Origin: Brachionus manjavacas
Lineage: Eukaryota > Rotifera > Eurotatoria > Ploima > Brachionidae
Direction: 5' to 3'
Length of the DNA: 64,000 nt
Assembly (NCBI GenBank): GCA_019054805.1
Contig: JAHQIY010000015.1
Span: forward strand, 1-64,000
Below the pieces are notes generated by a model, which worked only from the letters and a program-made list of their open reading frames with translations, made no database searches and was not told where the DNA came from. Below are positions 1 through 64,000 of the stretch, one piece after another (position 1 is the stretch's first letter; every line of letters begins with the position of its first letter). A program made the translations under genes and the position numbers.

Positions 1-715
1 TCCCTCGAAATATAAAGCCTATTTCTAGACTCAGCTAATTTTTTTGAATTAGAAAATGCTCAAAAGATTTTGATCACTTATTGATATGAATAAATTGTCA
101 AAAAAAATCACCAAGAGCCTTCAATAAGTCAATTGTTTGAAATTTTTTTCCATAATGACAAAAACTGAACATTTCAAAAAACCAAGCATACCAATAGATT
201 CCTTATTAAATTTGCAATTTAATGAGCTACATTTGATAAGATGAAAATTATTTTTTCGACTCTAATTTACCATTTTAAAATTTTAAATTTTTTTCAATAT
301 TTTTCAGCTGACCATATCTCTCTGAATTTTCTTCCCCCGAAACATAAAGCCTTTTTTCCATACTCAGCTAATTATTTTGAATTAGAAAATGCCAAAAAGA
401 TTCCGATCACTTATTGATATGAATAAATTGTCGAAAAAAATCACCAAGAGCCTTCAATAAGTCAATTGTTTGAAATTTTTTTCCAAAATGACAAAAACTT
501 AACATTTCAAAAAACCAAGCATACCAATAGATTCCTTATTAAATTTGCAATTTAATAAGCTACATTTGATAAAATGAAAATAACTTGATCATTTTAAATT
601 AAATTTATTTTCAACTAAAAAAGACCATGATTTTCTTTTAACATAACAAAGGAATTGTTTAATATTATACTAATTACATCACCAAAAAAACAAAAGCCTA
701 AACCTAACCCGAACC
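1..715 (+). repeat. Satellite array S1 (left edge, truncated)
   Basis: About one and a half 336-bp monomers are followed by the first part of a spacer unit, which stops at CCTAACCCGAACC. The monomer is recognised by CTGACCATATCTCTC at 308, AAGCATACCAATAGATTCC and CACCAAGAGCCTTCAATAAG. One monomer, from about 340, is the variant with CGAAACATAAAGCC. From about 420 onward the stretch matches 13080-13381. It continues off the left edge. No gene is visible in it. Confidence 0.95.
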
Positions 716-902
716 TATTTATATCAAATGAAAAGACAATTTTAAATTCTGAAATATTTGTGCTAATTATCGGGCCATTATTATTAAAATTCTTTATATA
801 AAATTGCCAATTACAATTATTAATGAACTTTTAACACTGTTATAAAAAGCAACCATCTCTTTAAATTTAATATCAATAAATAACATTTAATTTGCAAAAA
901 TA
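716..902. other. Island A left junction and 5' flank
   Basis: The satellite spacer breaks off after CCTAACCCGAACC at 715 and unique AT-rich sequence starts. This flank precedes the start codon at 903. A purine/A-rich leader (GCAAAAATAATG) surrounds the ATG. No clear TATA box or initiator can be singled out in such AT-rich DNA. Confidence 0.6.
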
Positions 903-1908
903 ATGAAGAGACGTCAGCAAAATATTCTGTCCTTTGGCAATAAACTTGCTCTAATTCGGAAAGAAGAGCAGCTTTTTAGATGTCTTCAGCAAGTTAACGT
1001 AAACACCAACATTTTCTCAGGTGTTGCGCAATTTATGAGGTTTTCTAGTCAAATTAGAGAGATAAGGAATTATTGTATATTTATCGACAAGATAAATCAA
1101 ATAAATATACTTGTCTCACCAACACCAACTAGCCTTTCAGTGGTTTTCGAAATTTTTTTTCTGAAGGATTCGTTTAAAAAAAAAAATCCTCTTTTCAGTT
1201 TGGCAACATATCGATCCCTTTAATTGAGCCTAATTTTAAATTTAATCAGATATCCATAAAACTGACGGATTCTGTTTTTCACTCGACACCAATTTTGGAT
1301 TCAAATGAATTAATTTGGCAATTTTCTGAAAATAATGGCTTTAAATTCTTTGAATTACTCGAAGCCAATATTTCTCTTTTTTGGCCAAATGATTCTACCA
1401 TCAATATTGTAAAAAACATTTTAATCCCATTACATGAAAGCTGTTTTGGAATTGACAATTTTTTTATCTTTATTGAACACGATGTATTTTTTAATGATGG
1501 CTTTTACAGTAAACCTGAGACAAAAATATTTTTTAAATACAAATAAAAATGTCCTTTATTATTCAAAGCTTTCACAGTCAAAAAAATGGATAGTTCCCTT
1601 TTCTCAAGGTTTATGGAGAACAAAAAATCAATTGAAGACATTAGCAATGGAAAGAATAAACAAAGAACAATGGAATGATGAAGTGACCAAAAAAGGTTAT
1701 CAAATTAATTTAGCAACTAATTTACCTAGAAAAATTTCAAACAGACAAAAGCTTGTTACCGAATTGAAATTATGTTTTGACCAAGAGCAAAACGAAAGCG
1801 AAATTTCATCAAAAAGAGAATAATTACATATATGATGAATTGAGAATTGTTCACTTTTTTAGAAACTTTTCGAAAAATTTTATTGTAGATAGCAAAATTT
1901 TTTTATAA
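903..1908 (+). pseudogene. Frameshifted copy of the 334-aa unknown protein
   Basis: This is the island A counterpart of the intact gene at 13569-14573, with the same start (MKRRQQNILSF) and the same stop position relative to the sequence. Three length changes break the frame. The A-run at about 1176-1186 has 11 rather than 12 A. A T-run near 1530 has one extra T. An A-run near 1811 has one extra A. Between the breaks the reading frames continue to match copy B residue by residue. Because every break is in a homopolymer and copy B is open throughout, uncorrected sequencing error is as likely as real decay. The protein family is not recognised. Confidence 0.8.
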
Positions 1909-2039
1909 ATAATTTTAATACAACTTTTTATGAATAAAAGATAAAAAAAAATTAATTTTCTTTCTGTAAAAATTGAATTGCTCTATTTAAATATAAAAAA
2001 AGTAATTAAACAATTGGAATACTTTTGTTTAAGTTTTAA
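1909..2039. other. AT-rich 3' flank, no feature
   Basis: This is the flank between the stop of the 334-aa gene and the first decayed satellite monomer. It includes candidate polyadenylation-like AATAAA-type strings (ATGAATAAAAGATAAAAA), which are not informative at this base composition. Confidence 0.4.
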
Positions 2040-3060
2040 AATTGAGCATTTGTTTCTTAATTAACCTTCCCTTAAATAACTAATGATATTTTTTGAATTC
2101 AGCTAAATTTTCTGAATTAGAAAAGACCAAATTCATCTTGCCCACAGCCTTTTTTTATTAAAATTTGATAAAAATCAGTCACAGCCTACAATTGACAAAT
2201 TGCCTGAAAATACTTGGCATAATGACAAATAAAAAACATTTTACAAAACAAAGAATATCAAAAAATTCCTTAAAGAATTTGCAATTTGATGAGCTATTTC
2301 CGATCACATAAAAATTTTTTTTTACAACTAATATTTAATTATTTAAATTTTTATATTTATTTTCAAATTTTTAAAATCGAGCATTTTTTCTTAATTTTTT
2401 TCCCTTAAAAAACAAATGATATTTTTGAATTCAGCTAAATTTTCTGAACCAGAAAACCAAATTTATCTATATCACAGCATTTTTTTCTAAAAAATTTGAT
2501 AAAAATCTGTCACAGCCAACAATTGACAAATTGCTTGAAAATACTTGGCACAAGGACAAATAAAAAACATTTTTCAAAACCAGGTATATCAAAAGATCCC
2601 TTAGAGAATTTGCAATTTGATGAGCTTTTAAAACATTAGAAAACATCAAAATTATTTTTTACAATAAAATTTTATTTTTAAAATTTTAAATTTGTAATTT
2701 ATTGCCATAATATAATCACATTTTAATTCATAGAAATGACAATTTTCTTTCCAAATCTATCTAACAACAGAACTCGAATACCCTAAGCCTAACCTAATCC
2801 AAACCTTCAACCAGCGTACTACCTCATATAAGTAATATTTCCCTAGCCCAAACCCGTATTATTTTTCTTGAATTCTTTCAAAAGACCCCGACTATTTTAC
2901 AAAAGCAAGCATATCAACAAATTTCTTAGAGAATTTGCAATTTGTTGAGCTATTTCAGAAAACATCAAAATTATTATTTTCAGCTAAAATTTAATTTTTC
3001 AAATTTCTTATTTATTTTCAAAATTTTTAAATTGAGCATTTCTTTCTTAATTAATTTCTC
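2040..3060 (+). repeat. Decayed satellite monomers and a decayed spacer inside island A
   Basis: Three diverged monomers (about 2040-2330, 2345-2660 and 2870-3060) keep landmarks of the family in order: CAGCTAAATTTTCTGAA, ACAATTGACAAATTG, ATACTTGGCA, ATTCCTTA, TTTGCAATTTGATGAGC. Between the second and third lies a worn spacer tail (about 2757-2866) with CCTCATATAAGTAATATTTC and CCCTAGCCCAAACCCGTAT nearly intact. They are much more divergent than the flanking arrays, so this satellite layer is older. No coding region is supported. The copy in island B is at about 14700-15730. Confidence 0.8.
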
Positions 3061-3326
3061 GAATTGTCATTAAAGTCAAATCGCTTTTTTAAAATTTTTT
3101 TTTCAGATCTTTTTGCTTAAAAAATCTATAAAAATAAATTATATTTTTATAAAATATTTTCTTTATTTTTATTTTATTCATTAGAAAAAAATAACATTTA
3201 AAAAAGTGATTATTATTTTATATTTGAAAAAACACAAAAATTTACACTTGATTGTATACTAAAAATAAATGTTTTTATTTCATATATTTTTTTGATAAAG
3301 AGAGAAATTAAAAAAGTTTTCTATAA

Positions 3327-3852
3327 TCAATCCCATTTAAATTTGATCGTTAACTGTTTGCGTCCTTCTTTCTTGTTAATGCTTTGTAATTTTTCGTCCA
3401 AAATTTGTCGATTCGCTTTTGAATCCGAATTTTTGTTTCTTTTGCTTCTTTTAGGCTCACTACTCCCATCGTCCTTTGCGTTTTCATTATCTGATTCGAG
3501 ATTTTTATTTTTGCAGTTATTGTCAAATTGATTACTCACAATTGGTTCGTTGTTATTTTCTTTACCTTCACCTTTAACTTTTTTACATTTAACCTTTTCA
3601 TTTATTGGTTTCGTTTTTTCATTTTCTTATTTCTTTTTCAGTCTTTGCTTCTTTGATTGATTTTCTTTTTGTTGTCACGCATTTTTTTGTCCCCTCAATA
3701 ATCTGAATTTCATAATTTGTCTCTTTTTCGTCACTTGAAACAGGCTCTTGTTTTATTTTCTCAAGTATTTTCTCAAATTCCTTGTTTGCATCATCTGACA
3801 TTTTCTCCGAAAAAAAGGGATTTTCTAGACTTTCGACTTTAAGATTTTCCAT
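3327..3852 (-). pseudogene. Lysine-rich acidic/basic protein, frameshifted copy A
   Basis: Counterpart of the intact 175-aa gene at 15995-16522. The N-terminal part (start at 3852, MENLKVESLENPF) and the C-terminal part (ending GRKQLTIKFKWD at 3327) are both open, but the frame changes between about 3610 and 3645. T-runs on the plus strand there are each one base shorter than in copy B. The protein would be nuclear by composition: an acidic N-terminus with IKQEPVSSDE, then several K/R clusters. It is divergent from the zinc-finger gene at 4363, with about 510 bp between start codons. Error versus decay cannot be resolved. Confidence 0.75.
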
Positions 3853-3909
3853 TTTAATTCAAATTTAATTATGATATTCTAAAAAATATAAAAAAATATA
3901 TTTATACTT

Positions 3910-4085
3910 ATCTAAATGTCCTCATAAATTAAAAAAGCATTTGTAAAATAAAAATTCAATACCAGACGCCTTACGCCACTTGTTGTTTATAACGGTTATT
4001 TCTGACCTTATTTACAGATCAATTTTTTTTTTCATCAGAACATTTATGCGTCTTTTAATTAGACTAAAAATCAGTTAGCTCAATC
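3910..4085. promoter_or_regulatory. Shared upstream module between divergent genes (copy A)
   Basis: The intergenic region between the lysine-rich gene (minus) and the zinc-finger gene (plus) holds blocks that recur in island E. These are AATGTCCTCATAAAT, then ATTCAATAC, then TAACGGTTATTTCTGACC, then ATTAGACTAAAAATCAGT followed by AGCTC. Conservation here, while the surrounding AT-rich DNA has diverged, suggests a bidirectional promoter. TAACGG resembles a MYB-type site, but that is only a motif match. Confidence 0.5.
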
Positions 4086-4362
4086 CCCAGAATTTTGTTT
4101 TTTTTAGATATTTTCATAATATTTTATTTTGAATTTGAATCTTTGGTAAATTTTAGATAATTCAAACCTTCGTTTAGAGCTTTCTGGATAACTATTTTTA
4201 TTTAAATTTTAACTTGAATAACTTAGAATATTTATCGGGTTAATTAAGACAAACTAATCAATATAAAAAAAAAATGTTATTAAAATCAAAAATTGAAGAA
4301 GAATTATAATGATTGTTTTAGTTATTTTAGAAAAAGTAAAGTTAATAGCAGGTTTAAGAAAA

Positions 4363-5150
4363 ATGAACCAATTAAACAAAATCAATCAAAACGAATATGG
4401 TGAACAGATCACACAAAGACTCCTTGAACTACTTGCAACCGGTCATATTCAACACTCTGATCCTAAATATCAATTTTTTAAAGAGGCAGTATTGCCAAGT
4501 CTTACTGTCCAATATGAAACGACAGACGGTCAAAAAACTTGCTTTTATCGTTGCAGATTCACTGGCTGCCAAACACTATGTTCAACTACACTACTTTTAG
4601 AACGTCATTTATGGGAACAACATTACGACGAACTACCAAAAGATGTATTCGGAGAGAAAAAATTTTTTCTGTAGAACTTGTAGCAAATCATTTAAGAGAC
4701 AAGAACATTTGAACATGCATAAAAAAGCCAAAAAACATCTTAAAATTTTGGCATTAAGGAAAGGTATTTGAATTTTTAATTGTTTTTTTATATTTCAATT
4801 TTTAAATTCATTTTTATTTTATTTTTCGCAAAAATAGCTGCAGATTCAAAAGCCAATACAAACAGCTGGCGTTATAAAATTAGTCAGAGTAACCAGAATC
4901 ATTCAAAACTACCAAGAGAAGAAAACAGCAAAGAATCTAAAAATTGCAAAGCTAATCAAGAGCAACTTCCAAATCTTAACTTGAGTCTTGATGCTATCGA
5001 GAAAACAGTTGATTTGTTTAATGCATTTGCTTATTCAACTATTTCAAGCCAAGAAATAATTGGAGATCAAGAAGAAAAAAATGATTCATTAGAACAGTTA
5101 TTAGAAAACGATCTGAGTTTTTTGAAAAGCTTAAAAGTCTTGAAAAATGA
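4363..5150 (+). CDS. C2H2 zinc-finger protein, copy A (two exons, frame breaks)
   Basis: Two C2H2 fingers are visible: C-X4-C-X12-H-X4-H in CRFTGC...H...H, and C-X2-C-X12-H-X5-H in CRTCSKSFKRQEHLNMH. This suggests nucleic-acid binding in the nucleus. I chose the start at 4363 (MNQLNKINQNEY) because it aligns with MNSYNKFNQNEY of the island E gene. An upstream in-frame ATG at 4309 has no counterpart there. Intron 4764-4837 (GTATTT..ATAG) joins to exon 2, whose conserved parts are NSWRYKI, LDAIEKTVDLFN and EQLLENDLSF. The frame breaks between the fingers at the A6T6 run near 4655-4670 (shared with copy B) and again in a T-run near 5118 (only here). Confidence 0.7.
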
Positions 5151-5190
5151 ATTAAATTTTAAATTTATAATTTATTCTAAATTTAAATAG

Positions 5191-5635
5191 TTATATTTTC
5201 AAATTAAACTTAAAAATCATCATTACTAATAAATGAAAAAAAATCAAATCAAATTTTTGTTGTTAAAATTCAAATTTTATCAAGTTAAATTAAAATATTT
5301 TTCTTTTAAATAAATTTAAAAAAACAATCGAATTATTTTTAAAATTTTGTCAATAGTCTAAAATAAATTTTACGACTCAAGTAAAAATTTAATTCTAACT
5401 TTTTGTAAATTTATTCATCGATTTTGTTAGACTTAATATAAATCTTGATTTTGGTTAATTAATTTTTATCATTCATTAATTTAGAGCCAATTTATTTAAA
5501 AAGATTTAAAAAAATATTGTAATTTAATATATATATAGTATATAATTTAATTTAAACTAAACTAAAAACTTAAAATACAGAAAAAAACAGTAAAAAAAAG
5601 AAAAATGTGCAAATTTATTTGAAGAAGAATTATCA
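5191..5635. other. AT-rich intergenic DNA, nothing recognised
   Basis: This stretch separates two convergent genes (zinc finger on plus, 185-aa family on minus). It is A/T homopolymer-rich with a short (TA)n run at 5529-5541. No open frame, satellite landmark or stable hairpin stood out. Confidence 0.5.
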
Positions 5636-6247
5636 TTAAATTCTAAAATATTCTTCTAAATCTTCGATTTTTTTGTGTTCAATTTGTTCGATTGCTATAT
5701 TTTCCAATTTTTGATAATTGATTTTGTAAACACATTTGAAATAAATAACAATCGATGGATCTATATTATGAATCAAGCGTTCTTTATCACTTATTATTGC
5801 AAACCACATGGCGATTCGAATGTCATAGGGTGCCAATTTATACGAGTACCAGAATTCATTAAAACATCAACAAGACTGAATTTGTTTTTTAAATCTTAAA
5901 AAGAAACAAAAAAAGCTTTATAAAAGCTTTACTTAAATGAAAACATTAAAAATACCAGCATAAAGAACAAAATGATAACTTGATTCAACTATTTCATCCT
6001 TAAAAATTGACATCCAATCATCAAAAGAAAAGTCTTCTCCTCTTATTCCATTCGTATTTTCTTTCAATTTGAAGCAAGTTCGACACGGCGAAGAATGAGT
6101 AACTTTGGAGACTATTAAAGAATATGTACTACAGTAAGGTAGAAAAATATTAAATATCTCTCCAGTATCATAATTATGATCCAAAAAGCAAATTAATAGC
6201 ACATTTTGATTGTATTGAAAATTATCTAAATTGTCAATCGAATACAT
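5636..6247 (-). CDS. 185-aa-family unknown protein, copy A (two exons, one frame break)
   Basis: Exon 1 runs from the ATG at 6247 to 5956 (MYSIDNLDNFQYNQNV...). The intron is 5895-5955, with GTATTT..TTTTTAAG ends on the minus strand. Exon 2 runs from 5894 to the stop at 5636 and carries PYDIRIAMWFAIISD...EEYFRI. The exon structure matches the intact gene at 49884-50504. In exon 2, about 20 codons after the intron, one base is missing relative to island E in a T-run near 5848. The same change is in copy B. A CRTC pair (PCRTCF) and the motif SFDDWMSIF are conserved. I do not recognise the family. It has no signal peptide or membrane span by eye. Confidence 0.65.
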
Positions 6248-6439
6248 TGATCTATAATGGAACTAAAATAAGTTATAAAACTAAAATTAAAATCATTATT
6301 TAATTCATTTAAATATTTTGAACATTTATTTTATTTCTAATGGAAACAATTTCTTTTATGCAAAAGATTGCATTGATTGTTAATGAATAATACAATCTTT
6401 ATTTATCAACTAATCCTAAATCTTTAGTCTAATAAGAAA
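6248..6439. other. Intergenic DNA, nothing recognised
   Basis: AT-rich DNA upstream of the minus-strand gene. It could contain that gene's promoter, but no block conserved with island E was picked out by eye. Confidence 0.35.
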
Positions 6440-6725
6440 ACGTACTAACATAAGGAATATTTCGCTAGCCAAATTTTTTTTAAAAATCTTTATCATTAAA
6501 CCTCTAAAAAAATGAAATTTTTGAACTAATATAAAGGGTTATTTTTTAAACTAAAAAATTTCACAGCCAACAATAATAAAATCATCTGAAATCAAATGTC
6601 ACCAGAACAAATAAAAAACTTTTAGTAATCCTAGCATATAAACTGATTCCTTAGAAAATTTCCAATTTAATGAGCATATCCAAACACATCAAAATGATTT
6701 TTTTAATAAAATTTAATTTTTGAAA
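6440..6725 (+). repeat. Single decayed satellite monomer in island A
   Basis: Landmarks of the monomer survive in order: TTTCACAGCCAACAAT, CACCAGAACAAATAAAAAACTTTT, AGCATATAAACTGATTCCTTA and TTTCCAATTTAATGAGC. Between them the sequence has diverged strongly. It repeats in island B at about 19110-19385. It points the same way as the young arrays. Confidence 0.65.
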
Positions 6726-7002
6726 TATTTTTGCAATTTTTTATTTCAAAATTAGCATTTTTTCATCCAATGATAATTTAATAATTTTAGACTTTTTAAA
6801 ATTAACTAAGCTTCTCTTAACTCAATGATTTTCAATTAATATTTATCCCTTTACGGAATTTAACACCATAGTACCAAAAATCTTACAAAAATAATTGAAG
6901 ATTGTGATATTATCTAATTAGTATTTTCAAATTCAAAATTTTACAGTTCATTTTTATCATATAAATTGAATGTTTTTTTCTATTTTTTTCAAGATTTTAG
7001 AA

Positions 7003-7374
7003 ATGAATCAAATGTATGAAAGCTTAATGTTTACTGATCCTAAAGAGCATTTAAAGTCTATTACAAATATAGCACCAAAAGATGAAGATAAAAATTTGGA
7101 AAATATTTTAGAGCTCTGTCGAAAGCATCCAAAAAGCGCCTTAAATGAAAAACATAGCCGTTTCAAAGAATGTCAGTTTTTTAGAATCGGCAACAGCAAT
7201 TGCCAAATTCTAAAAAGAATTCCGAATAATGAATCCGATATAGAAAATACGCCAGAACCTAGAATTTCAATCGACACGAAAAGACGCAACCAAATTAACT
7301 CAACTGAAACTAAAAGAAGAAAACAGCTAAAAATTTGGGAAAAAAATATTAAAAAGAAATTAAAAAATAAATAA
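7003..7374 (+). CDS. Unknown 123-aa basic protein, copy A
   Basis: The open frame from ATG 7003 (MNQMYESLMFTDPKEHL) to the stop at 7374 is identical in copy B. The frame is open upstream to an ATG at 6970. However, that stretch (a T-rich tract then CAAG and TTTTAG) looks like an intron end, so this may be a terminal exon of a longer gene or start at 7003. The N-terminal half contains DEDKNLENILELCRKHPKS. The C-terminal third is strongly basic (TKRRNQINSTETKRRK, then KKKLKNK), which suggests nuclear or nucleic-acid binding. No known domain is recognised, and no counterpart is seen in islands D or E. Confidence 0.55.
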   Translation: MNQMYESLMFTDPKEHLKSITNIAPKDEDKNLENILELCRKHPKSALNEKHSRFKECQFFRIGNSNCQILKRIPNNESDIENTPEPRISIDTKRRNQINSTETKRRKQLKIWEKNIKKKLKNK

Positions 7375-7454
7375 TTTTCACATAAATTTGACTTTGTTTT
7401 TTCTAAAGCATTCTTTTCTTTTTTTATTTTAAATCCTTCATTTCTATTTTTTCC

Positions 7455-7500
7455 CATCACCAAAAAAAACAAAAGCCTAAACCTAACCCGAACCCTGCTC
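7455..7500. other. Island A right junction into a satellite spacer
   Basis: Copies A and B are identical up to CCCATCA (7459 and 20129). Copy A then continues as spacer (CCAAAAAAAACAAAAGCC, CCTAACCCGAACC) while copy B continues as unique DNA. The spacer normally reads TTACATCACCAAAAAAAC, so there is about 5-6 bp of microhomology (CATCA) at the switch. As a result island A lies between two copies of the roughly 38-bp spacer segment that ends CCTAACCCGAACC. Confidence 0.8.
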
Positions 7501-10500
7501 GCTCCGCTCGGAATTAATGTAATGGCTAATTATTTATGATTAGCTCGTTTATACAAATTCCGAACCTAAACCCAAACCTAAAACGAGCGTACGACCTCAT
7601 ATAAGTAATATTTCCCTAGCCCAAACCCGTATGTTTATTTTTTCCTACAATTAATTTTAAATTTTGGCAAGCAAAATACAAAAGGATACCAATAGATTCC
7701 TTATAAAATTTGCAATTTAATGAGCTACATTTCATAAAATGAAAATTATTTTTTTCGACTCTCATTTACCATTTTTAAATTTTAAATTTTTTTCAATATT
7801 TTTCAGCTGACCATATCTCTCTGAATTTTCTTCCCCTCGAAATATAAAGTCTATTTCTAGACTCAGCTAATTTTTTTGAATTAGAAAATGCCAAAAAGAT
7901 TCCGATCACTTATTGATATGAATAAATTGTCGAAAAAAAATCACCAAGAGCCTTCAATAAGTCAATTGTTTGAAATTTTTTCCCATAATGACAAAAACTG
8001 AACATTTCAAAAAAACCAAGCATACCAATAGATTCATTATAAAATTTGCAATTTAATGAGCTTCATTTGATAAGATGAAAATTATTTTTTTCGACTCTCA
8101 TTTAACATTTTTAAATTTTAAATTTTTTTCAATATTTTTCAGCTGACCATATCTCTCTGAATTTTCTTCCCCTCGAAAAATAAAGCCTATTTCTAGACTC
8201 AGCTAATTTTTTGAATTAGAAAATGCTCAAAAGATTTAGATCACTTATTGATATGAATAAATTGTCTAAAAAAAATCACCAAGAGCCTTCAATAAGTCAA
8301 TTGTTTGAAATTTTTTCCCATAATGACAAAAACTGAACATTTCAAAAAAACCAAGCATACCAATAGATTCATTATAAAATTTGCAATTTAATGAGCTACA
8401 TTTGATAAGATGAAAATTATTTTTTTCGACTCTCATTTACCATTTTTAAATTTTAAATTTTTTTCAATATTTTTCAGCTGACCATATCTCTCTGAATTTT
8501 CTTCCCCTCGAAATATAAAGTCTATTTCTAGACTCAGCTAATATTTTTGAATTAGAAAATGATCAAAAGATTTTGATCACTTATTGATATGAATAAATTG
8601 TCTAAAAAAATCACCAAGAGCCTTCAATGAGTCAATTGTTTGAAATTGTTTCCCTTAATGACAAAAACTGAACATTTCAAAAAACCAAGCATACCAATAG
8701 ATTCCTTATTAAATTTGCAATTAAATAAACTACATTTGATAAAATGAAAATAACTTGATCATATTAAATTAAATTTTTTTAACTAAAAAAGACCATGATT
8801 TTCTTTTAACATAACAAAGGAATTGTTTAATATTAAAATAATTACATCACCAAAAAAACAAAAGCCTAAACCTAACCCGAACCCTGCTCGCTCCGCTCGC
8901 AATTAATGTTATGGCTAATTATTTATGATTAGCTCGTTTATACAAATTCCCAACCTAAACCCAAACCTAAAACGAGCGTACGACCTCATATAAGTAATAT
9001 TTCCCTAGCCCAAACCCGTATGTTTATTTTTTCCTACAATTAATTTTAAATTTTGGCAAGCAAAATACAAAAGGATACCAATAGATTCTTTAAAAAATTG
9101 CAATTTTATGAGCTACATTTGATAAGATGAAAATTATTTTTTTCGACTCTCATTTACCATTTTTAAATTTTAAATTTTTTTCAATATTTTTCAGCTGACC
9201 ATATCTCTCTGAATTTTGTTCCCCTCGAAATATAAAGCCTTATTCTGGACTCAGCTAATTTTTTTGAATTAGAAAATGCTCAAAAGATTTAGATCACTTA
9301 TTGATATGAATAAATTGTCTAAAAAAAATCACCAAGAGCCTTCAATAAGTCAATTGTTTGAAATTTTTTCCCATAATGACAAAAACTGAACATTTCAAAA
9401 AACCAAGCATACCAATAGATTCCTTATTAAATTTGAAATTTAATGAGCTACATTTGATAAGATGAAAATTATTTTTTCGACTCTCATTTAACATTTTTAA
9501 ATTTTAAATTTTTTTCAATATTTTTCAGCTGACCATATCTCTCTGAATTTTCTTCCCCTCGAAAAATAAAGCCTATTTCTAGACTCAGCTAATTTTTTTG
9601 AATTAGAAAATGCTCAAAAGATTTTGATCACTTATTGATATGAATAAATTGTCGAAAAAAAATCACCAAGAGCCTTCAATAAGTCAATTGTTTGAAATTT
9701 TTTCCCATAATGACAAAAACTGAACATTTCAAAAAACCAAGCATACCAATAGATTCCTTATAAAATTTGCAATTTAATAAGCTACATTTGATAAGATGAA
9801 AATTATTTTTTTCGACTCTCATTTAACATTTTTAAATTTTAAATTTTTTTCAATATTTTTCAGCTGACCATATCTCTCTGAATTTTCTTCCCCTCGAAAT
9901 ATAAAGCCTATTTCTAGACTCAGCTAATTTTTTGAATTAGAAAATGCTCAAAAGATTTTGATCACTTATTGATATGAATAAATTGTCAAAAAATCACCAA
10001 GAGCCTTCAATGAGTCAATTGTTTGAAATTTTTTCCCTTAATGACAAAAACTGAACATTTCAAAAAGCCAAGCATACCAATAGATTCCTTATTAAATTTG
10101 CAATTAAATAAGCTACATTTGATAAAATGAAAATAACTTGATCATATTAAATTAAATTTTTTTTTACTAAAAAAGACCATGATTTTCTTTTAACATAACA
10201 AAGTAATTGTTTAATATTAAACTAATTACATCACCAAAAAAACAAAAGCCTAAACCTAACCCGAACCCTGCTCGCTCCGCTCGGAATTAATGTTATGACT
10301 AATTATTTATGATTAGCTCGTTTATACAAATTCCCAACCTAAACCCAAACCTAAAACGAGCGTACGACCTCATATAAGTAATATTTCCCTAGCCCAAACC
10401 CGTATGTTTATTTTTTCCTACAATTAATTTTAAATTTTGGCAAGCAAAATACAAAAGGATACCAATAGATTCCTTATTAAATTTGCAATTTAATTAGCTA

Positions 10501-13381
10501 CATTTGACAAGATGAAAATTATTTTTTTCGACTCTCATTTACCATTTTAAAATTTTAAATTTTTTTCAATATTTTTCAGCTGACCATATCTCTCTGAATT
10601 TTCTTCGCTTTGAAATATAAAGCCTATTTCTAAACTCAGCTAATTTTTTTGAATTAGAAAATGCCAAAAAAATATCGATCACTTTTTAAAATTAATAAAT
10701 TGTCGAAAAAAAATCACCAAGAGCCTTCAATAAGTCAATTGTTTGAAATTTTTTCCCAAAATGACTAAAACTGAACATTTCAAAAAACCAAGCATACCAA
10801 TAGATTCCTTATTAAATTTGCAATTTAATTAGCTACATTTGACAAGATGAAAATTATTTTTTCGACTCTCATTTACCATTTTAAAATTTTAAATTTTTTT
10901 CAATATTTTTCAGCTGACCATATCTCTCTGAATTTTCTTCGCCTCGAAATATAAAGCCTATTTCTAAACTCAGCTAATTTTTTTGAATTAGAAAATGCCA
11001 AAAAAATATCGAGCACTTTTTAAAATTAATAAATTGTCGAAAAAAAATCACCAAGAGCCTTCAATAAGTCAATTGTTTGAAATTTTTTTCCATAATGACA
11101 AAAACTGAACATTTCAAAAAACCAAGCATACCAATAGATTCCTTATTAAATTTGCAATTTAATGAGCTACATTTGATAAGATGAAAATTATTTTTTTCGA
11201 CTCTCATTTAACATTTTAAAATTTTAAATTTTTTTCAATATTTTTCAGCTGACCATATCTCTCTGAATTTTCTTCCCCCCGAAACATAAAGCCTTTTTCC
11301 ATACTCAGCTAATTATTTTGAATTAGAAAATGCCAAAAAGATTCCGATCACTTATTGAAATTAATAAATTGTCGAAAAAAAATCACCAAGAGCCTTCAAT
11401 AAGTCAATTGTTTGAAATTTTTTTCCATAATGACAAAAACTGAACATTTCAAAAAACCAAGCATACCAATAGATTCCTTATTAAATTTGCAATTTAATGA
11501 GCTACATTTGATAAGATGAAAATTATTTTTTTCGACTCTCATTTACCATTTTAAAATTTTAAATTTTTTTCAATATTTTTCAGCTGACCATATCTCTCTG
11601 AATTTTCTTCGCCTCGAAACATAAAGCCTTTTTCCATACTCAGCTAATTATTTTGAATTAGAAAATGCCAAAAAGATTCCGATCACTTATTGAAATTAAT
11701 AAATTGTCGAAAAAATCACCAAGAGCCTTCAATAAGTCAATTGTTTGAAATTTTTTCCCAAAATGACAAAAACTTAACATTTCAAAAAACCAAGCATACC
11801 AATAGATTCCTTATTAAATTTGCAATTTAATGAGCTACATTTGATTAGATGAAAATTATTTTTTTCGACTCTCATTTACCATTTTAAAATTTTAAATTTT
11901 TTTCAATATTTTTCAGCTGACCATATCTCTCTGAATTTTCTTCCCCTCGAAATATAAAGCCTATTTCTAGACTCAGCTAATTTTTTTGAATTAGAAAATG
12001 CTCAAAAGATTTTGATCACTTATTGAAATTAATAAAATGTCGAAAAAAAATCACCAAGAGACTTCAATAAGTCAATTGTTTGAAATTTTTTCCCATAATG
12101 ACAAAAACTGAACATTTCAAAATACCAAGCATACCAATAGATTCCTTATTAAATTTGCAATTAAATAAGCTACATTTGATAAAATGAAAATAACTTGATC
12201 ATATTAAATTAAATTTTTTTTAACTAAAAAAGACCATGATTTTCTTTTAACATAACAAAGGAATTGTTTAATATTAAACTAATTACATCAACAAAAAATA
12301 AAAGCCTAAACCTAACCCGAACTCTGCTCGCTCCGCTCGGAATTAATGTTATGGCTAATTATTTATGATTAGCTCGTTTATACAAATTCCCAACCTAAAC
12401 CCAAACCTAAATCGAGCGTACGACCTCATATAAGTAATATTTCCCTAGCCCAAACCCGTATGTTTATTTTTTCCTACAATTAATTTTAAATTTTGGCAAG
12501 CAGAATACAAAAGGATACCAATAGATTCCTTATAAAATATACAATTTAATGAGCTACATTTGATAAGATGAAAATTATTTTTTTCGACTCTCATTTAACA
12601 TTTTAAAATTTTTAAATTTTGTTCAATATTTTTCAGCTGACCATATCTCTCTGAATTTTCTTCCCCTCGAAATATAAAGCCTATTTCTAGACTCAGCTAA
12701 TTTTTTTGAATTAGAAAATGCTCAAAAGATTTTGATCACTTATTGATATGAATAAATTGTCGAAAAAAAATCACCAAGAGCCTTCAATAAGTCAATTGTT
12801 TGAAATTTTTTTCCATAATGACAAAAACTGAACATTTCAAAAAACCAAGCATACCAATAGATTCCTTATTAAATTTGCAATTTAATGAGCTACATTTGAT
12901 AAGATGAAAATTATTTTTTTCGACTCTCATTTACCATTTTAAAATTTTAAATTTTTTTCAATATTTTTCAGCTGACCATATCTCTCTGAATTTTCTTCCC
13001 CTCGAAATATAAAGCCTATTTCTAGACTCAGCTAATTTTTTTGAATTAGAAAATGCTCAAAAGATTTTGATCACTTATTGATATGAATAAATTGTCGAAA
13101 AAAAAATCACCAAGAGCCTTCAATAAGTCAATTGTTTGAAATTTTTTTCCAAAATGACAAAAACTTAACATTTCAAAAAACCAAGCATACCAATAGATTC
13201 CTTATTAAATTTGCAATTTAATAAGCTACATTTGATAAAATGAAAATAACTTGATCATTTTAAATTAAATTTATTTTCAACTAAAAAAGACCATGATTTT
13301 CTTTTAACATAACAAAGGAATTGTTTAATATTATACTAATTACATCACCAAAAAAACAAAAGCCTAAACCTAACCCGAACC
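7460..13381 (+). repeat. Satellite array S2 with higher-order structure
   Basis: Head-to-tail 336-bp monomers (for example CTGACCATATCTCTC at 7807, 8143 and 8478) are interrupted by spacer units. The spacer anchor CTGCTCGCTCCGCTCG (CTCTGCTCG in the last) starts at about 7495, 8884, 10268 and 12324. Intervals are 1389, 1384 and 2056 bp, which is 3, 3 and 5 monomers plus one spacer unit. Monomer subtypes include one with CCATACTCAGC and GATTCCGATC (about 11270-11760) and one with AAAAATATCGATCACTTTTT (about 10660 and 10990). The array ends in a spacer cut at CCTAACCCGAACC. No gene is inside. Confidence 0.95.
8837..9075 (+). repeat. Representative satellite spacer with G-rich bottom strand and inverted repeats
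   Basis: Typical of every intact spacer. The top strand has CCTAAACCTAACCCGAACCC, then CTGCTCGCTCCGCTCG, the hairpin GCTAATTATTTATGATTAGC (or GCTAATAATTATTATTAGC in other copies), GCTCGTTT, then CCCAACCTAAACCCAAACC, AAACGAGC, GTACGACC, TAAGTAATATTTCCC and CCCTAGCCCAAACCCGTATG. GCTCGTTT and AAACGAGC are an 8-bp inverted repeat enclosing the second C-rich tract. These are the most GC- and CpG-rich bases in the arrays. Confidence 0.85.
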
Positions 13382-13568
13382 TATTTATATCAAATGAAAA
13401 GACAATTTTAAATTCTGAAATATTTGTGCTAATTATCGGGCCATTATTATTAAAATTCTTTATATAAAATTGCCAATTACAATTATTAATGAACTTTTAA
13501 CACTGTTATAAAAAGCAACCATCTCTTTAAATTTAATATCAATAAATAACATTTAATTTGCAAAAATA
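13382..13568. other. Island B left junction and 5' flank
   Basis: Same junction and flank as 716-902: the spacer stops after CCCGAACC and unique DNA leads to the ATG at 13569. Nothing further is recognised. Confidence 0.6.
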
Positions 13569-14573
13569 ATGAAGAGACGTCAGCAAAATATTCTGTCCTT
13601 TGGCAATAAACTTGCTCTAATTCGGAAAGAAGAGCAGCTTTTTAGATGTCTTCAGCAAGTTAACGTAAACACCAACATTTTCTCAGGTGTTGCGCAATTT
13701 ATGAGGTTTTCTAGTCAAATTAGAGAGATAAGGAATTATTGTATATTTATCGACAAGATAAATCAAATAAATATACTTGTCTCACCAACACCAACTAGCC
13801 TTTCAGTGGTTTTCGAAATTTTTTTTCTGAAGGATTCGTTTAAAAAAAAAAAATCCTCTTTTCAGTTTGGCAACATATCGATCCCTTTAATTGAGCCTAA
13901 TTTTAAATTTAATCAGATATCCATAAAACTGACGGATTCTGTTTTTCACTCGACACCAATTTTGGATTCAAATGAATTAATTTGGCAATTTTCTGAAAAT
14001 AATGGCTTTAAATTCTTTGAATTACTCGAAGCCAATATTTCTCTTTTTTGGCCAAATGATTCTACCATCAATATTGTAAAAAACATTTTAATCCCATTAC
14101 ATGAAAGCTGTTTTGGAATTGACAATTTTTTTATCTTTATTGAACACGATGTATTTTTTAATGATGGCTTTTACAGTAAACCTGAGACAAAAATATTTTT
14201 AAATACAAATAAAAATGTCCTTTATTATTCAAAGCTTTCACAGTCAAAAAAATGGATAGTTCCCTTTTCTCAAGGTTTATGGAGAACAAAAAATCAATTG
14301 AAGACATTAGCAATGGAAAGAATAAACAAAGAACAATGGAATGATGAAGTGACCAAAAAAGGTTATCAAATTAATTTAGCAACTAATTTACCTAGAAAAA
14401 TTTCAAACAGACAAAAGCTTGTTACCGAATTGAAATTATGTTTTGACCAAGAGCAAAACGAAAGCGAAATTTCATCAAAAGAGAATAATTACATATATGA
14501 TGAATTGAGAATTGTTCACTTTTTTAGAAACTTTTCGAAAAATTTTATTGTAGATAGCAAAATTTTTTTATAA
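13569..14573 (+). CDS. Unknown 334-aa protein (intact)
   Basis: A single uninterrupted open frame runs from ATG (MKRRQQNILSFGNK) to TAA. The protein is rich in Phe, Asn, Ile and Lys, as expected from the base composition. It has aromatic-rich stretches (FEIFFLKDSF, DNFFIFIEHDVFFNDGF) and a middle segment SKLSQSKKWIVPFSQGLW that looks structured. I see no zinc finger, helicase or protease motif, signal peptide or convincing membrane span. It is the first gene of island B, close to the satellite junction, and is followed by decayed satellite. No paralogue is visible in islands D or E. The only related sequence is the broken copy at 903-1908. The family is not recognised, so I assign no function. 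Confidence 0.75.
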   Translation: MKRRQQNILSFGNKLALIRKEEQLFRCLQQVNVNTNIFSGVAQFMRFSSQIREIRNYCIFIDKINQINILVSPTPTSLSVVFEIFFLKDSFKKKKSSFQFGNISIPLIEPNFKFNQISIKLTDSVFHSTPILDSNELIWQFSENNGFKFFELLEANISLFWPNDSTINIVKNILIPLHESCFGIDNFFIFIEHDVFFNDGFYSKPETKIFLNTNKNVLYYSKLSQSKKWIVPFSQGLWRTKNQLKTLAMERINKEQWNDEVTKKGYQINLATNLPRKISNRQKLVTELKLCFDQEQNESEISSKENNYIYDELRIVHFFRNFSKNFIVDSKIFL

Positions 14574-14699
14574 ATAATTTTAATACAACTTTTTATGAAT
14601 AAAAGATAAAAAAATTAATTTTCTTTCTGTAAAAATTGAATTGCTCTATTTAAATATAAAAAAAAAAGTAATTAAACAATTGGAATACTTTTGTTTAAG

Positions 14700-15730
14700 T
14701 TTTAAAATTGAGCATTTGTTTCTTAATTAACCTTCCCTTAAATAACTAATGATATTTTTGAATTCAGCTAAATTTTCTGAATTAGAAAAGACCAAATTCA
14801 TCTTGCCCACAGCCTTTTTTTATTAAAATTTGATAAAAATCAGTCACAGCCTACAATTGACAAATTGCCTGAAAATACTTGGCATAATGACAAATAAAAA
14901 ACATTTTACAAAACAAAGAATATCAAAAAATTCCTTAAAGAATTTGCAATTTGATGAGCTATTTCCGATCACATAAAAATTTTTTTTTACAACTAATATT
15001 TAATTATTTAAATTTTTATATTTATTTTCAAATTTTTAAAATCGAGCATTTTTTTCTTAATTTTTTTTCCCTTAAAAAACAAATGATATTTTTGAATTCA
15101 GCTAAATTTTCTGAACCAGAAAACCAAATTTATCTATATCACAGCATTTTTTTCTAAAAAATTTGATAAAAATCTGTCACAGCCAACAATTGACAAATTG
15201 CTTGAAAATACTTGGCACAAGGACAAATAAAAAACATTTTTCAAAACCAGGTATATCAAAAGATCCCTTAGAGAATTTGCAATTTGATGAGCTTTTAAAA
15301 CATTAGAAAACATCAAAATTATTTTTTACAATAAAATTTTATTTTTAAAATTTTAAATTTGTAATTTATTGCCATAATATAATCACATTTTAATTCATAG
15401 AAATGACAATTTTCTTTCCAAATCTATCTAACAACAGAACTCGAATACCCTAAGCCTAACCTAATCCAAACCTTCAACCAGCGTACTACCTCATATAAGT
15501 AATATTTCCCTAGCCCAAACCCGTATTATTTTTCTTGAATTCTTTCAAAAGACCCCGACTATTTTACAAAAGCAAGCATATCAACAAATTTCTTAGAGAA
15601 TTTGCAATTTGTTGAGCTATTTCAGAAAACATCAAAATTATTATTTTCAGCTAAAATTTAATTTTTCAAATTTCTTATTTATTTTCAAAATTTTTAAATT
15701 GAGCATTTCTTTCTTAATTAATTTCTCGAA
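14700..15730 (+). repeat. Decayed monomers and spacer inside island B
   Basis: Counterpart of 2040-3060: three old monomers and one worn spacer (about 15425-15535, with CCTCATATAAGTAATATTTC). Short open frames here on both strands are chance products of the repeat. Confidence 0.8.
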
Positions 15731-15994
15731 TTGTCATTAAAGTCAAATCGCTTTTTTAAAATTTTTTTTTCAGATCTTTTTGCTTAAAAAATCTATAAAA
15801 ATAAATTATATTTTTATAAAATATTTTCTTTATTTTTATTTTATTCATTAGAAAAAAATAACATTTAAAAAAGTGATTATTATTTTATATTTGAAAAAAC
15901 ACAAAAATTTACACTTGATTGTATACTAAAAATAAATGTTTTTATTTCATATATTTTTTTTTGATAAAGAGAGAAATTAAAAAGTTTTCTATAA

Positions 15995-16522
15995 TCAATC
16001 CCATTTAAATTTGATCGTTAACTGTTTGCGTCCTTCTTTCTTGTTAATGCTTTGTAATTTTTCGTCCAAAATTTGTCGATTCGCTTTTGAATCCGAATTT
16101 TTGTTTCTTTTGCTTCTTTTAGGCTCACTACTCCCATCGTCCTTTGCGTTTTCATTATCTGATTCGAGATTTTTATTTTTGCAGTTATTGTCAAATTGAT
16201 TACTCACAATTGGTTCGTTGTTATTTTCTTTACCTTCACCTTTAACTTTTTTACATTTAACCTTTTCATTTATTGGTTTCGTTTTTTTCATTTTCTTATT
16301 TCTTTTTTCAGTCTTTGCTTCTTTGATTGATTTTCTTTTTGTTGTCACGCATTTTTTTGTCCCCTCAATAATCTGAATTTCATAATTTGTCTCTTTTTCG
16401 TCACTTGAAACAGGCTCTTGTTTTATTTTCTCAAGTATTTTCTCAAATTCCTTGTTTGCATCATCTGACATTTTCTCCGAAAAAAAGGGATTTTCTAGAC
16501 TTTCGACTTTAAGATTTTCCAT
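15995..16522 (-). CDS. Lysine-rich acidic/basic protein, 175 aa (intact in copy B)
   Basis: The frame is open from ATG 16522 (MENLKVESLENPFFSEK) to the stop at 15995. The N-terminal third is acidic and has IKQEPVSSDEKE, a match to the psi-K-x-E SUMO-acceptor pattern followed by Ser and acidic residues. The middle is dense in Lys (KRNKKMKKTK, KCKKVKGEG, KRSKRNKNSDSK), consistent with nuclear localisation. The C-terminal block NRQILDEKLQSINKKEGR then KQLTIKF is the best conserved part across islands D and E. It looks like a short helix plus a binding tail. It is divergent from the zinc-finger gene at 17028. I know no family with this tail, so a role as nuclear adaptor or DNA-associated protein is inference from composition. 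Confidence 0.75.
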   Translation of the reverse strand: MENLKVESLENPFFSEKMSDDANKEFEKILEKIKQEPVSSDEKETNYEIQIIEGTKKCVTTKRKSIKEAKTEKRNKKMKKTKPINEKVKCKKVKGEGKENNNEPIVSNQFDNNCKNKNLESDNENAKDDGSSEPKRSKRNKNSDSKANRQILDEKLQSINKKEGRKQLTIKFKWD

Positions 16523-16574
16523 TTTAATTCAAATTTAATTATGATATTCTAAAAAATATAAAAAAATATATTTA

Positions 16575-16752
16575 TACTTATCTAAATGTCCTCATAAATT
16601 AAAAAGCATTTGTAAAATAAAAATTCAATACCAGACGCCTTACGCCACTTGTTGTTTATAACGGTTATTTCTGACCTTATTTACAGATCAATTTTTTTCA
16701 TCAGAACATTTATGCGTCTTTTAATTAGACTAAAAATCAGTTAGCTCAATCC
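16575..16752. promoter_or_regulatory. Shared upstream module between divergent genes (copy B)
   Basis: Same blocks as in copy A (AATGTCCTCATAAAT, ATTCAATACC, TAACGGTTATTTCTGACC, ATTAGACTAAAAATCAGT). A T-run is six bases shorter than in copy A. It is a candidate bidirectional promoter for the lysine-rich and zinc-finger genes. Confidence 0.5.
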
Positions 16753-17027
16753 CCAGAATTTTGTTTTTTTTAGATATTTTCATAATATTTTATTTTGAAT
16801 TTGAATCTTTGGTAAATTTTAGATAATTCAAACCTTCGTTTAGAGCTTTCTGGATAACTATTTTTATTTAAATTTTAACTTGAATAACTTAGAATATTTA
16901 TCGGGTTAATTAAGACAAACTAATCAATATAAAAAAAATGTTATTAAAATCAAAAAATTGAAGAAGAATTATAATGATTGTTTTAGTTATTTTAGAAAAA
17001 GTAAAGTTAATAGCAGGTTTAAGAAAA

Positions 17028-17817
17028 ATGAACCAATTAAACAAAATCAATCAAAACGAATATGGTGAACAGATCACACAAAGACTCCTTGAACTACTTG
17101 CAACCGGTCATATTCAACACTCTGATCCTAAATATCAATTTTTTAAAGAGGCAGTATTGCCAAGTCTTACTGTCCAATATGAAACGACAGACGGTCAAAA
17201 AACTTGCTTTTATCGTTGCAGATTCACTGGCTGCCAAACACTATGTTCAACTACACTACTTTTAGAACGTCATTTATGGGAACAACATTACGACGAACTA
17301 CCAAAAGATGTATTCGGAGAGAAAAAATTTTTTCTGTAGAACTTGTAGCAAATCATTTAAGAGACAAGAACATTTGAACATGCATAAAAAAGCCAAAAAA
17401 CATCTTAAAATTTTGGCATTAAGGAAAGGTATTTGAATTTTTAATTGTTTTTTTTATATTTCAATTTTTAAATTCATTTTTATTTTATTTTTCGCAAAAA
17501 TAGCTGCAGATTCAAAAGCCAATACAAACAGCTGGCGTTATAAAATTAGTCAGAGTAACCAGAATCATTCAAAACTACCAAGAGAAGAAAACAGCAAAGA
17601 ATCTAAAAATTGCAAAGCTAATCAAGAGCAACTTCCAAATCTTAACTTGAGTCTTGATGCTATCGAGAAAACAGTTGATTTGTTTAATGCATTTGCTTAT
17701 TCAACTATTTCAAGCCAAGAAATAATTGGAGATCAAGAAGAAAAAAATGATTCATTAGAACAGTTATTAGAAAACGATCTGAGTTTTTTTGAAAAGCTTA
17801 AAAGTCTTGAAAAATGA
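17028..17817 (+). CDS. C2H2 zinc-finger protein, copy B (two exons, one frame break)
   Basis: Same gene as 4363-5150. Start 17028 was chosen by alignment to island E. Intron 17429-17503 (75 nt, GTATTT..ATAG). Exon 2 is open to TGA 17815-17817 with the conserved ending DLSFFEKLKSLEK. Unlike copy A the last T-run keeps the frame. The break between finger 1 and finger 2, at the A6T6 run near 17320-17335, remains and is shared with copy A, so as written the protein would stop after GEKKFFL. Either this is an inherited lesion, or the same homopolymer miscall occurred twice. The second finger's Cys and His residues are all preserved downstream, which argues against long decay. Confidence 0.7.
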
Positions 17818-18305
17818 ATTAAATTTTAAATTTATAATTTATTCTAAATTTAAATAGTTATATTTTCAAATTAAACTTAAAAATCATCATTACTAATAAA
17901 TGAAAAAAAAAATCAAATCAAATTTTTGTTGTTAAAATTCAAATTTTATCAAGTTAAATTAAAATATTTTTTCTTTTAAATAAATTTAAAAAAACAATCG
18001 AATTATTTTTAAAATTTTGTCAATAGTCTAAAATAAATTTTACGACTCAAGTAAAAATTTAATTCTAACTTTTTGTAAATTTATTCATCGATTTTGTTAG
18101 ACTTAATATAAATCTTGATTTTGGTTAATTAATTTTTATCATTCATTAATTTAGAGCCAATTTATTTAAAAAGATTTAAAAAAATATTGTAATTTAATAT
18201 ATATATAGTATATAATTTAATTTAAACTAAACTAAAAACTTAAAATACAGAAAAAAACAGTAAAAAAAAGAAAAATGTGCAAATTTATTTGAAGAAGAAT
18301 TATCA
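17818..18305. other. AT-rich intergenic DNA, nothing recognised
   Basis: Convergent-gene spacer matching 5151-5635, with homopolymer runs and a short (TA)n tract. No supported feature. Confidence 0.5.
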
Positions 18306-18916
18306 TTAAATTCTAAAATATTCTTCTAAATCTTCGATTTTTTTGTGTTCAATTTGTTCGATTGCTATATTTTCCAATTTTTGATAATTGATTTTGTAAA
18401 CACATTTGAAATAAATAACAATCGATGGATCTATATTATGAATCAAGCGTTCTTTATCACTTATTATTGCAAACCACATGGCGATTCGAATGTCATAGGG
18501 TGCCAATTTATACGAGTACCAGAATTCATTAAAACATCAACAAGACTGAATTTGTTTTTTAAATCTTAAAAAGAAACAAAAAAGCTTTATAAAAGCTTTA
18601 CTTAAATGAAAACATTAAAAATACCAGCATAAAGAACAAAATGATAACTTGATTCAACTATTTCATCCTTAAAAATTGACATCCAATCATCAAAAGAAAA
18701 GTCTTCTCCTCTTATTCCATTCGTATTTTCTTTCAATTTGAAGCAAGTTCGACACGGCGAAGAATGAGTAACTTTGGAGACTATTAAAGAATATGTACTA
18801 CAGTAAGGTAGAAAAATATTAAATATCTCTCCAGTATCATAATTATGATCCAAAAAGCAAATTAATAGCACATTTTGATTGTATTGAAAATTATCTAAAT
18901 TGTCAATCGAATACAT
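18306..18916 (-). CDS. 185-aa-family unknown protein, copy B (two exons, one frame break)
   Basis: Exon 1 is 18916-18625, the intron is 18565-18624 (60 nt, GTATTT..TTTAAG) and exon 2 is 18564-18306. Sequence and layout are as in copy A, including the one-base shortfall in the T-run about 45 nt into exon 2. The sole difference noticed is one A/T fewer in the intron. Conserved features relative to the intact island E gene are YNQNV.LIC.LD, TPCRTC-type Cys pair, SFDDWMSIF, YDIRIAMWFAIISD and the acidic C-terminus ending EEYFRI. The family is not recognised. Confidence 0.65.
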
Positions 18917-19109
18917 TGATCTATAATGGAACTAAAATAAGTTATAAAACTAAAATTAAAATCATTATTTAATTCATTTAAATATTTTGAACATTTATTT
19001 TATTTCTAATGGAAACAATTTCTTTTATGCAAAAGATTGCATTGATTGTTAATGAATAATACAATCTTTATTTATCAACTAATCCTAAATCTTTAGTCTA
19101 ATAAGAAAA

Positions 19110-19385
19110 CGTACTAACATAAGGAATATTTCGCTAGCCAAATTTTTTTTAAAAATCTTTATCATTAAACCTCTAAAAAAATGAAATTTTTGAACTAATA
19201 TAAAGGGTTATTTTTTAAACTAAAAAAATTTCACAGCCAACAATAATAAAATCATCTGAAATCAAATGTCACCAGAACAAATAAAAAACTTTTAGTAATC
19301 CTAGCATATAAACTGATTCCTTAGAAAATTTCCAATTTAATGAGCATATCCAAACACATCAAAATGATTTTTTTAATAAAATTTA
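19110..19385 (+). repeat. Single decayed satellite monomer in island B
   Basis: Counterpart of 6440-6725, with the same surviving landmarks (CACAGCCAACAAT, AGCATATAAACTGATTCCTTA, AATTTAATGAGC). Confidence 0.65.
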
Positions 19386-19672
19386 ATTTTTGAAATATTT
19401 TTGCAATTTTTTATTTCAAAATTAGCATTTTTTCATCCAATGATAATTTAATAATTTTAGACTTTTTAAAATTAACTAAGCTTCTCTTAACTCAATGATT
19501 TTCAATTAATATTTATCCCTTTACGGAATTTAACACCATAGTACCAAAAATCTTACAAAAATAATTGAAGATTGTGATATTATCTAATTAGTATTTTCAA
19601 ATTCAAAATTTTACAGTTCATTTTTATCATATAAATTGAATGTTTTTTTCTATTTTTTTCAAGATTTTAGAA

Positions 19673-20044
19673 ATGAATCAAATGTATGAAAGCTTAATGT
19701 TTACTGATCCTAAAGAGCATTTAAAGTCTATTACAAATATAGCACCAAAAGATGAAGATAAAAATTTGGAAAATATTTTAGAGCTCTGTCGAAAGCATCC
19801 AAAAAGCGCCTTAAATGAAAAACATAGCCGTTTCAAAGAATGTCAGTTTTTTAGAATCGGCAACAGCAATTGCCAAATTCTAAAAAGAATTCCGAATAAT
19901 GAATCCGATATAGAAAATACGCCAGAACCTAGAATTTCAATCGACACGAAAAGACGCAACCAAATTAACTCAACTGAAACTAAAAGAAGAAAACAGCTAA
20001 AAATTTGGGAAAAAAATATTAAAAAGAAATTAAAAAATAAATAA
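19673..20044 (+). CDS. Unknown 123-aa basic protein, copy B
   Basis: Identical in frame to 7003-7374. The start at 19673 (MNQMYESLMF) is preferred to the in-frame ATG at 19640 because the stretch between resembles an intron end (T-rich tract, CAAG). The basic C-terminus (TKRRNQ, TETKRRKQ, KKKLKNK) suggests nucleic-acid association. Here the downstream DNA is not satellite but the decayed 300-aa-family gene on the opposite strand. No domain is recognised. Confidence 0.55.
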   Translation: MNQMYESLMFTDPKEHLKSITNIAPKDEDKNLENILELCRKHPKSALNEKHSRFKECQFFRIGNSNCQILKRIPNNESDIENTPEPRISIDTKRRNQINSTETKRRKQLKIWEKNIKKKLKNK

Positions 20045-20130
20045 TTTTCACATAAATTTGACTTTGTTTTTTCTAAAGCATTCTTTTCTTTTTTTATTTT
20101 AAATCCTTCATTTCTATTTTTTCCCATCAA

Positions 20131-20641
20131 TACAATAGCTTTTTATCAATAAATTTTTAAAAAATCTATTTTATTTATTTATTATTATTAAAAAAATATA
20201 ACCTAAAACCTAGAGTTAATTTATCACGAGAAATCATCGTTAACGATTTTAGACTAAGACACTTATACAATGACTTTAAAAAAAACCTTTTTTCGACAAA
20301 GAAGACTAGCTTTCCGAACTAAACTTTTTATCATTTTATAATAAACCGACCGACTGATGATCTAATTACCATAAAATTAAGCCTTTTTAATTTTAAAAAT
20401 ATTTTAATGCAGTTTATTTGTATAAATAAAATGAGTGAGATTTAAAATATGTTTTTTTTTAGGATTTTTTTATTAAATTTTTGATAACTAAATTTAAATA
20501 AATTTTGTTTATTTATTTTTTATTTATTTTTTATTTTATTTTTTATTTTATTTATTTTTAATGTTCGTTAACTTTTTTTACAATGTTTATATCGTTTCTA
20601 AAAATTGATCTTGTTAATTCTTTCTCCATTCTGATCCATTA
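20131..20641. other. AT-rich DNA with low-complexity TTTA-rich tract
   Basis: No gene supported. Positions about 20505-20565 are a near-simple tract of T-runs separated by single A (TTTATTTATTTTTTATT type). This part exists only in island B because island A switches to satellite at 7460. Confidence 0.55.
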
Positions 20642-21355
20642 TCATTCCATAAAAAGATGATCTCCCGATTGTTTATGATTGATTTTTTCATCAAGTGTTT
20701 TTTCATATTGATCTGTTAACATTACTTCCTCGGGCCAAATTATTTTATTACCATAAGTTTCTCGAATTAACTTGACAAAATGTTTTAAATCTCGTAAAAG
20801 AAATCTACAAGTAATTTCTTTATATATCATTTGGTTTTGATTTTTTAACGAATTAATTTTTGAAATTAATTTATATATATAAATAAAACTAAAAATATAA
20901 TCATCAACTTTGGATTGTACCAAATTTTCATTCATAAAATAATTAAGAAACTCTTTCTACATATTTTCAAACAAAAAATTGTCAAAATCGAATTTTTTTA
21001 CCCTAAGAAGTTAATGGTTATAGAGTTCAGAAGTATAAATAATTGATTTTGACTACAACTTCTAAAATAGTCTTTTGATCACTTGAAACATAAATTTGTA
21101 TGTCCAAATGTTCATCATAATCAAATCGGTTATTAAAGCGTTTCTGCACAACATCCGATTCACTCGTAAAGATATCATAAAGTGTTATAGACGGAATTCT
21201 ACCTAATTATCTCTCAATGATAAGTATACTAGCTTTTAAAAAATTATCTCCACTCCTAATAGATTTACAAACACTAAATGATTTTGTGTAGTTCTGACCA
21301 ATTTCATTAAAAACATTAGCCTTGTCAGCATCAATTGCGAATATTGAATTTTAAC
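20642..21355 (-). pseudogene. Decayed copy of the 300-aa unknown gene
   Basis: A 97-codon open piece (20642-20935) matches the middle of the island E gene at 45992-46894. Shared motifs are INSLKN, CRFLLRDLKH, RETYG and WP.E. The DNA beyond, about 20990-21225, still aligns with the upstream part of that gene in order (ATAAATAATTGATTTTGA, TGTATGTCCAAA, TCATCATAATCAAATCG), but it carries stops and deletions, including loss of the segment linking the two parts. The decay includes non-homopolymer changes, so this is a genuine pseudogene. It lies at the right-hand edge of island B, next to the satellite. Confidence 0.75.
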
Positions 21356-24300
21356 CGACGCACAAGTGACATTTGTTTGAAATTTTTTCCAAAAATGACA
21401 AAAACTGAACATTTCAAAAAACCAAGCATACCAGTAGATTCCTTATTAAATTTGCAATTTAATAAGCTACATTTGATAAAATGAAAATAACTTGATCATA
21501 TTAAATTAAATTTTTTTTTAACTAAAAAAGACCATGATTTTCTTTTAACATAACAAAGGAATTGTTTAATATTAAACTAATTACATCACCAAAAAAACAA
21601 AAGCCTAAACCTAACCCGAACCCTGCTCGCTCCGCTCGGAATTAATGTTATGACTAATTATTTATGATTAGCTCGTTTATACAAATTCCCAACCTTAACC
21701 CAAACCTAAAACGAACGTACGACCTCATATAAGTAATATTTCCCTAGCCCAAACCCGTATGTTTATTTTTTCCTACAATTAATTTTAAATTTTGGCAAGC
21801 AAAAAACCAAGCATACCAATAGATTCTTTAAAAAATTGCAATTTAATGAGCTACATTTGATAAGATGAAAATTATTTTTTTCGACTCTCATTTACCATTT
21901 TTAAATTTTAAATTTTTTTCAATATTTTTCAGCTGACCATATCTCTCTGAATTTTGTTCCCCTCGAAATATAAAGCCTTATTCTGGACTCAGCTAATTTT
22001 TTTGAATTAGAAAATGCTCAAAAGATTTAGATCACTTATTGATATGAATAAATTGTCTAAAAAAAATCACCAAGAGCCTTCAATAAGTCAATTGTTTGAA
22101 ATTTTTTCCCATAATGACAAAAACTGAACATTTCAAAAAACCAAGCATACCAATAGATTCCTTATTAAATTTGAAATTTAATGAGCTACATTTGATAAGA
22201 TGAAAATTATTTTTTTCGACTCTCATTTAACATTTTTAAATTTTAAATTTTTTTCAATATTTTTCAGCTGACCATATCTCTCTGAATTTTCTTCCCCTCG
22301 AAAAATAAAGCCTATTTCTAGACTCAGCTAATTTTTTTGAATTAGAAAATGCTCAAAAGATTTTGATCACTTATTGATATGAATAAATTGTCGAAAAAAA
22401 ATCACCAAGAGCCTTCAATAAGTCAATTGTTTGAAATTTTTTCCCATAATGACAAAAACTGAACATTTCAAAAACCAAGCATACCAATAGATTCCTTATA
22501 AAATTTGCAATTTAATAAGCTACATTTGATAAGATGAAAATTATTTTTTTCGACTCTCATTTAACATTTTTAAATTTTAAATTTTTTTCAATATTTTTCA
22601 GCTGACCATATCTCTCTGAATTTTCTTCCCCTCGAAATATAAAGCCTATTTCTAGACTCAGCTAATTTTTTTGAATTAGAAAATGCTCAAAAGATTTTGA
22701 TCACTTATTGATATGAATAAATTGTCAAAAAAATCACCAAGAGCCTTCAATGAGTCAATTGTTTGAAATTTTTTCCCTTAATGACAAAAACTGAACATTT
22801 CAAAAAGCCAAGCATACCAATAGATTCCTTATTAAATTTGCAATTAAATAAGCTACATTTGATAAAATGAAAATAACTTGATCATATTAAATTAAATTTT
22901 TTTTTACTAAAAAAGACCATGATTTTCTTTTAACATAACAAAGGAATTGTTTAATATTAAACTAATTACATCACCAAAAAAACAAAAGCCTAAACCTAAC
23001 CCGAACCCTGCTCGCTCCGCTCGCAATTAATGTTATGGCTAATTATTTATGATTAGCTCGTTTATACAAATTCCCAACCTAAACCCAAACCTAAAACGAG
23101 CGTACGACCTCATATAAGTAATATTTCCCTAGCCCAAACCCGTATGTTTATTTTTTCCTACAATTAATTTTAAATTTTGGCAAGCAAAAAACCAAGCATA
23201 CCAATAGATTCTTTAAAAAATTGCAATTTAATGAGCTACATTTGATAAGATGAAAATTATTTTTTTCGACTCTCATTTACCATTTTTAAATTTTAAATTT
23301 TTTTCAATATTTTTCAGCTGACCATATCTCTCTGAATTTTGTTCCCCTCGAAATATAAAGCCTTATTCTGGACTCAGCTAATTTTTTTGAATTAGAAAAT
23401 GCTCAAAAGATTTAGATCACTTATTGATATGAATAAATTGTCTAAAAAAAATCACCAAGAGCCTTCAATAAGTCAATTGTTTGAAATTTTTTCCCATAAT
23501 GACAAAAACTGAACATTTCAAAAAACCAAGCATACCAATAGATTCCTTATTAAATTTGAAATTTAATGAGCTACATTTGATAAGATGAAAATTATTTTTT
23601 CGACTCTCATTTACCATTTTTAAATTTTAAATTTTTTTCAATATTTTTCAGCTGACCATATCTCTCTGAATTTTGTTCCCCTCGAAATATAAAGCCTTAT
23701 TCTGGACTCAGCTAATTTTTTTGAATTAGAAAATGCTCAAAAGATTTAGATCACTTATTGATATGAATAAATTGTCGAAAAAAAATCACCAAGAGCCTTC
23801 AATAAGTCAATTGTTTGAAATTTTTTCCCATAATGACAAAAACTGAACATTTCAAAAAACCAAGCATACCAATAGATTCCTTATTAAATTTGAAATTTAA
23901 TGAGCTACATTTGATAAGATGAAAATTATTTTTTCGACTCTCATTTAACATTTTTAAATTTTAAATTTTTTTCAATATTTTTCAGCTGACCATATCTCTC
24001 TGAATTTTCTTCCCCTCGAAATATAAAGCCTATTTCTAGACTCAGCTAATTTTTTTGAATTAGAAAATGCTCAAAAGATTTTGATCACTTATTGATATGA
24101 ATAAATTGTCAAAAAAAATCACCAAGAGCCTTCAATAAGTCAATTGTTTGAAATTTTTTCCCATAATGACAAAAACTGAACATTTCAAAAAACCAAGCAT
24201 ACCAATAGATTCCTTATAAAATTTGCAATTTAATAAGCTACATTTGATAAGATGAAAATTATTTTTTTCGACTCTCATTTACCATTTTTAAATTTTAAAT

Positions 24301-27300
24301 TTTTTTCAATATTTTTCAGCTGACCATATCTCTCTGAATTTTCTTCCCCTCGAAATATAAAGTCTATTTCTAGACTCAGCTAATTTTTTTGAATTAGAAA
24401 ATGCCAAAAAGATTCCGATCACTTATTGATATGAATAAATTGTCTAAAAAAAATCACCAAGAGCCTTCAATGAGTCAATTGTTTGAAATTGTTTCCCTTA
24501 ATGACAAAAACTGAACATATCAAAAAACCAAGCATACCAATAGATTCCTTATTAAATTTGCAATTAAATAAACTACATTTGATAAAATGAAAATTATTTT
24601 TTTCGACTCTCATTTACCATTTTAAAATTTTAAATTTTTTTCAATATTTTTCAGCTGACCATATCTCTCTGAATTTTCTTCCCCTCGAAATATAAAGCCT
24701 ATTTCTAGACTCAGCTAATTTTTTTGAATTAGAAAATGCTCAAAAGATTTTGATCACTTATTGATATGAATAAATTGTCTAAAAAAAAACACCAAGAGCC
24801 TTCAATGAGTCAATTGTTTGAAATTGTTTCCCTTAATGACAAAAACTGAACATTTCAAAAAACCAAGCATACCAATAGATTCCTTATTAAATTTGCAATT
24901 AAATAAACTACATTTGATAAAATGAAAATAACTTGATCATATTAAATTAAATTTTTTTAACTAAAAAAGACCATGATTTTCTTTTAACATAACAAAGGAA
25001 TTGTTTAATATTAAACTAATTACATCACCAAAAAAACAAAAGCCTAAACCTAACCCTGAACCCTGCTCGCTCCGCTCGCAATTAATGTTATGGCTAATTA
25101 TTTATGATTAGCTCGTTTATACAAATTCCCAACCTAAACCCAAACCTTAAACGAGCGTACGACCTCATATAAGTAATATTTCCCTAGCCCAAACCCGTAT
25201 GTTTATTTTTTCCTACAATTAATTTTAAATTTTGGCAAGCAAAATACAAAAGGATACCAATAGATTCCTTATAAAATTTGCAATTTCAATGAGCTACATT
25301 TGATTAAGATGAAAATTATTTTTTTCGACTCTCATTTACCATTTTTAAATTTAAAATTTTTTCAATATTTTTCAGCTGACCATATCTCTCTGAATTTTCT
25401 TCCCCTCGAAAAATAAAGCCTATTTCTAGACTCAGCTAATTTTTTTGAATTAGAAAATGCTCAAAAGATTTTGATCACTTATTGATATGAATAAATTGTC
25501 GAAAAAAAATCACCAAGAGCCTTCAATAAGTCAATTGTTTGAAATTTTTTCCCATAATGACAAAAACTGAACATTTCAAAAAACCAAGCATACCAATAGA
25601 TTCCTTATAAAATTTGCAATTTAATAAGCTACATTTGATAAGATGAAAATTATTTTTTTCGACTCTCATTTACCATTTTTAAATTTTAAATTTTTTTCAA
25701 TATTTTTCAGCTGACCATATCTCTCTGAATTTTCTTCCCCTCGAAATATAAAGCCTATTTCTAGACTCAGCTAATTTTTTTGAATTAGAAAATGCTCAAA
25801 AGATTTTGATCACTTATTGATATGAATAAATTGTCGAAAAAAAATCACCAAGAGCCTTCAATGAGTCAATTGTTTGAAATTTTTTCCCTTAATGACAAAA
25901 ACTGAACATTTCAAAAAACCAAGCATACCAATAGATTCCTTATTAAATTTGCAATTAAATAAACTACATTTGATAAAATGAAAATAACTTGATCATATTA
26001 AATTAAATTTTTTTTTACTAAAAAAGACCATGATTTTCTTTTAACATAACAAAGGAATTGTTTAATATTAAACTAATTACATCACCAAAAAAACAAAAGC
26101 CTAAACCTAACCCGAACCCTGCTCGCTCCGCTCGCAATTAATGTTATGGCTAATTATTTATGATTAGCTCGTTTATACAAATTCCCAACCTAAACCCAAA
26201 CCTAAAACGAGCGTACGACCTCATATAAGTAATATTTCCCTAGCCCAAACCCGTATGTTTATTTTTTCCTACAATTAATTTTAAATTTTGGCAAGCAAAA
26301 TACCAAGGATACCAATAGATTCCTTATAAAAATTGCAATTTAATGAGCTACATTTGATAAGATGAAAATTATTTTTTTCGACTCTCATTTACCATTTTTA
26401 AATTTTAAATTTTTTTCAATATTTTTCAGCTGACCATATCTCTCTGAATTTTGTTCCCCTCGAAATATAAAGCCTTATTCTAGACTCAGCTAATTTTTTT
26501 GAATTAGAAAATGCTCAAAAGATTTAGATCACTTATTGATATGAATAAATTGTCTAAAAAAAATCACCAAGAGCCTTCAATAAGTCAATTGTTTGAAATT
26601 TTTTCCCATAATGACAAAAACTGAACATTTCAAAAAACCAAGCATACCAATAGATTCCTTATTAAATTTGAAATTTAATGAGCTACATTTGATAAGATGA
26701 AAATTATTTTTTTCGACTCTCATTTAACATTTTTAAATTTTAAATTTTTTTCAATATTTTTCAGCTGACCATATCTCTCTGAATTTTCTTCCCCTCGAAA
26801 AATAAAGCCTATTTCTAGACTCAGCTAATTTTTTTGAATTAGAAAATGCTCAAAAGATTTTGATCACTTATTGATATGAATAAATTGTCGAAAAAAATCA
26901 CCAAGAGCCTTCAATAAGTCAATTGTTTGAAATTTTTTCCCATAATGACAAAAACTGAACATTTCAAAAAACCAAGCATACCAATAGATTCCTTATAAAA
27001 TTTGCAATTTAATAAGCTACATTTGATAAGATGAAAATTATTTTTTTCGACTCTCATTTAACATTTTTAAATTTTAAATTTTTTTCAATATTTTTCAGCT
27101 GACCATATCTCTCTGAATTTTCTTCCCCTCGAAATATAAAGCCTATTTCTAGACTCAGCTAATTTTTTGAATTAGAAAATGCTCAAAAGATTTTGATCAC
27201 TTATTGATATGAATAAATTGTCAAAAAAATCACCAAGAGCCTTCAATGAGTCAATTGTTTGAAATTTGTTTCCCTTAATGACAAAAACTGAACATTTCAA

Positions 27301-29041
27301 AAAACCAAGCATACCAATAGATTCCTTATTAAATTTGCAATTAAATAAGCTACATTTGATAAAATGAAAATAACTTGATCATATTAAATTAAATTTTTTA
27401 ACTAAAAAAGACCATGATTTTCTTTTAACATAACAAAGGAATTGTTTAATATTAAACTAATTACATCACCAAAAAAACAAAAGCCTAAACCTAACCCGAA
27501 CCCTGCTCGCTCCGCTCGCAATTAATGTTATGGCTAATTATTTATGATTAGCTCGTTTATACAAATTCCCAACCTAAACCCAAACCTAAAACGAGCGTAC
27601 GACCTCATATAAGTAATATTTCCCTAGCCCAAACCCGTATGTTTATTTTTTCCTACAATTAATTTTAAATTTTGGCAAGCAAAATACAAAAGGATACCAA
27701 TAGATTCCTTATAAAATTTGCAATTCAATGAGCTACATTTGATTAGATGAAAATTATTTTTTTCGACTCTCATTTACCATTTTTAAATTTTAAATTTTTT
27801 CAATATTTTTCAGCTGACCATATCTCTCTGAATTTTCTTCCCCTCGAAATATAAAGCCTATTTCTAGACTCAGCTAATTTTTTTGAATTAGAAAATGCTC
27901 AAAAGATTTTGATCACTTATTGATATGAATAAATTGTCTAAAAAAAATCACCAAGAGCCTTCAATAAGTCAATTGTTTGAAATTTTTTCCCATAATGACA
28001 AAAACTGAACATTTCAAAAAACCAAGCATACCAATAGATTCCTTATAAAATTTGCAATTTAATAAGCTACATTTGATAAGATGAAAATTATTTTTTTCGA
28101 CTCTCATTTACCATTTTTAAATTTTAAATTTTTTTCAATATTTTTCAGCTGACCATATCTCTCTGAATTTTCTTCCCCTCGAAATATAAAGTCTATTTCT
28201 AGACTCAGCTAATTTTTTTGAATTAGAAAATGCCAAAAAGATTCCGATCACTTATTGATATGAATAAATTGTCGAAAAAAAATCACCAAGAGCCTTCAAT
28301 AAGTCAATTGTTTGAAATTTTTTCCCATAATGACAAAAACTGAACATTTCAAAAAAACCAAGCATACCAATAGATTCATTATAAAATTTGCAATTTAATG
28401 AGCTTCATTTGATAAGATGAAAATTATTTTTTTCGACTCTCATTTAACATTTTTAAATTTTAAATTTTTTCAATATTTTTTGCTGACCATATCTCTCTGA
28501 ATTTTCTTCCCCTCGAAAAATAAAGCCTATTTCTAGACTCAGCTAATTTTTTTGAATTAGAAAATGCTCAAAAGATTTTGATCACTTATTGATATGAATA
28601 AATTGTCTAAAAAAAATCACCATGAGCCTTCAATGAGTCAATTGTTTGAAATTGTTTCCCTTAATGACAAAAAACTGAACATATCAAAAAACCAAGCATA
28701 CCAATAGATTCCTTATTAAATTTGCAATTAAATAAACTACATTTGATAAAATGAAAATAACTTGATCATATTAAATTAAAATTTTTTTAACTAAAAAAGA
28801 CCATGATTTTCTTTTAACATAACAAAGGAATTGTTTAATATTAAAATAATTACATCACCAAAAAAACAAAAGCCTAAACCTAACCCGAACCCTGCTCGCT
28901 CCGCTCGGAATTAATGTAATGGCTAATTATTTATGATTAGCTCGTTTATACAAATTCCGAACCTAAACCCAAACCTAAAACGAGCGTACGACCTCATATA
29001 AGTAATATTTCCCTAGCCCAAACCCGTATGTTTATTTTTTC

Positions 29042-29280
29042 CTACAATTAATTTTAAATTTTGGCAAGCAAAATACAAAAGGATACCAATAGATTCCTTA
29101 TAAAATTTGCAATTAAATGAGCTACATTTGATAAAATGAAAATAACTTGATCATTTTAAATTAAATTTTTTTTAACTAAAAAAGACTATGATTTTCTTTT
29201 AACATAACAAAGGAATTGTTTATTATTAAACTAATTACATCACCAAAAAAAACAAAAGCCTAAACCTAACCCGAACCCTG
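29042..29280 (+). repeat. Two spacers almost back to back (n = 0 unit)
   Basis: The spacers anchored at 28892 and 29278 are only 386 bp apart, with no full monomer between them. This defines the length of the spacer unit itself. The same arrangement occurs at 62264 and 62649. Confidence 0.85.
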
Positions 29281-32200
29281 CTCGCTCCGCTCGGAATTAA
29301 TGTAATGGCTAATTATTTATGATTAGCTCGTTTATACAAATTCCGAACCTAAACCCAAACCTAAAACGAGCGTACGACCTCATATAAGTAATATTTCCCT
29401 AGCCCAAACCCGTATGTTTATTTTTTCCTACAATTAATTTTAAATTTTGGCAAGCAAAATACAAAAGGATACCAATAGATTCCTTATAAAATTTGCAATT
29501 TAATGAGCTACATTTCATAAAATGAAAATTATTTTTTTCGACTCTCATTTACCATTTTTAAATTTTAAATTTTTTCAATATTTTTCAGCTGACCATATCT
29601 CTCTGAATTTTCTTCCCCTCGAAATATAAAGTCTATTTCTAGACTCAGCTAATTTTTTTGAATTAGAAAATGCCAAAAGATTCCGATCACTTATTGATAT
29701 GAATAAATTGTCGAAAAAAAATCACCAAGAGCCTTCAATAAGTCAATTGTTTGAAATTTTTTCCCATAATGACAAAAACTGAACATTTCAAAAAAACCAA
29801 GCATACCAATAGATTCATTATAAAATTTGCAATTTAATGAGCTTCATTTGATAAGATGAAAATTATTTTTTTCGACTCTCATTTAACATTTTTAAATTTT
29901 AAATTTTTTTCAATATTTTTCAGCTGACCATATCTCTCTGAATTTTCTTCCCCTCGAAAAATAAAGCCTATTTCTAGACTCAGCTAATTTTTTTGAATTA
30001 GAAAATGCTCAAAAGATTTAGATCACTTATTGATATGAATAAATTGTCTAAAAAAAATCACCAAGAGCCTTCAATAAGTCAATTGTTTGAAATTTTTTCC
30101 CATAATGACAAAAACTGAACATTTCAAAAAACCAAGCATACCAATAGATTCCTTATAAAATTTGCAATTTAATGAGCTACATTTGATAAGATGAAAATTA
30201 TTTTTTTCGACTCTCATTTACCATTTTTAAATTTTAAATTTTTTTCAATATTTTTCAGCTGACCATATCTCTCTGAATTTTCTTCCCCTCGAAATATAAA
30301 GTCTATTTCTAGACTCAGCTAATTTTTTTGAATTAGAAAATGCTCAAAAGATTTTGATCACTTATTGATATGAATAAATTGTCGAAAAAAAATCACCAAG
30401 AGCCTTCAATGAGTCAATTGTTTGAAATTGTTTCCCTTAATGACAAAAACTGAACATTTCAAAAAACCAAGCATACCAATAGATTCCTTATTAAATTTGC
30501 AATTAAATAAACTACATTTGATAAAATGAAAATAACTTGATCATATTAAATTAAATTTTTTTAACTAAAAAAGACCATGATTTTCTTTTAACATAACAAA
30601 GGAATTGTTTAATATTAAAATAATTACATCACCAAAAAAACAAAAGCCTAAACCTAACCCGAACCCTGCTCGCTCCGCGCGCAAATAATGTTATTGCTAA
30701 TTATTTTTTATTAGCTCGTTTATACAAATTCCCAACCTAAACCCAAACCTAAAACGAGCGTACGACCTCATATAAGTAATATTTCCCTAGCCCAAACCCG
30801 TATGTTTATTTTTTCCTACAATTAATTTTAAATTTTGGCAAGCAAAATACAAAAGGATACCAATAGATTCCTTATAAAATTTGCAATTTAATGAGCTACA
30901 TTTGATAAAGATGAAAATTATTTTTTTCGACTCTCATTTACCATTTTTAAATTTTAAATTTTTTTCAATATTTTTCAGCTGACCATATCTCTCTGAATTT
31001 TCTTCCCCTCGAAATATAAAGCCTATTTCTAGACTCAGCTAATTTTTTTGAATTAGAAAATGCCAAAAAGATTCCGATCACTTATTGATATGAATAAATT
31101 GTCGAAAAAAATCACCAAGAGCCTTCAATAAGTCAATTGTTTGAAATTTTTTCCCATAATGACAAAAACTGAACATTTCAAAAAACCAAGCATACCAATA
31201 GATTCATTATAAAATTTGCAATTTAATGAGCTACATTTGATAAGATGAAAATTATTTTTTTCGACTCTCATTTACCATTTTTAAATTTTAAATTTTTTTC
31301 AATATTTTTCAGCTGACCATATCTCTCTGAATTTTCTTCCCCTCGAAATATAAAGCCTATTTCTAGACTCAGCTAATTTTTTTGAATTAGAAAATGCTCA
31401 AAAGATTTTGATCACTTATTGATATGAATAAATTGTCTAAAAAAAATCACCAAGAGCCTTCAATGAGTCAATTGTTTGAAATTGTTTCCCTTAATGACAA
31501 AAACTGAACATTTCAAAAAACCAAGCATACCAATAGATTCCTTATTAAATTTGCAATTAAATAAACTACATTTGATAAAATGAAAATAACTTGATCATAT
31601 TAAATTAAATTTTTTTTAACTAAAAAAGACCATGATTTTCTTTTAACATAACAAAGGAATTGTTTAATATTAAAATAATTACATCACCAAAAAAACAAAA
31701 GCCTAAACCTAACCCGAACCCTGCTCGCTCCGCTCGCAATTAATGTTATGGCTAATAATTATTATTAGCTCGTTTATACAAATTCCCAACCTAAACCCAA
31801 ACCTTAAACGAGCGTACGACCTCATATAAGTAATATTTCCCTAGCCCAAACCCGTATGTTTATTTTTTCCTACAATTAATTTTAAATTTTGGCAAGCAAA
31901 ATACAAAAGGATACCAATAGATTCCTTATAAAATTTGCAATTTAATGAGCTACATTTCATAAAATGAAAATTATTTTTTTCGACTCTCATTTACCATTTT
32001 TAAATTTTAAATTTTTTCAATATTTTTCAGCTGACCATATCTCTCTGAATTTTCTTCCCCTCGAAATATAAAGCCTATTTCTAGACTCAGCTAATTTTTT
32101 TGAATTAGAAAATGCTCAAAAGATTTTGATCACTTATTGATATGAATAAATTGTCGAAAAAATCACCAAGAGCCTTCAATAAGTCAATTGTTTGAAATTT

Positions 32201-34246
32201 TTTCCCATAATGACAAAAACTAAACATTTCAAAAAACCAAGCATACCAATAGATTCATTATAAAATTTGCAATTTAATGAGCTACATTTGATAAGATGAA
32301 AATTATTTTTTTCGACTCTCATTTACCATTTTTAAATTTTAAATTTTTTTCAATATTTTTCAGCTGACCATATCTCTCTGAATTTTCTTCCCCTCGAAAT
32401 ATAAAGCCTATTTCTAGACTCAGCTAATTTTTTTGAATTAGAAAATGCTCAAAAGATTTTGATCACTTATTGATATGAATAAATTGTCTAAAAAAAATCA
32501 CCAAGAGCCTTCAATGAGTCAATTGTTTGAAATTTTTTCCCTTAATGACAAAAACTGAACATTTCAAAAAACCAAGCATACCAATAGATTCTTTATTAAA
32601 TTTGCAATTAAATAAGCTACATTTGATAAAATGAAAATAACTTGATCATATTAAATTAAATTTTTTTTCAACTAAAAAAGACCATGATTTTCTTTTAACA
32701 TAACAAAGGAATTGTTTAATATTAAACTAATTACATCACCAAAAAAACAAAAGCCTAAACCCAACCCGAACCCTGCTCGCTCCGCTCGGAATTAATGTAA
32801 TGGCTAATAATTATTATTAGCTCGTTTATACAAATTCCCAACCTAAACCCAAACCTTAAACGAGCGTACGACCTCATATAAGTAATATTTCCCTAGCCCA
32901 AACCCGTATGTTTATTTTTTCCTACAATTAATTTTAAATTTTGGCAAGCAAAATACAAAAGGATACCAATAGATTACTTATAAAATTTGCAATTTAATGA
33001 GCTTTATTTGATAAGATGAAAATTATTTTTTTCGACTCTCATTTACCATTTTAAAATTTTAAATTTTTTCAATATTTTTCAGCTGACCATATCTCTCTGA
33101 ATTTTTATCCCCTCGAAATATAAAGCCTATTTCTAGACTCAGCTAATTTTTTTGAATTAGAAAATGCTCAAAAGATTTAGATCACTTATTGATATGAATA
33201 AATTGTCGAAAAAAATCACCAAGAGCCTTCAATAAGTCAATTGTTTGAAATTTTTTCCCATAATGACAAAAACTGAACATTTCAAAAAACCAAGCATACC
33301 AATAGATTCCTTATTAAATTTGCAATTTAATGAGCTATATTTGATAAGATGAAAATTATTTTTTTCGACTCTCATTTACCATTTTAAAATTTTAAATTTT
33401 TTTCAATATTTTTCAGCTGACCATATCTCCCTGAATTTTCTTCTCCTCGAAATATAAAGCCTATTTCTAGACTCAGCTAATTTTTTTGAATTAGAAAATG
33501 CGCAAAAGATTTTGATCACTTATTGATATGAATAAATTGTCGAAAAAAAATCACCAAGAGCCTTCAATAAGTCAATTGTTTAAAAATTTTTTCCCATAAT
33601 GACAAAAACTGAACATTTCAAAAAACCAAGCATACCAATAGATTCCTTATTAAATTTGCAATTTAATGAGCTATATTTGATAAGATGAAAATTATTTTTT
33701 CGACTCTCATTTACCATTTTAAAATTTTAAATTTTTTTCAATATTTTTCAGCTGACCATATCTCTCTGAATTTTTATCCCCTCGAAATATAAAGCCTATT
33801 TCTAGACTCAGCTAATTTTTTGAATTAGAAAATGCTCAAAAGATTTAGATCACTTATTGATATGAATAAATTGTCGAAAAAAATCACCAAGAGCCTTCAA
33901 TAAGTCAATTGTTTGAAATTTTTTCCCATAATGACAAAAACTGAACATTTCAAAAAACCAAGCATACCAATAGATTCCTTATTAAATTTGCAATTTAATG
34001 AGCTATATTTGATAAGATGAAAATTATTTTTTTCGACTCTCATTTACCATTTTAAAATTTTAAATTTTTTTCAATATTTTTCAGCTGACCATATCTCCCT
34101 GAATTTTCTTCTCCTCGAAATATAAAGCCTATTTCTAGACTCAGCTAATTTTTTGAATTAGAAAATGCGCAAAAGATTTTGATCACTTATTGATATGAAT
34201 AAATTGTCGAAAAAAAATCACCAAGAGCCTTCAATAAGTCAATTGT

Positions 34247-34320
34247 TTCCCTAGCCCAAACCCGTATGTTTATTTTTTCCCATAATGACAAAAAATTTTA
34301 ACATTTGGCAAGCAAAAACC
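34247..34320 (+). repeat. Mosaic monomer with a spacer patch
   Basis: Within an otherwise normal monomer, AATTGTTT is followed by the spacer string CCCTAGCCCAAACCCGTATG and TTTATTTTTTCC. It then reverts to monomer (CATAATGACAAAAA), then to spacer-like TTGGCAAGCAAAA, then to monomer ACCAAGCATACC. This is the signature of patchy conversion or template switching between the homologous tails of the two unit types. Confidence 0.85.
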
Positions 34321-35522
34321 AAGCATACCAATAGATTCCTTATTAAATTTGCAATTTAATGAGCTATATTTGATAAGATGAAAATTATTTTTTTCGACTC
34401 TCATTTACCATTTTAAAATTTTAAATTTTTTTCAATATTTTTCAGCTGACCATATCTCTCTGAATTTTTATCCCCTCGAAATATAAAGCCTATTTCTAGA
34501 CTCAGCTAATTTTTTTGAATTAGAAAATGCTCAAAAGATTTAGATCACTTATTGATATGAATAAATTGTCGAAAAAAAATCACCAAGAGCCTTCAATAAG
34601 TCAATTGTTTGAAATTTTTTCCCATAATGACAAAAACTGAACATTTCAAAAAACCAAGCATACCAATAGATTCCTTATTAAATTTGCAATTTAATGAGCT
34701 ATATTTGATAAGATGAAAATTATTTTTTTCGACTCTCATTTACCATTTTAAAATTTTAAATTTTTTTCAATATTTTTCAGCTGACAATATCTCCCTGAAT
34801 TTTCTTCTCCTCGAAATATAAAGCCTATTTCTAGACTCAGCTAATTTTTTTGAATTAGAAAATGCGCAAAAGATTTTGATCACTTATTGATATGAATAAA
34901 TTGTCGAAAAAAAATCACCAAGAGCCTTCAATAAGTCAATTGTTTAAAAATTTTTTCCCATAATGACAAAAACTGAACATTTCAAAAAACCAAGCATACC
35001 AATAGATTCCTTATTAAATTTGCAATTTAATGAGCTATATTTGATAAGATGAAAATTATTTTTTCGACTCTCATTTAACATTTTTAAATTTTAAATTTTT
35101 TTCAATATTTTTCAGCTGACCATATCTCTCTGAATTTTCTTACCCTCGAAAAATAAAGCCTATTTCTAGACTCAGCTAATTTTTTGAATTAGAAAATGCT
35201 CAAAAGATTTTGATCACTTATTGATATGAATAAATTGTCTAAAAAAAATCACCAAGAGCCTTCAATGAGTCAATTGTTTGAAATTGTTTCCCTTAATGAC
35301 AAAAACTGAACATTTCAAAAAACCAAGCATACCAATAGATTCCTTATTAAATTTGCAATTAAATAAACTACATTTGATAAAATGAAAATAACTTGATCAT
35401 ATTAAATTAAATTTTTTTAACTAAAAAAGACCATGATTTTCTTTTAACATAACAAAGGAATTGTTAAATTTTAAAATAATTACATCACCAAAAAAACAAA
35501 AGCCTAAACCTAACCCGAACCC

Positions 35523-35857
35523 TAAACCCTCGAAATAAAATTGTTAAAATAAGATTAGAAAACAAAAAATTCAAGAGAATTAACTTTTTATTCCAAATAT
35601 ATTATTTGTGATTGTGAAAATTAATCCAAACATTTTATTTTGAAAATAACATATCTCATTTAGAATTTTTGCTATCACAAAAAAGAGACTGAATAATATA
35701 CTGAAAAAAACTTTTATATGAAAAAATCTATTTTTATTCAAAAAACAACAACACAAATCAAAAAGTTTTTAATTATCACTACAAATTTGGAAAAAAAAAC
35801 AAAATACATAAACAATATCTGAGCAAACACCAAAAAAAAGAACAAAAAAACTTTGAT
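35523..35857. other. Island D left edge, 3' flank of the lysine-rich relative
   Basis: The spacer is cut right after CCTAACCCGAACC and is followed by CTAAACCCTCGAAAT, a further telomere-like string. The flank (AAAAAGTTTTTAAT, CACTACAAATTTGG, GAGCAAACACCAAAAAA) is recognisably related to 47440-47520 in island E, so the 3' flank is conserved along with the gene. Confidence 0.65.
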
Positions 35858-36353
35858 TCATGGCCAGCTGAATTTTATTGTTAACTGTTTGAAGCCTTCC
35901 ACCTTGTTCAATTTTTGTAATTTTTCATCCAAAATTTGTCGTTTCTTTTTGTTGAATTCTTATCATTCTTTCTTGTATCAGCATCTGGATTGACGTTTTC
36001 ATCACTCTCTTTTATACAATCTAATTTAGTTTTGTTGCTCATGACAACCTTTTCTTCAATAGAATCCTTATTTTTTTTATTTGATTTACTATCATTTTTT
36101 ATGTTCTTTTTCTTTTTGATTCCTTTTTCCCATCTCTTTTCCTATAATCGGGGGTTTTTCTTTTCTTTTCATTTGTTTTGTAATCACCAAGAATAACTAT
36201 TTCATTTTTATTTTCGACACTTTCTTCAGGTGTCGAACAATAGTCTTGTATTTTAACAGCTTGAGATATACTTATTCCATCATTAGTTAATTCGGTCATA
36301 TTTCGAATCTCGTTTTTAAATTCATTCTTGTCAATCTTAATATCGTTTTCCAT
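35858..36353 (-). pseudogene. Lysine-rich protein relative in island D, frame-broken
   Basis: The start ATG at 36353 opens MENDIKIDKNEFKNEI and stays open to 36099. The frame changes around 36115-36130, and a second open stretch rich in Lys, Asn and Asp follows. A further frame change near 35945 leads into the diagnostic tail RQILDEKLQKLNKVEG, KQLTIKF, ending at 35858-35860. The tail matches the genes at 15995 and 47635. The N-terminus is diverged and I do not find the IKQEP motif, although HSP-like alternatives are not indicated. With at least two breaks it is either a pseudogene or affected by homopolymer errors. Confidence 0.65.
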
Positions 36354-37710
36354 GCTTTTCTTTCAGTCTTTATAAATTTCGTTTTAATTAACAAATATCT
36401 CTTATAAGTTTAAATAATTAAGCAATTTTTTTAAATAGACTTATGCTTCTTAAAATATCAACCAATGATATAAGTCTGGTATCTTAATTAGGATAAATTA
36501 TTCCTTATTGGTTTATTTGAAAAACCTTGACTTAAATTTTATTTTAATGTTTTAAATCATAATTTGCAAAAATTAAATCATCAATTTAGTTTAAATAAAA
36601 GTGCTTTTTAATTTAAAAAAGACTCAAATAAGGTAGCGTTTTAAATAAATGTTTGTTAAATATTTTGTAAAAAATGTCTTTTCAAAATATTTTGATCTTT
36701 AATTACTAAGTTAATAAAAAAATAGATCAAGTTTTCACAAAAGAAAACCTTTTAAAAAAAGAGATTAAGCTCGATATTAATCCTGTCTATTTAATTTTTT
36801 GTAAAAACTTAAGATTGAATCAATAATATAAAAATACTCAATTGATTAGATTTTGTTTAAATATAAATTGCTATTAAACATATAAAATTTATTTTAGTTT
36901 TAGATATAACAAGTATGTCTAATAAATTTAATATTTTTTTTTGTCGAAAGAACTCATAAATAAGGACAAAAATATTCGAAATAAATATCATTTGTATATT
37001 TAAATTTAAAAAAAAATGATTTAGAAAAAAATATAAAATTAATATATAGAGTAAAATAAAATAAAAAAAACATTATTTAAAAATTAATTAAAAATAATTA
37101 TTCAAATATAAATTAAGTAAAATAAAACAAAAATCAAAATTAGTAATATTCAGTTAAAAATTTTCTAAAAATAAATATTTAAATATAAATAAAGGTAAAA
37201 TAAATTATTGAATTAGCAAAAAAAAAAACAAAAATATTTTTATTAATTAAAAGAATCAAATTTAAAAAATTTATCTTTTATTTACTTTTCCGTTTAAAAA
37301 AGCTAAATTGATTCTAATTTTTGGCTCAGTTTTTTTACAAATAAGCATTCATAGTCTTTATTAATTATAAGAGATAAATTAGTATCCTAGTTCTGTACAT
37401 TTTAGAAATTATACTTGTTTCTTGGACTATTTGCAACTAGATTAGCTAAATCCGAACACATTAAAATTTTTTCATAATCGAAATTTTACAAAAATATCAC
37501 AATTAACTTTAATGTTTTGTTAATTAGAAATTTTATTATATTTTTTTACTTGATTAATTTGTTTGATTTTTAGATCTGATTTATATTTACAAATTTCAGA
37601 GAATTTCTCCTTGTAAAATTGAAAAAAATATCGTTTTATAAATCATTTTATTTGAATGGATAAATACAAATTTTACAAAGATAAAAGAAGACATTCATTA
37701 GAATCTAAAT
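36354..37710. other. AT-rich DNA; one very decayed monomer, no gene
   Basis: About 1.36 kb with long A and T runs and stops in all frames. Near 37320-37480 the order AAGCATTC, TTATTAATTATAAGAGA, GCTAAATCCGAACACATTAAAATT loosely follows the satellite monomer end, so a very old monomer is possible. Nothing else is recognised. Confidence 0.45.
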
Positions 37711-38034
37711 TTAACAGTTAAGATTGAGCATTCTGAATTTTGATGTTAAATCTATTACATCTCTTTTTTTTTTTAAAATTTTTTTCGCTACCAAAACTTT
37801 TCTATACACATAAACCTGGTTTTTAGTGTCTTTAATGTTTTGATCCATCAATTTCCTTTTTCTGTTATTTAATTTATGTTTATTTTCATTCTGCATTGAG
37901 CCATTAACCTTAAATTGATCTTTCAATTTTCTTTTTCTGTTATTTGTAATTTTTTCAGTATCAATTTGCATTGCCTCATTTTCATTGATTTTATTGACAA
38001 ATTGAAAGATCGATGACCTATGATCCAACTCCAT
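37711..38034 (-). CDS. Unknown 107-aa basic protein with an internal repeat
   Basis: The frame is open from a true ATG at 38034 (MELDHRSSIFQFVNKINENEAMQ) to the stop at 37711. The segment NNRKRKLKDQF recurs as NNRKRKLMDQN about 25 residues later, and each contains a classic short basic nuclear-localisation-like cluster. The C-terminal part (KILKKKRDVIDLTSKFRML) contains VIDLT, which resembles a SUMO-interacting motif ([VI]-[VI/D]-[DL]-[LT]); this is a motif guess only. It lies on the same strand as the decayed lysine-rich gene and the Rep-like gene. It is short and lacks a second copy in the window, so coding status is moderate. Confidence 0.45.
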   Translation of the reverse strand: MELDHRSSIFQFVNKINENEAMQIDTEKITNNRKRKLKDQFKVNGSMQNENKHKLNNRKRKLMDQNIKDTKNQVYVYRKVLVAKKILKKKRDVIDLTSKFRMLNLNC

Positions 38035-39516
38035 TAAAGAACTTTGCTTAAATTTCTTTGTACTTTTAATATTTTTAAAAAAAATAAATTTTTACTTCAA
38101 ATATTAAATTGATTATTATTTTTTTAACTTAAAAAATTCGTTTTAATCTCGAAAATTTAAACGAATTTGTTGCAAAATAATTGTGATTTATTATTCCTTT
38201 CAAAATTTTCTTGCCAAAATTTGTCTTTTTTTGGTTGGACATTTCACAATTATTCAATTAATCAATTAATCTCAAATAAAAGTGCGAATAATTTTTCTTA
38301 TCAGTGCAAAAATAAATCCTTGTCAATAATTATTTTCTTCCGTACTCAAAATTTTATCAGAAGGGGATCTTAAAAATCAGCTCTAACTGAAATTTCAGTT
38401 GATTATGTATCATTAGATAATTTTTATCTATAAAAGAATTTTAGTAATGATTTCAAGTTTTATTAGGTTCTTACTACATTTTTATTGATATTTTAGAAAA
38501 TAAATAATGTGAAAAGGATCTGACCATAATCCGCTGCGAACCATTTAATATTAGGAACTTGAATTTCTTTTGAGTTTCTAACATGACAGATAAGCTGAGT
38601 CGTCAGAACCATTTGTCTTTATTTTGGTGAAAAAAATTCAAAAATTTATTTGGTATCAAGATCATAATCAAAAATAGAGAATAGAGAATAAATATAACTA
38701 GATAGAATTTTTTTATCATCTGATGAATACATACCAATCGACTTTGGTTAAAAACAATGCCTTTTTTTAAATAAAGCTAATAATTTCTAAATTTTCTTCA
38801 TAAAAAAATCAGAATAAAATTTTTTTTTTAGTTAATCCAAGAAAAAATACAAGAAAAAATAATTTTTATATAAATTAAGTTTATTTTTAAATAAAATTGC
38901 CAAGTTAAAATCTTAATCCAATAACTCAAAACGATAGTTTTATAACACAAATCTTTTATGCTCTTCACTCAAAAAAGGTAAAATTGATATGGCTCTTAGA
39001 TCAGATTTTTGAAAACAATCACTCAAAGAAATAAACTAAAAACTTAAAAAAGACAAGCATATTGAAAGGATTTTTAAGACAATTCCCAACTTGCAGAGCT
39101 TCAACCGAACACATAAAATAAATTTAATTTAATTTTTACTTTTAAAAAATTTATTTTAAATAATTTTTATTAAATTAGATATTTTAAAGATTTTTCTTTT
39201 TTTATTGATAAATCTAAGTTTTCATTTAAAATTTTTTCTAAAATTCTATGAAAACATAGTAAAATATTTTATGGAATTGCATATAATTTTTTAATTGTAA
39301 TGAACTCTAAAAAACACTCTTTAATGTTGAACTTGCATTATCTTATTATAAATAAAAAAATTAATAATTAACTTAATAAATTAATAAAAAATAATTAACT
39401 TTTGTTTTCATAGATTTATTAACAGTAAAAAAGTAAAAATAACAATGTGAATTTTGTAATTGAATAAAAAAATTTTAAAATATATAACAAAGTAATCATT
39501 AGCTTTCTCACATTTT
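38035..39516. other. AT-rich DNA between two minus-strand genes, no gene supported
   Basis: A 68-codon plus-strand open frame at 38167-38373 has no homologue here and no motif. About 38960-39130 keeps monomer-like landmarks (ATTGATATGGCTC, ACAAGCATATTGAAAGGATT, ACTTGCAGAGCTTCAACC, GAACACATAAAAT), so an old, diverged monomer is likely. The rest is featureless by eye. Confidence 0.45.
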
Positions 39517-41066
39517 CTAATCTTGCTTTTCAAATTCAGTTTTAACAATTTTTAGCCTGTTTATTATTTCTTTTTTTTCGTTCGGTGGCGAATAATTTGA
39601 GATCATTATAATTGGACATTTGACACTTATAACTCTAGCTGATCGACCTTTGACCCGAATAGCTGTTTGGCGCCCTTCAACCAAATTTTTCCATTCTTCA
39701 TTATCAAACTGACTGAATTCAAATTCATCCATAACCACTACCCGATGATTAGCCGAATCAAAAATCAGCCCATGCAAATTGACAATTTCTTGCCGGTCTA
39801 AATATCTGAAGTTCATTTACTACTTTAGGCAAAAGCCAATCAAAAATCATTGTTGTCTTTCCAGTATTTGATTCACCCCATAAGTACAGAGCTGGAAATT
39901 TTGGGCACCAATTTGATACACATTCATTGTACCAATCTAAAACTTTTAATTTGGTTTTGTTTCCATTTGTAACTAAATCAAGCAGTTTTAAACCATGGCA
40001 AGGTGGAAAATTTATCGGATTTTTTTTGTAATAATCTGCATGTGCCTTGAAAAAATTTTTTAAATAATGAAAATTTACAAGTTAAAATCTTTTAGAAGGA
40101 ATTAAAAATATTTACTAGGACTATCATTTTGTATAAATTTGGCCGAGAGCATATAAATGGGTCATAATAATTAAACTCAGGATTTGCCTTAATCCAATCA
40201 GTTAATTTCTTATAGAAAGCACATTCGTCTGAACTTATATTTTTCAACAAAGGACTAGAGTCTTCTTTTGTACAATAAATGATTGCATTTTTTAGCTGAT
40301 TTACATGCTTCAATATTTGATTTGATTCCATTTGTACACCAATTAATTATACGATTACATTTCGCAAAATCCACAACATGTTCATGATTAAACTCTAAAA
40401 AATTAAACAAATATTAAAATAATTACAAAAAAGTTAGAAATAACCAGCAAATATATGAAGATGTGTTTTACAATGTATCCAGTTGTCTTCTTCTATAATT
40501 GAATTACTCTGTGATTTATTCAAATCCTTGCTTGTTCCTTGAGACTGTACTTGTTTAAATGTGCCACTCAATTTTCGTTTAGCACACATTCGTCCATCTT
40601 CGAACTTAGAAATATCTGTTTCTTCAGTTTCATTTAAATATTTAACTTGACTTAAAGTGTTAATGCCTATTATATTTTCTTCCGAAAGCCTTTTATCTTG
40701 GGAGCTGTTTTCATCGTCCAAAATGTTGAAAAATTTTTTTTCTTTATTTATAAAATTTTTTTTAATGTTTGTCTCTTTTAAAGACTTTCGGACAGAAGAA
40801 TCTTTACAACAGCTATCTATGTAGCTTAATGTATGATTTTCTTTTGATACAAGAAGTCTATTACAAATAGGCTCAAGACCTCTAAAAATAAACTTTTTTG
40901 GCAAGTCACATCTAGGTATTGTAATTAAATACATATTTGGAAGAGCTTTGCCAACTGGTTTACGTCTATTCATCCTGCAACTGTTCATTTTTTTAATTAA
41001 AACTTTTTTGTAAATCTTATCTCTTAATTCTAAAATTGTAATTCTTTTATATCCTGAAGATTTCAT
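39517..41066 (-). CDS. Rep-like protein: HUH endonuclease plus SF3 helicase (three exons, two frame breaks)
   Basis: Read on the minus strand. Exon 1 (41066-40445) has YLITIPRCDL (residues 46-55, like HUH Rep motif I) and, at residues 201-206, THLHIF (HUH motif II). Exon 2 (40394-40116) has YCTKED, the motif III with catalytic Tyr and Lys. Exon 3 (40045-39517) has LYLWGESNTGKTT (Walker A, 39851-39877), VVMDEF (Walker B, 39721-39738) and IMISN (motif C, 39595-39609). Introns 40395-40444 and 40046-40115 have GT..AG ends. In CRESS-DNA Reps these domains nick an origin and unwind DNA for rolling-circle replication. Two breaks sit in homopolymers (plus-strand T-run near 40331 and A-run at 39760-39764). 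The 145-residue gap between motifs I and II is far longer than usual. It could be an endogenised virus gene, a Rep transposon or a domesticated gene. Confidence 0.8.
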
Positions 41067-41369
41067 TTAGAAAAAAATGTCCTTTAAAAGTACTAATTTT
41101 TTATAATAAAGAAATTTATTCATTTAATACTTCGAAAGGAAAATTAGAAATTCTCTTGTTTTACTATAATATCCAATCTGATTTAAAAAAATATAAAAAT
41201 ATTATAAAAAAATTTGTAAAAATATTCTCAAATAAAGTTTTCATCTTCTGAATCATTTAACCGTTTTCAACAAGGCTCGATCAAGAGATTATTTTTTTGT
41301 TTTAAGAATAATATATTGAACTAACTATACAAACAGATTCATTTGAGATTTTGCAGAGCTACATCTCGA
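41067..41369. other. Upstream flank of the Rep-like gene and right edge of island D
   Basis: AT-rich DNA. From about 41330 an old monomer end is visible (ACAAACAGATTCATTTGAGA, TTGCAGAGCTACATC), which then switches at about 41370 to a young monomer at ACCAAGCATACC. So an old repeat is fused to the young array at a homologous point. Confidence 0.55.
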
Positions 41370-44300
41370 CCAAGCATACCAATAGATTTCTTATTAAATT
41401 TGCAATTAAATAAGCTACATTTGATAAGATGAAAATAACTTGATCATATTAAATTAAATTTTTTTAACTAAAAAAGACCATGATTTTCTTTTAACATAAC
41501 AAAGGAATTGTTTAATATTAAAATAATTACATCACCAAAAAACAAAAGCCTAAACCTAAACCCGAACCCTGCTCGCTCCGCTCGGAATTAATGTAATGGC
41601 TAATAATTTATTATTAGCTCGTTTATACAAATTCCCAACCTAAACCCAAACCTAAAACGAGCGTACGACCTCATATAAGTAATATTTCCCTAGCCCAAAC
41701 CCGTATGTTTATTTTTTCCTACAATTAATTTTAAATTTTGGCAAGCAAAATACAAAAGGATACCAACAGATTTCTTATAAAATTTGCAATTTAATGAGCT
41801 TTATTTGATAAGATGAAAATTATTTTTTTCGACTCTCATTTACCATTTTAAAATTTTAAATTTTTTTCAATATTTTTCAGCTGACCATATCTCTCTGAAT
41901 TTTCTTCCCCTCGAAATATAAAGCCTATTTCTAGACTCAGCTAATTTTTTTGAATTAGAAAATGCTCAAAAGATTTTGATCACTTATTGATATGAATAAA
42001 TTGTCTAAAAAAAATCACCAAGAGCCTTCAATGAGTCAATTGTTTGAAATTTTTTCCCAAAATGACTAAAACTGAACATTTCAAAAAACCAAGCATACCA
42101 ATAGATTCCTTATTAAATTTGCAATTTAATGAGCTACATTTGATAAGATGAAAATTATTTTTTCGACTCTCATTTACCATTTTAAAATTTTAAATTTTTT
42201 TCAATATTTTTCAGCTGACCATATCTCTCTGAATTTTCTTCCCCTCGAAATATAAAGCCTATTTCTAGACTCAGCTAATTTTTTGAATTAGAAAATGCTC
42301 AAAAGATTTTGATCACTTATTGATATGAATAAATTGTCGAAAAAAAATCACCAAGAGCCTTCAATAAGTCAATTGTTTGAAATTTTTTCCCAAAATGACT
42401 AAAACTGAACATTTCAAAAAACCAAGCATACCAATAGATTCCTTATTAAATTTGCAATTTAATAAACTACATTTGACAAGATGAAAATTATTTTTTTCGA
42501 CTCTCAATTACCATTTTAAAATTTTAAATTTTTTTAACTAAAAAAGACTATGATTTTCTTTTAACATAACAAAGGAATTGTTTATTATTAAACTAATTAC
42601 ATCACCAAAAAAAACAAAAGCCTAAACCTAACCCGAACCCTGCTCGCTCCGCTCGGAATTAATGTAATGGCTAATTATTTATGATTAGCTCGTTTATACA
42701 AATTCCGAACCTAAACCCAAACCTAAAACGAGCGTACGACCTCATATAAGTAATATTTCCCTAGCCCAAACCCGTATGTTTATTTTTTCCTACAATTAAT
42801 TTTAAATTTTGGCAAGCAAAATACAAAAGGATACCAATAGATTCCTTATTAAATTTGCAATTTAATTAGCTACATTTGACAAGATGAAAATTATTTTTTT
42901 CGACTCTCATTTACCATTTTAAAATTTTAAATTTTTTTCAATATTTTTCAGCTGACCATATCTCTCTGAATTTTCTTCGCCACGAAAAATAAAGCCTATT
43001 TCAATACTCAGCTAATTATTTTGAATTAGAAAATGCCAAAAAGATTCCGATCACTTATTGATATGAATAAATTGTCGAAAAAAAATCACCAAGAGCCTTC
43101 AATAAGTCAATTGTTTGAAATTTTTTTCCAAAATGACAAAAACTTAACATTTCAAAAACCAAGCATACCAATAGATTCCTTATAAAATTTGCAATTTAAT
43201 GAGCTACATTTGATAAGATGAAAATTATTTTTTTCGACTCTCATTTACCATTTTTAAATTTTAAATTTTTTTCAATATTTTTCAGCTGACCATATCTCTC
43301 TGAATTTTGTTCCCCTCGAAATATAAAGACTATTTCTAGACTCAGCTAATTTTTTTGAATTAGAAAATGCTCAAAAGAATTAGATCACTTATTGATATGA
43401 ATAAATTGTCTAAAAAAATCACCAAGAGCCTTCAATGAGTCAATTGATTGAAATTTTTTCCCAAAATGACAAAAACTGAACATTTCAAAAAACCAAGCAT
43501 ACCAATAGATTCATTATAAAATTTGCAATTTAATAAGCTTCATTTGATAAGATGAAAATTATTTTTTTCGACTCTCATTTACCATTTTTAAATTTTAAAT
43601 TTTTTTCAATATTTTTCAGCTGACCATATCTCTCTGAATTTTCTTCCCCTCGAAAAATAAAGCCTATTTCTAGACTCAGCTAATTTTTTTGAATTAGAAA
43701 ATGCTCAAAAGATTTTGATCACTTATTGATATGAATAAATTGTCTAAAAAAAATCACCAAGAGCCTTCAATAAGTCAATTGTTTGAAATTTTTTCCCATA
43801 ATGACAAAAACTGAACATTTCAAAAAACCAAGCATACCAATAGATTCCTTATAAAATTTGCAATTTAATGAGCTACATTTGATAAGATGAAAATTATTTT
43901 TTCGACTCTCATTTACCATTTTTAAATTTTAAATTTTTTTCAATATTTTTCAGCTGACCATATCTCTCTGAATTTTCTTCCCCTCGAAATATAAAGCCTA
44001 TTTCTAGACTCAGCTAATTTTTTTGAATTAGAAAATGCTCAAAAGATTTTGATCACTTATTGATATGAATAAATTGTCTAAAAAAAATCACCAAGAGCCT
44101 TCAATGAGTCAATTGTTTGAAATTGTTTCCCTTAATGACAAAAACTGAACATTTCAAAAAACCAAGCATACCAATAGATTCCTTATTAAATTTGCAATTA
44201 AATAAACTACATTTGATAAAATGAAAATAACTTGATCATATTAAATTAAATTTTTTTTAACTAAAAAAGACCATGATTTTCTTTTAACATAACAAAGGAA

Positions 44301-45690
44301 TTGTTTAATATTAAAATAATTACATCAACAAAAAAACAAAAGCCTAAACCAAACCCGAACCCTGCTCGCTCCGCTCGGAATTAATGTTATGGCTAATAAT
44401 TTATGATTAGCTCGTTTACACAAATTCCCAACCTAAACCCCAACCTAAAACGAGCGTACGACCTCATATAAGTAATATTTCCCAAGCCCAAACCCGTATG
44501 TTTATTTTTTCCTACAATTAATTTTAAATTTTGGCAAGCAAAATACAAAAGGATACCAATAGATTCCTTATTAAATTTGAAATTTAATGAGCTACATTTG
44601 ATAAGATGAAAATTATTTTTTTCGACTCTCATTTAACATTTTTAAATTTTAAATTTTTTTCAATATTTTTCAGCTGACCATATCTCTCTGAATTTTCTTC
44701 CCCTCGAAATATAAAGCCTATTTCTAGACTCAGCTAATTTTTTTGAATTAGAAAATGCTCAAAAGATTTTGATCACTTATTGATATGAATAAATTGTCGA
44801 AAAAAAATCACCAAGAGCCTTCAATAAGTCAATTGTTTGAAATTTTTTCCCTTAATGACAGAAACTGATTATTTCAAAAAACCAAGCATACCAATAGATT
44901 CCTTATAAAATTTGCAATTTAATGAGCTTCATTTGATAAGATGAAAATTATTTTTTTCGACTCTCATTTAACATTTTTAAATTTTAAATTTTTTTCAATA
45001 TTTTTCAGCTGACCATATCTCTCTGAATTTTCTTCCCCTCGAAATATAAAGCCTATTTCTAGACTCAGCTAATTATTTTGAATTAGAAAATGCCAAAAAG
45101 ATTCCGATCACTTATTGATATGAATAAATTGTCTAAAAAAAATCACCAAGAGCCTTCAATGAGTCAATTGTTTGAAATTTTTTCCCTTAATGACAAAAAC
45201 TGAACATTTCAAAAAACCAAGCATACCAATAGATTCTTTGTAAAATTTGCAATTTAATGAGCTACATTTGATAAAATGAAAATTATTTTTTTCGACTCTC
45301 ATTTACCATTTTAAAATTTTAAATTTTTTTCAATATTTTTCAGCTGACCATATCTCTCTGAATTTTCTTTTCCTCGAAATAATAAGCCTATTTCTAAACT
45401 CAGCTAATTATTTTGAATTAGAAAATGCCAAAAAAATTCCGATCACTTATTGATATGAATAAATTGTCGAAAAAAAATCACCAAGAGCCTTCGATAAGTC
45501 AATTGTTTGAAATTTTTTCCCATAATGACAAAAACTGAACATTTCAAAAAACCAAGCATACCAATAGATTCCTTATAAAATTTGCAATTTAATGAGCTAC
45601 ATTTGATAAGATGAAAATTATTTTTTTCGACTCTCATTTAACTTTTTAAATTTATTTCTATATTTTTCAGCCACCATATCTCATTGAATT
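41370..45690 (+). repeat. Satellite array S4
   Basis: The array starts mid-monomer. Spacer anchors are at about 41569, 42640 and 44362 (steps 1071 and 1722, n = 2 and 4). It ends with monomers that grow more divergent: at 45630-45690 the acceptor-like tract becomes TTTATTTCTATATTTTTCAG and CTGACC becomes CCACC before the repeat fades. Minus-strand open frames at 44393-44632 and 45443-45637 are repeat sequence and not genes. Confidence 0.93.
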
Positions 45691-45991
45691 TTGATTAATC
45701 TCCTTTTGATGAGGTACATCCTTTCATTTCTAAATTATCTATTTAGATTCAAATTTAAATTTTCCTAAAAATTAAAAATTTTTCAATATTGAGCATTAAA
45801 AAAAAATCTAAATAAAAAATAAAGTTTTTTATTATTTTTATTTTAAAAAATTTTTTTAGATATACTAAATTTCTAAATGTTTAATTAATTATGAAAGACA
45901 ACTTTTTTTAAATGAATTTAAAAAACTTAAAATAATGTTATAGGTTTTATTTTTGATTGATCTTTACTTCTTTTCCATTTTTTTAATCATG
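45691..45991. other. Island E left flank, nothing coding
   Basis: AT-rich 3' flank of the minus-strand 300-aa gene. It contains TTGAGCATTAAAAAA at about 45787, an echo of the decayed monomers (TTGAGCATTT) in island A. Confidence 0.4.
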
Positions 45992-46894
45992 TTAATCGCC
46001 TTGTTTTTTCTGTTTGTCTTGACTTGACGATCTTTCGTAAATAACGATTTTATTCATTGAAGCATCAATGCTCAATTTCTGATTTGAAAATTCACCATTA
46101 TTTGGTTTGTTTATTTTTGGATATACATAATAATTTTTATTTTCATCATCTTTCTTTTCATATCGGTACATTTGCATTTCTTCCACAGGCCAACATATTT
46201 TTTTTCCATAAGTTTCACGAAAAAACTTGACTAAATGTTTTAAATCTCGTAAAAGAAATCTACAAATGATTTCTTGTATATCTAACATCTCATTATTATT
46301 TTTTAATGAATTAATTTTTAAAATTATTTTATAAATATCTATAAAACAGAAAACAAAATCATCCAAATTCGATGGTAAGTAATTTTCATTCTCAATAACA
46401 TTATCATACTCATGCTGCATTTTTTTTAGCAATGCACTGTTTAAGTCATACTTTTTTCCATGTAAATTTTGATGATTATAGTTTTTAGCGGTATAAATAA
46501 TTGATTTTGAACAGACAACTTCTAAAATGGACTCTTGTTCTCTTGAAACATATATCTGTATGTCCAAAGTTTCATCATAATCAAATCGATTTTCGAATCG
46601 TAATTGATTTTCTTCTGAATCATTTGAAAAGAAATCATAGAGTCTTATTGATGGAACTCTTTCTGCATGTCTTTCATTGTTTAGTTGATTTGTTTTGATA
46701 GAAACCTCATTACCTTCAATAGCATCAGGAATCCCGAACGATTCAATGCTGTTAGCGTTTTTAACATTATTAGGATCTATTGTGACGTTTGATTTTGAAT
46801 CGAAGTTTAAGTCATGCTTTTGTTCAGCTTTAATCGAATCGTTAAATATATTCTCTAATTTATACTCAATTTCTAGATTTTTCAAATCTGACAT
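45992..46894 (-). CDS. Unknown 300-aa protein (intact)
   Basis: The first ATG in this frame is at 46894 (MSDLKNLEIEYKLENIF), and the frame is open to the stop at 45992. The N-terminal 90 residues are polar and acidic, probably disordered. Residues around 85-140 (RLYDFFSND, FDYDETLDIQIYVSREQ, SKSIIYTAKNY) and around 175-245 (INSLKN, ICRFLLRDLKHLVKFFRETYGKK, WPVEEM) look folded and are the parts that survive in the decayed copy at 20642-21355. The C-terminus is polar. No catalytic motif, zinc finger or membrane span is seen. Its upstream region shares blocks with the upstream region of the lysine-rich gene (AATGTCCTCATAAAT, ATTCAATAC, TAACGGTAAT), which implies shared regulation. The family is not recognised. 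Confidence 0.7.
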   Translation of the reverse strand: MSDLKNLEIEYKLENIFNDSIKAEQKHDLNFDSKSNVTIDPNNVKNANSIESFGIPDAIEGNEVSIKTNQLNNERHAERVPSIRLYDFFSNDSEENQLRFENRFDYDETLDIQIYVSREQESILEVVCSKSIIYTAKNYNHQNLHGKKYDLNSALLKKMQHEYDNVIENENYLPSNLDDFVFCFIDIYKIILKINSLKNNNEMLDIQEIICRFLLRDLKHLVKFFRETYGKKICWPVEEMQMYRYEKKDDENKNYYVYPKINKPNNGEFSNQKLSIDASMNKIVIYERSSSQDKQKKQGD

Positions 46895-46964
46895 TTTTTT
46901 AATCAATGAAATTTTCTGGAATTGTTTCTATAATTTCGAATATTATTTTAATTTTATACTTTTC

Positions 46965-47110
46965 TGAATGTCCTCATAAATTCAAACATCCATCTATAAA
47001 AACATTCAATACAGGTACATCACGCCAATCCAATAACGGTAATATTTTTATAAAAGAACATTTATCTAACTCATCGTTAAAATCAGAAAGTTCAAAAAAT
47101 GTTTCACTTA
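46965..47110 (-). promoter_or_regulatory. Shared upstream module, 300-aa gene
   Basis: About 70 bp upstream of the start codon, on the minus strand. The plus strand reads GAATGTCCTCATAAATTC, then ACATTCAATACAGG, CACGCCAATCC and AATAACGGTAATATTTT. This follows the block order seen upstream of the lysine-rich genes at 3910-4010 and 48160-48250. Similar spacing from different genes supports a real cis-module. Confidence 0.5.
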
Positions 47111-47224
47111 TTATGAATAAAAATTAATTTTTAAAATCGAAAAAAATTCAATTAAATTCAAATTTTTAATTTTTAATCTCTAAATTATAAAATTAAAATT
47201 TATTTAACTAAAGAGGAAATTATT

Positions 47225-47315
47225 CGTCCAAACAAAAGAAAAGTATTTTTTAACATTTAACTAATTACCTCACCAAAAATACAAAAGCCTAAAGCGAAAC
47301 CGAACCTTTAACTCT
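47225..47315 (+). repeat. Decayed satellite spacer within island E
   Basis: TTAACTAATTACCTCACCAA, then AAAATACAAAAGCCTAAAG and CGAAACCGAACC are a worn copy of the spacer start. The similarity stops at GAACC, the same point where islands A, B and D begin. The lysine-rich gene's 3' flank follows. Confidence 0.75.
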
Positions 47316-47634
47316 TTAAAGGACCGTTTTTTCTACCTTTTATGTTTGAAAAATACTTTATAATTTAAAAAAAATTACTGAATGTAAAATTTTTATATAA
47401 AAAAATCAACTTTTTATTTCAAAATCAAAAGCACAATTTAAAAAGTTTTTAATGCACTACAAATTTGGAAGAAAATAAAAAACACAAAATATAACTGAAC
47501 AAACACAAAAAAAAAGAGAAAAAAAATAGTAAAAAAAAGAAACAATTTTTTTGTACATTCAAATTTTTTTATATACCCTTTCATATTATTTTTTTTTTGG
47601 ATAAAACAAAAAATTCAAAATATCACAATTAATT
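47316..47634. other. 3' flank of the lysine-rich gene, A/T-rich
   Basis: It shares strings with 35690-35850 in island D (TTTATATAAAAAAATC, AAAAAGTTTTTAAT, CACTACAAATTTGGA, GAACAAACAC). It probably contains the 3' end of the minus-strand transcript. No gene. Confidence 0.5.
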
Positions 47635-48108
47635 CTAGTTGAAATTTATCGTTAGCTGTTTTCGTCCTTCTTTCTTGTTAATGTCTTGTAATTTATCATC
47701 CAAAATCAGACGATCTGTTTTTATTTCTGATTTTTTGTTTCTTTTTCTTTTCTCTATATTACCATTGAAACCATCCTTTGTTTTAGTATTATCTAATTCC
47801 TTGTTTTCACTGCAGTCATCGTTCAATTGATTTTTCACAATTTGTTCCTTGTCATTTTCTTTATCTTCACTTGGACCTTCATTCCAATTATCCATTTTTT
47901 TTTTCTTTTTTTTCGTTTTTAATTCTTTATTAGCTTTTCTTTTTGCTGTCTTGACTTTATTTTTGCCATCTTCAATTAGGACGACATCATTAGTACCTTG
48001 CTCTTCATCTGAAATAGGCTCTTGCTTAATAGTTTCTAGTGTTTTCTGAACAATTTTGTTTATTTCATCTGAGCTTAGTCCAGAATTGCAATTTTCTGAT
48101 CTATTCAT
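47635..48108 (-). CDS. Lysine-rich acidic/basic protein, 157 aa (intact, island E)
   Basis: ATG at 48108 (MNRSENCNSGLSSDEINK), open to 47635. The layout is as in the island B gene: an acidic N-terminus with TIKQEPISDEEQG, K-rich clusters (KRKANKELKTKKKKKK, KRKRNKKSEIK) and the tail RLILDDKLQDINKKEGR, KQLTINF. IKQEP[VI]S is kept between otherwise diverged N-termini, which suggests selection on a SUMO-type site. It is divergent from the zinc-finger gene, with 500 bp between start codons, the same arrangement as in islands A and B. The product is probably nuclear. Its function is unknown. Confidence 0.75.
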   Translation of the reverse strand: MNRSENCNSGLSSDEINKIVQKTLETIKQEPISDEEQGTNDVVLIEDGKNKVKTAKRKANKELKTKKKKKKMDNWNEGPSEDKENDKEQIVKNQLNDDCSENKELDNTKTKDGFNGNIEKRKRNKKSEIKTDRLILDDKLQDINKKEGRKQLTINFN

Positions 48109-48159
48109 TTTTTTTAATAATCATTATCAAAAATTTATCTAAATTTAATTTTATACTTA

Positions 48160-48335
48160 ACTTAATGTCCTTATAAATAAAAAAATTGTTTTTTAAAGAA
48201 ATTTTTATTCAAGTGCCATGTGAGACTACTTGTTCTTAACGGTTATTTTTGACCCGATTCTCATATTAATTATTTATTTGCCAGAAACGCATTCATGTGT
48301 CCTTTAAATTAGACTAAAAATCAGTAAGCTCGGTA
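48160..48335. promoter_or_regulatory. Shared upstream module between divergent genes (island E)
   Basis: Blocks in order: TTAATGTCCTTATAAAT, TTATTCAAGTGCCATG, ACTTGTTCTTAACGGTTATT, TTTGACC, then CATTCATGTGTCCTTTAAAT followed by TAGACTAAAAATCAGTAAGC. All have counterparts at 3910-4085. It is a candidate bidirectional promoter conserved between diverged islands. Confidence 0.55.
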
Positions 48336-48607
48336 ACAAAAAATTCTGTTTTTTTTTCTGTAACAGTTCGTTTGGAATTTGAATTCAAGTTAAGTGCAAA
48401 CTGATAAGATTGATAGCTCATAACATTGTTTACAGCATTGTTCAGAGCACTCCTTGTTTACGGTTCATATTAATATTAGAATTTAAATTAATCCAATAAT
48501 TTAAAGCGAATAATTGAAGTAGACTAATCATTAAGATATAAAAGAAAAAAAGATTCGTATTTTTAGAAAAAAAAGCTAACAACAGATCTTATTTAAAAAC
48601 ATTGAAC

Positions 48608-49403
48608 ATGAATAGTTATAATAAATTCAACCAAAACGAATATTGTGAACAAGTAAAACAGAAACTACTTGAATTGCTAGCAACCGGTACCATTCAACGC
48701 TCAGACCCTAAATATCAATTTTTTAGGGACAAAATATTGCCTAGTCTTACATCCCCATATAAAACACCAGATGGTGAAAAAACTAGTTACTATCGATGTC
48801 CATTCATCGGCTGCAAATCATTTTGTTCCAATCCCCTTGTCTTAGAACGCCATATGCGCGAACAACATTTCGATGACCTACCAAAAGATGTTTTTGGAGA
48901 GAAAAAGATATTCTTTTGTAGAATTTGTAACAAATCATTTAAGAGACAGGAACATTTAAACATGCATAATAAAGCCAAAAAGCATCTTAAAAATTATGCA
49001 TTAAAACAAGGTAATTGAATCTTTAGAATATTTTGTTAAAATTGAATTTTGAATTTTAGTTTATATAATTTTTCACAAAAAAGCTGCCGATTCAAATTCT
49101 TATTCAAACCGCTGGCGCTATAAAATTAGACAAAACAACCAGGATCACTTAAATCTATCAAGAAAAGAAAAGAAAGTAGACTTAAATTCGAAAAATTGCA
49201 TAGACAATCAAAATCAACATAAAGAACTTGATTTGAGCCTTGATGCTATCGAGAAAACAGTGGATTTATTTAATGATTGTACCTCTTCACCTCTTTCAAG
49301 CCCAAACACAATTGCAGACTATGAAGAAGAAAAAGATTCACTAGAACAGTTATTAGAAAACGATCTGAGCTTTGTTGAAAAAATCAAAGGTCTCGAAAAA
49401 TGA
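48608..49403 (+). CDS. C2H2 zinc-finger protein, 240 aa (intact, two exons)
   Basis: Exon 1 is 48608-49010, the intron 49011-49083 (73 nt, GTAATT..AAAAAG) and exon 2 49084-49403. The frame is continuous across the junction. Residues 1-60 form a helical N-terminus conserved in islands A and B (NQNEYCEQVKQKLLELLATG, SDPKYQFF.....LPSL). Finger 1 is C-X4-C-X12-H-X4-H (CPFIGC...H-MREQ-H). Finger 2 is C-X2-C-X12-H-X5-H (CRICNKSFKRQEHLNMH). Exon 2 is acidic and ends with DLSLDAIEKTVDLFN and EQLLENDLSF. C2H2 fingers normally bind DNA or RNA, so a regulator of the island or a satellite-binding protein are both possible. This copy has no frame breaks, which makes it the reference for copies A and B. 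Confidence 0.85.
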
Positions 49404-49883
49404 ATTTTTATTTCAAATAGATTTAGATTACACGTTTACTTGAAGAAATAAAGATAAAAGTTTTAAAAAAAAATCATATACAATTTGTAGTTAAAAATTA
49501 AAAAATTTGTTAAATTTTAAGATGTTTTTTTTCTTTCAAATAAAAAAATAAACCAATCTCTTTCTTTTGATATTCTCAATTATATTGTCGTTTATTAACC
49601 ATTTAACTTAATGATTCATTTCTTTCATTTGTCAAATATTCTTCGATATTATGTGATTCTTTTATCGAAATAGTTTTTGTAGTTGTTTATATATAAATTT
49701 TTATTTTTTTTACTTAAGACCGATTGGCCATGAAGATATTTTCAAAAATTTTTCATTTATTTTCTATTCATCATAATATTTTTTAAATTAGATCCAAGAA
49801 AAATAATAAATGAAAATATAAAATAATAAAAATGCAATAATTAAAAATGGAAATGGACATTTATTTAAAAAAAAAAAATTAAA
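49404..49883. other. AT-rich convergent intergenic DNA
   Basis: Between the zinc-finger gene and the convergent 185-aa gene. No open frame or repeat landmark found. Confidence 0.5.
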
Positions 49884-50504
49884 TTAAACTCTAAAGTATT
49901 CTTGTATATCTTCAATTTTTTTATTTTCAATTTGTTCGATTACTATTTTTTCCAATTTAAAATAATTAATTTTGTACACATGGTGAAAATAGAATACAAT
50001 GGAAGGATCTATATTATTAATCAATCGCTCTTCATCACTAATTATTGCAAACCACATAGCGATTCGTATGTCATACGGTGTCATTTTATTCGTGTACCAA
50101 AATTCATTACAAATATCATCGAAACTTGAATATTTCCCATCATTTTTTTTAAAATCTTATTAAAAATAAAGTTTTAATTAGCAGTTCTTATAATTTTAAA
50201 TAAATAAAAAAAAAATACCTGCATAAACAATAAAATGATAACTTGCTTCGATTTTTTCATCTTCAAAGATAGACATCCAATCATCAAAAGAAAGGTCTTG
50301 ATCTCTTATTGGATTAGTGTTTTCTTTGAACTTATAGCATGTTCGACAAGGTGTAGTATGATTTACTTTTGACACAATTAAGGAATGACAGAATGGGTGA
50401 AATATTCTAAAAATATCTGCTGTATCATAATTTTCGTCCAAAATACAAATTAAGGAGACATTTTGATTATATTCAAAAAGATCTAAATCGTCAAACGAAT
50501 ACAT
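49884..50504 (-). CDS. Unknown 185-aa protein (intact, two exons)
   Basis: Exon 1 is 50504-50219 (MYSFDDLDLFEYNQNVSL...), the intron 50218-50156 (63 nt, GTATTT..ATAAG) and exon 2 50155-49884. The lengths add to a continuous 186-codon frame. The N-terminal half has CILDENYDTADIFRIF, a Cys cluster (TPCRTC) and SFDDWMSIFEDE. The C-terminal half has PYDIRIAMWFAIISDEERL, HHVYKINYFKLEKIVIEQIE and an acidic end. The residues conserved with copies A and B are spread evenly, suggesting a single folded domain. No known family, catalytic triad or membrane segment is recognised. It ends convergently with the zinc-finger gene. Confidence 0.75.
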
Positions 50505-50856
50505 TGATCTAAAAAAATAAAAACAAGATTTTTAAAAAAGGAAAAAAATAAGAGAATTTAAGAAAACTAAACATTTTCTTTACAAACAAAACAATTCTAT
50601 TTATGCAAACACATGGAAAAATTATGAACGATTAAAGGAGAGCATTTTCTCGACCATTCCTAGTTAAAAAGCTAAATTTAGGAATGATCTAAAAAAAGGT
50701 ATGCGCTAAAAATAAAATTTTCAACAGACTTAAACTATCAATACGAAGACGGAATTTTAACCAAAAATAATATCGAAGGAGTTTTTAAATAATTTTGTAA
50801 AAAATATTAATTGAAAATTACTTATTTTGAAGAAAAATTGATTTTCTATTTATTTT
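50505..50856. other. Upstream flank and right edge of island E
   Basis: AT-rich DNA with no gene. It joins the array at about 50857 within a spacer (AATTTTTTTAACTAAAAAAG, ACCATGATTTTCTCC). The basic 123-aa gene that follows this position in islands A and B is absent. Confidence 0.5.
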
Positions 50857-53800
50857 AATTTTTTTAACTAAAAAAGACCATGATTTTCTCCATACATAAC
50901 AAAGGAATTGTTTAATATTAAACTAATTACATCACCAAAAAAACAAAAGCCTAAACCTAACCCGAACCCTGCTCGCTCCGCTCGAAATTAATGTTATGGC
51001 TAATAATTATTATTAGCTCGTTTATACAAATTCCCAACCTAAACCCAAACCTTAAACGAGCGTACGACCTCATATAAGTAATATTTCCCTAGCCCAAACC
51101 CGTATGTTTATTTTTTCCTACAATTAATTTTAAATTTTGGCAAGCAAATTTTCGACTCTCATTTGCCATTTCAAAATTTTAAATTTTTTTCAATATTTTT
51201 CAGCTGACCATATCTCTCTGAATTTTCTTCCCCTCGAAATATAAAGCCTATTTCTAGACTCAGCTAATTTTTTTGAATTAGAAAATGCTCGAAAGATTTT
51301 GATCACTTATTGATATGAATAAATTGTCGAAAAAAAATCACCAAGAGCCTTCAATAAGTCAATTGTTTGAAATTTTTTCCCATAATGACAAAAACTGAAC
51401 ATTTCAAAAAACCAAGCATACCAATAGATTCCTTATTAAATTTGCAATTTAATTAGCTACATTTGACAAGATGAAAATTATTTTTTTCGACTCTCATTTA
51501 CCATTTTAAAATTTTAAATTTTTTTCAATATTTTTCAGCTGACCATATCTCTCTGAATTTTCTTCGCCTCGAAATATAAAGCCTATTTCTAAACTCAGCT
51601 AATTTTTTGAATTAGAAAATGCCAAAAAAATATCGATTACTTTTTAAAATTAATAAATTGTCAAAAAAAATCACCAAGAGCCTTCAATAAGTCAATTGTT
51701 TGAAATTTTTTTCCATAATGACAAAAACTGAACATTTCAAAAAACCAAGCATACCAATAGATTCCTTATTAAATTTGCAATTTAATGAGCTACATTTGAT
51801 AAGATGAAAATTATTTTTTTCGACTCTCATTTACCATTTTAAAATTTTAAATTTTTTTCAATATTTTTCAGCTGACCATATCTCTCTGAATTTTCTTCCC
51901 CCCGAAACATAAAGCCTTTTTCCATACTCAGCTAATTATTTTGAATTAGAAAATGCCAAAAAAATATCGATTACTTTTTAAAATTAATAAATTGTCGAAA
52001 AAAAATCACCAAGAGCCTTCAATAAGTCAATTGTTTGAAATTTTTTCCCAAAATGACTAAAACTGAACATTTCAAAAAACCAAGCATACCAATAAATTCC
52101 TTATTAAATTTGCAATTTAATTAGCTACATTTGACAAGATGAAAATTATTTTTTTCGACTCTCATTTACCATTTTAAAATTTTAAATTTTTTCAATATTT
52201 TTCAGCTGACCATATCTCTCTGAATTTTCTTCCCCTCGAAATATAAAGCCTATTTCTAAACTCAGCTAATTATTTTGAATTAGAAAATGCCAAAAAGATT
52301 CCGATCACTTATTGAAATTAATAAATTGTCGAAAAAAAATCACCAAGAGCCTTCAATAAGTCAATTGTTTGAAATTTTTTCCCATAATGACAAAAACTGA
52401 ACATTTCAAAAAACCAAGCATACCAATAGATTCCTTATTAAATTTGCAATTTAATGAGCTTCATTTGATAAGATGAAAATTATTTTTTTTCGACTCTCAT
52501 TTACCATTTTAAAATTTTAAATTTTTTTCAATATTTTTCAGCTGACCATATCTCTCTGAATTTTCTTCCCCTCGAAATATAAAGCCTATTTCTAGACTCA
52601 GCTAATTTTTTGAATTAGAAAATGCTCAAAAGATTTTGATCACTTATTGATATGAATAAATTGTCGAAAAAAATCACCAAGAGCCTTCAATAAGTCAATT
52701 GTTTGAAATTTTTTCCCATAATGACAAAAACTGAACATTTCAAAAAACCAAGCATACCAATAGATTCCTTATTAAATTTGCAATTAAATAAACTACATTT
52801 GATAAAATGAAAATAACTTGATCATATTAAATTAAATTTTTTTAACTAAAAAAGACCATGATTTTCTTTTAACATAACAAAGGAATTGTTAAATATTAAA
52901 ATAATTACATCAACAAAAAATAAAAGACTAAACCTAACCAGAACTCTGCTCGCTCCGCTCGCAATTAATGTTATGGCTAATAATTATTATTAGCTCGTTT
53001 ATACAAATTCCCAACCAAAACCCAAACCTTAAACGAGCGTACGACCCCATATAAGTAATATTTCCCTAGCCCAAACCCGTATGTTTATTTTTTCCTACAA
53101 TTAATTTTAAATTTTGGCAAGCAAAATACAAAAGGATACCAATAGATTCCTTATAAAATTTGCAATTTAATGAGCTACATTTCATAAAATGAAAATTATT
53201 TTTTCGACTCTCATTTACCATTTTTAAATTTTAAATTTTTTTCAATATTTTTCAGCTGACCATATCTCTCTGAATTTTCTTCCCCTCGAAATATAAAGCC
53301 TATTTCTAGACTCAGCTAATTTTTTTGAATTAGAAAATGCTCAAAAGATTTTGATCACTTATTGATATGAATAAATTGTCGAAAAAAAATCACCAAGAGC
53401 CTTCAATAAGTCAATTGTTTGAAATTTTTTCCCATAATGACAAAAACTAAACATTTCAAAAAACCAAGCATACCAATAGATTCATTATAAAATTTGCAAT
53501 TTAATGAGCTACATTTGATAAGATGAAAATTATTTTTTCGACTCTCATTTACCATTTTTAAATTTTAAATTTTTTCAATATTTTTCAGCTGACCATATCT
53601 CTCTGAATTTTCTTCCCCTCGAAATATAAAGCCTATTTCTAGACTCAGCTAATTTTTTTGAATTAGAAAATGCTCAAAAGATTTTGATCACTTATTGATA
53701 TGAATAAATTGTCGAAAAAAAATCACCAAGAGCCTTCAATAAGTCAATTGTTTAAAAATTTTTTCCCATAATGACAAAAACTGAACATTTCAAAAAACCA

Positions 53801-56800
53801 AGCATACCAATAGATTCATTATAAAATTTGCAATTTAATGAGCTTCATTTGATAAGATGAAAATTATTTTTTTCGACTCTCATTTACCATTTTAAAATTT
53901 TAAATTTTTTCAATATTTTTCAGCTGACCATCTCTCCGTGAATTTTCTTCTCCTCGAAATATAAAGCCTATTTCTAGACTCAGCTAATTTTTTTGAATTA
54001 GAAAATGCTCAAAAGATTTTGATCACTTATTGATATGAATAAATTGTCGAAAAAAATCACCAAGAGCCTTCAATAAGTCAATTGTTTGAAATTTTTTCCC
54101 ATAATGACAAAAACTGAACATTTCAAAAAACCAAGCATACCAATAGATTCCTTATAAAATTTGCAATTAAATGAGCTACATTTGATAAAATGAAAATAAC
54201 TTGATCATTTTAAATTAAATTTTTTTTAACTAAAAAAGACCATGATTTTCTTTTAACATAACAAAGGAATTGTTTAATATTAAACTAATTACATCAACAA
54301 AAAATAAAAGCCTAAACCTAACCCGAACTCTGCTCGCTCCGCTCGGAATTAATGTTATGGCTAATTATTTATGATTAGCTCGTTTATACAAATTCCCAAC
54401 CAAAACCCAAACCTTAAACGAGCGTACGACCCCATATAAGTAATATTTCCCTAGCCCAAACCCGTATGTTTATTTTTTCCTACAATTAATTTTAAATTTT
54501 GGCAAGCAAAATACAAAAGGATACCAATAGATTCCTTATAAAATTTGCAATTAAATGAGCTACATTTAATAAAATGAAAATTATTTTTTCGACTCTCATT
54601 TACCATTTTTAAATTTTAAATTTTTTTCAATATTTTTCAGCTGACCATATCTCTCTGAATTTTCTTCCCCTCGAAATATAAAGCCTATTTCTAGACTCAG
54701 CTAATTTTTTTGAATTAGAAAATGCTCAAAAGATTTTGATCACTTATTGATATGAATAAATTGTCGAAAAAAAATCACCAAGAGCCTTCAATAAGTCAAT
54801 TGTTTGAAATTTTTTCCCATAATGACAAAAACTGAACATTTCAAAAAACCAAGCATACCAATAGATTCATTATAAAATTTGCAATTAAATGAGCTACATT
54901 TGATAAGATGAAAATTATTTTTTCGACTCTCATTTACCATTTTTAAATTTTAAATTTTTTTCAATATTTTTCAGCTGACCATATCTCTCTGAATTTTCTT
55001 CCCTCGAAATATATAGCCTATTTCTAGACTCAGCTAATTTTTTTGAATTAGAAAATGCTCAAAAGATTTTGATCACTTATTGATATGAATAAATTGTCGA
55101 AAAAAATCACCAAGAGCCTTCAATAAGTCAATTGTTTGAAATTTTTTCCCATAATGACAAAAACTGAACATTTCAAAAAACCAAGCATACCAATAGATTC
55201 CTTATAAAATTTGCAATTTAATGAGCTACATTTGATAAGATGAAAATTATTTTTTTCGACTCTCATTTACCATTTTAAAATTTTAAATTTTTTTCAATAT
55301 TTTTCAGCTGACCATTTCTCTCTGAATTTTCTTCCCCTCGAAAAATAAAGCCTATTTCTAGACTCAGCTAATTTTTTTGAATTAGAAAATGCTCAAAAGA
55401 TTTTGATCACTTATTGATATGAATAAATTGTCGAAAAAAAATCACCAAGAGCCTTCAATAAGTCAATTGTTTAAAAATTTTTTCCCATAATGACAAAAAC
55501 TGAACATTTCAAAAAACCAAGCATACCAATAGATTCATTATAAAATTTGCAATTTAATGAGCTACATTTGATAAGATGAAAATTATTTTTTTCGACTCTC
55601 ATTTACCATTTTTAAATTTTAAATTTTTTTCAATATTTTTCAGCTGACCATATCTCTCTGAATTTTCTTCCCCTCGAAATATAAAGCCTATTTCTAGACT
55701 CAGCTAATTTTTTGAATTAGAAAATGCTCAAAAGATTTTGATCACTTATTGATATGAATAAATTGTCGAAAAAAAATCACCAAGAGCCTTCAATGAGTCA
55801 ATTGTTTGAAATTGTTTCCCTTAATGACAAAAACTGAACATTTCAAAAACCAAGCATACCAATAGATTCCTTATTAAATTTGCAATTAAATAAACTACAT
55901 TTGATAAAATGAAAATAACTTGATCATATTAAATTAAAATTTTTTTAACTAAAAAAGACCATGATTTTCTTTTAACATAACAAAGGAATTGTTTAATATT
56001 AAAATAATTACATCACCAAAAAAACAAAAGCCTAAACCTAACCCGAACCCTGCTCGCTCCGCTCGCAATTAATGTTATGGCTAATAATTATTATTAGCTC
56101 GTTTATACAAATTCCCAACCTAAACCCAAACCTTAAACGAGCGTACGACCTCATATAAGTAATATTTCCCTAGCCCAAACCCGTATGTTTATTTTTTCCT
56201 ACAATTAATTTTAAATTTTGGCAAGCAAAATACAAAAGGATACCAATAGATTCCTTATTAAATTTGCAATTAAATGAGCTATATTTGATAAGATGAAAAT
56301 TATTTTTTTCGACTCTCATTTACCATTTTTAAATTTTAAATTTTTTTCAATATTTTTCAGCTGACCATATCTCTCTGAATTTTCTTCCCCTCGAAATATA
56401 AAGCCTATTTCTAGACTCAGCTAATTTTTTTGAATTAGAAAATGCTCAAAAGATTCCGATCACTTATTGATATGAATAAATTGTCGAAAAAAAATCACCA
56501 AGAGCCTTCAATAAGTCAATTGTTTGAAATTTTTTCCCATAATGACAAAAACTGAACATTTCAAAAAACCAAGCATACCAATAGATTCCTTATAAAATTT
56601 GCAATTTAATGAGCTACATTTGATAAGATGAAAATTATTTTTTTCGACTCTCATTTACCATTTTTAAATTTTAAATTTTTTTCAATATTTTTCAGCTGAC
56701 CATATCTCTCTGAATTTTCTTCCCCTCGAAAAATAAAGCCTATTTCTAGACTCAGCTAATTTTTTGAATTAGAAAATGCTCAAAAGATTTAGATCACTTA

Positions 56801-59800
56801 TTGATATGAATAAATTGTCTAAAAAAAATCACCAAGAGCCTTCAATAAGTCAATTGTTTGAAATTTTTTCCCATAATGACAAAAACTGAACATTTCAAAA
56901 AACCAAGCATACCAATAGATTCCTTATAAAATTTGCAATTTAATGAGCTACATTTGATAAGATGAAAATTATTTTTTTCGACTCTCATTTACCATTTTTA
57001 AATTTTAAATTTTTTTCAATATTTTTCAGCTGACCATATCTCTCTGAATTTTCTTCCCTCGAAATATAAAGCCTATTTCTAGACTCAGCTAATTTTTTGA
57101 ATTAGAAAATGCTCAAAAGATTTTGATCACTTATTGATATGAATAAATTGTCAAAAAAAATCACCAAGAGCCTTCAATGAGTCAATTGTTTGAAATTGTT
57201 TCCCTTAATGACAAAAACTGAACATTTCAAAAAACCAAGCATACCAATAGATTCCTTATTAAATTTGCAATTAAATAAACTACATTTGATAAAATGAAAA
57301 TAACTTGATCATATTAAATTAAATTTTTTTTAACTAAAAAAGACCATGATTTTCTTTTAACATAACAAAGGAATTGTTTAATATTAAAATAATTACATCA
57401 CCAAAAAAACAAAAGCCTAAACCTAACCCGAACCCTGCTCGCTCCGCTCGCAATTAATGTTATGGCTAATAATTATTATTAGCTCGTTTATACAAATTCC
57501 CAACCTAAACCCAAACCTTAAACGAGCGTACGACCTCATATAAGTAATATTTCCCTAGCCCAAACCCGTATGTTTATTTTTTCCTACAATTAATTTTAAA
57601 TTTTGGCAAGCAAAATACAAAAGGATACCAACAGATTTCTTATAAAATTTGCAATTTAATGAGCTTTATTTGATAAGATGAAAATTATTTTTTTCGACTC
57701 TCATTTACCATTTTAAAATTTTAAATTTTTTTCAATATTTTTCAGCTGACCATATCTCTCTGAATTTTTATCCCCTCGAAATATAAAGCCTATTTCTAGA
57801 CTCAGCTAATTTTTTGAATTAGAAAATGCTCAAAAGATTTAGATCACTTATTGATATGAATAAATTGTCGAAAAAAAATCACCAAGAGCCTTCAATAAGT
57901 CAATTGTTTGAAATTTTTTCCCATAATGACAAAAACTGAACATTTCAAAAACCAAGCATACCAATAGATTCCTTATTAAATTTGCAATTTAATGAGCTAC
58001 ATTTGATAAGATGAAAATTATTTTTTTCGACTCTCATTTACCATTTTTAAATTTTAAATTTTTTTCAATATTTTTCAGCTGACCATATCTCTCTGAATTT
58101 TCTTCCCCTCGAAATATAAAGCCTATTTCTAGACTCAGCTAATTTTTTTGAATTAGAAAATGCGCAAAAAGATTTTGATCACTTATTGATATGAATAAAT
58201 TGTCGAAAAAAAATCACCAAGAGCCTTCAATAAGTCAATTGTTTGAAATTTTTTCCCATAATGACAAAAACTGAACATTTCAAAAAACCAAGCATACCAA
58301 TAGATTCCTTATAAAATTTGCAATTTAATGAGCTACATTTGATAAGATGAAAATTATTTTTTTCGACTCTCATTTACCATTTTAAAATTTTAAATTTTTT
58401 CAATATTTTTCAGCTGACCATATCTCTCTGAATTTTCTTCCCCTCGAAATATAAAGCCTATTTCTAGACTCAGCTAATTTTTTTGAATTAGAAAATGCTC
58501 AAAAGATTTTGATCACTTATTGATATGAATAAATTGTCTAAAAAAAATCACCAAGAGCCTTCAATGAGTCAATTGTTTGAAATTGTTTCCCTTAATGACA
58601 AAAACTGAACATTTCAAAAAACCAAGCATACCAATAGATTCCTTATTAAATTTGCAATTAAATAAACTACATTTGATAAAATGAAAATAACTTGATCATA
58701 TTAAATTAAATTTTTTTTAACTAAAAAAGACCATGATTTTCTTTTAACATAACAAAGGAATTGTTTAATATTAAACTAATTACATCACCAAAAAAACAAA
58801 AGCCTAAACCTAACCCGAACCCTGCTCGCTCCGCTCGGAATTAATGTTATGGCTAATAATTATTATTAGCTCGTTTATACAAATTCCCAACCTAAACCCA
58901 AACCTTAAACGAGCGTACGACCTCATATAAGTAATATTTCCCTAGCCCAAACCCGTATGTTTATTTTTTCCTACAATTAATTTTAAATTTTGGCAAGCAA
59001 AATACAAAAGGATACCAATAGATTCCTTATAAAATTTGCAATTTAATGAGCTACATTTGATAAGATGAAAATTATTTTTTCGACTCTCATTTACCATTTT
59101 AAAATTTTAAATTTTTTTCAATATTTTTCAGCTGACCATATCTCTCTGAATTTTTATCCCCTCGAAATATAAAGCCTATTTCTAGACTCAGCTAATTTTT
59201 TTGAATTAGAAAATGCTCAAAAGATTTAGATCACTTATTGATATGAATAAATTGTCGAAAAAAAATCACCAAGAGCCTTCAATAAGTCAATTGTTTGAAA
59301 TTTTTTCCCATAATGACAAAAACTGAACATTTCAAAAAACCAAGCATACCAATAGATTCCTTATTAAATTTGCAATTTAATGAGCTATATTTGATAAGAT
59401 GAAAATTATTTTTTTCGACTCTCATTTACCATTTTAAAATTTTAAATTTTTTTCAATATTTTTCAGCTGACCATATCTCTCTGAATTTTCTTCTCCTCGA
59501 AATATAAAGCCTATTTCTAGACTCAGCTAATTTTTTTGAATTAGAAAATGCTCAAAAGATTTTGATCACTTATTGATATGAATAAATTGTCGAAAAAAAA
59601 TCACCAAGAGCCTTCAATAAGTCAATTGTTTGAAATTTTTTCCCATAATGACAAAAACTGAACATTTCAAAAAACCAAGCATACCAATAGATTCCTTATA
59701 AAATTTGCAATTTAATGAGCTTCATTTGATAAGATGAAAATTATTTTTTTCGACTCTCATTTAACATTTTTAAATTTTAAATTTTTTTCAATATTTTTCA

Positions 59801-62800
59801 GCTGACCATATCTCTCTGAATTTTCTTCCCCTCGAAATATAAAGCCTATTTCTAGACTCAGCTAATTTTTTTGAATTAGAAAATGCTCAAAAGATTTTGA
59901 TCACTTATTGATATGAATAAATTGTCTAAAAAAAATCACCAAGAGCCTTCAATGAGTCAATTGTTTGAAATTGTTTCCCTTAATGACAAAAACTGAACAT
60001 TTCAAAAAACCAAGCATACCAATAGATTCCTTATTAAATTTGCAATTAAATAAACTACATTTGATAAAATGAAAATAACTTGATCATATTAAATTAAATT
60101 TTTTTAACTAAAAAGACCATGATTTTCTTTTAACATAACAAAGGAATTGTTTAATATTAAAATAATTACATCACCAAAAAAACAAAAGCCTAAACCTAAC
60201 CCGAACCGTGCTCGCTCCGCTCGCAATTAATGTTATGGCTAATAATTATTATTAGCTCGTTTATACAAATTCCCAACCTAAACCCAAACCTAAAACGAGC
60301 GTACGACCTCATATAAGTAATATTTCCCTAGCCCAAACCCGTATGTTTATTTTTTCCTACAATTAATTTTAAATTTTGGGAAGCAAAATACAAAAGGATA
60401 CCAATAGATTCCTTATAAAATTTGCAATTTAATGAGCTTTATTTGATAAGATGAAAATTATTTTTTTCGACTCTCATTTACCATTTTAAAATTTTAAATT
60501 TTTTTCAATATTTTTCAGCTGACCATATCTCTCTGAATTTTTATCCCCTCGAAATATAAAGCCTATTTCTAGACTCAGCTAATTTTTTTGAATTAGAAAA
60601 TGCTCAAAAGATTTAGATCACTTATTGATATGAATAAATTGTCGAAAAAAAATCACCAAGAGCCTTCAATAAGTCAATTATTTGAAATTTTTTCCCATAA
60701 TGACAAAAACTGAACATTTCAAAAAACCAAGCATACCAATAGATTCCTTATAAAATTTGCAATTTAATAAGCTACATTTGATAAGATGAAAATTATTTTT
60801 TTCGACTCTCATTTACCATTTTTAAATTTTAAATTTTTTTCAATATTTTTCAGCTGACCATATCTCTCTGAATTTTCTTCCCCTCGAAATATAAAGTCTA
60901 TTTCTAGACTCAGCTAATTTTTTTGAATTAGAAAATGCCAAAAAGATTCCGATCACTTATTGATATGAATAAATTGTCGAAAAAAATCACCAAGAGCCTT
61001 CAATAAGTCAATTGTTTGAAATTTTTTCCCATAATGACAAAAACTGAACATTTCAAAAAACCAAGCATACCAATAGATTCATTATAAAATTTGCAATTTA
61101 ATGAGCTTCATTTGATAAGATGAAAATTATTTTTTTCGACTCTCATTTAACATTTTTAAATTTTAAATTTTTTTCAATATTTTTTGCTGACCATATCTCT
61201 CTGAATTTTCTTCCCCTCGAAAAATAAAGCCTATTTCTAGACTCAGCTAATTTTTTTGAATTAGAAAATGCTCAAAAGATTTAGATCACTTATTGATATG
61301 AATAAATTGTCTAAAAAAAATCACCAAGAGCCTTCAATAAGTCAATTGTTTGAAATTTTTTCCCATAATGACAAAAACTGAACATTTCAAAAAACCAAGC
61401 ATACCAATAGATTCCTTATAAAATTTGCAATTTAATGAGCTACATTTGATAAGATGAAAATTATTTTTTTCGACTCTCATTTACCATTTTAAAATTTTAA
61501 ATTTTTTTCAATATTTTTCAGCTGACCATATCTCTCTGAATTTTCTTCCCCTCGAAATATAAAGCCTATTTCTAGACTCAGCTAATTTTTTGAATTAGAA
61601 AATGCTCAAAAGATTTTGATCACTTATTGATATGAATAAATTGTCTAAAAAAAATCACCAAGAGCCTTCAATGAGTCAATTGTTTGAAATTTTTTCCCAT
61701 AATGACAAAAACTGAACATTTCAAAAAACCAAGCATACCAATAGATTCCTTATAAAATTTGCAATTTAATGAGCTACATTTGATAAGATGAAAATTATTT
61801 TTTTCGACTCTCATTTACCATTTTAAAATTTTAAATTTTTTCAATATTTTTCAGCTGACCATATCTCTCTGAATTTTCTTCCCCTCGAAATATAAAGCCT
61901 ATTTCTAGACTCAGCTAATTTTTTTGAATTAGAAAATGCTCAAAAGATTTTGATCACTTATTGATATGAATAAATTGTCTAAAAAAAATCACCAAGAGCC
62001 TTCAATGAGTCAATTGTTTGAAATTGTTTCCCTTAATGACAAAAACTGAACATATCAAAAAACCAAGCATACCAATAGATTCCTTATTAAATTTGCAATT
62101 AAATAAACTACATTTGATAAAATGAAAATAACTTGATCATATTAAATTAAATTTTTTTTAAACTAAAAAAGACCATGATTTTCTTTTTACATAACAAAGG
62201 AATTGTTTAATATTAAAATAATTACATCACCAAAAAAACAAAAGCCTAAACCTAACCCGAACCCTGCTCGCTCCGCTCGGAATTAATGTAATGGCTAATT
62301 ATTTATGATTAGCTCGTTTATACAAATTCCGAACCTAAACCCAAACCTAAAACGAGCGTACGACCTCATATAAGTAATATTTCCCTAGCCCAAACCCGTA
62401 TGTTTATTTTTTCCTACAATTAATTTTAAATTTTGGCAAGCAAAATACAAAAGGATACCAATAGATTCCTTATAAAATTTGCAATTAAATGAGCTACATT
62501 TGATAAAATGAAAATAACTTGATCATTTTAAATTAAATTTTTTTAACTAAAAAAGACTATGATTTTCTTTTAACATAACAAAGGAATTGTTTATTATTAA
62601 ACTAATTACATCACCAAAAAAAACAAAAGCCTAAACCTAACCCGAACCCTGCTCGCTCCGCTCGGAATTAATGTAATGGCTTATTATTTATGATTAGCTC
62701 GTTTATACAAATTCCGAACCTAAACCCAAACCTAAAACGAGCGTACGACCTCATATAAGTAATATTTCCCTAGCCCAAACCCGTATGTTTATTTTTTCCT

Positions 62801-64000
62801 ACAATTAATTTTAAATTTTGGGAAGCAAAATACAAAAGGATACCAATAGATTCCTTATAAAATTTGCAATTTAATGAGCTACATTTCATAAAATGATAAT
62901 TATTTTTTTCGACTCTCATTTACCATTTTTAAATTTTAAATTTTTTTCAATATTTTTCAGCTGACCATATCTCTCTGAATTTTCTTCCCCTCGAAATATA
63001 AAGTCTATTTCTAGACTCAGCTAATTTTTTGAATTAGAAAATGCCAAAAAGATTCCGATCACTTATTGATATGAATAAATTGTCGAAAAAAAATCACCAA
63101 GAGCCTTCAATAAGTCAATTGTTTGAAATTTTTTCCCATAATGACAAAAACTGAACATTTCAAAAAAACCAAGCATACCAATAGATTCATTATAAAATTT
63201 GCAATTTAATGAGCTTCATTTGATAAGATGAAAATTATTTTTTTCGACTCTCATTTACCATTTTTAAATTTTAAATTTTTTTCAATATTTTTCAGCTGAC
63301 CATATCTCTCTGAATTTTCTTCCCCTCGAAATATAAAGCCTATTTCTAGACTCAGCTAATTTTTTGAATTAGAAAATGCTCAAAAGATTTTGATCACTTA
63401 TTGATATGAATAAATTGTCTAAAAAAAATCACCAAGAGCCTTCAATGAGTCAATTGTTTGAAATTGTTTCCCTTAATGACAAAAACTGAACATTTCAAAA
63501 AACCAAGCATACCAATAGATTCCTTATTAAATTTGCAATTAAATAAACTACATTTGATAAAATGAAAATAACTTGATCATATTAAATTAAATTTTTTTAA
63601 CTAAAAAAGACCATGATTTTCTTTTAACATAACAAAGGAATTGTTTAATATTAAAATAATTACATCACCAAAAAAACAAAAGCCTAAACCTAACCCGAAC
63701 CCTGCTCGCTCCGCTCGGAATTAATGTAATGGCTAATTATTTATGATTAGCTCGTTTATACAAATTCCGAACCTAAACCCAAACCTAAAACGAGCGTACG
63801 ACCTCATATAAGTAATATTTCCCTAGCCCAAACCCGTATGTTTGAAATTTTTTTCCTACAAAAATTTTAAATTTTGGGAAGCAAAATACAAAAGGATACC
63901 AATAGATTCCTTATAAAATTTGCAATTTAATGAGCTACATTTCATAAAATGATAATTATTTTTTCGACTCTCATTTACCATTTTTAAATTTTAAATTTTT
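50857..64000 (+). repeat. Satellite array S5 (13 kb, continues off the right edge)
   Basis: Spacer anchors start at about 50969, 52946, 54330, 56050, 57435, 58822, 60208 (GTGCTCGC variant), 62264, 62649 and 63702. Steps of 1977, 1384, 1720, 1385, 1387, 1386, 2056, 385 and 1053 fit 382 + 336n with n = 5 (minus about 85 bp), 3, 4, 3, 3, 3, 5, 0 and 2. The first interval is short because the spacer joins a monomer late (GGCAAGCAAATTTTCGACTC at about 51140). No gene, and all units point the same way. Confidence 0.95.

Follow-up and report, generated by a model that had tools for sequence, protein, structure and literature searches.

Why does a gene for a rolling-circle initiator (Rep), interrupted by introns, lie within satellite DNA of a Brachionus genome? 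The window, which is the whole stretch of 64,000 nucleotides analysed here, opens contig C15 as its first 64 kb, and the genome searched comprises 114 Mb in 61 contigs. Overall, the window alternates between a 335-bp satellite of about 26% GC and gene islands. For the island that holds the Rep gene, the initial annotation had offered three options: an endogenised virus gene, a Rep-coded mobile element or a domesticated gene. We therefore describe the gene, the array in which it lies and the genes around it, and then weigh what may have spread them.

Identity and copies of the Rep gene

The motifs of a Rep had been proposed to follow one another in the correct order across three exons, and all of them are present in that order on the minus strand. 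The parts of the gene are as follows, with motifs and introns placed by sequence reading:

40445-41066, minus strand: exon 1, with HUH motif I and motif II (HLH); open frame, family-profile match of 3.9e-7 over the motif I region
40893-40934, minus strand: motif I, MYLITIPRCDLPKK
40455-40463, minus strand: motif II, HLH
40395-40444, minus strand: intron 1, 50 bp, GT..AG, phase 1
40116-40394, minus strand: exon 2, with motif III; frame interrupted in the window copy, profile match of 5e-10 for exon 2 of another copy
40260-40277, minus strand: motif III, YCTKED
40046-40115, minus strand: intron 2, 70 bp, GT..AG, phase 0
39517-40045, minus strand: exon 3, the SF3 helicase; frame interrupted in the window copy, profile match of 2.9e-31 for exon 3 of another copy
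39851-39877, minus strand: Walker A, GESNTGKTT
39721-39741, minus strand: Walker B, VVVMDEF
39595-39609, minus strand: motif C, IMISN

Both introns begin with GT and end with AG, just where they had been placed. Each exon alone matched the profile of the rotifer Rep family, with exon 1 taken from the window and exons 2 and 3 from other natural copies; the E-values are hhalign values for single comparisons. Because the exons were searched apart and each matched the family profile, the agreement of the motifs is not a matter of chance. Among five pieces of the window gene compared with Pfam, the Walker B piece came closest to a helicase-type family (PF19263, DUF5906, at 1.8e-4, below the cut-off), and this was the only family of that type near significance. 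The Walker A piece matched AAA_25 at 0.012, and no Rep or helicase family was found for the remaining three. Exon 3 of another copy clears the PF19263 cut-off (5.3e-7; 30.7 against 27.6 bits), and Parvo_NS1 matched five of 16 relatives (best 3.1e-6). Searches of the PDB by sequence returned no match for the Walker A piece and 13 weak matches for the family profile, with a septin as the best (0.0075) and viral Rep chains at 0.52 and 0.91. PHROGs returned mainly DNA primase and helicase families, and an Rfam scan gave nothing useful. The modelled fold of the rotifer Rep family is that of a CRESS-type HUH nuclease joined to an SF3 helicase. Its top match by Foldseek against the PDB was AAV2 Rep68, while the structural Z-scores placed CRESS nucleases and E1/AAV helicases in a tie. 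The window gene is a genuine Rep of CRESS type in three exons, with an HUH endonuclease (motifs I, II and III and the fold) and an SF3 helicase (Walker A, Walker B and motif C). A Rep with introns in such a locus had been called unusual. The introns are real but not peculiar to this gene, as a companion gene of the array, gene E, has a phase-1 intron at the matching place.

A genome search with the window Rep gave nine matches: six at 100%, one at 82% (C59) and two at 52% (C14). The six belong to near-identical modules on C15, C8 (two), C31 (two) and C59, all of them inside repeat arrays. Compared pairwise, these modules show 0-13 substitutions over 5.67-5.95 kb, together with 15-34 gap events. 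In the 15 module pairs, 374 of 406 gap events fall in homopolymers of at least four, in DNA that is AT-rich and for which the background rate was not computed. The two homopolymer frame breaks reported for the window copy are present; they are absent from all five of the other non-mirrored copies, which carry breaks elsewhere. Exon 1 is fully open in two of the six copies, and each exon is open in at least one. Since the breaks are missing from the five other copies, substitutions number only 0-13 and gaps fall mostly in homopolymers, the frame breaks are likely to be homopolymer sequencing errors, a better reading of the alignments than decay. One of the C8 modules differs by one substitution from the C31 copies and by ten from its C8 neighbour, which shows exchange between contigs. 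We left out the further copy on C59 (82% in the genome search, elsewhere 95%), which differs from each of the six by 133-144 substitutions and 112-119 gap events and lies in the mirrored half of that contig. On C59 the right half repeats the left in mirror image, at a noisy identity of 93.6% and 94.4% in two stretches that were aligned; this is probably due to a fold-back read and less likely a true inverted end.

A modular array beyond telomere-type tracts

The search for a junction pattern found 29 places in the window. All but one of them are preceded by one conserved end block (28 of 29, similarity at least 0.91), the exception being the right end of module W1. Each junction is followed by telomere-like words and then by one of three heads: a common one (26), that of W1 and W2 (two) or that of the Rep module (one). 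The 28 inter-junction intervals include 22 whose lengths agree with the series 385 + k x 335 bp (k = 0, 2, 3, 4 or 5) and four that hold genes; the other two, of 2749 and 3362 bp, probably contain a junction that the search missed, as weak telomere-like words occur there. The main elements are:

1-64000, plus strand: array in which 335-bp satellite modules and four gene modules follow one another head to tail, from the junction search
35503-41548, unstranded: Rep module, starting with telomere-like sequence and closing with its right end block; with junctions at 35483 and 41530, and present in six copies genome-wide
41440-41548, plus strand: right end block of the Rep module, common to the satellite modules and three telomere junctions, from sequence comparison
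41549-41690, unstranded: head of the next satellite module, with telomere-like words, a hairpin and AAATATTAC (minus strand; putative Rep site), from sequence reading

Modules W1 (697-7476) and W2 (13363-21604) are tandem copies about 12.7 kb apart, with 99.6% identity over 6.9 kb. The telomere-like word CC[CT][AG]A[AC]CC occurs 165 times on the plus strand of the window and never on the minus strand, against means of 4.5 and 0 in 30 first-order simulations. Elsewhere the word is also polar, with plus-to-minus counts of 125:1 on C8 and of 0:86 and 0:32 on C31. In the window and in both C8 and both C31 copies, the Rep module ends on the right in one layout with minor variation, and on C8 and C31 the left-hand end block stands before the module at corresponding positions. 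Among those of its 252 matches that were listed, the satellite occurs on C8, C15, C31 and C59, and C6 also begins in satellite. Satellite modules and Rep module have their end block and their telomere-like boundaries in common, and so appear to belong to one array system. Of the options in the initial annotation, the Rep-coded mobile element fits best, and the island seems to be more than a stray virus gene in unrelated satellite.

The putative Rep site AAATATTAC lies near a hairpin in the module heads (hairpin z of -2.65 and -1.96 on the two strands). Its 32 matches exceed the 12.8 expected, but they are mostly one site multiplied with the repeat. In CRESS origins, NANTATTAC stands in the loop of a stem-loop, whereas here AAATATTAC adjoins the hairpin and is not in its loop.

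A telomere-type pattern gave 61 matches on 13 contigs, and the reversed control gave none genome-wide. We read across the junctions on C15, C31 and C6. In all three, the end block is directly followed by a mixed CCCTAA/CCCTAAA tract whose polarity is that of the contig's own end, and then by inner DNA that is unrelated between the contigs. The array thus stands on the outer side of the telomere-type tract on each of them. C30 starts with such a mixed tract, and C14 has telomere-type tracts with no array end block in the 60 kb examined. As C8, C15 and C31 stop inside the repeat, the outer chromosome end is not assembled. In the sections available, a 2021 paper states that the telomeric repeat of Brachionus is not known (PMC7943196); the mixed tract is a candidate for it. 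The genome also has a telomerase gene (Telomerase_RBD at 1.2e-20 in a 1126-aa frame, C6:3325836-3326234), so the array is not needed to replace telomerase.

Companion genes and relatives of Rep

The gene modules of the window carry several further reading frames:

37711-38091, minus strand: H, basic 126-aa ORF of the Rep module, from its reading frame
50199-50531, minus strand: exon 1 of E in module W4, resembling Rep exon 1 (BLASTP 2e-6, single comparison), without the second histidine of motif II
49887-50156, minus strand: frame of E exon 2 in module W4, with no significant match to Rep exon 2
5639-6256, minus strand: E in module W1, with exon 1 at 5936-6256 and exon 2 split between two frames at 5639-5895, from sequence comparison
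18309-18925, minus strand: E in module W2, from sequence comparison
48542-49018, plus strand: C, a C2H2 zinc-finger protein in module W4 (PF00096 at 5.8e-6)
49053-49403, plus strand: D in module W4, from its reading frame and copies
45992-46927, minus strand: F, 311 aa, from its reading frame, with related copies on several contigs
47635-48120, minus strand: B, a basic protein in module W4, from its reading frame and copies
13557-14573, plus strand: A, 338 aa, in module W2, a reading frame with no Pfam match

Within modules the genes run in both directions, which fits DNA-based copying better than RNA-based copying. For gene pairs between diverged modules we calculated dN/dS by the Nei-Gojobori method. 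The ratio was 0.22 for E (W4 against W1; Fisher p 1.2e-7), 0.16 for C (p 1.6e-10), 0.49 for D (W4 against W2; p 0.011), 0.43 for F (against a C31 copy; p 9.1e-6) and 0.49 for B (W4 against W2; p 0.0025). These five companion genes are under purifying selection, though a further D pair (W4/C8) at 0.72 speaks against strong constraint on D. No weight was given to three other pairs: E W4/C8 (0.89) and the two C14 Reps (0.4), each with few changes, and C W4/C8, for which dS is saturated. The fold of F modelled alone is not usable (pLDDT 31.6). Basic proteins of three module kinds (15998-16528, 47638-48120 and 35864-35941) have a C-terminal motif like ILDEKLQxINKxEGxKQLTIKF.

Exon 1 of gene E ends in YHFIVYAG where Rep has HLHIFAG, and the phase-1 intron follows there as it does in Rep. 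No helicase was seen after E, and its match to the Rep family profile is weak (E-value 0.022, probability 2.2). Gene E is apparently Rep-derived, on the two grounds of the exon 1 match and the place and phase of the intron.

Relatives of the window Rep were found in other samples as four window-type helicases, 67-86% identical to it. Three are intact from Walker A through motif C, and the fourth, a shorter piece, covers the rest; the Rep motifs are intact in these relatives. The only relatives with an organism name are two SF3-helicase proteins of Brachionus calyciflorus, which are 67% and 57% identical to another Rep gene product of the genome and point to a Brachionus-type rotifer as host. 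Further Reps of the genome lie outside such arrays, on C4, C5, C6 and C14, where they are scattered and partly broken. On C14, a 7.3-kb duplication (99.6%) holds two copies of a diverged Rep with a single exon, and no array end block lies nearby. The same contig has, at about 7.1-11.3 kb and at 16-20 kb, long ORFs that appear Helitron-like by eye (an HUH-type HIH motif, a PIF1-like helicase and an endonuclease-like part). Close to the end of C5 (C5:6954501-6963500), pieces of Rep occur together with a C2H2 protein and F inside 7.5 kb, with neither telomere-like words nor satellite. This suggests that the three form a functional gene set, older than the satellite or separable from it.

A viral origin was also sought through close relatives, and this candidate was rejected: none was confirmed in IMG/VR scans (queries A1, A3 and P0020), and none was found in bacterial and archaeal genomes (query A3) or in phage records (query P0003).

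Spread of the array and known systems

The observations to be explained are the module architecture, its polarity, its outboard position on three contigs, the near-identity of Rep modules on four and the purifying selection on companion genes. Our leading interpretation, which we hold tentatively, is that a CRESS-type initiator on a 6-kb module belongs to a telomere-associated mobile element system, lying outboard of telomere-type tracts and spread by Rep through rolling-circle copying. Recombination across the short telomere-like boundaries would release circular modules. Rep would then nick the site in the module head and copy the circle, and the resulting head-to-tail concatemers would join chromosome ends by way of telomere-like homology. 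The satellite modules may be non-autonomous and copied in trans, and E, which lacks the second HUH histidine, may regulate Rep or compete with it. Rep-driven spread is the leading mechanism but unproven. Several observations count against it: the window copy is broken as assembled, the possible origin is one site multiplied with the repeat, other Reps lie outside arrays, and a telomerase gene is present. A bolder version sees a DNA-based telomeric element. Here Rep, gene and satellite modules with one common end would move from one chromosome end to another as circles copied by Rep and form arrays past the telomerase-type tract, E acting as a control factor; we regard this version as doubtful.

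Recombination alone could also spread and homogenise the modules. Rep would then be a passenger from a CRESS-like element captured in a subtelomeric array, amplified and homogenised by the host, much as yeast Y-prime elements are, and without a part in the spread. Such recombination accounts for tandem, homogenised modules with internal telomere-like tracts, and the Reps away from the array and the closed frame of the assembled window copy agree with it. The intact motifs of the window-type relatives, and the grouping of Rep, C2H2 protein and F on C5 without satellite, speak against it. We consider the passenger a serious possibility, if on the whole a rather improbable one.

A retroelement of the Terminon type is unlikely. 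In that case a Penelope-like reverse transcriptase would build the array by attaching element 3' ends to chromosome ends, and Rep would be an accessory gene. In the accessible text on Terminons, these elements carry Rep, short telomeric repeats at their bounds, head-to-tail arrays and reverse-complement telomeric repeat ends (PMC6431247), and here, too, the end block is on the inner side and adjoins C-rich repeats. By contrast, no reverse transcriptase family, Penelope-like (Athena) or other, was found in 25 reading frames or pieces scanned from arrays that are not seen complete, and none of the listed candidates, with 150 of 5613 scored genome-wide, falls in the arrays. Rfam detected no hammerhead in the window at the gathering score, nor in 35300-42200 and 41300-41780 at a relaxed E-value, and the module genes point both ways.

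Domestication by the host, for a function at chromosome ends, might be expected from the near-identical copies, the introns and the purifying selection on companion genes, but the gene is multi-copy, its six window-type copies are confined to repeat arrays and related Reps elsewhere are scattered and partly broken, which makes this explanation very unlikely. Least credible is a wrong joining of satellite contigs to telomere tracts in the assembly: C8, C15 and C31 do end within repeat and C59 mirrors itself as a fold-back read would, yet the join at the end block is identical on three contigs with unrelated inner flanks, and the tract polarity is unlike a chance overlap of two telomeres.

Among known systems, CRESS-DNA viruses such as geminiviruses, circoviruses and their relatives differ from this locus, which has three exons, chromosomal multi-copy modules and no relatives in the IMG/VR scans. 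All copies seen are chromosomal, where such a virus would have a circular single-stranded genome. No capsid family scored above the Pfam cut-off among the ORFs scanned (one weak match to an L-A coat, at 0.029, is meaningless), and many CRESS capsids escape Pfam. Helitrons (RepHel) likewise join an HUH rolling-circle initiator to a helicase in a eukaryotic genome. The helicase fused to the HUH Rep here is of SF3 rather than PIF1 type, and the nuclease resembles that of CRESS Reps. Yeast Y-prime elements are subtelomeric blocks that carry a helicase gene, lie beyond internal telomere tracts and are homogenised between ends. Their helicase is of another type, whereas the gene here is an HUH-SF3 Rep. 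Closer in host, Brachionus asplanchnoidis has copy-number-variable satellite arrays with a few interspersed genes; the main monomers given in the accessible text are of 154 and 143 bp with raised GC (PMC8447722), compared with 335 bp and about 26% GC here, and neither "helicase" nor "telomer" has a whole-word match in that text.

The array most resembles Terminons, Athena-containing giant Penelope-like elements at bdelloid telomeres, in telomeric position, telomeric repeats at unit bounds, head-to-tail arrays, C-rich repeats after the inner end and the presence of Rep among the accessory genes, as far as the available sections describe them (PMC6431247). Here, too, telomeric repeats stand at the unit boundaries and head-to-tail arrays at chromosome ends, of which the outermost end is unassembled. 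The differences are genes in both orientations, satellite modules with the same end and a monogonont-type rather than bdelloid host; the captured ORFs of Terminons are said, in the part of the source available, to accumulate in an oriented manner (PMC5537684). Because reverse transcriptase and hammerhead were not found in the scanned parts and genes run both ways, the array is Terminon-like and not a Terminon. Among the top papers listed in a literature search mostly outside subscription journals, no title or abstract opening names a Rep in a Brachionus telomeric array.

Terminons and the Drosophila HTT elements are described, in the sources available, as telomeric mobile elements that use reverse transcription; for Terminons, the accessible text reports Rep genes and only suggests circular intermediates (PMC6431247). 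A Rep-coding array without detected reverse transcriptase, common to chromosome ends, would mean that an element can persist on telomeres by DNA-based means alone, and the Rep genes known from Terminons would gain a use. If true, the DNA-based telomeric element would do by rolling circle what the telomeric elements of bdelloids and Drosophila do by reverse transcription.
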